Shown here one piece after another: positions 1 to 64,000 of a DNA stretch of 64,000 nt (positions are counted from its first letter, which is position 1; every line of letters starts with the position of its first letter). The stretch is taken from the NCBI GenBank assembly GCA_030374765.1, contig JARGXX010000004.1:1364001-1428000 (forward strand), in the 5' to 3' direction. The notes beneath the pieces were generated by a model, which was given only the letters and a program-made list of their open reading frames with translations, did no database searches and had not been told where the DNA came from. The stretch is from Agarophyton chilense (Eukaryota; Rhodophyta; Florideophyceae; Gracilariales; Gracilariaceae). A program made the translations under genes and the position numbers.

Positions 1-567
1 CTCTACCACACTATCACCGGTCGATATCCGTACGCCGACCCATTCGTCATGGCGTTACAATAGGCGTTGGACTCAGATTTGAGACTAAGAACCTGAGCGC
101 GTAAATCATTTTTTCCAGCAGGGGTTACGACCTGTTGGTCTCTAGGTTCATTAGGGGAACCACCTGCATTTGTGGCTGGGTCAATAGCCAACTGCACGGG
201 CATGGGTACATTCGAGAGATCTCGTCTATCTGTTACCGAACGAGAGCGTGTCACAACTTGACGGAATAGTCGCTCTCCGGCTTCTGTAGATGAGGCGAGC
301 CTCGGTCGCGGACGTGGGTCTGAAGGACACGGGGCACCAGTACTAGACTGGGTCTTCTTTTTCGGCATTCCGAACAAATCCAATGTTCAGAGACGAAATA
401 ATTGACGTCTTCAATTGAATACGACAGCGTAGTTAACTAGGGAACTCTGCAATAGCTGGACGTGTTTCGAAACCGTTCAAGAGATCGTGTTCCACTCGAA
501 TTAAATATCGGTATCGATTTCACGTTCCAGGTGCGAAATATTTGGAGTAGCCAACCATAGTGTTCTT

Positions 568-581
568 AAGTCGGAAGACCA
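568..581 (-). other. Primer-binding site of Gyp-A
   Basis: Minus-strand TGGTCTTCCGACTT, two bases from the LTR end. It starts with the TGG that pairs with a tRNA CCA tail and differs by two bases from the Gyp-C site (38236-38249), so the two elements probably use the same tRNA. I could not name the tRNA. Confidence 0.6.
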
Positions 582-583
582 CT

Positions 584-1235
584 TGTAATATTCGCTCTAA
601 CTGAGAGAGCAGACACCGGCGACAGTGTTCGGGACTGCGGAATGGGTGCTTGTGGCCAAGGGGAAGATGCGGTAGAGCACAACTCTAGCGAGCTAGAATG
701 GGGGTTGTACGGCCCCACTCGACAATGAGGGTGGTTGGTACTATGGAACGGACAACTGCTTGTTGTAACTCGTCCAGATCTCCGGTTAAGGATTCCTAAA
801 CAAGGAACAAGATAGTTGGTAAACCCGTTGTTATCTGCTTTACTTTGGAGTCGGCGCTCCTCTCTGTGCCTTATGTACTGTGCACAGGGGTGAGCGCCGC
901 ACATAATAATATCTAGATATAAACTTGGTTATCCAATTAACCCCTATGCAGTACGGGATAACTAGCTCTAAATGGGCTTCCGCCTACGAAGGTTAGGCTT
1001 GGTTGCCACGTGGCTGCACACTTTATACACCGTTGCCAATACGGTGTTCCCTACAAAGGGTTGAATCGGATGCGCCGTCGCAAACCGAGCTCCCACGTGT
1101 AACATACCACCTCACTGGCTATCTGCGGAATGCCGCTTCATAACTTCATCCCAGCCGTTGCACTCACCTATGAGTATCATCGTACCTAGACAAAAAAATA
1201 TTCCATCGGCATTCCGACAGTAGTAGAATACTACA
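584..1235 (-). repeat. 5' LTR of Gyp-A (652 bp)
   Basis: On the plus strand it begins TGTAATATTC and ends GAATACTACA, a near-perfect terminal inverted repeat with TG...CA ends. Just outside its inner end lies a tRNA-type primer site. Positions 1026-1235 match 61526-61735 closely. The other LTR of the element is outside the window, so insertion age cannot be read from it. Confidence 0.75.
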
Positions 1236-4200
1236 CCACTCAGAATGGACCAGGATTGAAAGACACTAACGACCCCGTCTGTATCCTCAGGAATGAGAAC
1301 TATAAAGTTCGGGTATCCATGGGACAACGTTCCAAAAACTCTGGAGTGGCAACAACAGTATTGGACATAGACGCTGGTTCTAATTTGGTCCATTCTAAGC
1401 TACTCCCATTCGGTTGGCAAGATTTTGTTCAGACAAGGAAGACCCCTGGGATTACCGATGCATCACGTAGACCAATGGACAATGAAGGAGTAGTACCACT
1501 TTACCTACAATAACGGCAATTCAAAGTCCGCACGTGGTTCCCTGTATGTCCTATTTTGGGGGTTGACGCAATCCTAGGGACCTTCTTTATTGATCGATAC
1601 ATTAAGACTTTTTATTCAGGCCTTAGGAAAATCGCATTCTATCGTGCACCTTCCATCTCCATAACTGCTGCCGCGCCAGGGCCAGAAGCTAAGCGCAAAC
1701 GAGCGATTATCTTCGAAAACACGAAGTGCAATAAGGTTCGCTTGTCGAAGGCCATAACGATACCCCCGATGACCCGACTCACCGTATCGCCCATTCTCAG
1801 TTTTCAGGTCTTGTGGCGATTCAAAACCACCCTAAAACGGTCCTGAAGCACCTTACCTTAATGGCCAATGGAGTAATGGACATCCGCCCCAACAGGCTTT
1901 TTTTGGTCACAATCAGCAACTTCAGGGATAAAACCATACGTTTCCCTAAAGTTACAGTGATTGGCATCACTTTACCTGCGCCCGTGGCCCTCATGGAGGC
2001 CCAATTGGATAACCTTTCCACTCCAACTCCCGAAGAGGACGTCGATTCTTGGAAGGGGGCAGTCGCTATGGGCACAGAGTTCGAATCCTATATGCCTCAG
2101 GTACATAATCTCCTCAGGGAATACCAGACCATGTGGTCAGGTAGATTGGGAAAACTCAGAGCCATTACACACCTCATTGACCGTCAGGACGATGCTAGAT
2201 CACGATTCCAACTCCCGTACCGTACAGTCTTGAAGGGTAGGGAAATAATCGCCGACCAGATGGACAAAATGCGCAAAGCTCACGTCAGAGAGCCTGCGCC
2301 TCCTAATCAATCCGAATGGGCAAGTCCCCTTGTCCTCGCGACTAAAAAGGATAGCTCCGTCAGGGTCTGTGTCGACTACAGGAAGCTGAACGAAGTAAAC
2401 AAGAGGGACTCATACCCGATATCCCATATGGATGACTGTCTAGATTCCTGAGGTGAAACTGAAGTATTTACCGCACTGGACGTTAACTCCGGACATTTGC
2501 AGATCCCTTTGGCCGAACATGCGAGAGCGCTGACATCCTTCACCACCTACGGAGGTCTGTTCAGATTTACTCGTATGCACTTTGGTTTAAAGAATGCACC
2601 AGCAACCTTACAACGGGTAATGAACATCATACTGTCCAGAGTCAAATGGAAATTAGCCCTGGTCTATTTGGATGACGTAATATTCTTCTCACGGACCGTT
2701 GAGAAACACCTTCGCCACGTGGAGACGGTGCTAAAAATCCTACAGGACGCTGGAGTGAAAAAGAAACTCTGCAATTGCACCTTCTTCCCAGTCTCGGTGG
2801 ACTATCTCTGTCACGTTGTCCTCCCAGGAAATCTAAAGAAATCCACACGGACCACGAAAACGATTCTCCAGGCTAAACCTCCCAGAACCCACACGGAACT
2901 ACGATCCTTCGTGGGCTTGTGGAATGTTTACAGACGTTTTGTCCAAGTGTTTGCTAAAATGTCGTCCCCTCTCAACGAAATGCTGAAGATGGGAACACCT
3001 TCGGAATTTGAGGCCCTTACCGACGACCAGTACGAGGCATTTCAGATCCTAAAGGACAAATTACTGAACACACCTATACTGGCCTTACCAAAAGCCAATA
3101 GGCCCTTTGTGCTGGACACAGACGCCTCTGATGTCCAAGTGAGATGTGGACTGCTACAGGAACATGAGTCACCGAAGGACTATCGACCAATTGGATACTG
3201 GAGAATAACGCTCACCAGCGTGGAGCGAAACTACAGTACTGCCGAAAAGGAATGTCTAGCCATCGTATGGTCCGTATTGACATTACGTCCGTACCTCGAG
3301 GGAACTAAGTTTACCATTAGGACAGACCACGATTTATTCCGCTGGCTACTCAATATGACCGATGCATCAAGTCGCCTCGCTCGTCGGCGCCTCAGGCTGT
3401 CCGAATATGACTACGAGTTAATCTATAGGCCAGGCATCAAGCACCAGGCAGCAGATGCCCTCTCGCAAATCCTTACCGCCGGAGCTGATGACACGCCATT
3501 GAGCGACCTCATTTCTACTCCCTTCACAGATGATGGACCTCAAAATAATACGGAAATGGATAACATTACTGGTATGGTCGAAGTGAATGATCCTGAGGTA
3601 AAGGAGAACGAAGTATACCAACTGGACTGGGAGACAGTACCACCTAATTCGACAATACCTCAAGTTAATGCGATAAACCCCAGAAGAAAAAGAGCTCCTC
3701 CCTATACTTTTGAGAAGCTGCTACGAGCACAGATCGAAAAAGAGTACTGCAAGGAAACGCCCCAGTTGGTAAGAGCCCCTGGATGCTTATTCGACTACGA
3801 CCGATTCGAACTATTATGTCGCCGCTCTCCATTGGATGGCGCACTCCAACGGGTAGTACCAAGGTCACTAAGGGCGCGATTCCTCTACATCTCCCATTTC
3901 CCTCGCTTGGTTGGTCACCCTGGAGGCTGACGAATGTACCAGACTCTAAGACAGTTCTTCTACTGGCCGCTAACGGCACAGGACCTATGGCAAACCGCAC
4001 AGAACTGTACTTCGTGCGCACAAATTCGAGGGTCTCACCCCAACCATCAGGCCAAATTGAAGCTCTTCCCCGCCGCAGGTCCGATTGAATTTGTCTCAAT
4101 GGATATACTTCGGCCTTTACCTAAGTCGTCCCATGGAAATCGATTTGTCTTGGTAATAAACGTTAGGTTTACCAAACTTACCCGAGCCCTACCCCTAGGG

Positions 4201-5596
4201 AAGACAACGGCCACATATGTTGCCACGGCCTTCTTGTCCCACTGGGTATATCAATATGGCATGCCACTCTACCTCCCTAGGGATAATGGCAGCCAGTTTT
4301 TATCCAAATTCTTCTCACACGTTTGAACTACCTTTGGTATCAAGCATGTGAAAACCACGGCGTACCACCCGCCAACCAATGGCCAAGCCGAACGCTTCAA
4401 CCGCACCCTTCTGGACCGATTGGCACACTACGTATCGGAGCACCGATTGGACTGGGACGACTACGTTGAGCCACTGGTTTATGCCTACGACACGCAAGTG
4501 CACGCTTCCATGGAGACAATAACTTTCGACTTAACGCTAACGAGATCGCCGCCACCGATTGCTGTTGACCTTCAGGAGTCTATTATACCCCAGGACATAA
4601 CTGAAGGAATGACTCTTACGCAGGGGAAGCGCTACTCGCGCCGACGCATCGACCGCATTATTCAATCGGCTAGAGTTGTACTGAACAAAGCCCAACAGCG
4701 ATACCAGGTCAATTTCGACAAAGCCATTTAGAACACACCGAACTTTGGGAAAGGAGAACTTGTTTGCCTGGACCGGCCACCGAAGGACAGTGATGAACTC
4801 TAGGACACTACGCGGAAGCTATTACCCCGCTCTACAGGACCATACAAACTCCTTAAAGCCAATCAACACACCATTACGTTACGAATTGACGGCCTACAGG
4901 AAACCGTGTCTATTGTCCGCGTGACAAGAGCTCCCAGTTCCCCCGGACCACCAAAATCCCAGCCCCGTAACCCAACGGAAGCACCACGACCTCAGGTCGA
5001 CGCCCAAATCCCAACATCCCCTAAGTCAGTCCCCGAGGACTCGAATAGCCCCACGGACCAGATGGTCAACGCCAACGACTATGAACCATCGCTCCCAACC
5101 GACTCCGATGGATTCGACCCCCTGGACCTCACTCTCCTTCTGGAGAATGAACACCAACCGGAATATGTGATTGAGCGCATCATCTCTCCCCGTCGGGGAG
5201 AGAATGGAACTATGCACTATCGTGTCCGTTGGTTAGGCTACACCCCTGAGGAAGACACTTGGCAAGAGCCTCAAACCATTCCGACTAATTTTATTGCCCG
5301 CTATTGGCGCAAAATCGGCAGCACAGAGCGCTTCCTTCATGAGGGGGCAACCATGGGCCCGGACAATACCAAAACGCTTCCCAAATCGCCTCCCGACACG
5401 AAAATTCGCCGTAGCGCCCGCATCAGGGAACAAAGTCAGTCTTCAGGCGGCACCTGAGGAAGACCTGAGACAGTCTTAAGGTTTGGAAGTCGTCCCGAGG
5501 CACGCACGTTTGAGGAATACAGGAGCAACTTTGGAAAAGCACCAGCATTACTTTATTTGACGAATTAGCAAAGGCCTAACAGCCCTCGCCATGACC

Positions 5597-8212
5597 TCAA
5601 GGTTTGCGAAAGCGCTCTGAACACCAACAGGACACATTGGGGCAGCGCAAGAGTAACTCTGTCGTCTTCATTGGAACCTGGCGCAGCGAAACCGGGTCAG
5701 AGTCACCGGAGGAGCCTCCTGTACCAATAGGACCGGTCCCAGCGAGTCGAGCTCGCTTTTTCGGCGAAGATTCAGTTGAGGAACTATTTTCACCATCGAT
5801 AGCCTCCCGGTCACTCAAATTTAGACCATGGCGGGCATCAAAGTCGTCAGTAACCCTCTGGGACATCATGTTTGCATTCTGCTGCAGGAGATGGACCACA
5901 GAGGTCTTCAGATCCTGATCCTATTGAACAACCGCGGCGTAGCGCGCCGAGCGACTCGCCCAGGAGCAAGCTTTGCTCAAGACTGTCGCAATGTCCATCG
6001 GGGCAGTAATACCAAAGATACGGCAGATATGACGGAGATCCGTGGCTGCAGCCGTGACCGAAGCGGGAAAATGCGGAAAAGGAGAGGACGGAGCGATTTC
6101 AACGCCCCCAGTGAACGTTTGAGGCAGAGCATCACCTACAGGACTTTCGGCCTCGATATAGCAATGAGAGATGTCCACTTGGGCGACGGACGGCTCATAT
6201 GAGAGTTCATTTTGAGGAGCAGCGCCCGGGGGAGCTGGAGGAGGGGAAGCGGTCGGAAAGACAACAGCGGACTCGACCGGAGGGTTTACGCCCTCCACGG
6301 GTAGGACGAAGGCATCTTCCCTAAAGTATTCTCCATCGAACATACCAGCTGGAACCAACGGCGTGGCTTCCACATCAGGCTCGAAGCACAGGGGATCGAA
6401 ACCAATGGCCTTCCGGTAATAGTCGGGCATTTGACGCCTCGAAATGTGCGATGGTTGATGCCTCAAAGGCTTGGCGGGATAGGCACGAGCGTCTTCCCGG
6501 CCCTGCGGATGCAGCGGAATCGGCGTGAAAGAGTCGGTATCATAGTCATACCAAAGGAGTACGGGAGTCTTGCCCCACTCGACCTGTAAAAGATGATCCA
6601 CAAGGGCCTCGGCCTCCGTGACGGCTAACTGGGTCCCATGGACGATATTATAGATGCCCAGGGTCCTTAGGAAACGGATCATGATGTCCGGAAGCGGGAT
6701 TAGACGACCTCGAGGAACGGGCATGTTCTCGTCATGCCATACCCTCCAACCATCCGAACGGGCATTACCACGCCCTCCGTACTTCGCGGTATCCAGGAAG
6801 ACCATAAAGGACATCACGTCGAACTCAACGAAGAGTACCTGCCAGTACAATCAAGATCTTCGGCCATTGTCATCGCCCGTGCGTTGGGACGAACGATACG
6901 CCACTACGGACGGCGTGGGAACCAAAAAGAGCTGCGAGATAAGCCAATACTGCGCCCATTGGTTCTCATCCATGTGGGGAAGCGAGAGATATGACGTAGG
7001 ACGTTTGTCTGCGCTCATGTCGTGAAACTCCACCTGGGGCCAAAAGAAGAAGAACTACTAAGATTGACTCAAACGACCATCGGGCTCATGCATCTCGTTC
7101 CATTAGACTTTATTGGACATCCAAAACACGCTGCCATACGGCGGTCGGAAGCAATGAGCGCCAAAAGGTTGTTATCCTTCGAAGGATATCTCACATGAGG
7201 CGAGATGAAGTTCGCGTATAGGTCGGAGAGGAGTTTGTTCACCCTGAACTTGTATTTGGCTTCCTCTTCGCAGCGAACGTACGACATGTCTGCTTGGATG
7301 AGGGTGCGACAGCGCGTCGCCGAACGCGGATCCACAGGACAATGCAACCAACGGTTATACCACGAGAGGCTGCGCGCGTTCTTACTGCCCCTCCGGAAAT
7401 TGGGGATGTTGGCGAACTTCTGGGTGTCGATATACATATGACAGAACCTCTGGTATTCTTCCACAGAAAACGGCAGAATGGCATGACGAACTGCTCGTGG
7501 ATTTCGTCCGATGGTATGGTCATAGCGGTCCCCGTGGCCCTCATAAGCCACTTGGTATGCTGAAGAGCTTCCCGCTTGGTTGTTTGAAACCATGGTGCCG
7601 CTGAACACAGGTTGGTCCGCCGCGAAACGGATAGGAAAACAGACGGAAGGGAAAAAGTCCAGAGAGAGAATGGCATATCCCACGGGCTTTTAATGCGAGT
7701 TCAGCATCGCGGGCGACCAATGGAAAAGTACCACGATGGGAAGATGAGATGAGGTAATTGACCTGAGCGGGCTGAAAGACGTAAAACACGGTCGACGAAG
7801 CGCGTAGGGTCGCCAAAGAAAAAGCGGAGACTAAGGAAGGCCCCAATGACCGTCAGGGTATAATAAGCCAATTGACCATCTCGCCAACGCGACACGAAGA
7901 ATACGCCAGCGATGCACCTACGGCCATTGATCACAGCGCGTTTGAGTTTCAGTCCTCAGGCAAATCAATAGCCACCCCGGCGCCAATGTGAGCTCACACT
8001 TCCTCGCACCCCAGCAGGTGACGACAACGCGACGTCTCGTCGCGCCCCATGGTAATGGAAGCAACTAAGCGCTCACGTGCCCTAGTTGAATCATGAGGCA
8101 ATCTGGACTTCGCCGTGACGGTCGATTCTTTAGGAGGCCGATATTTGAAGGAGCAACGATAACGGTTGAGTTTTGTAAGCCGCCGGGGCCTGAGGTATCT
8201 TATAGACGCCAC
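5597..8212 (-). pseudogene. Antisense accessory frame relic of Gyp-B
   Basis: Long minus-strand coding-like stretch placed between the chromodomain of Gyp-B and its presumed 3' LTR, opposite to gag-pol. It is decayed and has several breaks. Short blocks resemble the antisense products of Gyp-C and Gyp-E: a region with PVPRGRLIPLP followed by an EAEALVDHLL-like helix, an upstream block ending GQLPHLIFPSW, and a C-terminal block with GITAPMDIATVLSKA. The order of blocks is the same as in Gyp-C, but similarity is low and was judged by eye. I recognise no known domain. It could instead be a fortuitous open stretch, but the shared placement and block order argue against that. Confidence 0.5.
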
Positions 8213-8258
8213 ATGTGTCGTACAATCACCTCTGGAGTATGCTACTGTCTTGTCTCGG

Positions 8259-8299
8259 GAGCGTAGTGACGCTCAACCGTAGGGAGCGTGTTGACGCTC
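8259..8299. repeat. Two tandem hairpins (GAGCGT...ACGCTC)
   Basis: Two copies of a 16-bp hairpin unit, GAGCGT with a 4-base loop then ACGCTC, at 8259-8274 and 8284-8299, each preceded by GG and followed by AAC. They lie just beyond the antisense relic of Gyp-B, on the side of its presumed promoter or 3' LTR. Function unknown. Confidence 0.6.
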
Positions 8300-8500
8300 A
8301 ACATTAGAAGGTAGACGTTGTAAACCTCGATGGTAAAAGGGCACCGTGAAAACCCGCAGGGGCAAACGGCGGGGCGACTAGCATATACCGTGTAGGTAAA
8401 CGATGGTAGGCGTCGACGTGCGGGAAAGCCTGTGTGGTAGTTGAGAAACAATAAACCAAAAGGTATAGTCGTGACCCCAAATAGCCTGCCTTTATCAGAT

Positions 8501-8514
8501 AAGGATGGGGGGGG
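8501..8514 (+). other. Candidate polypurine tract of Gyp-B
   Basis: AAGGATGGGGGGGG followed by TGGAGTTCTC, which could be the start of a 3' LTR. The position just past the antisense frame matches the polypurine tracts of Gyp-C and Gyp-E. A matching LTR end (…GAACTCCA) was not found with certainty downstream. Confidence 0.4.
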
Positions 8515-8716
8515 TGGAGTTCTCTATATGCAGTGGACTGCACTTTCCAGATCACCCAGGAGGTGCCAGCAAAGCACGGTCTCTGACCCAGTGTCAGAGA
8601 CCTGGCCAGCACTGGCTACAGTGCCAGGTGGCCACTCGACTACTGTACTAAAATACGCATAATTACAATTACTATCACTAACAATTACTCAACCAGAAGG
8701 TACATGTCAACACTAC

Positions 8717-8810
8717 ACGTGGCTGACATCATCTAGATGGTAGCTCGCCCGGAGCTACGTGGCTGACATCATCTAGATGGTAGCTCGCCCGGAGCTACGT
8801 GGCCGATGAT
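8717..8810. repeat. Tandem 40-bp repeat with internal palindromes
   Basis: Two exact 40-bp units at 8717-8756 and 8757-8796 begin ACGTGGCTGACATCATCTAG, and a short partial third copy follows. Each unit contains two small palindromes, CATCTAGATG and TAGCTC...GAGCTA. The arrangement resembles enhancer-type repeats in the U3 part of an LTR, and the site lies where the 3' LTR of Gyp-B should be. Confidence 0.65.
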
Positions 8811-10022
8811 TCCTCGCACCCATCACCTACAAGGTCAGCGTAGTGTTTCGGACACCTCAAAGGTCATCTCTACCGCCATTATACGACAACGTGGACTGGC
8901 CGACCACAGCTGGAATCATTTAGATGATTATTTTTTTTGATTAGTGTAATAGATTACCATCACAGTTCCAGGGAGATTCCAGGGCCTCGAAATTGATATT
9001 TACTTGGCTTGAGTGGCGCCTCACCCTTAGAGTAAGGTAGGTACGGTTAAAATATTAAATTACCCCCCTTGGTACATTATTTCTACAAATTGGTCGTCAA
9101 GCAATCGTTCCCGTAGCTCCGACCTGTAGGAATAAGCAATAAGCGCTAGTTCATTACATCAAGTACTTTGGGAGTGCTGCCGTCAAGGATACGAACTTTA
9201 CCACCCACTCTACCACGTTACCTCACGTTGAGACCAGTACGCTGACCCACCAGTCATTGCGTTACGAAGACTTGCAATGCTGCTCATAATTTTTGCTTCT
9301 AGCTCCATCAAAGCAGAAACAGTCGAGGCAACCTTGGCGGCGCTTTCAAGCTCGAATATATTTGAATCCGCTGTGAATGCGAAAGCCCCGTCTTGAATGA
9401 CAAGGAGTTGCGGGGAAGTGCTTGTATTCGCCATATTACGGAGCGCAGCGCCAACCGACTCAATTCCTTCTTACCATCTACGCTTTTGTGCTGAAGTCTG
9501 AACGGGTGGTAACGATACCCTGTTTGCCTGAATATCATTTAAACCGGCCTCAATTTAAGCGTTTGGTGGAATAGTACGTACCAAAGCATCCAGGCTTGGG
9601 TGCTCTCAAAACATGCAGTGTATGTATGAAATTTTGTTATCGCCACTGGTATGGTTTGAAAACGTATTCGGATCCCCCTGCCCAGATCTGTTGTATTTTT
9701 GCACAGGCTACAGTGTATGCAGATCCTAAATTCCCCTAGCGTTGTTTCAGAGTGGTTCCATTACGGACATGTGGATGTAATTTAGGGTCAAAAACTAGAA
9801 GCAATTCCTCTGTAGTCCCGCAAACATGGTCTGGTGTTTCTGGTTCGAAGCCGTTGTCGTTAAAAAGTTCGACAAACTCGCACGCAAATGGATCTTGATG
9901 ATCTGAATCTGGTTCTGACCGAGTCTCAATTATCTGATACCTCTGCAAAGCAATGGTGGAAGGCCGGGAATCTGCGATAACGTGACCCAATCGCGCAGTC
10001 TCATATTTTATCCAGTTAGGAA
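8811..10022. other. Decayed repeat debris between Gyp-B and Cop-A
   Basis: No intact gene. At 9210-9434 a short minus-strand frame (ATG at 9434) ends with NAMTGGSAY, resembling NAMTNGSAY in the gag-like frame at the left edge of the window, and the nucleotide sequences around both also match (tacgcYgaccca). It may be a scrap of a Gyp-A-like element. From 10022 back to about 9736 a second minus-strand frame runs out of the Cop-A insertion site; it probably belongs with the frame at 14822-15202. Confidence 0.4.
9736..10022 (-). pseudogene. Minus-strand coding remnant abutting Cop-A (left half)
   Basis: Open stretch on the minus strand starting directly at the CATGA target site of Cop-A and ending at 9736. 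The product is acidic (for example EPDSDHQDPFACEFVELF) and unrecognised. Its position suggests it is the downstream part of the reading region that continues at 14797-15202 on the other side of the insertion, but the link is not clean and the original gene is unknown. Confidence 0.35.
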
Positions 10023-10027
10023 CATGA

Positions 10028-10275
10028 TCTCAGGTCGAGTGCAAATGAGCGTAGGAGAGGCTAGTTAGGTGAAAACAAGACGATAGGAGTTGAGGACTGC
10101 TGATACAAACATTAAGATCAGCAGTCCTTCCTTTATACTCAACAGACGAATACGAGAGCAATAAACTACGAAGTGTATGCTCTCGTAAACAAATACAAAT
10201 ACAAAATCAAACGAAAGTCACATAAGCAATACAAGAATAAATTGACCATGATACAAACATTCAAGTTCACTGAGA
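10028..10275 (-). repeat. 3' LTR of Cop-A (248 bp)
   Basis: On the plus strand it runs TCTCAGGTCG to CACTGAGA and is matched by 14549-14796. The ends are TC...GA rather than the usual TG...CA, yet they form an inverted TCTCAG/CTGAGA pair. The exact limit of LTR identity coincides with the target duplication CATGA. Confidence 0.85.
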
Positions 10276-10284
10276 TCCCCCCTC
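10276..10284 (-). other. Polypurine tract of Cop-A
   Basis: Minus-strand GAGGGGGGA directly next to the 3' LTR, the expected plus-strand primer of the element. Confidence 0.65.
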
Positions 10285-13200
10285 GACCGGTACGGGTGAA
10301 ACATGGAGAGCTGTTCGATGCAGTGCAAACAGTTCTCCAATCAGAGACTTCGTGAATATATCTGCTCGATTTTTCTCAGACGGAACGTGATGAATCGATA
10401 TAAGTCCTTGATTGACAGCATCCAATACGTGATGATGCCTTAGTTCAATGTGCTTCACTTTTCGCATGCCAAATTCGGTTTTCGTCCAAGCAATTGCACC
10501 AATATTGTCGTGAAACAAAGGAATCGGGCAGTCCAGTGCAAACCCCAGATCATTTAGAACGTTCCTGATCCAAGTGAGTTGTTTAATGAATTCCGAGATA
10601 GCATAGAACTCAGCTTCTGTTGTCGGTAGGGCCGTTGATTTCTGGAGCTCCAAACTCCAAATCACAGGAACGTCACCGATAGTGATTACATGACCCCCCC
10701 CTCGATCGACGTTTATCCAGATCACGGCCCCAATCGGCATCGGACCAAGACGCGACAGAAGAAGAGACGCTGTATGGTATTTCCAAGCCGTAATGCTTCG
10801 TCGCAAGCAAGTACCGTACGACCTTCTTCATGCATTGCCAATGTTCAGGTGAAGGATAAGATGCAAACTTTCCAAGCATGGACACCGCTGTGGACAAATC
10901 CGGTCGGGTGCGAGTACTTAGAAAAGTAGCGATCCAAGAACCTCCTTGTATGGCACATTCATCATAGCCGAACATTCAGAGTCACTAGGAACTGTCAATG
11001 TGTCATACAGACAATGTGTTTGAGGAAGAGGTGCAGCGGCGGGTGTTACAGTATCCATATGACACATTTTGATGATCTTCTCAATGAGCGGCCGTTGGTG
11101 AAGCAGAATTCCTCTGTGGTTCTCATTAATAGAAACACCAAGATATAAATCAGTTCGACCGAGATCAGAAATATCATACTTAGTGCAGAGTTTTTCCTTT
11201 ACCCATGTAGTCATATGAGCCGGTCCGAAAATGCTGAGATCATCCACACAGGCCAGAACGATGACCTTATTCGTTCCAATTCCGAATAGAAAGACACAAG
11301 GAGCAGATTGGAGCGGTTTGAAACCGATGGAGGATAGATAAGAAGAAATGTCTTCGAACCAGAGTCTCGGCGCTTCCCCAGTGCCATACAATGATTTCAC
11401 AAGCTTCACAACACGGCCATCGGCTTCACTTACGTTTTTAATTATTGGGAGCTTAATCCAAATGGGACTCTCCGTAGGTATATTAGCATGTAAAAATGCT
11501 CCTTTCTCATCAATGTGCTGACGATCCCATTTCATAGTAGTGGCGAGAATCATCATGACGCGAAATATTTCAAAGTTGAGTACCGGTGCGTAAAGACTGT
11601 CTTTATCAGAGACGGTCTGGAATTTTCCTCGTGCAACCAATCGAGCTTTGAAACGTAAGGGCTTACCGTTGTGATCTCGTTTAAGACGGAAAATAAATCC
11701 GGAAGGAATTGGCTGGCCATGGTCAGAGGTGGCATCCTCGTAGGTACCGAGATTGCGAATAGTTTCGAATTCAGTACGGATAGCGTCCTTCCAGTGGGTA
11801 GCTTCAGGAGATGAGAGAGCGTGACGTAGTGTAGGTTCATCAGATGTGCTGATTTCTTCAGGAAGTGTCCGTACTGCATTTGCAACCTCTGTGTCAAAGT
11901 CAGATGCATACCCGCCAAGGTCTGGATCGTAGGTTGACGGTTTCTCTGGATAATGAGTCAGTCCGGAGCTACTGTCACTGTGGGATAAACTGAGAGATTC
12001 AGTTTCGTCTGCATGAGACGAGAGTGAGGGGGTGATATGATTGGAACCGGGGGGAGTGTCATCGTCATCATCACTGGAAGCATAGCCTTTTGAAGGGCAA
12101 TAGGAAGAACAGTCTGATGCGGTTGGATGTATAGGTGACGCAGACCCATTAATGAGGGAAAGACCAGGAAACTCATTTTCAAGAAATCTGACATGCTTGG
12201 TTATGGTAACACCGATGCTGGTTAAGATTTTGTACATGCCACCACGCATGTGTCCAAGATTGAGGCCTTCCACAAGTCGGGGTTGCATCTTCTTACGATC
12301 TTTGGGGTTTTCCTCCACAAGGGCACGGCACCCAAAACTTCGAAGATGGTTTACATCGTGAGGAGGCTCCTGAAGTAAGTGGACAAAGGGTATGCGAGCT
12401 GTACTGCGGTGGATGCCGACATTTTTGCAGAAAACTACATGATGAAGAGCATCTTTCCAGAAAGAGAGCGGCAGATGAGCCTGTTCCAGACAGGCTCGTA
12501 TGGGTCCCATAGGGACAGCAATGTTACGTTCAGCAAGACCATTCGATGATGGTGTGTAGGCAGAAGTTGTAGTAATGACGACGCCACTGCGCTTCAAGGT
12601 CTTTTGCGCCTTGAAGAACTCTGAACCATCGTCTGAGTGAAGCGAAAGGACACGTTGGTTAGATTGGCGCTCGAACCAATTTACGTACCTCAACAGTATA
12701 TCAGATGCTTCGGATTTGCGGAGGAGTGCGGCTGCGAATAGATACCGAGTGTATTCATCGACAATGATTATGTAGTAAACATGACCACCTTCCGATTCAG
12801 TGCCGACAAAGGTAATGTCAGTGTGGAGGTGACCAGGTCTACCGGCGGATGTTAAGGAACCCCGGAAGCTACGCCGAAAATTTCCACGAACGCACGGAAT
12901 GCAATCCATTGTTGATTTGCCAGATTTGGATAGCACATGTCTTTGAAGTAGAGTCCCGACCTCTGCCATCGTTGCAGTATGACCAAGTCGGTTGTGCCAC
13001 AGCGAAATATTCTTGGAAGTTAAGTCAATTTCTTCCACAGCTACTGTGTACGCCTTCATCGTCATTTCTTCCACAGTTACTGTAGAGGCCTTCATTGCAT
13101 CATCAGTGCGGATAATATCGGAAACACGAGCCATCATAGCCATCGTTTGGGGGTGTGAGCTAAAATTGACTGGATGTGAGGAGGAGGAGCAGTGTCCAGG

Positions 13201-14533
13201 AATGTAATATAGTCCATCAGGGTTTTTAGAAGCGCTGCCAATGATCCGCAGGTTGTCATCCAGATCAATGATGTAAACTACCGCTGGAAGAAAGAGTACA
13301 GCGAGATTTTTGGCAGTAAGAGCTGGGATAGAGAGCAGACTCATGGCAATATTGCTAGAAACCAGCGTGTTGCTGAGCGAAACCGTTGTGTCAGTTCCTC
13401 CATAAGACCAGGTAACGTCTCTTACACCGGTTTCTGTGGCTACGATTTCCGAGTTGTCTCTTAATGCAATTGGAACATTGCACTTATAGCTCTGATATAA
13501 ATACTTTGCGGAGGATGTCAGGTGGGCAGTAGAACCAGAGTCCAACATTAAAAAGTTGTCTTCTGTAGTGCGTGCAGCCATGGCTCGGGGACGTGTGACT
13601 GCTACGCGGTTGGTTGTTTTCCTAGAGCTTTAACCAATGTCAGTCAGTTTATCGGGCTTTTCGGTCGATTCTGTATACTCTTGACCCGATAGCGCTGTGG
13701 TTCATTCAGTAGGGATTTTTAGTTTGTTCTTTGGGTTCAAAAGATTTAGATAACAGCGATTGGTTGTATGGTTTTCCTTGTTGCATATTCCAAATTTTGG
13801 TCTGGCTGCCGCAGCTCGTTCTGAGAATTGACTTCCGAGTGTTCACACTAAATCAAGCAGACGAATCGAAACAACATCCCAGGTGGTTTTCTCAGTTGAA
13901 AGGGTTTTGATGGCAGCACAAACAGGATTAAGTTCCATTGCAGTAACCGAAGACACTAAAAGAGCAACAGTGAGCTCTTCAGGTAGTTTTGTTTCCATGG
14001 CTGTTAGTTGTTCTATGACACTGGCCATCTTGTCGATATGACAACCCATGTTTTGGTGGATGTTGGAATACCTCATGTTTATCAACTCACACATTTTGAC
14101 AATGCGGAATGCTGTTGACGTGGATGCAAAACGCTCATCCATTCTTTTCAGCATTTTACATGGGTTTCCAATGTCGCTCTGTACTACACGCAGAGCCTCA
14201 TCAGAAAGAGCAGAAACAATAAGTCCGCTTGCTTTCTTCTTACTGAACTCCCATTCGGCTTTCTTCTCTTCATCAGAGCTGAAGGGATTTCGAGCCTGAC
14301 TCAAAATATCTCCAATGCCTTTGGCATTACATGCGGCATCAATTCGTATCCTTCAGAGCTTGTAGTCATGCTTCTCATCAAAGGGCATAATTCGAACTTT
14401 CAATCCATCAGAATCCATGGTGAGACAGAAACCGAGAGTACAGTGTAGAAGATTCAAATAAGCAAGACAGAAGAGAGACAATTAACAACAACAATTCTGT
14501 GTGCAAAAGAACAAATGTTGCAGACTGACGTAA

Positions 14534-14544
14534 CCTGGGCCCAT
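14534..14544 (-). other. Half-tRNA primer-binding site of Cop-A
   Basis: Minus-strand ATGGGCCCAGG, four bases from the LTR end. This complements the anticodon stem-loop of eukaryotic initiator tRNA-Met (CTGGGCCCAT), not its 3' end. Priming from a cleaved initiator tRNA is established for Drosophila copia and yeast Ty5. Confidence 0.75.
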
Positions 14545-14548
14545 GACC

Positions 14549-14796
14549 TCTCAGGTCGAGTGAAAATGAGCGTAGGAGAGGCTAGTTAGGTGAAAACAAG
14601 ACGATAGGAGTTGAGGACTGCTGATACAAACAGTAAGATCAGCGGGTTTTCCTTTATACTCAACAGACGAATACAAGAGCAATAAACTACGAAGTGTATG
14701 CTCTCGTAAACAAATACAAATACAAAACCAAACGAAAGTCACGCAAGCAATACAAGAATAAATTGACCATGATACAAACCTTCAAGTTCACTGAGA
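14549..14796 (-). repeat. 5' LTR of Cop-A (248 bp)
   Basis: Partner of 10028-10275, same length and same TCTCAG/CTGAGA ends, with roughly eleven scattered differences. It is followed on the plus strand by the target duplication CATGA at 14797-14801. Confidence 0.85.
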
Positions 14797-14821
14797 CATG
14801 AGCGCGCTCGATTTCAGAGTG

Positions 14822-15202
14822 TTAAGCGATAGTTTGTAATTGGGCATTTACACATTTATGGTGTTCCCAATGATTTACTATGTCCAAAATACGGTTTGTA
14901 GTAGATATTCCACCCTTTTTTAGTTTGCTAGTTAAAACCGCTTTTGATCCAGATCCAAAAAGACCAAATCTTCGTAGAGCTGCTGAAAGAATTGATTGTG
15001 TCATTTTACTTTGCGGTGGAAGGTATTTACTGTTGCGGGCACCAGCTTGATTTGAGTTCCGGTGATGGGTGAATTCTGGTTCGGTTTGTATTAAATTTGA
15101 TACTACTTCATTTGGAGATGTGTATTTATCTATAGGGTTCGGCTGGGTGGACGGTGAGGACAAAATGTTGGTCCCATGGAGAGCAGTAGAACCAACGTTC
15201 AT
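14822..15202 (-). pseudogene. Unrecognised minus-strand frame with SAP-like motif, next to Cop-A
   Basis: A 126-codon frame with an ATG at 15202. Near its C-terminal third is ILSAALRRFGLFGSGSKAVL followed by a basic run, which has the helix-turn-helix spacing of a SAP DNA-binding motif. That match is by eye and weak. The N-terminal part is Ser/Asn/Pro-rich. Translation stays open upstream to about 15320 without an earlier ATG in frame. Cop-A lies just downstream, so this may be the upstream part of a gene or older element that the insertion cut. No family could be named. Confidence 0.4.
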
Positions 15203-15349
15203 AAGATCAGGTCGTGCCGAAACAGAGTTGGGCGGCGGCTGCTCTACTTCACGACGAGTGGCGCTATCGGTAGTTGTAGAACTCTCTATGACGCGCTTTG
15301 TGGTTTATTCGTCGTTCGTGATGACGAAGACATATTACAGATAATACGC

Positions 15350-16130
15350 TATATGACTTGCGGAGGGGGGCAATGCAAGTCACACAATGTTGTAACCCTT
15401 CGCTTAGGTATTACTACTCAAAAATCGCCAAGTCACAGACACACTTCTATATTTTATAGCCCATACACTATTTTTTTGTTTTGGAACGGCCTTTAAAGTA
15501 GCTTCATTTAGAGAAATGTAGTAGATTCCGGATGAGGGAACCTTTTTGGGCTTCTGCGTTCATGCTGGGGTGGGGAACTGATCGTTCGGGAAACATGACC
15601 TTGTTCTTCTTGGGACATCTTTGGGGTTCGGTGCGGAGGTGGTGCGTTCCAACGCAATGTGCATTAACCGGCTGGTTTTAGGTCGAGATGCAGTGCAAAG
15701 TTACGTCAAGAATAGCTTAAACTGGGCACCAAAGAAGGTTTCGAGAATATGCTCTGCGTAGATGGTGGTCCATTTCGCCATATTTTGGGGATTTCATGCC
15801 TCCAAAACTGCGCATTCCCATTACAGTCAGGGACATCAAAGAAAAAAAACTACTCTTTTTATGCAAAAGTCATATGTTTTCGTTCACCAATTATATGGTG
15901 CCACCCGTCCTTCACCCGTGAATCCACTGTTAATCTACGCTGATTAAGAACTGGCCTAAACACAGGCTTTATTTCTTGCATGAACGAAATAAGAAGTCGA
16001 ACCTATTCATGTTGATCTGCGCACTCACTAACCTTTTTGACACGGGAAGGTGTCTAGTGAAAAAGACAAAAGCTAAGAATTGGATTGGTGCACGAAAGAA
16101 ACTGTTGGTGTTCAGCGTTTCAAGTGTTGA
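15350..16130. other. No gene seen
   Basis: No convincing coding sequence or RNA gene. The reverse of the motif in the palindrome at 16137-16160 (TGTCTAGTGA) occurs near 16049-16058. Confidence 0.5.
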
Positions 16131-16136
16131 GTTTGT

Positions 16137-16160
16137 TTATGTCTAACTCACTAGACATAA
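16137..16160. repeat. Palindrome left of the piggyBac relic
   Basis: Perfect 9-bp inverted repeat TTATGTCTA / TAGACATAA around the loop ACTCAC. A twin differing at one loop base lies at 19304-19327, on the far side of the transposase relic. Confidence 0.7.
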
Positions 16161-16287
16161 GGAAAGAAGTGCCATTGGTTGTAGCCAGATGCCAGGCTTT
16201 CGTAAGCCAATAATGTAGACTTTCATGGCATAGTCTTTCGTGGCTTTACAACATGACATGCAACACAATCTGTAGTGTTCACTGTTT

Positions 16288-18482
16288 TTGTTTGCGTTTC
16301 GAGCACCCTGCTGTGCGCTGCAGGCTAGTGCTCACTACTCTAGAAGGTCCAGCAAACCGCCAGAAAACCAGGCCAGTGTCGTTAGAATTAGCATACATCT
16401 TTTCTTTGCTGCACCATTTATAACTAACTCGGAGGTTATGACTGCATTCCCAACGCAAACTACAGTCTGGTGTGAAGATGAAGACTGGATCTCTTACCCA
16501 AACGCTGCAGATTGCAACGTTCAAAGCGCTGGAGAATGTCGGTGGGAGGCAGACGATGATGAAGAGTCCGTTGTGCTGGCACTGGGTGCCTACGATGAAA
16601 GAACCTTGTATCAGACAGCCCCATACTGTACAAAATGGCGCAACTGGAGCGGGCTCTACCTTATCAAAGCAGATCTAATACGACGTGCTTACGCCTATAA
16701 TAACGAGTTGGCTTTTTTAGCCTCATCTTGAACAAATCATATCTAAACTGTATCAGATCGTGGACTAGTAGGGCGCTTCTGAAGCATGGGGAACGAACTA
16801 AGCCGCTCTGAATGGATGAAATTAGGGCATAATTTGGGCTCGAGCTAGCAACATCCGTGCAAAGATTGAACCACCTAAAAGAATTCCTGGGGAACACCAA
16901 ATTTAGTTCTTAATGGATTCTTGAAAAAGACGATGAGTAGGGACACATCTATGATTATAACCTCACTACGGATGTACGCTTCGTATGATTCCGACGTCGC
17001 AGTCGTTGACCCATTGTGGCACAGTAGGCAGATTCTAGAGAATCTCGCCAGAAATGCAGCAACTCTTGCTGTTCCCGTCGGCTTGAGCTCTCTTGGTGAA
17101 AATACTTCGCGCTGCAAAGAAAGGACAGCAGCCCACTCATACATGAAATCGAAGCCTGAAAAGTTCAGTATACGTCTTTATGCTATTTTTTGGTGGTCGC
17201 ATGCGTATTTTCATAGCTTTCAAGATTACGGTTCTGGAAATAAGTTTGGACCAACGCCAGTGCAGCGATACACAAATTTATTTCACAATCTCCATGGAGC
17301 TGTTGCGCGGAAGGTGTACGGCTGCCTAGTTAAAAAATCAGGCGCATATGCCTTACGGTGCACAAATGGTGCGTCAGACACAGCTGTATCCCGCGCCTGA
17401 CCAAGGAAGTTTGATGGTACTGGAAAATTTCTGCACGAGGCATGTCTTGGGTCGGAAACTGTTTAAGCTATGTGATTGGGAATGTATAATTCTTGGAAAA
17501 GTGCGTTTCAACAATTTAGATGGGACAAACCGACCTGCTTTGAAGGAAGCCATTGAATGTCTAGGGCATGCATTACGCGGAGAATGGCGTTTTGTACAGG
17601 AGTTGCAGAAGTCAAACGAAGCGGAAACTTCGATGCATGTATCGCCAAACGCAGGTTTCATCATGTTTGAAGATCGCTCTGTGGTTACTTTGTACACGAA
17701 CGACTTAGCCGATACGCCTACCGTTCGAATTCATACTGCAAACGAACACTCTGTTGCTTGTGTACATGGTTTAGCACCATTGATGAGGTGGATTGGTAAT
17801 GAATTTCTGGCACGACCTACATTACACGTCCCTGCCATTATCGATCCTTACAACCTTTTTATGAACGGTGTCGATAGGTTTGACCAATTTTGGTCAACAA
17901 CAGCTACAGTGAGGAAAGAACAGCGGGTTACTAAAAGCATTCTAACTTCTGTCCTGGAGGCGTGCATCATAAATGCTGAAAGCCATCGCGAGTCCTGGGA
18001 CATCGATAATTGATGTCTGTCTTATGAAGAATCGGATCTTTTTACAGCTCGTCAAAGACCTTGTCAAATACAAGCTGAAAAGGGTGTCACTTTTCGCTCC
18101 AACATCAACTAGAAACAACAGAGAAGGAAATGCCAATACTACTGGGCCAAACGGAGCTATCAATATGCTGCTTGAAACGCAGAACCGTATGAGCGTTCAT
18201 TGCATACTGTGAAACTTGCAATCATCGTCAATTCGCGGAGAATATACCATGTATTTATGCAATGAATGTCAAATCGGGTTTCATGTGAACTGTTTCACGT
18301 TCAACCATCACAAAGAAAACTGTCGCAGTTCTTGTTCGGGTATTTATCATGCTCTTGTCAACGCTCAGAACGCCATGCATTCAAAGAATCGTCGAAAGAG
18401 AAAAAAGAAATCTACAGTAACAATATCTACCGCCCATGCATTTGTTAAGAAAAAAACTCATTCTTCTTTGAAACCCATATAG
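16288..18482 (+). mobile_element. piggyBac-type transposase relic (DDE_Tnp_1_7 family)
   Basis: Plus-strand remains of a piggyBac transposase in several pieces. Recognisable parts: AHSYMKSKPEKFSIRLYAI (about 17125-17180), where the family has H-x-Y-M-x-K-P-x-K-x-G-I-K; a block with GTNRPALKEAIECLG; VVTLYTNDLADTPTV, as in the strand before the third catalytic Asp; NLFMNGVDRFDQF (about 17860-17890), the family's YNxxMGGVDxxDQ motif; and a C-terminal Cys-rich knuckle CNECQIGFHVNCF (about 18258-18297) like the piggyBac zinc finger. The reading frame changes at least twice and contains stops (for example after 16728 and at 17398), so it is a pseudogene. I could not place TTAA-flanked ends. Related copies elsewhere would show the true limits. 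Confidence 0.7.
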
Positions 18483-18489
18483 GCACCTG

Positions 18490-19303
18490 TTGCGTCTGGC
18501 CACATCCTCTTAATCCTGTCTAGCACACACCGCGGAATTTGAATCCGATGACCATCGCCTAAAAATCAGTGACGTTCAAATTTATAGCTTTTGTAAGCTT
18601 CATTGCGAGGGTTTGTTGTTGTTCGCTGCAATGGCACCAAGAGAAGCGTATGCGACTGCCACTTTTTCCACGACTGTCGGGGCGAACTGCATCTAATAAC
18701 AAGGTGTTCCGCCACATTTCATATGCACAACATCTTCGTCATCCGTTGTTATTACTGGGATGCCAGGATACATTACAGCATTGAAGTGTTTCTGGTAAGC
18801 TCTAGAACATTTTTGTTGGGGTGCGGTGATGGTGTTTGTTTTTTCGTCCATGACGACGATCTGAAGTGAGCAATATGTAAGACACAAATCGCGCTGTCTT
18901 CGATTAGTGACAGAGAGAAACACTGCTTAGGGCAGAAGCAAACTTGGCTCAAAAAACACGCAAGCCCGGCTTTGAGAGGGCGGTTCAGACGAGAGGAAAG
19001 CATGTCGTAGTGGGGAATCAAATACAGTTCGAACGTTTGACGATACGAGTGTGGTGAACAGGGTTCTGGGGAGAAGCAAACACGGCTCAGAAGTTTCGCA
19101 GTATCATGGGATGGCTAAACGCGATGTTCACGAAGTCACGACAACAGTACGAAGGGTACCTTTTTTGGCTTGTACCTCCACTCTCTCTCCCCGCCTTCGT
19201 TGCACCCATCCTCGCGGACACAGAAGTGTGCAAAGAAATCAAAATGATATGGAATTCTCATTTGGCCAATTGGCACTGCTGCCAGCAACCTCATTGGCCT
19301 GTC
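18490..19303. other. No gene seen; flank of piggyBac relic
   Basis: Holds a short direct repeat of the form GAAGCAAAC..GGCTCA near 18931 and 19073, and no coding sequence I can support. Confidence 0.5.
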
Positions 19304-19327
19304 TTATGTCTATCTCACTAGACATAA
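19304..19327. repeat. Palindrome right of the piggyBac relic
   Basis: TTATGTCTA / TAGACATAA around TCTCAC, twin of 16137-16160. The two could be subterminal elements of the transposon or copies of a small independent repeat. Confidence 0.7.
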
Positions 19328-19503
19328 AAACTTTCGAGGTCAAAAGGGTTTACAGGCTCCCAACAGTTGCCTGAAACTCAACCAAAATAGAGCTCGCCAC
19401 GTTTGCTCAATCCATGAATCTGTATATCTAGTCGTTAAGATTCACACTCTGCGATCACAGCTTACCTTGCAAAGCTTTAATCAGTGGAAAAAATATGTAA
19501 GGA

Positions 19504-20284
19504 TTAGTATACATTTCTCATGTTCATCTTCGACCCTTTTGAATGTAGACTGCGTCGCTCGAAGCTCAGTGGTGTACTAACAAACATTGAAACATGCAGA
19601 AACAACGCCATGTTACATTTCACTTTTTTCTTGGACCATATATCATAAGCTTTACTCCACATTTTACCTAGTTTGAGACGCTGAAAGTCAAGACAGAGCC
19701 CATCAAAAAATCTCAACAACTGTTTATTTTCTCTATAGGCTATTTTATACCCATCATCGTAGTGCATTCGTAGGCTTGGTTCTGTTTTTTGTCGTCATCG
19801 AAACACGTCTAAGAAAGAATTATTATCACCCGGGCCTGAGAGGTAATTTGCGGTTTCTCCAAACCACCCGTCGTGCCACCGCATCGCTATCCTGCTCGAT
19901 TCGTCCTACTTGATCACCGCCATGGATATCAACTGAACTGTTAAACCAGACGTCTAAGTCCCTTACAGGTAGAATTGTCATCAACGCAGCCTGTTCGTAC
20001 GATATGTCTTCTTTATTGCACTGAGCTCCGTCAAAGATAATGTTCGAGAGCAAGAGTTTTTCGACTTCTCGCAGAAGTGGTTTTTTATTTTTAAACTGTA
20101 ATATGCCTCTCTTCGCAAGTTGTGCTTCTGCCACTCGTTTGAATGTCAATCTTTGCCTTGGAATACATGTACTAACGAAACGGGTTAGCTTTTTCTTTGA
20201 CAGTGCGTATTGTGTTGCACGGTTTGGAGACAGGGCAACACAAAAACGTTCTGTATCTTCCCCTCTGAGGAAAAAGCACGGCAA
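19504..20284 (-). pseudogene. Unrecognised minus-strand coding remnants
   Basis: Two adjacent minus-strand frames. The larger (20284-19826, 152 codons) is basic in its N-terminal half (for example ALSKKKLTRFVSTCIPRQRL) with NKKPLLREVEKLLL and a C-terminal WFNSSVDIHGGDQVGRIEQD. The smaller (19767-19504) opens MHYDDGYKIAYRENKQLLRF. They are short, in different frames, and similar to nothing I know. They could be pieces of a decayed gene or of an older mobile element. Treat as hypothetical. Confidence 0.25.
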
Positions 20285-21030
20285 CGGAGTCTCTTCGGGA
20301 TTTCACAACGAAGTTGCAGTGTAAAACCGAAGAAAACAGGCACAGCAAGCGGAGAGAGTTGAGCAAAAAGAGTAAATCCAATGGTATTAGTGCAAAAAAG
20401 GTATTCATCTTCGAGAGTTGGAATAAAAGAAAAATGGATCACGCAGTGGGGCACGCGAGACTTGAAGCACGGTAGCCAAAAAAGATTAAATACTACAACT
20501 CCAGTACAGGGAAAAATTACGTAAATATAAATAATATACGCCAACTGCGGTAGTACTTTTTTTGAAGACAATATTAATTTTGGGTTAGTGTAACGGGAAA
20601 CGCAACTGCAACACAAGGTGGAGTTGCAGTTCTGATTCGGATTTTAACTGCGTAGGTTTTCTAAGTACAAAAGCTGCCAGATAAAGGCGATACCTATGCC
20701 ATGCATATATCAAGGACAATCCAGGAAGTGCCATTCACAAGCTGGACTTGAATCATCAGATACAGCTATGTAAGAAACAATACCAGATTGTGGTGCTGAC
20801 AGTAAAACCACTAGAGACTTCCAGAAATCCGTTGTGGTATCAAGTAGGCACTTCACAATGACGGTACCGCAATAATTAGACTGTTGAGAGCAACGTACTT
20901 ATCGATGGGCAGTATCCGTTGTCAAACAGCCTCCGAGATCTCTTCAAGAGCTGGCGGGGCACAACGTAAACTGAAAGAATAGTACGTGCCTGATTGAAAA
21001 ATGTAGAAAAGCGCGAGGAAGAAAGGTGTC

Positions 21031-21035
21031 TGATT
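21031..21035. other. Empty target site matching the Gyp-D insertion
   Basis: TGATT occurs once here in copy 1; in copy 2 it flanks Gyp-D on both sides (40999-41003 and 47909-47913). This is the pre-insertion sequence and fixes the element's ends to the base. Confidence 0.92.
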
Positions 21036-21216
21036 GAACTCAATTGCCTCCCTTCCTCGCGCTGCACTGCACAGATTCCGTCTAGAGAGTCTGTAAGCAT
21101 CCGACACAGCGCGGAATTCAGTATTAGAGCCCAACCCTTTTGGCTTCACTAGACGGGCGCGAACTGCGACAAATCAACACAAATCTAACAACCACAAGTA
21201 TTAAAAAAAATGTTCA

Positions 21217-23086
21217 CTAATTTGTGTCCTGTGATGCTGTGGATAAAGAAGGGCTGCGATTTCGATCTATTGAATCGTTCTTGGTCTGAGTCACTTGATT
21301 TTCTTTCAGACAGCTCACTTTGCTATCCTGTTTTGAAGAGAGTTGCTGGGGACCAAAGAGCATTTCCAAGAAGATAACGAGCCCGAAACCAAAAGCTAAG
21401 AAAAAGAATAGCCGAAGTTTGTTGAAGCTTAGATTCGTGTTCACATCGGCCCTGCAGTGCGGCAATGTGTTGAAATACTTGTTCAGATATGTTTTCGTTT
21501 GATTCTGAAGCAGGTCGAGCACCCCAAGACTCATTGGCTCAGTCAAATTCGAATGCTTTGGAAGGAGCATTGAGAGTCCCCCTGTCGAAAGTGCTTCGCC
21601 AAGACTCACAAAGGTACCACAGTATGTTTCTCGAATGGCATTGTTCAATATAGATTCCATTGTGATACCGTAGATACAACGAGAATCCTGCACCGCTTGA
21701 AACAGTTCTGGGTATGAATTCTTGAACTGGGGTTTTTCGTTTTCGTGGCAGGCACTTTGAGAAATAAAGCCATACAAATACGTTAGATATCACTCGTATA
21801 AAAATAAAATCTTTCGGAGCGAAGGAAGAGCTACCGAGGAAAGGTAAAATTTCAAAAACAAACTTACTTAATGGCAATCGAGTTATTCCAAAACGTTTCT
21901 AATGCCCCACCTTTGATAATGCAAATATCCGACGGTTTAACGCGACAAGACTGAAAATCTGAGACAGATTGATATTGAGATGAGAAGGATTCTTGCACTA
22001 ACGAAGCTCTAAGAAATGACGACGACCACCATGTCAGAAAAATAATACGACAAATCGTCATGATGATAGAAGGACAGAGAAAGGAAGAAAAGTACATACG
22101 TCATACTGGCCTCGTAAGAAAGTATAAGAAACAGAGCACACACAGAAATGAAGAGATTAAGGAGCCATTGTCGCGTTGCGTTTCCATTTTCCACCACCCG
22201 ATCGTCGGAGAGCAACAGCATCCTTGTCACTGCATATGTCATTTTAAAGATTTTTGAAAATGTTAGAAGAAGTATAGCGCATGCGAGAATGGAAATGAAA
22301 CAATTTGCACCGTACATGCGCTTTGAAAAGCCTTCCTACAGCGGTAGAGTAGAGGACTCTTCATGAAAAAGTGCGAATATCTTTGAAATTTGCTGCAGGT
22401 GTTTGGAAGCGGCGAGTACAATGGGGCTACAGAGAAACGAGAATCAAGGGTCTTCAAGAAGGCAAACATAAAAACCAAAGCAACTATACAGACCCAAGCC
22501 ATTGCGTCAAATGTGAGGAGAAAAAACCACATTTTGCCAGACACTGTGGCTGAAGAAATATGGGCAAAGACAATGTAGCTATCGAACACAATTGGGGGTA
22601 AAAAGTCCACTTTCGGGAAGCGACCTGGGGTTTGAAACCAGCCTCCAAGTCCTATGTCGCAAAAGCACTCAGGGGAGTCAATGATTTGACCAGTGCTTTT
22701 GTTTGTACATTTGTATAAATTGTCAACAAAAGCATTGAAGTCAGAAGAACCGGTCTCCTTGAAGAGAACCGTCGTTGAGCAGCTCCAGTTCAGGTAGGAC
22801 TTCATCTGGAGCACATGGTCCGCTATGACACCATCTATACCATTCTGAAGAGAAAGAAAAATGAAAGCCAATTTGAGGAGTTAGAAATGTGCGCGGGGGT
22901 ATTGGGCATTGCCTTAGGTTGGTTAACAAGTCATACATTGGCGAAAACTTGTTCGTTTTTGAAACTAATAGGCTTTTCTTGCATGAGACAACATCGCAAA
23001 GGCGGTTGAGACGACAGGGCGTTTTGAGTGGCCCAGATGCAAGGCAATGTCGCAAGTAGCCACAGGAACAATGAAAGGATACGCAT
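21217..23086 (-). CDS. Ionotropic glutamate receptor-like protein, copy 1, five exons
   Basis: Proposed exons (minus): 23086-22937, 22844-22340, 22229-22100, 22008-21868 and 21754-21217, giving 487 residues with phases that all agree; introns of 92, 110, 91 and 113 nt have GT-AG ends and CTAAC/CTGAC-like branch sites. Residues 1-19 (MRILSLFLWLLATLPCIWA) are a signal peptide. Around 113-140 lies CDIGLGG...R..KVDFLPPIV, matching the ligand-core segment of iGluRs (D-I-x-x-G, R, V-D-F-x-P). A hydrophobic M1 is at about 156-181. R-Q-W and an M3 with LSYEAS (cf. SYTANL) lie at 238-260. Then come an S2-like region and M4 (LRLFFFLAFGFGLVIFLEMLF, 422-442) with a polar tail. There is no N-terminal ligand domain, and the pore loop between M1 and M3 is short and not obviously hydrophobic, so channel activity is uncertain. 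The layout recalls insect IRs and minimal prokaryotic GluRs. It is probably a plasma-membrane sensor; the ligand is unknown. Confidence 0.72.
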
Positions 23087-23400
23087 TGCTCATATGATTT
23101 CGGCAGGCGTTCCTGGACAAAGAAATGTTGAAGGATGAGGATCGTCTACGAACCGGTTTTATAACAGAGGAAAAGGGAGCTGGTGACCATGAATGAAATG
23201 AAAAGCGCGAGAGAAGCGAATTGGTCTCCCTTCTGCGGTCGAATTCGTCTGCTTGTCTGGCAGTTCGTGTATTGCGTACAACGACCGCCGTTGTAATTGT
23301 TGCCGGCTTAGTAACGGCCCGATGGGAAAAAACCTGAGGTGTAACAAGCAAGTGTGCATTGCTGCTCTGCGCACTTTCAAGAACACGAGTACAACGTGTG

Positions 23401-23708
23401 CTAGTTTTCCTCAGGCAACCAAACGTGAGTCACCTGCACCGTCCATGCAACAGCCTCGCGCACCAGTTGGCAGGAAGCGCCGGAGGGCTTGCAACTTGCC
23501 GTTTTCCTCCACCATCTTCGCATCACGATTGAGCGTTTTTTCTCGAGGCTGCTTGTAGTATTGTGATACCTGAAAATACAACAACTACCAGTCAAATAAA
23601 ACGAAATCGTTTGAATCGTAAAGACTTACCTTCGTACTTCGTAGCTGTGATAGAGATCATAACCCCGAGTGATGTGTTCCACTTGCGATCTTGTGAGAAG
23701 CTTAGGAG
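23401..23708 (-). CDS. Possible small spliced gene or exon pair, copy 1
   Basis: A clear minus-strand intron lies at 23629-23570 (60 nt, GTAAGT donor and TTTTCAG acceptor). The frame stays open across it: an upstream exon (from about 23708, acceptor TTCAATCAG) with TRSQVEHITRGYDLYHSYEV joins a 169-nt exon with RYHNTTSSLEKKRSIVMRRWW ending at a stop at 23401. The product is basic and unrecognised. No start codon is in the exon, so at least one upstream exon is implied but was not found. The stop is about 315 bp upstream of the receptor-like start codon, so these could also be untranslated leader exons of that gene. Confidence 0.35.
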
Positions 23709-23709
23709 C

Positions 23710-24691
23710 TGATTGAACGGTTTTGAAGGGTTACTCAAAGTTCGGCACTAAGTGCAAATTCCATGTCAAAACTGTGTTTGTTTCGAGCATGGAAGGAGCT
23801 GTTCATTAGATTTTCGAGAAGCTGTACTAGTGCATTTATTTGAGCTATTTGGAAACGATTGGGCACAAGTAGCTCTCGATCAACGTCAAATTCATTGGAC
23901 TACCTGATAGCGATAGAGTCGAGATCGGCTTTTTTGTCGGCTACGATTGCACTCTAGGTTCTTGCGCCCCGATCGCAAATCAAACACCTACCCTCCCATC
24001 CCTTGGAACAGAATATCTCCTGAGGAGATTGCTGAGTGCAGTAGACAGTCGTCTCTGCATCGCGATTGGCATGGCAGCCATCCCGACCCTGTGCAATAAA
24101 GATCTAACGCCTTTTTGCGTCTACTTAGCGATCAATAAAGAATGTTCAACCTGACTAGGACACGTTCCATGGCGAAGAAATTCCGGGCCCATGGATTCCA
24201 AAAAAACAGCAGTGACTGAATCTTTTAAGTTTGCAGTTCTAACCCTCTTACACCGTACCGGAGAGGGTTAAGGAAAGGAAGGAACAACCCCTCCGTTTTT
24301 TTGTTTCTTTGAAGCGGTGCGTAACGTTTTTTAGACGTTGTTTCAATATGCTTGAACATCAATGTAAAAGAACGTTTGGCAGTTCCACAACTGCAGTGCC
24401 CTTCAGTTTGTCACAATATGTTTGCAAGTTGCACACTTTTCGCGTTTGTCATTTCACACGAACCACGAAAATGAAAACCTTGTTCGATTGAAACGAAAAA
24501 CTGTTTCTTTTTTGTATCTTTCTGGTACAGATTTTCGCTTCAACAAAGTCTGTCTCGGTCAGCAGGGCAATAAAGGTATAATCGATTGCACTCACATGCT
24601 ACATTCACTCAGGAATTGAGGAGATAGTTTTCCTCTTTCCCGTCACAATGACGAAAATTGCTAAACAGTGCTAATCGTCTAACAAATCTTT
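23710..24691. other. Intergenic, no gene seen
   Basis: Between the small spliced exons and the 3' end of the 663-residue gene. Holds a 9-bp inverted repeat (taaccctct / agagggtta at 24240-24270) and no coding sequence I can support. Confidence 0.5.
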
Positions 24692-26683
24692 TTACCCTAC
24701 AGTTCTACCACCGCAAAGTATTCCGCGCTTCAAACTTTTAGTATCATCGAGTGTCGCGCGCTCTAGAACATATCTCATCTCATTCATTTTCAAAACCTTC
24801 ACACATCGAAATCCAGTGCCAAGGACGGCGTAAACATTCTTATCGTCGTGAACAACTGCCACTTGATTAAATATACGAGCCGGCATAACAGCCTCGATGA
24901 AATATCCATCGTCATCAAATTTTCTTGCACAGTTCTTAATAGATGAAGGACTATTCAGTGATACAGAGACTTTGCCCATATAGATTGCTTCAAGAGCCCA
25001 CAACGCGCTAGAATCGCCAAGTTGTCCAGATAACGCCAAGTCTAATACACCAGCTGTAGCGCGACCCTCATCAGCCCTATACTCTCCAAGATCCACTTGA
25101 ACAACTCCAGAAACTCCGAGGCCCGTAATACGCTTCGCGAAATGGACAGTTCCAGCTAAAAGCTTTGGTACGTGCGTCATACGAACTCTTTGATTTGATA
25201 CCGATAGGCTGCCAAAGCTCTTTAAAAAACTACATTGACTGCGTTTCTGCAATCGTTCTCCAGGGAACCATCCTTCTTTCGGCAGTATCCTCATTCCGTG
25301 TACTTCGACTCCAGATGAGCTAACCAACGGAATTTCTCTTGCCCAATCACTCAAATTGAAGAAATCAACCCTGTCATTATCAGATGCTTTTCTTTCGTTG
25401 TCAAGAAGATTGGAAAGCTCCCACCACTCGTTAATATGCTTTTTTGGCATTCCCACAGCATCCTCAATAAGCTCATCTGTGAGCAATTCTGGATGATCTT
25501 CATCTTCCATTGAAGCCATCTTCCTAACAATGCTTTCGTACAACCTAAGATCACGAAGCGCCATTTGAGCTTCCTGTTTTTGTTCAAGCACGGCAACTGC
25601 GGAAGTAATAAACATCATTGAGTCAAAGTCATCGTCTCTCAGGCACCAATTCAACTTAGACAATGCCACCGCGATATTTTGTCGATCAAAGAGACATGAA
25701 ATGTGAACGTCTCGGTCAGTTGCGGTCCAAGAATGCACCACCGCAGCTGCAAATCTACCAGATGTTGAACACTTGATATGTTCATGATCAATGGAAGCGT
25801 GACCTTCAGAAATAGAAATATTAAGAAAATTCTCATCGTTATCCCGAACACTAACGCAACCATTCTCAGCTTTCAAACAAAAATCGCGGACTATAGTAAA
25901 CAAAGTTCCCCATGTACCCTGTCGTGCCTTGAAGTATGAGCATAGAAATGACCCACCGAGAGGCCCTTCCAGCCCAAACAGAGACTGAAAGTCAGAAAGA
26001 AGTTTGAGATATGCCAAACCGATTATCTGAAGTGCAGTATTGTTTCCAACCGCGCGGTTGAAATTGTCAATCTGGACGACGGTGCGCGATGCATATCGAT
26101 TAATGTCCACAAAATGCATGCCCTGTCCGGGGTGCGCATCGAAACAGACGTTATCATCACAAACGACAAGATTCTTGCCATGGCAAGGCTTTATTTTTTC
26201 AGAGAAAACCGGAATAACTCCATCGGGATAGTCGAGAAATACTGCACAAAAAGCAGAAAGATCAGCCTCGCACATGGCTAAGATATCAAGTGCTTTACAC
26301 AAAAGAGGTGCAGCGTCCTGATCAAGATCACATCCGTGAGTACATCTCAGTGGTTGAAAAGGAGCACCATTGACACAGCCTTGGAACACAAGGAGTCTCT
26401 GTTGTGCACAGCCGATCAAAGTGACGCGACAAAAGTTTAACCGGTCGTGCAGTCGTTCGTTTTCGTAGGGAAAAAGGTCTTCTGGACGAGGAGGGACTAC
26501 TTCTGAACTCTGAGCAGTTGAGCCTTCCACCACAGCGCGGTATAGCTCAACAGCTTCGTACAGAGTTCGGTCGTCTTGGAGTGTGTCGGCGGCTTTTTGG
26601 ATGGCATGGGAAAGTTGGTGGGTTTGAGAGAGCTGGGAGAGAAGGATTCGTATTGTGTGGCGGATTCGAATGTAGGGATGCAT
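24692..26683 (-). CDS. Unrecognised 663-residue protein, copy 1
   Basis: Uninterrupted frame of 664 codons with an ATG at 26683 (MHPYIRIRHTIRILLSQ). I chose this start because both copies share it, while farther upstream the two copies diverge. No signal peptide or membrane span is evident. The N-terminal 70 residues look helical (SHAIQKAADTLQDDRTLYEAVELY), reminiscent of a repeat such as TPR but not diagnostic. A Cys-containing middle region has CTHGCDLDQ and an acidic stretch with EDEDHPELLTDELIEDA follows. I recognise no family. The coding sequence appears identical in the second copy. The duplicated block begins only about 95 bp upstream of the ATG, and in copy 1 the adjoining DNA looks like a copia LTR end, so the two copies have different promoter regions. 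It is transcribed in the same direction as the receptor-like gene 1.6 kb downstream. Confidence 0.65.
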   Translation of the reverse strand: MHPYIRIRHTIRILLSQLSQTHQLSHAIQKAADTLQDDRTLYEAVELYRAVVEGSTAQSSEVVPPRPEDLFPYENERLHDRLNFCRVTLIGCAQQRLLVFQGCVNGAPFQPLRCTHGCDLDQDAAPLLCKALDILAMCEADLSAFCAVFLDYPDGVIPVFSEKIKPCHGKNLVVCDDNVCFDAHPGQGMHFVDINRYASRTVVQIDNFNRAVGNNTALQIIGLAYLKLLSDFQSLFGLEGPLGGSFLCSYFKARQGTWGTLFTIVRDFCLKAENGCVSVRDNDENFLNISISEGHASIDHEHIKCSTSGRFAAAVVHSWTATDRDVHISCLFDRQNIAVALSKLNWCLRDDDFDSMMFITSAVAVLEQKQEAQMALRDLRLYESIVRKMASMEDEDHPELLTDELIEDAVGMPKKHINEWWELSNLLDNERKASDNDRVDFFNLSDWAREIPLVSSSGVEVHGMRILPKEGWFPGERLQKRSQCSFLKSFGSLSVSNQRVRMTHVPKLLAGTVHFAKRITGLGVSGVVQVDLGEYRADEGRATAGVLDLALSGQLGDSSALWALEAIYMGKVSVSLNSPSSIKNCARKFDDDGYFIEAVMPARIFNQVAVVHDDKNVYAVLGTGFRCVKVLKMNEMRYVLERATLDDTKSLKRGILCGGRTVG

Positions 26684-26786
26684 CTTGGACGTTCTGGGGA
26701 TCAACGGTAATTCGAAGGAGAATGGGTGCGTATAAACGATGACGCAGGCCACCGAAAGGATAGATGAATTACAAGTGCATTCATTG

Positions 26787-27388
26787 TCAAACATTACAGT
26801 AGAAATAGCCAGTATTTAGGGAAAGCAAAGAAGAGCTCGAAGTAAAGGTCCGGGTAGAGTCTTCCTCTCACAGGTTATGGGCCCACGCACCCGCTGCGGC
26901 AAACAGGCACGCTATCCCAACATCAAACAAGTAGAGACAACTGTCGACTTCATAATCAACGGACTCAAAACGAACACAGCCCTCACTCCTATCATTGCAC
27001 CCATCTTGTTACAAAAACCAACCACGATCAAAGCTTTTCTCATCAGCTTCAAACAACTTCATTCATTGTATCAACCCTCGCACGCCCCCACTTTCCAATC
27101 TTCAGCACAAAAAACGTTCCCCGGGGACTACGGGCCCCAAAGAAGCACCGGAGACTACTACGCCAGGAGCAAAAACCAATTCCGCTGCCCGTATCGCACA
27201 TATCGCAGAACGGCATACACTCCAAGACACCTACCCTAAGGGTACTCACCGTGAAAATTTCATACCAGCCTCGGAATCCCATCGATGCACACTGACGTAG
27301 AGTGTCAAGATCCAGGCATTCCAAACATCAGCCAAAAACACAAGCCCAGATGGCACACACCCAAACGCCATCACCGCCACATACCTAT
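26787..27388 (+). mobile_element. 5' end of a copia-type element (Cop-B left piece)
   Basis: Sequence ending TCTCACA at 26872 is followed after GG by TTATGGGCCCA (26875-26885), the half initiator-tRNA primer site of copia elements, and then a gag-like frame starting inside that site (26877-27239, opening MGPRTRCGKQ). The LTR remnant upstream is short and starts at the edge of the duplicated block. The piece is cut off at 27389 by Gyp-C. Its partner may be the copia 3' end at 39176-40467, which also ends in TCTCACA, though the two LTR sequences do not look alike by eye. Broken and partial. Confidence 0.5.
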
Positions 27389-28311
27389 TGTGGAGCAAAA
27401 CCGGGCGACGGGAAGTGCTCTCAAGGTGTTCGAAGCCTTGCTCCCTGGGGGAGGCAGACTCAGAGACAGAGCCCTCCGTTCCACCCGTAGTGTGGGGTGT
27501 AACTCCCACGGGGGATTCCGGCAGTACCGACGGAGGTGAGGGGTAGAAACCGTTGGGTCGGGAATGGGTCTGGGTATCCCAAAGAATGGGGGAAAATCCG
27601 GCGAAGAGGAAAAACTGGGCGAGGGTCGGGCACTAACAGGCACCGGACCCGAGAACCAGAAAAGGGGCGAAACAACAAAAGAAACCCAATACAGGGGCGA
27701 AAACCTGTCCTCGAAAGGAAACACAAAAAGCACGCAACAAGTAAGCAGAACCCCCACGGGGTATCGTGCACGCAGGTCGTCTGAGCTGTCCCAAGGGGAT
27801 GGTTGCACGGAACCCAAACGTGGGCACTCTCCAAGTGGAGTCGTGTCCCTACGCAGGCGTTGCTAACCAGAGCTCGTTCCGGGTTGTAAGGCCGAAACGA
27901 TGGCGACGAAGAACCTCTAAAGGTATCGAAGACCAACCTTTTGTTTCCATTTACTCTGAGCTTCGGACTGTCAGATCTCGTCTCCCTAAGTAGGGCCCAC
28001 TAACTAAACTCTACTAATTACAGTAGTGCACACCTGCTCAGGGCCATACACGTGGAGATCCCACTGGCAGGGCCCAAAAGTCCAACTTTCTAACAAATAT
28101 CCGAAAATCGGTGCCAAAATTAAGCCACGTGTATCACGAGGCCAATCCAACCATGGGCCATCCGAATCTTCCCTTCATAGGCGAACTCTAACCAGAAAAC
28201 AGTGCCACCTCAGCACACCTTAGAGGGGATCATAGTCATAACCCTCGGAGGGTTCAATCCTCATTCCATGAGTTGCATCTTCAAGTATCCCCTACTGGGG
28301 GTTGCTCTACA
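27389..28311 (-). repeat. 3' LTR of Gyp-C (923 bp)
   Basis: On the plus strand it runs TGTGGAGCAA to TTGCTCTACA, TG...CA ends with a near-perfect inverted terminus. Partner of 38252-39175. Confidence 0.9.
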
Positions 28312-28324
28312 TCTCCCCCTCCTT
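28312..28324 (-). other. Polypurine tract of Gyp-C
   Basis: Minus-strand AAGGAGGGGGAGA directly against the 3' LTR. Confidence 0.8.
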
Positions 28325-28373
28325 AAGACGAGGAAGAACATTCCGAGCCGCGGTTGTCTCGCTTTCCGGTCAC

Positions 28374-28381
28374 TATATATA
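28374..28381 (+). promoter_or_regulatory. TATA-like box facing the Gyp-C antisense frame
   Basis: TATATATA, 50 bp inside the polypurine tract and 12 bp before the ATG at 28393. A similar box (61781-61786) lies at the same relative place in Gyp-E. The spacing to this ATG is too short for a normal leader, so transcripts may start within the frame or use an upstream element. Confidence 0.4.
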
Positions 28382-28392
28382 CTTATCTCCCA

Positions 28393-29790
28393 ATGGGGTC
28401 CTTCACCACTTCTGAGGATCGCCACAAAACCGGCACATCGGTACAACTTTCTTCTACTCCTCCGACTTTCGGCGATAAGCAACTTCTCGCAACAGCAGTG
28501 TCAACCAGCCCTCTCAAGGGAATGAACCCATACGTCCTCAACCCGCTCTCGGGGCCATCGGCCTCCGCGCCGGCGGAAAACGAAGCTCCCCAGCAGGGTG
28601 GATATTTCTCCGGTTTGGATGCGGCTCCGTCAGGTACCGAAACTTCCGCCTCGGCGAGCAACCGACATCCTCAGGAGGATTTGGACATTAACACGGTGGC
28701 GTGGAACTCCGCTCATGCGATGCCCTTGGTAGCAAACTCGAGAGGTTGGATCTCAAACGAATCCTTTCGAAGGTGGAGTTCCTTTACCGTTCCGGTGATA
28801 TATTCCCGCGCTCCGTGGTTCCATCCGACAGCGGTTCGCGACGATGAGCTCATCGACTCCTACGTGGAGGACGGCTTATTGCCGGGTGGCTTACCTGTCG
28901 AGGTTGTACGTTCTCCCGATTGGAGGGCGCGTGTAGCCATAGAGCCTCAGTATCTATACCGCGGTCGCGGGGAGTCCCTGGACAAGGCGCGCGCAGCGAT
29001 GGCGGCTCTGGCCTACCAGCGATTGGAGAGGTCACGCTTTGACCATCTGGTTCCCCCGGAGTACGGGTTCGATGTCGCCTATTACCGCACGTACTGTGAG
29101 GTCTCCCACGGGGATAATCTGGCAGCCTTTCCCGAAGCCGAGTTCCGCGGACCGGGTTTTCCTCTCCGAGAAGATATGCTCCAATGGAGTCGTCCCATCC
29201 TTCGGGCTGAATTCAGGTACCTTCAACGGCAGTTTACCCAGTATGGGTTCGATCGACGCGTGCGCTTCGAGCGCCGCTCGCGCTCCCGTTTCGGGTTCCT
29301 TATCCCGTATCCTCACGTGGAACTGGAGCGTATCCGTAACACGGCGAAGGTTGGGCGATTCGTGCCCCTTCCAGCTTGGTGGAGTAAGGTCGAGGTCCCC
29401 CGAGGGTGCTTTGCTGAACTGCCCCCGTGCATCTACTATATCGGGTCACGTTTGATGCACGACCCGAACTCGGGATACTGGGCCCTCGTTGCAGCCGAGT
29501 GGGCAGCCCGCGTAGCGGCGCATCTCCTCTGGGATGCTCATGACCATTTCCGTATCTGGTATATTCCTCCGATGCTACGGACCATCATGCGTCCGATCGA
29601 CCTTGTCCCAGCATTGGGTTCGGTCAGCAACGTGCATGACCTGTATCCAATCTTGGACGTGATCGACAACACCCAATGGGATCGAGTTCCAGTGGACAAT
29701 CAGCCCGCAGTGGAAGGATCCGCGCGAGACAAGTCTCTTGGCCAGTACGATCCGGGCTCCGGTAACTGGGTCTATTACAATCCCTTCTAA
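28393..29790 (+). CDS. Antisense accessory protein of Gyp-C
   Basis: Frame of 465 codons on the strand opposite to gag-pol, starting 81 bp inside the 3' LTR (ATG at 28393, MGSFTTSEDRHKTG). The N-terminal 100 residues are Ser/Pro/Ala-rich and probably disordered. From about residue 130 the product is folded-looking and Trp/Tyr/Arg-rich: VRDDELIDSYVEDGLLPGGL, RPILRAEFRYLQRQF, RRSRSRFGFLIPYPHVELE, GRFVPLPAWW, VEVPRGCFAELPPCIYYIG, YWALVAAEWAARVAAHLLWD. The Gyp-E antisense product matches these blocks in order. I recognise no domain family; nothing suggests an envelope protein, and no signal peptide or membrane span is visible. Antisense accessory frames are known in some plant gypsy elements such as Grande and RIRE2; homology to those was not tested. 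Confidence 0.7.
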   Translation: MGSFTTSEDRHKTGTSVQLSSTPPTFGDKQLLATAVSTSPLKGMNPYVLNPLSGPSASAPAENEAPQQGGYFSGLDAAPSGTETSASASNRHPQEDLDINTVAWNSAHAMPLVANSRGWISNESFRRWSSFTVPVIYSRAPWFHPTAVRDDELIDSYVEDGLLPGGLPVEVVRSPDWRARVAIEPQYLYRGRGESLDKARAAMAALAYQRLERSRFDHLVPPEYGFDVAYYRTYCEVSHGDNLAAFPEAEFRGPGFPLREDMLQWSRPILRAEFRYLQRQFTQYGFDRRVRFERRSRSRFGFLIPYPHVELERIRNTAKVGRFVPLPAWWSKVEVPRGCFAELPPCIYYIGSRLMHDPNSGYWALVAAEWAARVAAHLLWDAHDHFRIWYIPPMLRTIMRPIDLVPALGSVSNVHDLYPILDVIDNTQWDRVPVDNQPAVEGSARDKSLGQYDPGSGNWVYYNPF

Positions 29791-29888
29791 GGGGTTCGCC
29801 TCGACCGATGCCGGTGGGACACCCGACGGGGTTCATTTATACCGACGATTACGAGTAGGAGCCTCCAGTAGACCTGGACGATCCAGCG

Positions 29889-30212
29889 TTGGATAACGAC
29901 ATGCCAGCTCCTAGTGGAGTACTCTCTTTGGAGCCATCTGCACCCTTCCAACCAGTGGGAACGACCTCAGCTGCGGCGGCGAATGCATCCGGTGGCGGTC
30001 CATCTGCTCCCCTTGGGTGGGGTGTGAACACCCTTGCGCAGGCGCCGGTTGCCACTCCGCAAGCGGATAGTGTGCGACAAGGCCTCGTGAACGCGGGCAT
30101 TCCGATTCCCCCAGGTATGACGGATGTGAGCCAAATGTTGGCTTTCGCCTCGGCGTACCATCAGGGTCAGAATCCCAACGGTGGGGCGGGTCCCTCCTCG
30201 GGCTTTCCGTAG
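29889..30212 (+). CDS. Second antisense frame of Gyp-C
   Basis: Short plus-strand frame following the main antisense frame. It is Pro/Ala/Gly-rich with a C-terminal helix-like block RQGLVNAGIPIPPGMTDVSQ. Gyp-E has a similar-sized frame at the same place (63076-63378) with LRQFLLDAGFPNH, and the Gyp-B relic has GITAPMDIATVL. It may be a separate small protein or the C-terminal domain of the antisense product. Confidence 0.4.
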   Translation: MDNDMPAPSGVLSLEPSAPFQPVGTTSAAAANASGGGPSAPLGWGVNTLAQAPVATPQADSVRQGLVNAGIPIPPGMTDVSQMLAFASAYHQGQNPNGGAGPSSGFP

Positions 30213-30271
30213 TTCCGCCTACGGGCAATTGTAGAGTCCATAGCTTGGCGACAATAGTAAACTTCTGATAT

Positions 30272-30445
30272 TTGCATAACTTCTTTTCTTCTTCCTTCCT
30301 CGGATCTTAATTTCTACTTCATCTTCTTCATTCCTTCTTAGGATCTTCTTCATCTTCGTCTTCATCTTCTTCCCTTCCTAGGGTCCAATCTTCTTCTTAA
30401 TCTTCTTCTCCACTTCGTGGGTCTTCTTTTCCTTTTTCATCATAA
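30272..30445. repeat. CTT-rich tract at the convergence point in Gyp-C
   Basis: About 170 bp almost entirely pyrimidine on the plus strand, made of cttctt/cttcat units, lying between the ends of the antisense and gag-pol coding regions. On the sense strand of the element it reads as a GAA-rich purine tract. Gyp-E has a shorter one at 63482-63540. Confidence 0.75.
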
Positions 30446-30613
30446 ACTGTCCCGATAACCGGTGCTGTGTTCCCTGGTTAACGGCGCTAGGCCGAGGGCC
30501 AGTAGACATTCCCTCTCAATACGTGTTCTTCGGGATACTCTCCTCAATTCCTCTTCAGAGGTCCAACATCTTCCTCACTTCGAGGTCCCATCCACACCAG
30601 TTCCCGTGGTGGC

Positions 30614-30904
30614 TTACCCGACTTGGGCACGATCCAGATTTTGAGGCAAGGTTACCCGAGCGCGTCGGTGATAGGATAAAACCTTAGACCTCGGAAGGTG
30701 CTCAATGGGTTCCACTGTATCCTCATCAGGCGAGAATCCGTACCATCGGACTTGGTAGCGAACTTCTCCCTCGGGGGTGTAGATGTGACGCACGATGCGA
30801 TCGATAACGAATTCCTGCGGGTACACTTTTCCCTGTTCGGGCTTCTGTTCCATCTTGGAACGCTCTAGTTCCCTTGAGGGTGTCAACGTAGGGTTTAGAC
30901 ACAC
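30614..30904 (-). CDS. Chromodomain segment of Gyp-C
   Basis: 96-codon minus-strand frame downstream of pol. Its core is FVIDRIVRHIYTPEG...YQVRWYGFSPDEDT, a typical chromodomain with the aromatic W-Y-G-F strand, followed by a basic tail YHRRARVTLP. In chromoviruses this domain sits at the integrase C-terminus and steers insertion to modified histones. Here it lies about 210 bp beyond the pol frame. The homologous segment of Gyp-E (63832-63551) has the same tail. Confidence 0.8.
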   Translation of the reverse strand: MCLNPTLTPSRELERSKMEQKPEQGKVYPQEFVIDRIVRHIYTPEGEVRYQVRWYGFSPDEDTVEPIEHLPRSKVLSYHRRARVTLPQNLDRAQVG

Positions 30905-31113
30905 CCCGGTGGGTTCTTTTCCGTGTTGCGAGCTGGTCTCAGCACTTCGTCCAAACGGCGCCGAGTGGCCTGTGGGCTACGTTGTAACTTCCGTCTACGG
31001 AGTCCAAACGGCCCAGTTTTGAGTTTTTCTTAAAGCTGAGATCTTCCCGATAACAACAGTGTTCTTAGATTCCGTGACGGTTGAGAAACCGCGACGCAGT
31101 AGCGTCTCCAATC

Positions 31114-34100
31114 TCAGGGGTGTAAGACTTCAACGTCAACCCGAGCTACGGGGACGAAGGTTGCTCCCGTGCAACGCGCCGTGCGACGGAGGCGGTTTGC
31201 GCGACGGTTGGTCGTCAGAGCCTTTTGATTGGCTGGGTGCCATTCGACGTGTGCCACACAAATGCGCGGGCGCCCCGTGTGGGGTGACCGTTCCTTGTGC
31301 GGGAAAATCTGCATATGCGGATGTGAGGTGGCGCTTTCGACACGCGCTAGCACTCTCCTGAGCTGTCCCCGACGGGTCTCACTCATTTCTTTCCCATTTC
31401 TGAGGGTTCCAGTGTCTCCATAGGAGTTCCTATTCCCATTCCATAACGGAGAGCCAAATTTGGTCAACCTCGTCGTCGAGATCTTCCCCGTGCGGGTCCG
31501 CTGACACAGCTCGTTCCCGAGAAAGCGGGGTTTCAGTGTGCGACACCTCAGTGTCTCGTCCGCGGCGGCGGGTGATCGTCGGCTCTTTAGGCGTTCCGGG
31601 TGCGGAGTTCTCCACACGGCTCTCCCTAGGCGGGGTTTCGTCATCTTTTCTGACGTCGTGCTCGGCTGGGTCGGCGGTGATGTCGCTACCCATACGCTGG
31701 GGTTGTGACTTCTCTGTCGCCTGCTTGGTCGGGCTCGCCGTCTCACTGTGAGAACTAGATTCCCTGTTAGGGCGACTGGCTGACGCCGAAACATGTCCTG
31801 CGAAGGAACTGAGTCCTCCTCCCCCTCCTTAGGCGGAGAGCCAGGAGGCTTGATTACCTCCGGTGGGGGAGTAACTCTGTAAGAGTTCGTTGACTGGGCC
31901 CTTGAGGGAGTGGGCCCAGGTTCGGGAGTATCCGAAGTTTCCGGTAGGTCGGTTAAACCACGTTCCGGGTGCGGAAGTATAACGGGGCGGGTGTTCGAAT
32001 CTCCGCCTGACGGGTTAACTTCCGTTGAATCATCCCCTGTGGAGGGCGTTGGTGCCGACACCACTTCCACATTTGGGTTGGGCGCTCGTGTGATGCAGTC
32101 CCTGGAGATCCGTTCGTGGCGGTTAGCGATATCCAATACCACCGTGTCCGGGTCTACAGAAACCACACGATAGGGTCCGTCCACAATTGGCGAAAGCTTG
32201 TGCCTACGTTCCTTTTCAGGATTGTAGTATTCCTTTCGAAGGAAGACGAAGTCGTCGGGCTCCACCTGAGGTAGAGGTTTGCGAACCCGATTGTCAAAGT
32301 CCTTCTTGTAGGCGCGTTGAGCTTTGTCCATTGCTTTCCGGGCTATCGGCACCATCTTCGTAAGCCACTCCTTCCAGGCTTTTCGGTACAATCCCGGTGA
32401 CGGGTACTTCGACAGCGTCGGTTGAGCCTCGATGGCGACCGGCGGCGGTGTCCTCGACAGTACCAGTTCGAATGGGGATAACGATGTAACCCGATGTACC
32501 TGGGTGTTGTATGCATACGTGATAGCGTCTGTGTACAAGTCCCAATTTTTGGGGAGATCCGCAACATACGATCTCAAAGCGTTGAGTATCGTGCGGTTAA
32601 ACCTCTCCATCTGGCCATTCCCCTGAGGGTGATACGTAGTAACAAATAAATTCCTTACATCAAGGATTTGACATACATCCTGAAAGAACTTTGATGCGAA
32701 TTGCCCTCCGTTGTCGGATAACAACTGCACCGGCGGTCCATATACGAACACCCAATGGGTCACGAACGCTTGCGCGACGGTAGCGGCGGTGATCCGCTTC
32801 AGCGGCACAGTTCTCGTTAGCTTAGAGAACCTGTCAGAAATGACAAGCAGATACCGATGACCTCGGGGCGTCCTGATAAACTCCCCTAGGATGTCTATGG
32901 CCACGAATTCGAGTGGAGCCCGTGCCGGGAACAGCGTCAACTTCTTAGAGTGCTTCCGAAGTTTGACGTCATTCTTGGCGCAATTGGCGCAGGCCCGTCT
33001 GACGGCGTAACAATCGAATGCCATTGCCGGCCAGTAAAAGTCCGTTCTCAACGTGAGGTACAGTTTTCTTCCCCCGGGGTGGGCGCCAACCTTCACATAG
33101 TGAGTGAGGTGTAATACCCGCTGTTGTAGGGTGTGCGGCACCACTATCCTCGGGCGAGGTCCACACGGCACCACTATTCTCGGGCGAGGTCCAACGGTCC
33201 TGATTAGGTAACCCTGATCGTCGTCCTCGAAAGGTAACTGAAATCCTCCGTTGAGGCGAGCCCGAATCCGTGTACAGAATGGGTCGAGCTGTTGCTCGCG
33301 TATCATCTCCTCTGTAGAGATAGGTATAAAAGAGCCGGTCGGCGAATCCAGACTCTCGTTGACGAGTATATCGTCACAAACATCATCCGTCAGCGGTTGA
33401 GCTCCTCCCTCGAGGTCCGATACCATAAAACATGGGATGTCATCGTCCTCGTAGGGTTCCGTTTCCGCTGTGGTTCCCAAGCGGGATAGTGCATCAGCCT
33501 GAGTGTTCAGCTTCCCTTTCTTGTACAGGATCTCAAAGTCGAATTCCGACAGTCGGAGACGCCAGCGCATAAGGCGGCCCGAGGGTTCGGAGATCTCCAG
33601 GAGCCAACGCAAGCATGCGTGGTCCGTATGGACTTTGAAACGAGTACCCATCAGATAGGGGCGAAGTGTAGCTAAGGCCCACAAAACGGCTAAACATTCT
33701 TTCTCGGAGACCGAGTAGTTCCTTTCATGGACATTCAGGGAACGCGACCAGTACCCAATAGGGTGACGTTCACCATCCTCAGAGGATTGGAACAGTGCAC
33801 ACCCTACTTGGTTTGCACTAGCATCGGTGTCCACTTCGTAAGGGAGCCCAGGATTGGGTAGAGCCAAGATTGGCGGTGATGTTACGGCATTCACCAGTGC
33901 CGTGAAGGCAGACGCTTCCGCGTCGCCAAAAGGTTCCAGTTCAACTGGTTGTCCCTTCGTCAGGAGCCTGTTGAGGGGGGTGGCAATATCCGCAATGTTC
34001 GGGACGAATCGGCGATACACGTTACACAGACCTAAGAAGGATCGCAACTCCGTTTGAGTTTTCGGATGTTTTGCTTCCTTCAAGGATTTCACTCGTACTT

Positions 34101-35991
34101 CATCGATTGAAAGCTGTCCGGGACGGATGATATGACCCAGATACTTAACCGAATCGGTGAAAAACTCGCACTTCTTGAGTTTCAAGGTGATTCCCGCGTC
34201 GCGGAGTATCTTCATTACGTTCCTGACGTGTTCGAGGTGGTCATCCAGGTTGTTGGAGAAGACAATAATGTCGTCTAAATACACTAGACACGTCCTCCAC
34301 TTGAAGGGAGCCAACAGAATGTCTATCGCCCGTTGAAACGTTGCGGGGACATTTGTCAACCCAAAAGGCATCCTCCGGAATCGGAAAAGTCCTTGATGAC
34401 ACACGAAAGCCGTTTTGTCTCGATCTTCCTCCCTAATAGGGACTTGCCAGTAGCCCGAATTGGCGTCGAGGGTAGAGAAAACAGTAGCGCTCCCAAGGGA
34501 GTCGATGTATTCGTCCATCCGAGGGATCGGGTACACATCCTTAATGGTTACCTCGTTCAGGCGTCTGTAGTCGATGCAGAAACGCCACGATCCATCCGGT
34601 TTCGGAACTAACACCACGGGTGAGGCCCAAGCGGACTGGGCAGGTTCAATTACGCCCGCTTTAAGCATCTTCTCCACCTGAGATTTCTCCTCTTCCCGAG
34701 CTTTCGGTCCAGCCCTGTAAGGGTGTTGGGCAATAGGCCGAGTGTTCGGTAACAAGTCGATGCGGTGTTCTGTAATCCCAATAGTTCCAAGGGAACCATC
34801 CCACATGGGGGTAAATTCACGAAGCATGTGCCTCAGCTTCTCCCGATGAGATGCGGGTACATGGTTGAGATCCCATTTCTCCAATTCCTGAACAGGATCC
34901 GTCTGGTCTGCTCCTGTGATAGGGGCCGTAACCTCCTGAGGTTTAAAGTGTTCAGCGTGTGGAGCTGCAGTCGTATGCTCACCGTCTTCCGCGATTTCGG
35001 CAGTGTCCTCCCCCTCCTTAGGGTCCGCCACACCAAGGACCTCTGCGATAGAGATCTTTGTAGGTACGACCGCATGCGGGTGTGGAAGAACAGAACCCAG
35101 GATCTGGTGTTTGACCAAATGCTGCGTTGTCTTTCCAAAGTTGGCTACCAAAACCTTGAAAGGTTTATCCGGTTCCACGGAGACAACCCCATTCGCAAGG
35201 GCGAGTTGACGCCGCGTATACAGAGACGGGTTCGGTTGTACCACATGCACACCAATTTGCTTGGTAACAACTGTGACCCAAACCTGGGTTTCTGGCGGGA
35301 TAGCCACTGACTTCGCAACCTCTACCCGTGTAGACACCGGGTCCTTCTTCACAGATTCCTGCGCGACAGGGAGAGGAACGCGTATTCGCGCTGCTCCCTG
35401 TAAGGGTTTACGAACGATTGGGATCGTAGACCCGTCTTCGAGTTCCACAGTTCTATTCCGAGGACGGATGGCTTCCACGAGGCGGTCGCAAAAGTCACAA
35501 CCCAGTATGACTGGTGCTGCAAGTGACTTGCATACAATAAACTCTAGCTGAACGAGATAGGAGCCTAACCTCACCATGAGGGAAATTGTACCCAGTGTCC
35601 ATAGTGGGTTGTTGTTCGCATCGGCGATATCCAAACGTGGACCGGTACGAACTTGAACTCGGAGCAGCGGGGGTAACAATTCAACATGAATTAAGTTAGG
35701 AGCGGCTCCTGTATCCAGGACAGATATTTGACGAACCATAAACTGGTTGGACAGGCCGAAGTCGGCGAATACTTTATAATTCCGCTTGGCCATTACCATA
35801 ACTCGATCCGGAATACGGAGATTACGGGACCGTATCCACGGGCGACGGAGGACACTAAAGTATCCCGAGTTAATGTCGGTGTCAGCCGTTCTCCTTGAAA
35901 GGATAGTCAAAGCTGGGGAGCAAAGCTGGAGCGCCTCGGGCGTCTTCAACTCCGGCTTAAAAGACGCCCCTCCCGCAGGGGAGACTCCCAA
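31114..35991 (-). CDS. Pol polyprotein of Gyp-C
   Basis: Uninterrupted frame of about 1600 codons. Order of domains: retropepsin (VLDTGAAPNLIH, about residue 90), reverse transcriptase (FRRMPFGLTNVPATFQR and YLDDIIVFS), RNase H (DTDASANQVGCALF and the ERNYSVSEKECLA block), integrase zinc domain (HLTHYVKVGAHPGG, then CANC), integrase core (DILGEF, LLSDNGGQF, GQMERFNRT), GPY/F module (GPYRVVSVD), then a low-complexity Pro/Ser-rich C-terminal region of about 250 residues. It ends before the chromodomain. No ATG marks the start at 35991, which suggests expression by the read-through or frameshift usual in the family. Confidence 0.88.
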   Translation of the reverse strand: MGVSPAGGASFKPELKTPEALQLCSPALTILSRRTADTDINSGYFSVLRRPWIRSRNLRIPDRVMVMAKRNYKVFADFGLSNQFMVRQISVLDTGAAPNLIHVELLPPLLRVQVRTGPRLDIADANNNPLWTLGTISLMVRLGSYLVQLEFIVCKSLAAPVILGCDFCDRLVEAIRPRNRTVELEDGSTIPIVRKPLQGAARIRVPLPVAQESVKKDPVSTRVEVAKSVAIPPETQVWVTVVTKQIGVHVVQPNPSLYTRRQLALANGVVSVEPDKPFKVLVANFGKTTQHLVKHQILGSVLPHPHAVVPTKISIAEVLGVADPKEGEDTAEIAEDGEHTTAAPHAEHFKPQEVTAPITGADQTDPVQELEKWDLNHVPASHREKLRHMLREFTPMWDGSLGTIGITEHRIDLLPNTRPIAQHPYRAGPKAREEEKSQVEKMLKAGVIEPAQSAWASPVVLVPKPDGSWRFCIDYRRLNEVTIKDVYPIPRMDEYIDSLGSATVFSTLDANSGYWQVPIREEDRDKTAFVCHQGLFRFRRMPFGLTNVPATFQRAIDILLAPFKWRTCLVYLDDIIVFSNNLDDHLEHVRNVMKILRDAGITLKLKKCEFFTDSVKYLGHIIRPGQLSIDEVRVKSLKEAKHPKTQTELRSFLGLCNVYRRFVPNIADIATPLNRLLTKGQPVELEPFGDAEASAFTALVNAVTSPPILALPNPGLPYEVDTDASANQVGCALFQSSEDGERHPIGYWSRSLNVHERNYSVSEKECLAVLWALATLRPYLMGTRFKVHTDHACLRWLLEISEPSGRLMRWRLRLSEFDFEILYKKGKLNTQADALSRLGTTAETEPYEDDDIPCFMVSDLEGGAQPLTDDVCDDILVNESLDSPTGSFIPISTEEMIREQQLDPFCTRIRARLNGGFQLPFEDDDQGYLIRTVGPRPRIVVPCGPRPRIVVPHTLQQRVLHLTHYVKVGAHPGGRKLYLTLRTDFYWPAMAFDCYAVRRACANCAKNDVKLRKHSKKLTLFPARAPLEFVAIDILGEFIRTPRGHRYLLVISDRFSKLTRTVPLKRITAATVAQAFVTHWVFVYGPPVQLLSDNGGQFASKFFQDVCQILDVRNLFVTTYHPQGNGQMERFNRTILNALRSYVADLPKNWDLYTDAITYAYNTQVHRVTSLSPFELVLSRTPPPVAIEAQPTLSKYPSPGLYRKAWKEWLTKMVPIARKAMDKAQRAYKKDFDNRVRKPLPQVEPDDFVFLRKEYYNPEKERRHKLSPIVDGPYRVVSVDPDTVVLDIANRHERISRDCITRAPNPNVEVVSAPTPSTGDDSTEVNPSGGDSNTRPVILPHPERGLTDLPETSDTPEPGPTPSRAQSTNSYRVTPPPEVIKPPGSPPKEGEEDSVPSQDMFRRQPVALTGNLVLTVRRRARPSRRQRSHNPSVWVATSPPTQPSTTSEKMTKPRLGRAVWRTPHPERLKSRRSPAAADETLRCRTLKPRFLGNELCQRTRTGKISTTRLTKFGSPLWNGNRNSYGDTGTLRNGKEMSETRRGQLRRVLARVESATSHPHMQIFPHKERSPHTGRPRICVAHVEWHPANQKALTTNRRANRLRRTARCTGATFVPVARVDVEVLHP

Positions 35992-35993
35992 GT

Positions 35994-38024
35994 TTAGTTT
36001 TTCGAAGCGGACCCCACCGAATTCGGTGCAGCTGCCTCGAAGGGGACCGGTTGTTCCCCGTTCGCGAGTACAAGTTCTGTATCCCTGTCAGCAAGGTGAG
36101 CTCGGAGTATCCTTTGTTCCTCATAGGACCTACTCGGGACTCGAGCTTTCTCCTCAGGGGTTAGAGCCTCGTACTGAGCGATAATTCGTGAACCCTCCCG
36201 CAGGGGAAATGTGCAGTCTGGTGCTTTCTGACCACAGAGGTAACACAAATAGCAAATCAGCTCTGCCGGGTTCGGTTGTGGACTTGAATCCACGCGACGT
36301 GGTGCTGTATCCCTCCATCCGGGGCGAGAGAACCGAGCAGCGGTATTCGCAAAAGGTAGCGATGCGGCTGGCACCCTCTGTCCTTGGGTATAGAGCGCAG
36401 GGTCTTCATCCGTAGTCGGAGCGGATGTCGACGGCAACTCAGATGTACCCATAGATTCGGGGTTACTTCCCATGAAGTGAATGTTACCATTGACCCCCAC
36501 AGGGGCAGGGCCTCCTGCGAGTGACAAAGACGAGTTACCTCCATCGGCGAGGAGTGCACTTGTCGGCCGACTCTTTCGGTTCTGCCGGGCACGGAGAGTA
36601 TCCCCCTCAGCCTGGGCGTACTGAACCAGTTCCAAGTAGGTCAACTTGCGCTTCTCTTCCCGATGTCGGGCAACCAATGCCCTTATCGAGGGGTCCAAAC
36701 CATCCACAAACATGGTGCATCTCTCGTAGGCGGGGAATACATTCCCGCATCGGTGAAACGCTTTATTCAAGCGAGTTGAATACACCGTTTCGGTTTCCAT
36801 CGGCTTCTGCCGCGTATCCCTTAATTCAAGGATTGCTTCCTGAATCGCATTTCCAGTAGCGTATGACCTCAAGAGGTACTGCACCGCTTCGGGCCAGCAC
36901 GTGACTCCCCCTTCCGAGGCTCAGGATGATCCACGGACGGAAATGAACTGGTCTTCAGCCATTCCCTTTAAGAAATAGGGTAATGAAAGATACGCTTGCG
37001 CTTCACTCATACCGAGGATGTCAGCCTCCTGGACGAACCTCGCAAGGAAATCGAGCACCAGAATTGGGTCTGTTCCTGTGAACTCACTCTTCTGTAGGGT
37101 GATGCTCAGCCTTTTGATGTAGTCCTTGACCTTACCCGTTCCGCGGGATGTTCGATCTCCCGAAGGGTTATCCAACCGGTAATAGCGGTACGATAGCAGC
37201 TTCCGATAGAGAGGATTCGTCGGCTTCAGCTCCCTTAATCCAAGGTGTTTCCTACCCTTCTTCCGGGTACGGATTGCCGCTTGAGAGGTGTAAGTAGCCT
37301 TCGACCGAGTCGCCCGGGATGACCGGCGTCCATCTTCACTATCCGAAGATTCGGAGGACGAACTCGATGACGAGCGATTGGGATCGGAATCCGATAAATC
37401 CTCTTGGGGGTGAACCCTCTTCTTGGACTTGCGGCGGTCCCGTTTAGCGGAGCGGTGTTCTTCGTCTTCCGAAACGTCGGGTTTATCCTTCGAGGCTTCT
37501 GTGTCTCCGTCCATATGGATAATGGCCTCGAGGGTGTCCAGCCCAGCTCAGAAGCGTTCCGCTTGCACGCGGTGTTCCTCCACGAGGCTCCGGTACTCCT
37601 GGATAAAGACCCCAGGGGTACCAAAGCTTTCCAAAAGGGAGTTCACATCCCTCCTGAGGGTACGAAGGTCATCGGCGACTCCCCGCACCTGGGCGTCCTC
37701 CACCTTGCGGCGGAGGGTAGTAACCTCCTGAAGGAGCTCGACGTGAGCCGCGTTGGCGATATCGATTCGAGTCTCCAGGCGCTGTAATTCAGGGTCGGCC
37801 CGAGTTCGGGGTGCTGCTGAGGGGGTCTCCACCACTGGAGCTGGGCCCACAGCCACGACCTCTCGAGGACCTGAAACCACTGAGGGTGCTCTCCGAGTGT
37901 CCGGATCGATACCGGAATCGTTCCGATCTTCGGGAATTGAGTTCCTCGACCTAGGCGGGGCCGGGGGCACTGAATCCGCTTGACGGTTCGATCCAGTCCT
38001 GGAACCACGGGTAATCGGCGACAT
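35994..38024 (-). pseudogene. Gag region of Gyp-C
   Basis: Minus-strand coding region upstream of pol. The first part is acidic/Pro-rich and contains a predicted coiled coil (DPELQRLETRIDIANAAHVE). The middle part starts with charged KRDRRKSKKR and Ser-rich stretches, then a capsid-like helical region (YYRLDNPSGDRTSRG, FLARFVQEADILGMSEAQAY). The last part has RQWP-type capsid C-terminal features and a Cys-rich CYLCYLCGQKAPDC knuckle. It carries a few breaks. Confidence 0.65.
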
Positions 38025-38235
38025 GCTGCAGACACGATACCGACGATTCGGGGTAACGATGAAATTCGATCACGAGATTCCCGGAGAACGGATGACGTAA
38101 CACAAACCAAAAATAAAAACCAATTCCACCCTTTCCAAATGGGACCACTACAACAAATCTTCACGACGGTGCTTCCTCTTCCAAGAGATATTCCAACACG
38201 TGGATAACCACCCCAAAAGTCCGAGAACGGATTCT

Positions 38236-38249
38236 AAGTCAGGAGACCA
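38236..38249 (-). other. Primer-binding site of Gyp-C
   Basis: Minus-strand TGGTCTCCTGACTT, two bases inside the 5' LTR; close to the Gyp-A site at 568-581. Confidence 0.65.
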
Positions 38250-38251
38250 CT

Positions 38252-39175
38252 TGTGGAGCAAAACCCGGGGACGGGAAGTGCTCTCAAGGTGTTCCAAGCC
38301 TTGCTCCCTGGGGGAGGCAGACTCAGAGACAGAGCCCTCCGTTCCACCTGTAGTGTGGGGTGTAACTCCCACGGGGGATTCCGGCAGTACCGACGGAGGT
38401 GAGGGGTAGAAACCGTTGGGTCGGGAATGGGTCTGGGTATCCCAAAGAATGGGGGAAAATCCGGCGAAGAGGAAAAACTGGGCGAGGGTCGGGCACTAAC
38501 AGGCACCGGACCCGAGAACCAGAAAAGGGGCGAAACAACAAAAGAAACCCAATACAGGGGCGAAAACCTGTCCTCGAAAGGAAACACAAAAAGCACGCAA
38601 CAAGTAAGCAGAACCCCCACGGGGTATCGTGCACGCAGGTCGTCTGAGCTGTCCCAAGGGGATGGTTGCACGGAACCCAAACGTGGGCACTCTCCAAGTG
38701 GAGTCGTGTCCCTACGCAGGCGTTGCTAACCAGAGCTCGTTCCGGGTTGTAAGGCCGAAACGATGGCGACGAAGAACCTCTAAAGGTATCGAAGACCAAC
38801 CTTTTGTTTCCATTTACTCTGAGCTTCGGACTGTCAGATCTCGTCTCCCTAAGTAGGGCCCACTAACTAAACTCTACTAATTACAGTAGTGCACACCTGC
38901 TCAGGGCCATACACGTGGAGATCCCACTGGCAGGGCCCAAAAGTCCAACGTTGTAACAAATATCCGAAAATCGGTGCCAAAATTAAGCCACGTGTATCAC
39001 GAGGCCAATCCAACCATGGGCCATCCGAATATTCCCTTCATAGGCGAACTCTAACCAGAAAACAGTGCCACCTCAGCACACCTTAGAGGAGATCATAGTC
39101 ATAACCCTCGGAGGGTTCAATCCTCATTCTATGAGTTGCATCTTCAAGTATCCCCTAACTGGGCGTTGCTCTACA
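38252..39175 (-). repeat. 5' LTR of Gyp-C (924 bp)
   Basis: Partner of 27389-28311 with about ten differences noticed by eye, mostly near the ends. Confidence 0.9.
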
Positions 39176-40467
39176 AGTACAGTTTAATGGATGTACGATA
39201 GAGCATTCGGAAGATTTCAGCATCAAGCTATCCATGCAACGGGATTCAGAATCTATCAAACCGCTGAACATCAGTGCTCAACGAAGAACCATGATGAACG
39301 ACAAGGCATCCGAATACGAGAAAAGAGCATACCGCAAGATGGCTGGTGAACTAATATGGCTTGGCAGCGGAGCACATCCAAAAGCTGCTTACATCGGATC
39401 AACTATGCAGCAGCGGCTCCCTCGCTTAAGAGTAGATGATTTGATCGAAGCCAATAAGAACCTGGTAGCGGTGAAGAAGCTGCACTCTGTTTTGATATAC
39501 AAAAGACCACCAGAAATAGTCAAATGTGCGGAAGTGTTAACATTTTTAGATGCAGCTTTCAATGTCATTTTGTCGCAGCTCTATGGACAAACTGGATTTA
39601 TAACAGGCCTTCGATTGCGCACAATGAGTGGAAATGCCACCATCTACCACATAATTGATTAGTCAAGTGGAAAGCAGCGCAAAGTATCTTACTCTTCCTA
39701 CGGGGCTTAGATTCTGGCATGCACTGAGGCAGACGATCGTGGGTTTACTTAAAGTGCGCAATGAAATCTATATCTTCAGTAGATGATTTCAAACACATCC
39801 TGAACGTTGATTCAAAAGGACTCTTCGACACGATAACTACATTGCATGAAGGTAGAAATTATCGTCTCCGTCAGACAATTCATCGTATCAGGAATTCTTT
39901 TGAAGCAAGAGAACTAGATGTGCTACGATGGGTGCAGGAGAGGGTCAACATAGCCGATGCGTTGACTAAGTGCAACCCCGATTCTCACCGCTTGCTGAAC
40001 AAAATTGCAGCAACAAGCAGGCTATGCTTGCCCCCGCATCATTCTTTTGAACTCGACAGCAAGAGTTGGACGTGAGTTGCATTATAAAGCTCATGCAACT
40101 TGGGGGTGTGTGAGAGCTTAAACTGATAAAATCAAATTGAGATATAAAGCATGCGCTAAATGCAGCTCGTAGCAATACTGCATTACGAATATATCAAGCA
40201 TAATTGTCAGCTCTGCGCTGCGCGCCATGACTGCGAAAGGTCATACAAGCAGAATGCAACCCCAACGTATCCAAAGCGAACGGACACGCAAGCAAGGGGA
40301 TAGCAAGGGGATAAAAGGGGCAAGTGAGACCCCGAGCAGTAAACGATCGCGGAGGCAGAAGAACCGACGCGCAGGAATCCTTTGTCCTGAACCACTTCCA
40401 CTCTTGCACTTTCTGGTACATTCATTTGCCCTAAGTAATCATGAGCGACAGCCACAGTCGTCTCACA
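39176..40467 (+). mobile_element. 3' end of a copia-type element (Cop-B right piece)
   Basis: Plus-strand remnant beginning directly after the Gyp-C LTR. It has a late reverse transcriptase and RNase H region (about 39234-40075): LTFLDAAFN, YGQTGFITG, SSGKQRKVSYSSYGA, the RLRQTIHRIRNSFEARELD block, and NIADALTK, all typical of copia RNase H. A purine tract (near 40101) and an LTR from 40109 (TGTGAGAG) to 40467 (TCTCACA) follow. The front of the element is missing here. The LTR end touches the first base of duplication copy 2. Broken, with a few breaks. Confidence 0.75.
40109..40467 (+). repeat. 3' LTR of Cop-B (359 bp)
   Basis: TGTGAGA...TCTCACA inverted ends, preceded by TTGGGGGTG. The following bases CCAGT would be the target duplication; the undisturbed site is at 20501-20505 in copy 1. 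Confidence 0.7.
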
Positions 40468-41265
40468 CCAGTACAGGGAAAAATTACGTAAATATAAATA
40501 ATATACGCCAACTGCGGTAGTACTTCTTTTGAAGACAATATTAATTTTTGGGTTAGTGTAACGGGAAACGCAACTGCAACACAAGGTGGAGTTGCAGTTC
40601 TGATTCGGATTTTAACTGCGTAGGTTTTCTAAGTACAAAAGCTACCAGATAAAGGCGATACCTATGCCATGCATATATCAAGGACAATCCAGGAAGTGCC
40701 ATTCACAAGCTGGACTTGAATCATCAGATACAGCTATGTAAGAAACAATACCAGATTGTGGTGCTGACAGTAAAACCACTAGAGACTTCCAGAAATCCGT
40801 TGTGGTATCAAGTAGGCACTTCACAATGACGGTACAGCAATAATTAGACTGTTGAGAGCAACGTACTTATCGATGGGCAGTATCCGTTGTCAAACAGCCT
40901 CCGAGATCTCTTCAAGAGCTGGCGGGGCACAACGTAAACTGAAAGAATAGTACGTGCCTGATTGAAAAATGTAGAAAAGCGCGAGGAAGAAAGGTGTCTG
41001 ATTTGTGGGTCGCGGAACGTGTGGAATGTTCCGGCACTGCTGTAACACACGTGTAGGACGTGCCAGCAGCGCCGGGAGTTCCTACATCTTTGTTGACGCC
41101 GACGTTGCAGTGGTATTCTGGTGATGTCAGGCGTAGTTGTTACATTTTAATTGGTTAGTGTGCTGCTGTACTGGCTTCTAGAAGCCAATAGAGTAACCTA
41201 GAAGCACACCGTAGTAATAAGTGAGTATCAATGCGTTGCAGCCCATTCTGTGGGTTCTAGATCTC

Positions 41266-41273
41266 TATAAAAG
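41266..41273 (+). promoter_or_regulatory. TATA box in Gyp-D 5' LTR
   Basis: TATAAAAG in a typical U3 position, about 100 bp before a GAGGCG repeat cluster. The same box is at 47025-47032 in the other LTR. Confidence 0.65.
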
Positions 41274-41374
41274 GGCCTCTGAAGTCTCCGAACACCATCT
41301 CGGACGACCTCAAGCCAACAAACACCCAATTCAACTATTTCCTTTGGCTTCGAGCCCTTCAACTATAACAAAAG

Positions 41375-41495
41375 GTGAGGCGTTTGCCGCCTAGGGTCCA
41401 GTGAGGCGCTTGCCGCTGGAGGAGCAACCCTATAATTATCTAAAATCGGTGAGGCGTTTGCCGCCGTATAGAGGACCAGTGAGGCGTTTGCCGCT
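41375..41495 (+). repeat. Four GTGAGGCGTTTGCCGC repeats in the Gyp-D leader
   Basis: Near-identical 16-mers at 41375, 41401 (with C for T), 41449 and 41479, irregularly spaced by 26, 48 and 30 bp. They lie downstream of the TATA box, so in the transcribed part of the LTR, and each can fold as GGCG...CGCC. They could be a leader RNA structure or a binding site. The second LTR has the same set. Confidence 0.75.
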
Positions 41496-42137
41496 GGAAG
41501 GTGCACCCTCTATCAGCCCACTGTACCGGTTGAAGCGCCTTTGGCGTGGACGGGAGACGGCTTGTGTGTACCAACGGTACTGCGTCTGGCAAGGGGTCCC
41601 CCACAGAGTGAAAAGCCTGTGTCGGTCGGTAAGACCTGGAGGATTCCTGGGATTCAGTACTGGACGGGAAGCTGCCGCAAGTGGTGCCGCGTAACCTTTC
41701 CTGCAAAAGGCCAGCTTGGGTATATGAGTGAAGGCATATCTCGCTGTCATTAGCTCTCCTCGGGAAGCCTTGTAGGGATTGTATACGCGTGCTTCTGGTT
41801 GGCGCAGAAGTACGTAGGCTGCAGAAATCGTCTCACATCCGGAGTGTCTTATCGGAAGTCGGGAGTCTGACTCCTAGTGACCATTGACATAAGTCTTTCG
41901 TTGCGTATCGTCCTAAGAAGATTTTGGAGAATTATCGCTAGGTTGAGCTTCGTTCTCCCCTTGTCATTTTATCTATTTTTATCTGACGGGTTGAGTATTG
42001 TCCCTGTCTTGCCGTTCTACTTATCTCTTTGCGAAACCGAACTACACTTATCTGTACGGGCCTTTTTTTGGCTACGAGGGACTCCCATTTACATTGACTT
42101 TTACTGTCAAGTTGGCCCACCGCGTCACACTCCCAAG

Positions 42138-45100
42138 ATGGCGCCCACATGGTACTCTCGAGGAGGCAGTTCCGTGGAAGCCGGCCCTTCAGTTACTACC
42201 TTCGATGGTTCATCTATTGATGTTGTGAAGTTCTTTTTCTATTTCGAAAATGTTGCTATGAGAGGAAAATCCAAGGAAGAGATGGCATTAGAATTGCTCG
42301 GTTTCCTAGAGAAGGAGGCGTTCGAGTTTTATTATGATACTTATGCTGTCAATGGTTCACTCTCTGAAGAAGCAAAAGATTATAAATCTGTCAAGAAAAC
42401 CTTCATCAATCGATTCGGAGAAGTTAAAGAACCTGAGGAAGACATTCGATTGGCAATATCGGCAAAATTGGATTACGGTGACTTAGTTGGTTCAATGAGT
42501 TACATGGATAACCTCTTTCAGAAGGCGGGTTTTAATGCCGAGGCGAAGTTTGGCCTTTTGAAAAAGGCTGTTATGGGGTACGCAGACCTGGCCCAGTTTG
42601 TCATCTTTCGAGGTGCAGAAAATTACGATGAGTTAAAGGTTCAAGTGAAAGCCTTTGACACTGCCAAGAAAACGATTGGACCACATGTCTCGTTCTTTAC
42701 CCCACCAAAGCGTATTGTCCCTAATCCTAGGATCCTTGAAGGTCCTTCTTCGTCCCATGGTTTGGAGTCTAAGGTCGACAAGTTAGCAGATCAGCTTTCA
42801 CAGCTCTCTCTCATGGTGAAGAAATCACAGACAGATCGCCGAGACTCAGAAAGGTCTTGTTCTTACTGTAGGAAGCCCGGACATTACGCTTCTCAGTGTG
42901 ACTCAAACCCGCATCGTGATACGAGATGTAATCGGTGTGGCAAGATGGGACATTCTGAAATCACCTGTTGGCGACGGATATGGCCCGACGAAGCTCGAAA
43001 GGTATCAAACAATTCTGAAGAACAGAGAGAAACCTCAAATAATGATCGAAAAGGGCCTGATCCTGTTTCAATTGTGACGGAGGACTCAGAAACGACTGAT
43101 GTCGTCGCTGCAATGAAAAGAACCGTGGACGGAGAAGCGCTACCAAAACAGCTTCGCTCGGAAGGCAAAGCGCCCATTCCGTTCATGTTGAACCCGCCTC
43201 TTCATGAAGAAAGAGTTCGTCGTAAGAAGATTACCGAAGGTAAGCCAAGAAAGCAGAAGCAGAGGAAGCCGAAGAAAGAGAACATACCAGATCATGCAAG
43301 CAAGTATAATGTAATTACAGAGTTGGCAAACGCCTCTTCTGGGATCACGTTTGGCCAGTTGATGCGCGGAGATGCCGACGATGCCAAGAAACAGATCAGA
43401 AAGCTCATTAGTCGCCGAAGCACTGTTCGCCGTCCTTTTGTGGGCCCTGTTGCCAAGCACCCTAGACGTTTAAAAGCTGTTTCTGTCGGAATATTCGGGA
43501 GGGAAACTGAAGCTCTGCTTGATTCTGGCGCTGTTCCTAATCTAATCTCAAAGAAGTTGTGCGAAAAGCTTTCTCTGAACCCCAAGGAAACCTCAAAAAA
43601 GATTACTGTCGCCAATGGAGACAGTGCTTCATGCAGAGGAGTTCTTCACGACGTGCCAGTCTCCTTCGGAGGTATATCAGTTCCGCTAGATTTTCTTGTC
43701 ATTGAAGGGCCACCGTTCGATGTCATCATCGGGTGCCCAACTCTAGAGATGCTACAGGCTTGCTTAGACCTTGGCAACCAACAAGTGAAGATGAAGATTG
43801 CCGGACAGAAGATTATACTCGGTTTTGACTACGCCCGTGTTGAGGCCCCAGATGGAGAAGGATCTGATACGGATAGTGAAGACTTTACGTCAGATTCTGA
43901 TGCCGCTGTTGAGGATACTGTCTCTGAAGATGAAGAACTGGTCGTGGCTCTTACTGACAAAGTGAGAATTGATGAAGATGAGATTATACCGGAACTGAAT
44001 ATATCTGGATCCGATCCTCAGGAAGAACTTTTGCTGTCCAAGTTGTCTCACATACCTACGAAAGAAAAAGGAAAATTTATTTCGAGTTTGAAGGAGACCA
44101 ATGTCATCGCTTGGACCCTGATGGACCTCCGCCCAGCAGATGTTCCAGTATCACATTCGTTCGAACTGACTATCAACAAGCCTATATATTTCAGAGCGAG
44201 AAGAATGTCTCCTAGGCATAATGAGTTCATCCGGGAAGAGATCGATTTATTACTGGAGGCAGGTATCATTACTCCTTCTGCATCAGCGTGGTCCTTTCCT
44301 GTTGTTATCGCAACCAAGAAGGATGGTAGCCCCAGGTTCTGCGTGGATTACCGAGAACTCAACCGTGTCATGAAAGCCGATCGATGGCCGTTGCCACGTA
44401 TGGAAGAGATCTTTGATGACTTAGGCGGATGCTGTTTCTTTACAACGCTTGATCTTTTCACTGGATACTGGCAAGTGAAAATGTCGGAAGAGTGCAAAGA
44501 AATGACTACTTTCGTATGCAGATATGGGACCTTCATGTTCGAAGTAATGCCATTTGGACTTATGAATGCTCCTTCTACCTTTCAGCGTATGATGGACGTC
44601 GTCCTCCGTGGGCTTTCCTTCGTCCGGGTCTATATCGACGACGTTGTAATCTTTTCGAGAAGTCTCGAAGAACATGTACGGCACATCCGGTCTGTCTTGG
44701 AACGAATAAGTATGCATGGCCTTAAACTGAAGTTATCAAAGTGTTTCTTTGCCCTTCCTAAGGTACATCTTCTCGGCCACGTTATTGACGCGAGTGGCGT
44801 TTCAGTAGATCAAGCAAAGATTGATAAGATTCAGGAGGCACCCATACCTTCCACCACGACGGAGTTGAGATCATTCCTTGGCCTAGCCGGATACTATCGT
44901 CGCTTCATCAGAAACTTTGCTGAGACTTCGGCAGTGCTTCACAGTGCTACCTCGGGAAATAAAACCCTGACTTGGACTGAAGACATGCTTGACGCCTTCC
45001 ACGGGTTGAAGAAGAAGTTAACTCAGCCACCAGTGTTGTCATTCCCGGACTTTGAGAAACCTTTCATTGTTGAGACAGATGCGTCGAGTGTGTCGCTTGG

Positions 45101-46751
45101 GGCCGTGTTGTCTCAGAAGAAAGAAGACGGTAGGATCCACCCCTTGCAGTTCGCTAGTCGCACGATGACTGCAGCGGAAAGGAACTATTCTGCATCTGAG
45201 AGAGAAGCATTGGCAGTCATATTTGCCCTGAAAAAGTTCAGAGTGTATCTTCTCTCCTCTGTTCCGTTCAAAGTTATTACGGATCATATGGCTCTCCGAT
45301 ATGCCTTTCAGAAACGTGATATACATGGTCGCCTAGCCCGTTGGCTCGATTTCCTTGCCGAGTATGACTTTGAGATAGTATATCGGGCTGGGAAGGACAA
45401 CGGTGCTGCCGACTATCTTTCGAGGATTCTCCATGGTGATAAGGTTGAGTTGCACGAGGATGAAGGAGACCTCGTATGCCTCATAGGTGACACTGATCAA
45501 TTTCGTGGACTTGAACCATACTATGCAAACATTGCCCGTTATCTCTGTGGAATGTCAATGAACGAACATGACAGTCATGTTCGCCAAATCGTGAGACGGA
45601 ATGCGAAACGGTTCTTAGTTTGGGAAGGAAAGCTATTCAGGCGCACTACAAAGGGTCTACGAGTCGTACCAGATGTTTCTCATAGGCAGAGTATACTGAG
45701 GTCTTTTCATGACGATATCGGACACTGGGACGTCAAGGCTACAAGGAAGTTTATTACGGAGAGGTTTTGGTGGCCTACAATGTATCGAGAAACTGGGGAT
45801 TACGTCAAAAGCTGTGACGCTTGTCAGAGGATGGCACCACTTCCACAGTACTATACTAGCCTTCACACACCGGTTTCGTCTCTGTTTGATGTGTTTTCAA
45901 TTGACTTTGCCGGTCCTTTCCAGAAGAGCAAGGCAGGAAACCGATTTCTCTTGGTTTGTGTTGAGCATCTTACTGGATGGCCGATTGCCGCCCCGACAAG
46001 GAATTCAACGTCAGAAACTGTAGTAGAATTTGTGAAAAGTGGAATCATCGCCCCTTTTGGCCTTCCCCGTGTCATCGTATCCGACAATGCGACCTGTTTC
46101 ACGTCCATGTCACTCGTTTCGTTCATGAAAGAGAAAGGAATCAAGTGGAAAACTGTTCTGGCTTACGCACCTATGTCCAATGGTAGGGCTGAGAGAATGG
46201 TTGGTACACTTAAACGAGCTCTTGGAAAGACTGTCTTAGCCCGTGGTTCAAGCTGGGATGATGACCTCCCTTCAGTTCTATATGGATATCGACGTCGCCA
46301 TCTTGCCAGCGGAATATCGCCTTTTGAATTGCTTTATGGCGTGAAACCACGTATGACATCGTATGACTCGGGTGTGGCGGTGCAGCATGGGGATTCTTCA
46401 CAGATATTTAGGACCTTGGAGACTTTAGCTTCATCTAATCCTCGGGCAGCGCGTGCTGAGATGAGAGTTACTAGGGATATTCCGGAGAAGAAGATAAGAA
46501 AGTTCCAGGTTGGAGATGAGGTTTTGGTGGCGAAGGGGAAGGCGCTGAATACCACAGTGAAGTGGCCGGCATTCTCCTCAAAGTACTTTGGACCTTGCCG
46601 TGTTGTCCGTGCAGATCACCCCAGGTACACTTTGGTCTCACCACACAACCGCTATACTCGTCAAGGGATACATTGTCGACGCCTCAAAATCTATCTGCCG
46701 CGACCATTGGATGCTAAGGTTTCCGGGTTGCCGCGGCGTAGCAACCGTTGA
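42138..46751 (+). CDS. Gag-Pol polyprotein of Gyp-D
   Basis: 1537 residues from ATG 42138 (MAPTWYSRGG), which lies in the last bases of the LTR, so the primer-binding site is translated. Order: capsid-type gag (about 1-200), two zinc knuckles (CSYCRKPGHYASQC and CNRCGKMGHSEITC, about 240-280), a basic linker, retropepsin (LLDSGAVPNLIS, about 465), acidic linker, reverse transcriptase (YIDDVVIFS, about 835), RNase H (VETDASSVSLGAVLS), integrase zinc region (HDDIGHWDVKATRKF, CDAC), core (SIDFAGPF, IVSDNATCF, NGRAERMVGTLKRAL) and C-terminal GPCRVVRAD module. The track of open codons extends upstream to 41877 without an ATG. Gag and pol in one frame implies regulation at protein processing rather than frameshifting. 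Confidence 0.93.
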   Translation: MAPTWYSRGGSSVEAGPSVTTFDGSSIDVVKFFFYFENVAMRGKSKEEMALELLGFLEKEAFEFYYDTYAVNGSLSEEAKDYKSVKKTFINRFGEVKEPEEDIRLAISAKLDYGDLVGSMSYMDNLFQKAGFNAEAKFGLLKKAVMGYADLAQFVIFRGAENYDELKVQVKAFDTAKKTIGPHVSFFTPPKRIVPNPRILEGPSSSHGLESKVDKLADQLSQLSLMVKKSQTDRRDSERSCSYCRKPGHYASQCDSNPHRDTRCNRCGKMGHSEITCWRRIWPDEARKVSNNSEEQRETSNNDRKGPDPVSIVTEDSETTDVVAAMKRTVDGEALPKQLRSEGKAPIPFMLNPPLHEERVRRKKITEGKPRKQKQRKPKKENIPDHASKYNVITELANASSGITFGQLMRGDADDAKKQIRKLISRRSTVRRPFVGPVAKHPRRLKAVSVGIFGRETEALLDSGAVPNLISKKLCEKLSLNPKETSKKITVANGDSASCRGVLHDVPVSFGGISVPLDFLVIEGPPFDVIIGCPTLEMLQACLDLGNQQVKMKIAGQKIILGFDYARVEAPDGEGSDTDSEDFTSDSDAAVEDTVSEDEELVVALTDKVRIDEDEIIPELNISGSDPQEELLLSKLSHIPTKEKGKFISSLKETNVIAWTLMDLRPADVPVSHSFELTINKPIYFRARRMSPRHNEFIREEIDLLLEAGIITPSASAWSFPVVIATKKDGSPRFCVDYRELNRVMKADRWPLPRMEEIFDDLGGCCFFTTLDLFTGYWQVKMSEECKEMTTFVCRYGTFMFEVMPFGLMNAPSTFQRMMDVVLRGLSFVRVYIDDVVIFSRSLEEHVRHIRSVLERISMHGLKLKLSKCFFALPKVHLLGHVIDASGVSVDQAKIDKIQEAPIPSTTTELRSFLGLAGYYRRFIRNFAETSAVLHSATSGNKTLTWTEDMLDAFHGLKKKLTQPPVLSFPDFEKPFIVETDASSVSLGAVLSQKKEDGRIHPLQFASRTMTAAERNYSASEREALAVIFALKKFRVYLLSSVPFKVITDHMALRYAFQKRDIHGRLARWLDFLAEYDFEIVYRAGKDNGAADYLSRILHGDKVELHEDEGDLVCLIGDTDQFRGLEPYYANIARYLCGMSMNEHDSHVRQIVRRNAKRFLVWEGKLFRRTTKGLRVVPDVSHRQSILRSFHDDIGHWDVKATRKFITERFWWPTMYRETGDYVKSCDACQRMAPLPQYYTSLHTPVSSLFDVFSIDFAGPFQKSKAGNRFLLVCVEHLTGWPIAAPTRNSTSETVVEFVKSGIIAPFGLPRVIVSDNATCFTSMSLVSFMKEKGIKWKTVLAYAPMSNGRAERMVGTLKRALGKTVLARGSSWDDDLPSVLYGYRRRHLASGISPFELLYGVKPRMTSYDSGVAVQHGDSSQIFRTLETLASSNPRAARAEMRVTRDIPEKKIRKFQVGDEVLVAKGKALNTTVKWPAFSSKYFGPCRVVRADHPRYTLVSPHNRYTRQGIHCRRLKIYLPRPLDAKVSGLPRRSNR

Positions 46752-46762
46752 GCTTGGGGCTG

Positions 46763-47908
46763 TGTGGGTCGCGGAACGTGTGGAATGTTCCGGCACTGCT
46801 GTAACACACGTGTAGGATGTGCCAGCAGCGCCGGGAGTTCCTACATCTTTGTTGACGCCGACGTTGCAGTGGTATTCTGGTGATGTCAGGCGTAGTTGTT
46901 ACATTTTAATTGGTTAGTGTGCTGCTGTACTGGCTTCTAGAAGCCAATAGAGTAACCTAGAAGCACACCGTAGTAATAAGTGAGTATCAATGCGTTGCAG
47001 CCCATTCTGTGGGTTCTAGATCTCTATAAAAGGGCCTCTGAAGTCTCCGAACACCATCTCGGACGACCTCAAGCCAACAAACACCCAATTCAACTATTTC
47101 CTTTGGCTTCGAGCCCTTCAACTATAACAAAAGGTGAGGCGTTTGCCGCCTAGGGTCCAGTGAGGCGCTTGCCGCTGGAGGAGCAACCCTATAATTATCT
47201 AAAATCGGTGAGGCGTTTGCCGCCGTATAGAGGACCAGTGAGGCGTTTGCCGCTGGAAGGTGCACCCTCTATCAGCCCACTGTACCGGTTGAAGCGCCTT
47301 TGGCGTGGACGGGAGACGGCTTGTGTGTACCAACGGTACTGCGTCTGGCAAGGGGTCCCCCACAGAGTGAAAAGCCTGTGTCGGTCGGTAAGACCTGGAG
47401 GATTCCTGGGATTCAGTACTGGACGGGAAGCTGCCGCAAGTGGTGCCGCGTAACCTTTCCTGCAAAAGGCCAGCTTGGGTATATGAGTGAAGGCATATCT
47501 CGCTGTCATTAGCTCTCCTCGGGAAGCCTTGTAGGGATTGTATACGCGTGCTTCTGGTTGGCGCAGAAGTACGTAGGCTGCAGAAATCGTCTCACATCCG
47601 GAGTGTCTTATCGGAAGTCGGGAGTCTGACTCCTAGTGACCATTGACATAAGTCTTTCGTTGCGTATCGTCCTAAGAAGATTTTGGAGAATTATCGCTAG
47701 GTTGAGCTTCGTTCTCCCCTTGTCATTTTATCTATTTTTATCTGACGGGTTGAGTATTGTCCCTGTCTTGCCGTTCTACTTATCTCTTTGCGAAACCGAA
47801 CTACACTTATCTGTACGGGCCTTTTTTTGGCTACGAGGGACTCCCATTTACATTGACTTTTACTGTCAAGTTGGCCCACCGCGTCACACTCCCAAGATGG
47901 CGCCCACA
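46763..47908 (+). repeat. 3' LTR of Gyp-D (1146 bp)
   Basis: Nearly identical to 41004-42149. Its outer end is about 190 bp beyond the stop codon of the receptor-like copy 2 and may affect that gene's 3' end. Confidence 0.95.
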
Positions 47909-48094
47909 TGATTGAACTCAATTGCCTCCCTTCCTCGCGCTGCACTGCACAGATTCCGTCTAGAGAGTCTGTAAGCATCCGACACAGCGCGGAATTCAGT
48001 ATTAGAGCCCAACCCTTTTGGCTTCACTAGACGGGCGCGAACTGCGACAAATCAACACAAATCTAACAACCACAAGTATTAAAAAAAATGTTCA

Positions 48095-49964
48095 CTAATT
48101 TGTGTCCTGTGATGCTGTGGATAAAGAAGGGCTGCGATTTCGATCTATTGAATCGTTCTTGGTCTGAGTCACTTGATTTTCTTTCAGACAGCTCACTTTG
48201 CTATCCTGTTTTGAAGAGAGTTGCTGGGGACCAAAGAGCATTTCCAAGAAGATAACGAGCCCGAAACCAAAAGCTAAGAAAAAGAATAGCCGAAGTTTGT
48301 TGAAGCTTAGATTCGTGTTCACATCGGCCCTGCAGTGCGGCAATGTGTTGAAATACTTGTTCAGATATGTTTTCGTTTGATTCTGAAGCAGGTCGAGCAC
48401 CCCAAGACTCATTGGCTCAGTCAAATTCGAATGCTTTGGAAGGAGCATTGAGAGTCCCCCTGTCGAAAGTGCTTCGCCAAGACTCACAAAGGTACCACAG
48501 TATGTTTCTCGAATGGCATTGTTCAATATAGATTCCATTGTGATACCGTAGATACAACGAGAATCCTGCACCGCTTGAAACAGTTCTGGGTGTGAATTCT
48601 TGAACTGGGGTTTTTCGTTTTCGTGGCAGGCACTTTGAGAAATAAAGCCATACAAATACGTTAGATATCACTCGTATAAAAATAAAATCTTTCGGAGCGA
48701 AGGAAGAGCTACCGAGGAAAGGTAAAATTTCAAAAACAAACTTACTTAATGGCAATCGAGTTATTCCAAAACGTTTCCAATGCCCCACCTTTGATAATGC
48801 AAATATCCGACGGTTTAACGCGACAAGACTGAAAATCTGAGACAGATTGATATTGAGATGAGAAGGATTCTTGCACTAACGAAGCTCTAAGAAATGACGA
48901 CGACCACCATGTCAGAAAAATAATACGACAAATCGTCATGATGATAGAAGGACAGAGAAAGGAAGAAAAGTACATACGTCATACTGGCCTCGTAAGAAAG
49001 TATAAGAAACAGAGCACACACAGAAATGAAGAGATTAAGGAGCCATTGTCGCGTTGCGTTTCCATTTTCCACCACCCGATCGTCGGAGAGCAACAGCATC
49101 CTTGTCACTGCATATGTCATTTTAAAGATTTTTGAAAATGTTAGAAGAAGTATAGCGCATGCGAGAATGGAAATGAAACAATTTGCACCGTACATGCGCT
49201 TTGAAAAGCCTTCCTACAGCGGTAGAGTAGAGGACTCTTCATGAAAAAGTGCGAATATCTTTGAAATTTGCTGCAGGTGTTTGGAAGCGGCGAGTACAAT
49301 GGGGCCACAGAGAAACGAGAATCAAGGGTCTTCAAGAAGGCAAACATAAAAACCAAAGCAACTATACAGACCCAAGCCATTGCGTCAAATGTGAGGAGAA
49401 AAAACCACATTTTGCCAGACACTGTGGCTGAAGAAATATGGGCAAAGACAATGTAGCTATCGAACACAATTGGGGGTAAAAAGTCCACTTTCGGGAAGCG
49501 ACCTGGGGTTTGAAACCAGCCTCCAAGTCCTATGTCGCAAAAGCACTCAGGGGAGTCAATGATTTGACCAGTGCTTTTGTTTGTACATTTGTATAAATTG
49601 TCAACAAAAGCATTGAAGTCAGAAGAACCGGTCTCCTTGAAGAGAACCGTCGTTGAGCAGCTCCAGTTCAGGTAGGACTTCATCTGGAGCACATGGTCCG
49701 CTATGACACCATCTATACCATTCTGAAGAGAAAGAAAAATGAAAGCCAATTTGAGGAGTTAGAAATGTGCGCGGGGGTATTGGGCATTGCCTTAGGTTGG
49801 TTAACAAGTCATACATTGGCGAAAACTTGTTCGTTTTTGAAACTAATAGGCTTTTCTTGCATGAGACAACATCGCAAAGGCGGTTGAGACGACAGGGCGT
49901 TTTGAGTGGCCCAGATGCAAGGCAATGTCGCAAGTAGCCACAGGAACAATGAAAGGATACGCAT
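48095..49964 (-). CDS. Ionotropic glutamate receptor-like protein, copy 2, five exons
   Basis: Same gene as 21217-23086, shifted by 26878. Exons (minus): 49964-49815, 49722-49218, 49107-48978, 48886-48746, 48632-48095; all splice sites are preserved. Of the coding differences noticed, one is a Tyr-to-His change in the S2-like region (SYPEL to SHPEL) and two are silent. The frame is intact. Its downstream flank was replaced by Gyp-D, so a polyadenylation signal may now come from the LTR. Confidence 0.7.
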
Positions 49965-50278
49965 TGCTCATATGATTTCGGCAGGCGTTCCTGGACAAAG
50001 AAATGTTGAAGGATGAGGATCGTCTACGAACCGGTTTTATAACAGAGGAAAAGGGAGCTGGTGACCATGAATGAAATGAAAAGCGCGAGAGAAGCGAATT
50101 GGTCTCCCTTCTGCGGTCGAATTCGTCTGCTTGTCTGGCAGTTCGTGTATTGCGTACAACGTCCGCCGTTGTAATTGTTGCCGGCTTAGTAACGGCCCGA
50201 TGGGAAAAAACCTGAGGTGTAACAAGCAAGTGTGCATTGCTGCTCTGCGCACTTTCAAGAACACGAGTACAACGTGTG

Positions 50279-50586
50279 CTAGTTTTCCTCAGGCAACCAA
50301 ACGTGTGTCACCTGCACCGTCCATACAACAGCCTCGCGCACCAGTTGGCAGGAAGCGCCGGAGGGCTTGCAACTTGCCGTTTTCCTCCACCATCTTCGCA
50401 TCACGATTGAGCGTTTTTTCTCGAGGCTGCTTGTAGTATTGTGATACCTGAAAATACAACAACTACCAGTCAAATAAAACGAAATCGTTTGAATCGTAAA
50501 GACTTACCTTCGTACTTCGTAGCTGTGATAGAGATCATAACCCCGAGTGATGTGTTCCACTTGCGATCTTGTGAGAAGCTTAGGAG
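50279..50586 (-). CDS. Possible small spliced gene or exon pair, copy 2
   Basis: Counterpart of 23401-23708, with the GTAAGT donor and TTTTCAG acceptor kept (intron 50507-50448). Two changes were noticed in the second exon: one Ala-to-Val and one silent. Confidence 0.33.
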
Positions 50587-51569
50587 CTGATTGAACGGTT
50601 TTGAAGGGTTACTCAAAGTTCGGCACTAAGTGCAAATTCCATGTCAAAACTGTGTTTGTTTCGAGCATGGAAGGAGCTGTTCATTAGATTTTCGAGAAGC
50701 TGTACTAGTGCATTTATTTGAGCTATTTGGAAACGATTGGGCACAAGTAGCTCTCGATCAACGTCAAATTCATTGGACTACCTGATAGCGATAGAGTCGA
50801 GATCGGCTTTTTTGTCGGCTACGATTGCACTCTAGGTTCTTGCGCCCCGATCGCAAATCAAACACCTACCCTCCCATCCCTTGGAACAGAATATCTCCTG
50901 AGGAGATTGCTGAGTGCAGTAGACAGTCGTCTCTGCATCGCGATTGGCATGGCAGCCATCCCGACCCTGTGCAATAAAGATCTAACGCCTTTTTGCGTCT
51001 ACTTAGCGATCAATAAAGAATGTTCAACCTGACTAGGACACGTTCCATGGCGAAGAAATTCCGGGCCCATGGATTCCAAAAAAACAGCAGTGACTGAATC
51101 TTTTAAGTTTGCAGTTCTAACCCTCTTACACCGTACCGGAGAGGGTTAAGGAAAGGAAGGAACAACCCCTCCGTTTTTTTGTTTCTTTGAAGCGGTGCGT
51201 AACGTTTTTTAGACGTTGTTTCAATATGCTTGAACATCAATGTAAAAGAACGTTTGGCAGTTCCACAACTGCAGTGCCCTTCAGTTTGTCACAATATGTT
51301 TGCAAGTTGCACACTTTTCGCGTTTGTCATTTCACACGAACCACGAAAATGAAAACCTTGTTCGATTGAAACGAAAAACTGTTTCTTTTTTGTATCTTTC
51401 TGGTACAGATTTTCGCTTCAACAAAGTCTGTCTCGGTCAGCAGGGCAATAAAGGTATAATCGATTGCACTCACATGCTACATTCACTCAGGAATTGAGGA
51501 GATAGTTTTCCTCTTTCCCGTCACAATGACGAAAATTGCTAAACAGTGCTAATCGTCTAACAAATCTTT

Positions 51570-53561
51570 TTACCCTACAGTTCTACCACCGCAAAGTATT
51601 CCGCGCTTCAAACTTTTAGTATCATCGAGTGTCGCGCGCTCTAGAACATATCTCATCTCATTCATTTTCAAAACCTTCACACATCGAAATCCAGTGCCAA
51701 GGACGGCGTAAACATTCTTATCGTCGTGAACAACTGCCACTTGATTAAATATACGAGCCGGCATAACAGCCTCGATGAAATATCCATCGTCATCAAATTT
51801 TCTTGCACAGTTCTTAATAGATGAAGGACTATTCAGTGATACAGAGACTTTGCCCATATAGATTGCTTCAAGAGCCCACAACGCGCTAGAATCGCCAAGT
51901 TGTCCAGATAACGCCAAGTCTAATACACCAGCTGTAGCGCGACCCTCATCAGCCCTATACTCTCCAAGATCCACTTGAACAACTCCAGAAACTCCGAGGC
52001 CCGTAATACGCTTCGCGAAATGGACAGTTCCAGCTAAAAGCTTTGGTACGTGCGTCATACGAACTCTTTGATTTGATACCGATAGGCTGCCAAAGCTCTT
52101 TAAAAAACTACATTGACTGCGTTTCTGCAATCGTTCTCCAGGGAACCATCCTTCTTTCGGCAGTATCCTCATTCCGTGTACTTCGACTCCAGATGAGCTA
52201 ACCAACGGAATTTCTCTTGCCCAATCACTCAAATTGAAGAAATCAACCCTGTCATTATCAGATGCTTTTCTTTCGTTGTCAAGAAGATTGGAAAGCTCCC
52301 ACCACTCGTTAATATGCTTTTTTGGCATTCCCACAGCATCCTCAATAAGCTCATCTGTGAGCAATTCTGGATGATCTTCATCTTCCATTGAAGCCATCTT
52401 CCTAACAATGCTTTCGTACAACCTAAGATCACGAAGCGCCATTTGAGCTTCCTGTTTTTGTTCAAGCACGGCAACTGCGGAAGTAATAAACATCATTGAG
52501 TCAAAGTCATCGTCTCTCAGGCACCAATTCAACTTAGACAATGCCACCGCGATATTTTGTCGATCAAAGAGACATGAAATGTGAACGTCTCGGTCAGTTG
52601 CGGTCCAAGAATGCACCACCGCAGCTGCAAATCTACCAGATGTTGAACACTTGATATGTTCATGATCAATGGAAGCGTGACCTTCAGAAATAGAAATATT
52701 AAGAAAATTCTCATCGTTATCCCGAACACTAACGCAACCATTCTCAGCTTTCAAACAAAAATCGCGGACTATAGTAAACAAAGTTCCCCATGTACCCTGT
52801 CGTGCCTTGAAGTATGAGCATAGAAATGACCCACCGAGAGGCCCTTCCAGCCCAAACAGAGACTGAAAGTCAGAAAGAAGTTTGAGATATGCCAAACCGA
52901 TTATCTGAAGTGCAGTATTGTTTCCAACCGCGCGGTTGAAATTGTCAATCTGGACGACGGTGCGCGATGCATATCGATTAATGTCCACAAAATGCATGCC
53001 CTGTCCGGGGTGCGCATCGAAACAGACGTTATCATCACAAACGACAAGATTCTTGCCATGGCAAGGCTTTATTTTTTCAGAGAAAACCGGAATAACTCCA
53101 TCGGGATAGTCGAGAAATACTGCACAAAAAGCAGAAAGATCAGCCTCGCACATGGCTAAGATATCAAGTGCTTTACACAAAAGAGGTGCAGCGTCCTGAT
53201 CAAGATCACATCCGTGAGTACATCTCAGTGGTTGAAAAGGAGCACCATTGACACAGCCTTGGAACACAAGGAGTCTCTGTTGTGCACAGCCGATCAAAGT
53301 GACGCGACAAAAGTTTAACCGGTCGTGCAGTCGTTCGTTTTCGTAGGGAAAAAGGTCTTCTGGACGAGGAGGGACTACTTCTGAACTCTGAGCAGTTGAG
53401 CCTTCCACCACAGCGCGGTATAGCTCAACAGCTTCGTACAGAGTTCGGTCGTCTTGGAGTGTGTCGGCGGCTTTTTGGATGGCATGGGAAAGTTGGTGGG
53501 TTTGAGAGAGCTGGGAGAGAAGGATTCGTATTGTGTGGCGGATTCGAATGTAGGGATGCAT
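51570..53561 (-). CDS. Unrecognised 663-residue protein, copy 2
   Basis: Coding sequence appears identical to 24692-26683, ATG at 53561. Homology to copy 1 ends at 53656, 95 bp upstream of the ATG, and the DNA beyond is unrelated to copy 1. One of the two copies has therefore probably lost its native promoter. Confidence 0.62.
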   Translation of the reverse strand: MHPYIRIRHTIRILLSQLSQTHQLSHAIQKAADTLQDDRTLYEAVELYRAVVEGSTAQSSEVVPPRPEDLFPYENERLHDRLNFCRVTLIGCAQQRLLVFQGCVNGAPFQPLRCTHGCDLDQDAAPLLCKALDILAMCEADLSAFCAVFLDYPDGVIPVFSEKIKPCHGKNLVVCDDNVCFDAHPGQGMHFVDINRYASRTVVQIDNFNRAVGNNTALQIIGLAYLKLLSDFQSLFGLEGPLGGSFLCSYFKARQGTWGTLFTIVRDFCLKAENGCVSVRDNDENFLNISISEGHASIDHEHIKCSTSGRFAAAVVHSWTATDRDVHISCLFDRQNIAVALSKLNWCLRDDDFDSMMFITSAVAVLEQKQEAQMALRDLRLYESIVRKMASMEDEDHPELLTDELIEDAVGMPKKHINEWWELSNLLDNERKASDNDRVDFFNLSDWAREIPLVSSSGVEVHGMRILPKEGWFPGERLQKRSQCSFLKSFGSLSVSNQRVRMTHVPKLLAGTVHFAKRITGLGVSGVVQVDLGEYRADEGRATAGVLDLALSGQLGDSSALWALEAIYMGKVSVSLNSPSSIKNCARKFDDDGYFIEAVMPARIFNQVAVVHDDKNVYAVLGTGFRCVKVLKMNEMRYVLERATLDDTKSLKRGILCGGRTVG

Positions 53562-53656
53562 CTTGGACGTTCTGGGGATCAACGGTAATTCGAAGGAGAA
53601 TGGGTGCGTATAAACGATGACGCAGGCCACCGAAAGGATAGATGAATTACAAGTGC

Positions 53657-56209
53657 TTCATTGCACGTGTAATTGACAGCAAAGCTCTGCGACTGTAAAC
53701 TCTCCCAGAGATCTTATGGGCGTTCTACGAGTTGACAAAGCAGAATACAGGAAGTTGATTTCGGCTTTCGAAAAGCAAAAACGTTTTCTGAAATTGTCAA
53801 TAATCGTGTTTTTAACCATGCACATGCACCATTCGAGTGCATGTGCATGGTTAAAAACAGTCCATTCTTATATCTCAGATCAACGCACGCCATGCACCAG
53901 CATATCGAACATAACTACGTACTATTCGATAGCCTACAAGTAGAGCTCCTGCCTCCGCTTTCTCCCCCAAGGGGCGGCGCAAAGCGGCACCTACAGGCAG
54001 TACTCTCTTTTTACCTTTTCATTGTGTATCTGCGCGCATATGCGCGCATCCTCACACCACATGCCTTGTTGAGGTAGTTTCGGCGAAAAACGGGGCGAGC
54101 GTGACGTCGCTTGTAGCCTAGACATTTTCATCTGGACATAGGTTCTATTATCTTGATTGTATACGTTCTGCATTTGAAGTGGTCGTTTATTACAAACAAC
54201 TACATTATTACACGCAACGCCCCACGGCGTCGTGCAATTTACTATGTTCAAGCTCTGAACAGTTAAGCGCTCTGCCGAAGCCACATTGTACAGCCTGAGT
54301 CGCGCTACAGCCGATAAGGGCTCGAGCTACTACAAAAGTAAAGCGGCCAACCTCCTGCAGCATCCAGGAGGTTTGGGCGCTCTTTTTCCAACAACTTTGC
54401 TATACGACAGGCATGCAAACGACGTGATTATCTTCGTGGTGCGGAACAGTTTCAAACAAAGAGTTTTCGTTGTTGTTTGTAGATACGTTATGAAGTTTGC
54501 AAGCCGAAATTACAACGAAAGTAGCAGCAGACGCCGAGTAGCGCAGAGTCGACCCAAAGGTTCCAAAATGACAAACCGCCATGCCGAACGCTTTCTCATA
54601 TTAGTATCTGTGAATGGAGAGTAAGAATGATTGAACTTCTCTTGATTTGCAGTCATTCTTTGTCCAGGGTAAGTGGTCAAGACCTAGTGCTAGTTAGAAT
54701 ATGGGTTGCATCTCACGACCGCCGTTAACAGGGATAACTGCCTTTGTTTGAGCAATTTTTAGAAGAATATGGAACTAAAAGCTGTTGAGTATGAGGTGTC
54801 TACGGCATTACGTTCATACACAAAACATAATTCATATTCAGCTTAAACAGCTGCATGTGCAAAGATAAAAGTGGATGTTGTGCGATTGCAATACTTTAGT
54901 TTGTCAGTAACATCACTAAATATTGGTTGTAGAAACTAGATGATTTTGTACACAGCAGCAACAATTACAGATCATAGGCTTTTCATAGTTTTTGAAATTG
55001 AGTTGCGTTTTGAGTAAATTCTTCTATTGTGTTAAAAAATCAGATCTGTTAAAGAGCTTGGTTTAAAACTATAAATATCTCATAGAAAATATGATGTGCT
55101 GTTGAATGTTCGATTAAAACTGGACAACTATTATCTGAAAAGATCGTTTAAGACAAAAACTGGAGAGTAAGAAACAGCATCTTTAAAACACTAACATGGC
55201 TTCCTACAAATCCGTTTTGTCGGTGACCCCGAAGGAGGCTTTCTTGAACGGGTGTGCGTAGACGCCAAAAATGTAATTGTGATAGGCAGTTCATTTGGCG
55301 GAACAACGTATCCGATAATGTTTGTATATGTCTCAAGACTTGAAATTGTGGTCTGGGAAGGACAAGGCGGGGATAACAATGTTAACCCAAGTTGTGCTAA
55401 CTACGAAGGTAGACAGTAACATCATGGCATCAATATGGCGTTATAGATTGACTAGAGAATAGCGGGGAGACCGGGAGATTTGGTTGCGTACGACATGCTC
55501 GCAGTGTAATTGGTGAGTAGCGGTGCATACTCTCTCTGTGAGGATTTTGCAGCGTTTCACTTCAAACCTGCAGAATGGGGGCGTGGTTGGAGTTTTAAAG
55601 CACTCGGACTTACACAAATTCAGATGCTCACAACCAAATATTCAAATCTCACTTCCGTCACATTACAGTCCACGAAATGAAAATAAATACACCCGAGCCA
55701 GGGCGGAATAGAATGGTTTTCGACGAATCTTAAAGCATGTCCAGCGGCTCGGTTCTAATCCATAATTTGGATACTGCTCAAGTTTCATGTTTTGCAAAGC
55801 CCAGTGCAGCGGTGCGTTTCATCGGGGGGGTTGCGAGAAAAGCGTTTTATTAGAAGGTGATCATATTGTAACTGCTCTAGCTAGTCGGGGGCGTATTTGT
55901 GACTGACTACTACTGAAAGTCGATAGGGTTTTACTGTATGAGTTGTTCACAAGCAGACCACATATATCCATCGAAGAGTACAAGGCACGCAAATGAGGAG
56001 CGGTGGGTGCTGGATCTCTTAGATAGCGTCATCTAGTTCGCCTCATTTGGCACATCCGTTGGGAATGGCTCATGGGAACGAATAAAGACTACCAATCGTT
56101 TAATTAATACGTCTTCACTTTTTACAACGGCTTCCGAAGTACCCACTGCCGCGTACGAGACGTTTCGGCCAACAAATTCAGAGCGACCATCGTTTGCGAG
56201 CAAAAGTCC
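53657..56209. other. 2.5 kb without a supported gene; three strong palindromes
   Basis: No coding frame here resembles a protein I know. Palindromes lie at 53807-53859, 54031-54048 (TGCGCGCATATGCGCGCA) and 54349-54373 (AACCTCCTG / CAGGAGGTT). The rest is A/T-rich from about 54700. Confidence 0.5.
53807..53859. repeat. Perfect 23-bp hairpin with 7-base loop
   Basis: Arms 53807-53829 and 53837-53859 are exact reverse complements (starting TGTTTTTAACCATGCACATG) around the loop CATTCGA. It may be a small folded RNA, a miniature-element core or a recent palindromic duplication. Confidence 0.85.
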
Positions 56210-56216
56210 TATATAA
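56210..56216 (+). promoter_or_regulatory. TATA box of the nucleotidase-fold gene
   Basis: TATATAA, 86 bp upstream of the ATG at 56302, leaving a short leader of about 55 nt. Confidence 0.55.
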
Positions 56217-56301
56217 CGCCTTCAAATTATACCCAACGCCTATCGGCAACGTTTGTCGGGTTATCTGTTGGCATTGCAACGCCAGCTCAAACACCCTAAA
56301 A

Positions 56302-57828
56302 ATGTTAACCAACCAGTTCGTTTTCTTCGCACTTCTCGGGCTTTACCTGCCTTGTCTGGCACTCTGTCTTCGCGTTTGTCATCACAATGATTTCCAAGCG
56401 CGTTACGTCCAGACTGACGCCAGCAACAACTTCTGTCCCTCTTCCCAAGTTGCTGTCAACGAATGTTTCTCATCCGCTGCACGTTTGAGCACCGCTTTTG
56501 ACATGCTCAAATGCGATGTTCGAATTTCTGCTGGTGACTTTTCTTTTGGTACACTCTTCTGGACTTTGTTCGATGACGAAATTGCCACCGCAGCCTACAA
56601 CGCAATAGGCTATGACATTGCCATCTTCGGCATCGAGGACGTCACGGTCGGCGTAGATCCCATCTTCAACACTATACGCCATACTCCTCATGTCAACTGG
56701 CTGGGCACCAACATCAACTTGTTAGGGCATCCACCAGGCGTGACTCTTAGAAAAACGTTGGACAAGGGAGATGCCTGTTTTGTTTCAGCATTGACGCCGC
56801 TGTTGAACACGTTGTACGACTACGAAGAATTCCTTGAGATTGAAGACCCTGTCAAGGCCATCCAAGATAGTGTATCGGAGTGCAAGAATAAGCAAAATAT
56901 TGTTGCCGTGACGCATCTGGGCCTGAGTAGTGACGAGGAGCTTTGCAGAATGGTTCCGGAGCTGGACTTGGTTATTGGCGGCTTCACCATGGACGACCTC
57001 GCAAAGGATGGCAGCTATCCTCGCCGCGTGGAGCGTGCCGATGGGACCATATGTTATGTGGTAACTGCGTTTGCCTTTGGGAGACAACTGGGCTTCTTGG
57101 ACCTAAACTTCAACCAGGGACAGCTGAGCTTTGATGGCTATGGAGTGCTGCCGCTGGATGGGAGGATTCGGCTAGACCGAGAGGTTCAGCGCGTGATAGA
57201 CGGCTTCTCAAGACGGCTGGAGAGGGAAAACCTCGATGTACCGGTAGCGACGTTAACTGCCGCTATTCCGGACGACTGTGTCGGAAAGGAATGTGCGAGG
57301 GGAAACTTGATTTGTGACACGCTCCTTGATGCAGAAAGTCACGCTGATTTATGCATTGTGAACTCAGACTACTCTCGCGGATCACTGAATGAGGGGACAG
57401 TGACCCGGGGTGATGTAATTGGGTTGGCAACGTTTCCGAACAACCTGTCCGTGGTCACCATCTCTGGGCACGGCGTGTTGGAGGCTCTCGAGAACGGTCT
57501 TTCGGCACCGCTGGACAGCCCTATCGGGTTTGGTCCATTCCCGCAAGTGGGCGGGATCGTTGTTAGATTCGACTTGTCGAGACATGTGGGAAGACGAGTG
57601 GTGAGTGTGCACATTAGAGGGCATCCTCTGGATGAGAGAGAGACATACCGCGTTGCGACTAGCTCGTTCTTGGCATTGATGAATTACGGGTACACATGGG
57701 ATGGGGCGAGACGCATTGAGATCACGCAGAGGACCATAAGGGGGCTGGTTGAATCGTTCTTGAGTTCCACGAGCCCGTACACCCCAGTGGTTGAGGGCCG
57801 GTTGGTCGATGTCTCCAACAACGCATGA
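56302..57828 (+). CDS. Secreted 5'-nucleotidase-fold protein, probably inactive
   Basis: 508 residues, intronless; ATG 56302 chosen because it opens a signal peptide (1-22, FVFFALLGLYLPCLALC). An N-terminal calcineurin-like phosphoesterase domain (about 23-290) is followed by the UshA-type C-terminal domain (about 310-508). Family motifs are present but altered. N-D-x-H reads HHNDFQ (D30 kept, H to Q32); GD is kept (D79); G-N-H-E reads GIED (110-113, both N and H lost); THLG keeps H205; GGHSH reads GGFTM (226-230, both ligands lost). In the C-terminal domain NGGGIR reads NSDYSRG (354-360), with R kept. By UshA numbering, most metal ligands and the catalytic His are missing, so nucleotide hydrolysis is unlikely; a binding or scaffold role is inferred. 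The frame is intact, which argues against a pseudogene. A candidate AATAAA is at 57976. Confidence 0.8.
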   Translation: MLTNQFVFFALLGLYLPCLALCLRVCHHNDFQARYVQTDASNNFCPSSQVAVNECFSSAARLSTAFDMLKCDVRISAGDFSFGTLFWTLFDDEIATAAYNAIGYDIAIFGIEDVTVGVDPIFNTIRHTPHVNWLGTNINLLGHPPGVTLRKTLDKGDACFVSALTPLLNTLYDYEEFLEIEDPVKAIQDSVSECKNKQNIVAVTHLGLSSDEELCRMVPELDLVIGGFTMDDLAKDGSYPRRVERADGTICYVVTAFAFGRQLGFLDLNFNQGQLSFDGYGVLPLDGRIRLDREVQRVIDGFSRRLERENLDVPVATLTAAIPDDCVGKECARGNLICDTLLDAESHADLCIVNSDYSRGSLNEGTVTRGDVIGLATFPNNLSVVTISGHGVLEALENGLSAPLDSPIGFGPFPQVGGIVVRFDLSRHVGRRVVSVHIRGHPLDERETYRVATSSFLALMNYGYTWDGARRIEITQRTIRGLVESFLSSTSPYTPVVEGRLVDVSNNA

Positions 57829-58203
57829 TCCCCAACTGCTATAGAGGGTGGACGAAATCCAGTATAGGTATTCTGAAAGCCCAACCTCGAATTGAAATGT
57901 GGTGGGAGCAGACCCAGGGTGAAGAAATCTCCTTGGGGTTGGCTACGGCGACGACCAGAGCCTTTCGACAAAAATAATAAATCATTCTGTCTTGAAGTTG
58001 GTTTCCGAACGCTGCGGAGTGACTGTCGTCATTGTAGGAAACGAATGGGTCGGAGCCCCAAGATGCACGCCTTACCCGCACGGTGACTGACACCATTGCT
58101 GTGCAATGTATTTGTTTCAGTGCAATCTGCGGCGCATGGCGCAGGCACACGTAATACTGTGTGTGTCACGGTACGCCTTCGCCTTGCATGAGGCGCACGG
58201 ACA
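57829..58203. other. 3' flank of the nucleotidase-fold gene
   Basis: AATAAA at 57976-57981 is the likely polyadenylation signal. Nothing else recognised. Confidence 0.4.
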
Positions 58204-58578
58204 TCAGTACCGTCCCTCAAGGCGAAGCGATTGGGCTTCAACATACGCCACTTCGGAGATCGCACTCAGGATCGATCCGACAACAATAAACAAAACAATT
58301 TGAAAGACTTTTCCTTTCGAGAATTGTATTTTCCCTGCACACAAACCTTCAGAAGTGAAAGGCGTGGTGATAATAAATTCATAAAACAAAGACACAACAA
58401 TTGCCTCAAGTTGTTGCAACATAATAAAAAAAGTCGATCCACACCAGTAAACTCCGAAACCCAGAACGCATAGAAACCCCTGCAAAACATAAATGGCGCT
58501 CTCTATGGGAGAAAAAAGAAGGATTGTGAAGGAAAAACATACATTAAACAGTAAAAAACAAACAAAAGACAAGAACAA
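58204..58578 (-). CDS. Hypothetical hydrophobic protein, doubtful
   Basis: 124-codon minus-strand frame with three hydrophobic stretches (FLSFVCFLLFNVCFSFTILLF near the start, IYVLQGFLCVLGFGVYWC, and IVLFIVVGSILSAISEVAYV near the end). Such frames can arise by chance in A/T-rich DNA. The charged C-terminus and regular spacing of the spans leave open a small membrane protein or a terminal exon. No ATG is at the frame's start that I could confirm as a real initiation site. Confidence 0.22.
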   Translation of the reverse strand: MFLSFVCFLLFNVCFSFTILLFSPIESAIYVLQGFLCVLGFGVYWCGSTFFIMLQQLEAIVVSLFYEFIITTPFTSEGLCAGKIQFSKGKVFQIVLFIVVGSILSAISEVAYVEAQSLRLEGRY

Positions 58579-58579
58579 T

Positions 58580-59572
58580 TAGTGTAGTTAATAGTTTCTA
58601 CGCATTTTCTTCAGAACGAATCAAATTACATCAAACCGACCATTTTTTTCACATTTTTGAGAGACATAAATACAATATTGTCACTATATCAGCGATCTGT
58701 AGTTTCCTGCAAATATGTACTAGTTCAAAAAATTGTATGCGAGAAAAATCTGACAGGGAGCATCTTGAAGTCAATGTGCTTATTTGGACACGATATCTGC
58801 GTGTTTGTGGTCAAGTGAATTGCAACCGACCATTCGACCAAGACACACGTAGCTTCTTACCAAAAGTCTTTTCTCCGAAGCTGATGATGTGTGAATTTCC
58901 AAAAGTTTTCCCTCATTTAAGTGATGTTCTTAGCACAAGTAGAAAGCAAGAATTATTCTGCTTTTGCTGAAGATTGATAATTTACAGTTTCCACTTAGAA
59001 TTTCAAAATATTGGTGTGTCTTTGAGAACTATCACGTAGCCAGATAAAGATTGGTTTTTCGTAATGCATTCTTCTAAATCGGCGTCAACAAACGCACGAA
59101 GGGAATCATGGATGATGAAACGATTAGATAGAAATTAAAGCCCATAGTTCAAAATACCCATCAAGTACTTGGAAACTCTCTTCAGTAACTAGTTGTGTCT
59201 TTCAAAAGGATTTTTCATGTGTTTTGAAAGGGCAAAGACCCGGATAGAATAGATCCGGGAGAGCTTTATCGTTATCCAGAGTAGTTTTCCGATGTCAGAA
59301 CGAAACTTGGCACAATCGCATGCAGATACTATATTCTCTTTGACTTTGGTCGGTAACCGTCATCTGTAGGCGGTAAAAATGACTTGACTGGGTTTCATTC
59401 CTGCATGCCAAGCGCTTTTTGAAGTTGCAGAGCGTATATGTACTGCTTAACTTTAATGACAAGAACAGAGCTTTGAATATTCCATCAAATCAACGATATG
59501 AGTTCTTCATACAGTTTGGAATGGAAATAAACCGAAAGATTCTCTTGAAATGACTAAGGAACTTCAGTGTAG
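58580..59572. other. A/T-rich, no gene seen
   Basis: About 1 kb without a supported coding sequence, RNA gene or repeat. Confidence 0.5.
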
Positions 59573-60190
59573 TACAGTGCGTTTCAAAAACATATTTCTT
59601 TAAAAAAACTGCGCCAAAAAGTCATTTCCCGTACTGTAGAGCACATTTCACAACAAATAAAAACCACCAAGTCAATAACACTGTTTCAAAAGTATATCCT
59701 TTATACAATCATTAGCTAAATTATGGCTCGTGGCGCACCTCTGACACGCTCTGCACACCTGGAAATCATGGAATTAGTAGGTCAGGGTATTATTCCAGCA
59801 GATATAGGCCGAAAACTCAAGCGCAGCCCAAAAACAATCAGCAACTTCATCAAAAACCCCGCTACATACGCAAAAAAGCGTTCAAACGGCCGTCCTACGT
59901 CACTATCTCCCGCCGATAAGCGTGGAATTAAGCGAGAACTATGCCGTCACACTTCATCTTGCGGAATAATTGTCAAAAATCTAAATCTGCCTCTATCAAG
60001 ATTTACAATATGGCGTGAAGTCAACCGTCAAATTTTGTTCAAGTACACAAAAATGAGGAAAACTTTTTTTTAAAAGATAATCACAAAAAACATCGAGTTG
60101 AATGGTGTGCTCAAAAGGCTTATTGGAAAACGGAATGGAATAATATTATCTTTTCCGACGAAAAAAAGTTTAACCTTGATGGTTCAGATT
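59573..60190 (+). mobile_element. Tc3-like (Tc1/mariner) DNA transposon, truncated
   Basis: The left end is probably the TA at 59573-59574 followed by CAGTGCGTTTC. The transposase starts at ATG 59723 (MARGAPLTRSAHLEIMELVG). Residues 1-110 form the two helix-turn-helix DNA-binding domains (IPADIGRKLKRSPKTISNFI). A T8 run near 60063-60070 shifts the frame, after which HRVEWCAQKAYWKTEWNNII and FSDEKKFNLDG follow; the Asp of FSDEKKF is the first catalytic Asp. The element stops at about 60190, right after that motif. The second and third catalytic residues and the right inverted repeat are absent, so it is dead. The family call rests on close resemblance to the C. elegans Tc3 transposase in this segment. 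Confidence 0.75.
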
Positions 60191-60218
60191 AAACAATAAT
60201 AATCAATTAGATTTTTAT

Positions 60219-61073
60219 TCAATGCTTAGCTTTAAAGTAATTAATTACTTGACTAATTGTGTCAACCGATTCTTTTGGGGTCCTTGTAATGCGAGTAATT
60301 GGCACACCGTTCGGTAACGTGGCCACGGAAGCGTATTCAAGGAACGACCTTACACGAAGCTGATGTTCTTCTGTCAGCGAGTCATGACAGTAAACTAGGA
60401 AGTCCTTGCACCACAAATCGCACAAATGGCAAAGAATCTTCAACTTGTCCACGTTTTCCACGAGTACTTGGTGTCGAGCTGCGCCTAATCCAGATTCGCT
60501 CACGATTGAGCGAATGCGATCTGCTGAGCAATTGTGATCCGTCCACGACCCAGTGGGTGACTTGTGACGGTGACAGTCACGACAGTGGTCACGAGCACGT
60601 GACGCTACGGAGTCACGCGGTAAGCAGATACGCCCAACTGGCTGACAGTCAGCACGCGACTTGTTCACAGCCCTCAGTACCCTGTCAAGGCGGTTACTAG
60701 CAGGGATACTGGAATCCAAATGACGGGTTGTCAGCGGAGCGTACTTATCGTCGTAAATAGGTAAGTAGCTCGACTGATTCTTAAATAGCCTTGGTTGCCG
60801 TACCGGCCTCGGGAGCCGATGAATCAATGGCTTTCTAATCTGAGCTCCCGTCACCGTGGCAACTTTCTGTAATTGATTGCTGCCACTTACACAATCTGCT
60901 TTTTGATTGGTCGATGTAGATCTTTCAGAAAGGTTCTGTGTTGACTGATTTTTTCGGGGTCCACTTGGCAACTTCTGATTGTTGTCCGGTTGAAAACTTG
61001 GCGGTTTCTTGTTGGTTAGAGACTTTACCTTGCTGGCGCCTTTGCCAGGCGAACACTCGTCCGCTGAAGTCAC
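60219..61073 (-). CDS. Unrecognised 284-codon frame with no methionine
   Basis: Minus-strand frame of 284 codons; the first codon is GTG and there is no ATG anywhere in it. It is Lys/Gln/Ser/Pro-rich at first, then Arg-rich with several Cys/His pairs (RDHCRDCHRH, ILCHLCDLWCKDFLVYCHD), which could be a zinc-binding region. Upstream there is a TATA-like box (CTATATAAG, about 61312-61320), an ATG at 61179, and a GTAAGT donor and TTTACAG acceptor (about 61152 and 61098). A 5' exon supplying the start is therefore plausible, though the exact join is unsettled. The frame begins just right of the truncated Tc3-like element and may itself be part of an unknown mobile element. Confidence 0.4.
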   Translation of the reverse strand: MTSADECSPGKGASKVKSLTNKKPPSFQPDNNQKLPSGPRKNQSTQNLSERSTSTNQKADCVSGSNQLQKVATVTGAQIRKPLIHRLPRPVRQPRLFKNQSSYLPIYDDKYAPLTTRHLDSSIPASNRLDRVLRAVNKSRADCQPVGRICLPRDSVASRARDHCRDCHRHKSPTGSWTDHNCSADRIRSIVSESGLGAARHQVLVENVDKLKILCHLCDLWCKDFLVYCHDSLTEEHQLRVRSFLEYASVATLPNGVPITRITRTPKESVDTISQVINYFKAKH

Positions 61074-61079
61074 TATTTT

Positions 61080-61523
61080 TCTTTTTGTTAGTACTGTAAA
61101 GCGATGCTACCAATTGTAGCAATTGGGTTTTCAGGGTCGTATGTATTTAACTTACTAATTACTGTGATGGTGCAATCATGCAAGTAATTAAATTAAAAGG
61201 ATTCAATTCTTTTATCAACAGGTGCTTCTGTCGGGTAGGCACTTCTGGGCACTCTTTCCGATCTGCACTTAGCAAGGGAGGAAGAGAGTGCCAGTGCTAC
61301 TCCAGAAGCGCTTATATAGACTTTTGAGATATAAAGTAGGCGTACTGCATTAGGTAGTTATAGTACTTAGCAGTTACACCGAATAGTCCAACAATAAAAG
61401 CCTACGTTATTCTATATCACTATATTCCAGCAAGTCCAAATTCTAAACAACAATCAATAAAAGGATCAATATACAATTCCAACAAATACTTCCTTCCATG
61501 CAATTATATCAACTCATAACATT
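61080..61523. promoter_or_regulatory. Presumed leader and promoter of the methionine-free frame
   Basis: Contains a small palindrome TGCTAC/GTAGCA (61104-61120), splice-like sites and a TATA-like box on the minus strand, and meets the truncated Gyp-E LTR at about 61524. It is unrelated to the corresponding part of the Gyp-A LTR. Confidence 0.35.
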
Positions 61524-61735
61524 ATACGCCGTTGCCAATACGGTATTTCCCTACAATGGGTCGAATCGGATGCGCCGTTGCAAACCGAGTTCCCACGTGT
61601 AACATACCACCTCACTGGCTATCTGCGGAATGCCGCTTCATAACTTCATCCCAGCCGTTGCACTCACCTATGAGTATCATCGTACTTGGACAAAAAAATA
61701 TTCCATCGGCATTCCGACAGTAGTAGAATACTACA
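61524..61735 (-). repeat. Truncated 3' LTR of Gyp-E
   Basis: Matches 1026-1235 of the Gyp-A LTR with few differences and ends GAATACTACA next to the polypurine tract. Confidence 0.75.
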
Positions 61736-61748
61736 CATCCCCCCTGTT
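61736..61748 (-). other. Polypurine tract of Gyp-E
   Basis: Minus-strand AACAGGGGGGATG against the LTR. Confidence 0.7.
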
Positions 61749-61780
61749 AAACGCGAAGCACGGGCGACGTAAGACGTCTT

Positions 61781-61786
61781 TATATA
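61781..61786 (+). promoter_or_regulatory. TATA-like box facing the Gyp-E antisense frame
   Basis: CTTTATATACCCG, about 33 bp inside the polypurine tract and 107 bp upstream of the ATG at 61893, a spacing that allows a normal leader. Confidence 0.5.
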
Positions 61787-61892
61787 CCCGAGCATGCATG
61801 GGCATTCCGAAATTTCGTCCTTTCCACGAAAGTACACGAACTTCTGCTTAACGTCATACAATTCACAGTATTCTGTTTTGACTTGATCAGCG

Positions 61893-63378
61893 ATGAATCC
61901 TTACGCGCCGCACAACACCAACAACGGAGACGTACCCTCAGAGGGTCTTTACGCCAGCAGTAGCTTCAACTCGCAGTCTGCGGCACCTGCGGCCTTCCGA
62001 TCAATGCGGTCTCCTCGCGTGATTTTCCACTCCTTGCCCTTACAGCCTTCGACTTCAGGTGTGATGTCGAATGCGGGTTATGTATCCTCCGCTGGGATCA
62101 ATCGAGCGCCGTCTCGTCGGGCTCAACGCAGCTATCCACATCTCACGGACTTTGTGGGACGAGACCCTCTCGACGAATCTGACCTCTTCGCGCAGGCTCC
62201 CTGCTTCGACCCAGTCGCTCTTCGCGATGACGCGTTGATCAGCCGGTACGTCTTCAGCGGTTACATTCTAGATGGACTTCCTTATGCGGATATCCGCAGC
62301 CACAATTGGCTTACTCACCGTGCTTTGCCAGATATCGTGGTTGCCGCCGACGAATGGCGCGGCTTACGCGATGTACGCGATGCGGCACTCTGCTTTCGCC
62401 GGCCCCTGCTCCGTGCGGACTTCCACTTCCCTAACAAGAGAGACATTACTTATTGAGATTTTACTCGTTGGGAACGACGTACGAGATCCCGCTTGGGGTA
62501 CCTGCTTCCATACCAAATGATCGAGATTGATGGAGTTAGGCGGGATGCTCGCGTCGGGAGGTATGTCGCGCTGCCAGAACAATGGGCGGAGATCGAGAGC
62601 CCTCGTGGATGTCCGGTGGAGCATCCTCCTACCATAACCTATATCCGTTCCGCGTTGATTAACGACCCGTTCTCGGGATACTGGACGGTCGTGTTCTCCG
62701 AGTTCATTGCTAAGATCGCAGCGTATATCCTCTGCGATGCATACGATACCTATCGTGTTCGGTACATGTCGCCAATAGCGCGGAGATATGCGAGACAACT
62801 CGATCTTTCCTTTGTGTTGGGGTCACGTGCCAATTATGACGAATTCCTACTCTTGGTGAACTAGATCGACAGTACCGACCGGCATGGGGTTCCATTGGAG
62901 CAATCAGCTAGAAGCACCAACGGTGCGTCATCGAGATCACTCGCCGGGACGCACTGCTATTGCTGGAGATTTTGTATGGTACAATCCCTGGACCAGCCAG
63001 ATAATCAAGCCCGATCAGGCTCGTGACCTTCGTGCGAATCCTAGGGAGTTCCCTTAAAATCAGCGTTCTGGATATTTGTACCAGTCCACACCTTCCGAGT
63101 TTGCAGATCAGGAGTATGAAGAAGCTGCAGGTGCTGATGCAGAACTCGATTTCGAGGATGAAGCTGAACTATTCCGTACTGCGCCAGTAACGGCTGGTTC
63201 GCCACCAACGGCTACGACATCGGGTGTCAATCCGTCGATGGGATACTATCATAGGTTCGCCCAACAACCGAGCGATGCGGAAGATCCCTTTTTGGCACCG
63301 TTGAGACAATTCCTCTTAGACGCGGGTTTCCCAAATCACATCTGCAAGGCGATCGTGCTGCGCTTATCGGCATGCTGA
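61893..63378 (+). pseudogene. Antisense accessory frames of Gyp-E
   Basis: Plus-strand region opposite to gag-pol, ATG at 61893 (MNPYAPHNTNNGD). Blocks shared with Gyp-C in the same order: LRDDALISRYVFSGYILDGL, FRRPLLRADFHF, RRTRSRLGYLLPYQ, GRYVALPEQW, IESPRGCPVEHPPTITYIR, PFSGYWTVVFSEFIAKIAAY, CDAYDTYRVRYMSP, VWYNPW. The N-terminal part is again Ser/Ala/Pro-rich, and the C-terminal part is acidic with LRQFLLDAGFPNH. It is decayed, with a few breaks, but still easily aligned. Function unknown. Confidence 0.65.
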
Positions 63379-63481
63379 ATCATCATACCAGCGGGTAAGT
63401 TCTCTGACAGACTTTAGATGTCGTCAAAACCCTCGAGGCGATAATATAAACCAAATTCTTGTGTTTCCGTGACTTCACATT

Positions 63482-63540
63482 TCCCTAAGTACTTCTTCTC
63501 GAGTCTTCTCGTCTTCTTCTCTCACATCCTTCTTCTGAAG
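63482..63540. repeat. CTT-rich tract at the convergence point in Gyp-E
   Basis: Pyrimidine-rich cttcttctc units between the antisense frame and the chromodomain segment, matching the position of 30272-30445 in Gyp-C. Confidence 0.6.
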
Positions 63541-63550
63541 AGAAAGGGGA

Positions 63551-63832
63551 TTAGCAGCCGCTCCGCGAAATCGCGTCTAGAAAGCCCACTATCGCGGCGT
63601 CGATCTCCGCAGGGAGTGGTACTCGAATGCGACGATGATAACGCACAACCTGCGAGCGCGGGATATGAGTTATAGGTTCCCATGTATCCACTTCCGGAGG
63701 AAACCCGTACCAACGGCTACAATACAGTAGTATGTGGTTGTCTACGTCTTCGCCATGATCGATGATGCGATCTATGACATATTCCTGGGCATTTCCCAAC
63801 GTTTCGTCGGATGGCGAGAGGGTTCGGTTCAC
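63551..63832 (-). CDS. Chromodomain segment of Gyp-E
   Basis: Minus-strand frame with YVIDRIIDHGEDVD, CSRWYGFPPEVDTWEPITH and the basic tail YHRRIRVPLP. Close to the Gyp-C chromodomain in the core and tail. It marks the 3' end of the sense coding region; the rest of pol lies outside the window. Confidence 0.78.
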   Translation of the reverse strand: MNRTLSPSDETLGNAQEYVIDRIIDHGEDVDNHILLYCSRWYGFPPEVDTWEPITHIPRSQVVRYHRRIRVPLPAEIDAAIVGFLDAISRSGC

Positions 63833-64000
63833 TGGCTTATACCGTCTGACAAACTAATGCGTTGAATCCTGACGGGATATGACAACGTTGTTGTTTCCTT
63901 GAACCTTTCGAGAGGGCGCTTGGTAACTCCCTATATCTTAAGGTTGAACCTGTGTGGTCTGTTGGGACAGCTGAGGGCCTTCTTGTGCCTCTTTAGCGTC

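What the first reader, a model, noticed from the sequence alone, without database searches (positions are those of the whole stretch)
28393..29790. Conserved antisense gene in a chromovirus lineage (Gyp-C, Gyp-E, and distantly Gyp-B)
Three separate gypsy elements in this window each carry a long frame on the strand opposite to gag-pol, always between the chromodomain segment and the 3' LTR (28393-30212, 61893-63378, 5597-8212). The Gyp-C and Gyp-E products share at least eight motif blocks in the same order (for example GRFVPLPAWW / GRYVALPEQW and PRGC..E.PP.I.YI); Gyp-B looks like a distant relative. Conservation at protein level between diverged elements implies selection on the antisense product. 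I recognise no known domain. Antisense accessory frames are known in plant Grande and RIRE2-type elements, but similarity to those is untested.
Basis: partly seen in the sequence, partly recalled or inferred. Interest (0 to 1): 0.88.

Follow-up and report, generated by a model that had tools for sequence, protein, structure and literature searches.

The report
Antisense gene in seaweed retrotransposons
A family of jumping genes in what is most likely a red seaweed carries an extra protein gene written on the opposite strand; comparison of diverged copies shows that natural selection has kept this protein, but what it does is not known.

Summary
The antisense frame is real and protein-coding. 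Gyp-C's frame 28393-29790 is the broken copy of a gene whose conserved start is an M(N/D)P codon at 28522. 91 scored genomic copies match it at 93% or more; 55 of 91 have no stop, and 47 of those 55 have frames of 640 aa or more. Gyp-E carries a decayed relative. Intact relatives in the genome and one public protein (P0001, 48%) align end to end. Between L049 and L051, dN/dS in the antisense frame is 0.15; the three sense frames have 20-40 stop-containing codon pairs. Gyp-B has its own antisense frame, matched in 128 places, but kinship with Gyp-C/E is unproven. The host is most likely a red alga. No known domain was found and structure prediction failed. A pol-deleted derivative (29 junction copies) keeps gag and the antisense gene open in both copies read, which were picked for good antisense frames. 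[quoted passage not shown] this is a new, apparently unrelated protein family of that kind. Most likely an element-encoded accessory protein; its function is inferred.

The parts
27390..28311 (-). 3' LTR of Gyp-C (element lies on the - strand)
   Evidence: 98.8% identical to 38252-39175, TG...CA ends; flanking five bases do not match
28312..28324 (-). candidate polypurine tract next to the 3' LTR
   Evidence: read from the sequence; inference
28374..28379 (+). TATATA, candidate promoter element of the antisense gene
   Evidence: 148 bases before the conserved start codon; exact TATATATAC in 11 of 20 other copies
28522..29790 (+). antisense gene of Gyp-C, 5' part from the conserved M(N/D)P start (longer frame opens at 28327, first ATG 28393)
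29859..30212 (+). antisense gene of Gyp-C, remainder, in another frame in this broken copy
30614..30976 (-). chromodomain segment of Gyp-C
   Evidence: called a chromodomain from its sequence pattern, no Pfam scan of this piece was run
31114..36087 (-). pol of Gyp-C (RT, RNase H, integrase)
   Evidence: Pfam
35994..37547 (-). gag frames of Gyp-C (two pieces in this copy)
38252..39175 (-). 5' LTR of Gyp-C
61781..61786 (+). TATATA before the Gyp-E antisense gene
   Evidence: 112 bases before the start codon at 61893
61893..63375 (+). antisense gene of Gyp-E, broken (pieces 61893-62453, 62457-62861, 62860-63054, 63058-63375)
63584..63832 (-). chromodomain segment of Gyp-E
5921..6850 (-). antisense frame of Gyp-B; kinship with the Gyp-C/E gene unproven

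Best explanation
Gyp-C and Gyp-E belong to a lineage of chromodomain-bearing Ty3/gypsy retrotransposons, in a host that is most likely a red alga, with a third gene between the chromodomain end of pol and the 3' LTR, read from the opposite strand. It encodes a protein of about 560-580 residues of unknown fold. SHOWN: the frame is protein-coding and has been under purifying selection between subfamilies; it is about as common in the genome as the family's gag and RT; a derivative that lost RT and integrase but kept gag still holds the gene open in both copies read. INFERRED: it is transcribed from a promoter in or just inside the 3' LTR (TATATA 112-148 bases before the start codon), and the product is an accessory protein of the element, most likely a regulator that favours the element's own expression or replication, as has been proposed for Grande GENE23 and is known for retroviral antisense proteins such as HBZ. 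That pol can be lost from copies that go on spreading while gag and the antisense gene stay hints that the product works together with Gag or on the RNA of the copy that makes it.
For: w 0.15 (dS 2.16, dN 0.31) for L049 versus L051 in the antisense frame; three sense frames with 20, 40 and 28 stop-containing codon pairs. Third codon positions 30% identical against 50% and 55% for first and second between families A and L049. Within family A, substitutions shared by two or more copies w 0.60 with 0 stops against 2.1 expected; pol shared w 0.43. 89 invariant columns in five full-length sequences including P0001 from another source. Probe counts of 250 antisense, 275 RT and 307 gag. Derivative: 29 copies spanning the junction; gag 691 aa and antisense 650 and 640 aa open in L043 and L048. 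TATATA in Gyp-C and Gyp-E.
Against: No transcript or protein evidence. The within-family signal is modest: for substitutions shared by three or more copies it is not significant (w 0.66, p 0.12), and the sense frame that shares third positions shows a similar ratio (w 0.65; 0.30), though that frame holds stops. Openness of 55 of 91 copies is close to what neutral decay after insertion would leave (about 0.66 by my arithmetic). L049 and L051 were picked for long frames, so their lack of stops is by choice (the w value is not). L043 and L048 were picked for good antisense frames; among the 4 derivative copies that occur's table, 3 have no stop and 1 has two. Retention beside gag may be passive. 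The TATATA is not seen before the L049 frame and is changed in 9 of 20 family-A copies.
Confidence: 0.6

Rival explanations
1. The antisense RNA is what matters (double-stranded RNA or interference with the genomic RNA), and the open frame is incidental.
For: An antisense transcript would overlap the genomic RNA; PMC7264820 discusses such a role for plant elements.
Against: Selection is on codons: w 0.15 in this frame, third positions free to change. An RNA role may still exist besides the protein.
Confidence: 0.07
2. The protein is a self-limiting factor: it lowers the element's copy number rather than helping it (as proposed for copy-number control in other retrotransposons; recalled, not looked up).
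For: Compatible with all the sequence data; a selected accessory protein need not be an activator.
Against: The gene is kept in abundant families (250 probe matches) and in a spreading derivative, which gives no sign of limitation.
Confidence: 0.12
3. The protein is structural, a Gag partner or an envelope-like particle protein, encoded antisense.
For: Kept together with gag in the pol-less derivative.
Against: No strongly hydrophobic stretch (best 19-residue hydropathy 0.93-1.33 in three proteins), so an envelope role is unlikely; no similarity to Gag. A soluble Gag partner is not excluded.
Confidence: 0.12
4. It is a recently captured host gene or a nested foreign mobile element, without function for the retrotransposon.
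For: Unknown domain, opposite orientation.
Against: The same position in diverged families: 10 of 11 places with a recognisable chromodomain segment have it on the opposite strand after the frame (the exception, L051, is a local inversion). Family A is closer to P0001 (52%) than to L049, L050 and L051 (31-32%), so the gene split is older than the split from P0001's source unless transfer occurred.
Confidence: 0.06

Closest known systems
Maize Grande (GENE23) and rice RIRE2 antisense frames (aORF-3R; PMC7264820)
   [quoted passage not shown] conserved; unknown function. GENE23 is described as nuclear with its own promoter
   Different: Host lineage; no sequence relation found, though their sequences were not compared directly; here the element has a chromodomain
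Retand antisense ORFs with the TRP28 domain PF04195 (PMC11963269, passages)
   Different: PF04195 was not hit by any of the five family members; Retand is a non-chromovirus plant lineage
Boty brtn of Botrytis cinerea (PMC7264820; reference seen in PMC8365987; original paper not held)
   Same: Antisense gene in a gypsy-type element outside land plants
HBZ of HTLV-1 (passage in PMC11963269)
   Same: Protein encoded antisense in a retroelement, nuclear regulator; a model for how this could work
   Different: Analogy of arrangement only; no similarity known

Membership tests
LTR retrotransposons with an antisense additional ORF between pol and 3' LTR (aORF-3R of PMC7264820) | ORF antisense to gag-pol, between pol and 3' LTR | tested here: met
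   Gyp-C in the window; 10 of 11 Gyp-E-type places with a recognisable chromodomain
LTR retrotransposons with an antisense additional ORF between pol and 3' LTR (aORF-3R of PMC7264820) | Present in most copies of the family | tested here: met
   Probe counts of 250 antisense, 275 RT, 307 gag; probes differ in sensitivity
LTR retrotransposons with an antisense additional ORF between pol and 3' LTR (aORF-3R of PMC7264820) | Conserved to a degree like other element proteins | tested here: met
   Shared substitutions w 0.60 against pol 0.43; w 0.15 between subfamilies
LTR retrotransposons with an antisense additional ORF between pol and 3' LTR (aORF-3R of PMC7264820) | Antisense transcript from its own promoter | not testable with these tools
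   Only TATATA motifs 148 and 112 bases before the start codon
Retand TRP28 antisense proteins | PF04195 (Transposase_28) domain | tested here: not met
   hmmscan of five members at E up to 5 listed only PF02817 (0.093) and PF09823 (0.23), one member each. A genome-wide search also gave none, but its control did not ring
Grande GENE23 / RIRE2 antisense proteins | Sequence homology | tested here: inconclusive
   Database searches returned only P0001; the plant sequences were not compared directly, and the search scores only candidates sharing exact words
Boty brtn | Sequence homology | not tested
   Sequence not available; paper not held
Gyp-B antisense frame as a member of the Gyp-C/E family | Sequence homology | tested here: inconclusive
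   blastp E 0.063, hhalign E 0.0034 with probability 9.4%, no hmmsearch hit; only one 308-residue piece was available

The most novel reading that the evidence does not exclude
Chromoviruses of red algae carry an ancient superfamily of antisense genes (Gyp-C/E and Gyp-B being deep branches) whose product acts in cis with Gag, so that gag plus the antisense gene is what a pol-borrowing copy must keep: an element-encoded regulator or anti-silencing factor that arose independently of those of land plants and fungi.
Probability: 0.2. Interest if true: 0.72.

Novelty: new member of a known kind. Interest (0 to 1): 0.5.

Why it matters
Antisense accessory genes of LTR retrotransposons are a known puzzle without an established function. 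A protein family of this kind in what is most likely a red alga, with clear purifying selection and a natural gag-plus-antisense derivative, adds an apparently independent case far from land plants and fungi, and an abundant system in which to ask what such proteins do.

Tried and rejected
PF20151 as a basidiomycete marker was uninformative: no control rang.

AlphaFold2 with the sequences allowed (P0001 and pieces of the window) gave mean pLDDT 37.6 and 35.9; no fold search was run on such models. Viral contigs: 23 pattern matches, none a relative. Plasmid records: no match. PDB: none. NCBIfam: none. Origin from Gag: not supported (E 0.67).

L051 seemed to have its chromodomain on the same strand as the frame; it is a local inversion of about 138 bases in that copy. 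Openness of copies within family A (55 of 91) was not used as evidence of selection. The selection script stopped with an error at the second gag piece (7 copies only); the antisense and LTR regions were not reached in that call.

Full report
WHAT IS THERE. The window is G000:C4:1364001-1428000 of a 79.8-Mb assembly in 135 contigs. Gyp-C lies on the minus strand: 5' LTR 38252-39175, gag frames 37547-35994, pol 36087-31114, chromodomain segment 30976-30614, 3' LTR 28311-27390. The LTRs are 98.8% identical with TG...CA ends; the flanking five bases do not match, so no target-site duplication is seen. Between the chromodomain segment and the 3' LTR the plus strand holds the frame 28393-29790.

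THE FRAME IS PART OF A LONGER GENE. Of 1784 first-look candidates 91 were scored; all 91 are 93% or more identical to the query. By my count of that table, 55 of 91 have no stop over the matched stretch, and 47 of these 55 have an open frame of 640 aa or more. In rows with stops the tool's frame length reads through them, so I do not use those lengths. The window copy lacks 37 bases in the alignment of 21 rows and its frame ends early. Aligning L006 (family A), P0001 (581 aa, 48% identical over 90% of the query; the only public homologue, where only about 8000 word-sharing candidates were scored), L049, L050 and L051 puts the start at a conserved M(N/D)P, window 28522, and gives 89 invariant columns of 659. 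Three of these proteins have pI 5.2-6.4 and no strongly hydrophobic stretch. Pfam at E up to 5 gave only PF02817 (0.093) and PF09823 (0.23), one member each.

SELECTION BETWEEN SUBFAMILIES. L049 versus L051, antisense frame: dS 2.16, dN 0.31, w 0.15, 0 of 554 stop-containing codon pairs (the two were picked for long frames, so the zero is by choice; w is not). The sense frames have 20 of 554, 40 of 547 and 28 of 547 stop-containing pairs with w 1.23, 0.30 and 1.93; the 0.30 belongs to the frame that shares third positions with the antisense frame, a shadow as expected. L006 versus L049: codon positions 50, 55 and 30% identical, 35% of residues over 543 codons; synonymous sites are saturated, so no ratio. 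L049 versus L050, close copies, give w 0.72.

SELECTION WITHIN FAMILY A. 21 rows: the window and 20 of the 91 copies, 18 of the 20 without stops. Substitutions shared by two or more rows: w 0.60, excess of synonymous changes in 0.75% of shuffles, 0 stops against 2.1 expected; shared by three or more: w 0.66, not significant (p 0.12). Singletons: w 0.78, 5 stops against 11.8 expected, a figure biased by the choice of copies. The sense frame sharing third positions shows w 0.65 for shared changes. Pol, 19 rows: shared w 0.43, singletons w 0.94 with 22 stops against 19.4 expected. Gag piece 35997-36920, 21 rows: 17 shared changes, w 1.21, uninformative; the second gag piece failed. This fits selection before insertion and neutral decay after it; the 60% of stop-free copies is near the 66% that I reckon for neutral decay.

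OTHER FAMILIES. The Gyp-E piece finds 151 matches; among the listed ones, eight rows without stops have 611-aa open frames, and L049, one of these, was read. In one search, 18 sequences were searched for the Gyp-E chromodomain: 11 match, 10 of them on the strand opposite to the antisense frame and one (L051) on the same strand because of a local inversion; in the other seven no match was found. Gyp-B has its own antisense frame with 128 scored matches of 883 candidates; the longest frame in a row without stops is 748 aa. Its kinship with the Gyp-C/E gene is unproven. A fourth gypsy element, Gyp-D, has its pol frame ending at 46751 and its 3' LTR beginning at 46763, so it has no room for such a gene.

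A POL-LESS DERIVATIVE. Of the 20 family-A copies fetched, 7 have internal pol deletions of five kinds; L043 and L048 share the deletion 31940 to 35979, and L029 and L033 share another. A 201-base query over the L048 junction gave 40 scored matches of 578 candidates, of which 29 (L048 included) span it over 199-201 bases at 97-100% identity. So this derivative spread, or was otherwise copied, after losing RT and integrase. L043 and L048 have gag open over 691 aa and the antisense frame over 650 and 640 aa; both had been picked for good antisense frames. Of four derivative copies identifiable's table, three have no stop and one has two. The other copies could not be read. Probe counts with up to two mismatches: 250 antisense, 275 RT, 307 gag; reversed-probe controls 0.

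HOST. The pol search (residues 1000-1400; 184 hits, 120 listed) names two organisms, Agarophyton chilense and Chondrus crispus; Agarophyton is a florideophyte red alga, and Chondrus is recalled to be one. The genome has 15 phycobilisome matches, 14 on contig C39, which looks like a plastid, and nine light-harvesting protein matches. A red alga is by far the likeliest; another phycobilin-bearing alga is not formally excluded. The source organism of P0001 is not given.

HOW IT MOST LIKELY WORKS. A promoter at the 3' LTR side: TATATA at 28374 (Gyp-C) and 61781 (Gyp-E), 148 and 112 bases before the start codon; exact TATATATAC in 11 of 20 family-A copies and none seen before the L049 frame. Translation yields an accessory protein; a regulator of the element is the leading idea by analogy with Grande GENE23 (nuclear, own promoter: PMC7264820) and HBZ (PMC11963269). 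Location, partners and direction of effect are inferred.

WHAT IS KNOWN. [quoted passage not shown] PMC11963269, PMC8365987, PMC2864245, PMC3411680, PMC3248453 and PMC12477816 were seen as passages only. No listing showed a title on antisense genes of red algal retrotransposons; only aimed at red algae, the library holds open-licence papers only, and three red algal genome papers tried are not held. Absence from print is therefore not shown.

VERDICT. A real, selected, antisense-encoded protein gene. The kind is known; the protein family, and probably the host lineage for this kind, look new.

Noticed in passing
window 20498-26786 and 40465-41003 + 47909-53663: A 6.3-kb repeat at 99.1-99.9% identity, each copy with a long - strand ORF (707 and 695 aa); the first ORF has no Pfam hit. 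The second copy is split by Gyp-D.
   Followed up: partly
window 41004-47910 (Gyp-D): A gypsy element with 99.9% identical LTRs (41004-42151, 46763-47910) and a 1626-aa open gag-pol frame, so very recent; no antisense gene.
   Followed up: partly
window 1020-1236 and 61519-61736: The end of the Gyp-E-type LTR recurs at 95% identity near the start of the window, on the same strand, just before Gyp-B's pol.
   Followed up: no
L051 50-253: Local inversion of about 138 bases that flips the chromodomain segment in this one copy.
   Followed up: yes
L029, L032, L033, L042, L043, L044, L048: Five kinds of internal pol deletion in 7 of 20 family-A copies, several with short overlaps at the junction as from template switching.
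   Followed up: partly
window 5921-6850: Gyp-B's antisense frame recurs in 128 scored places, with stop-free rows up to 748 aa: a second, possibly separate, antisense gene family in the same genome.
   Followed up: partly
window 10918-13629: A copia-type pol (integrase, RVT_2) with a 903-aa frame on the - strand.
   Followed up: no
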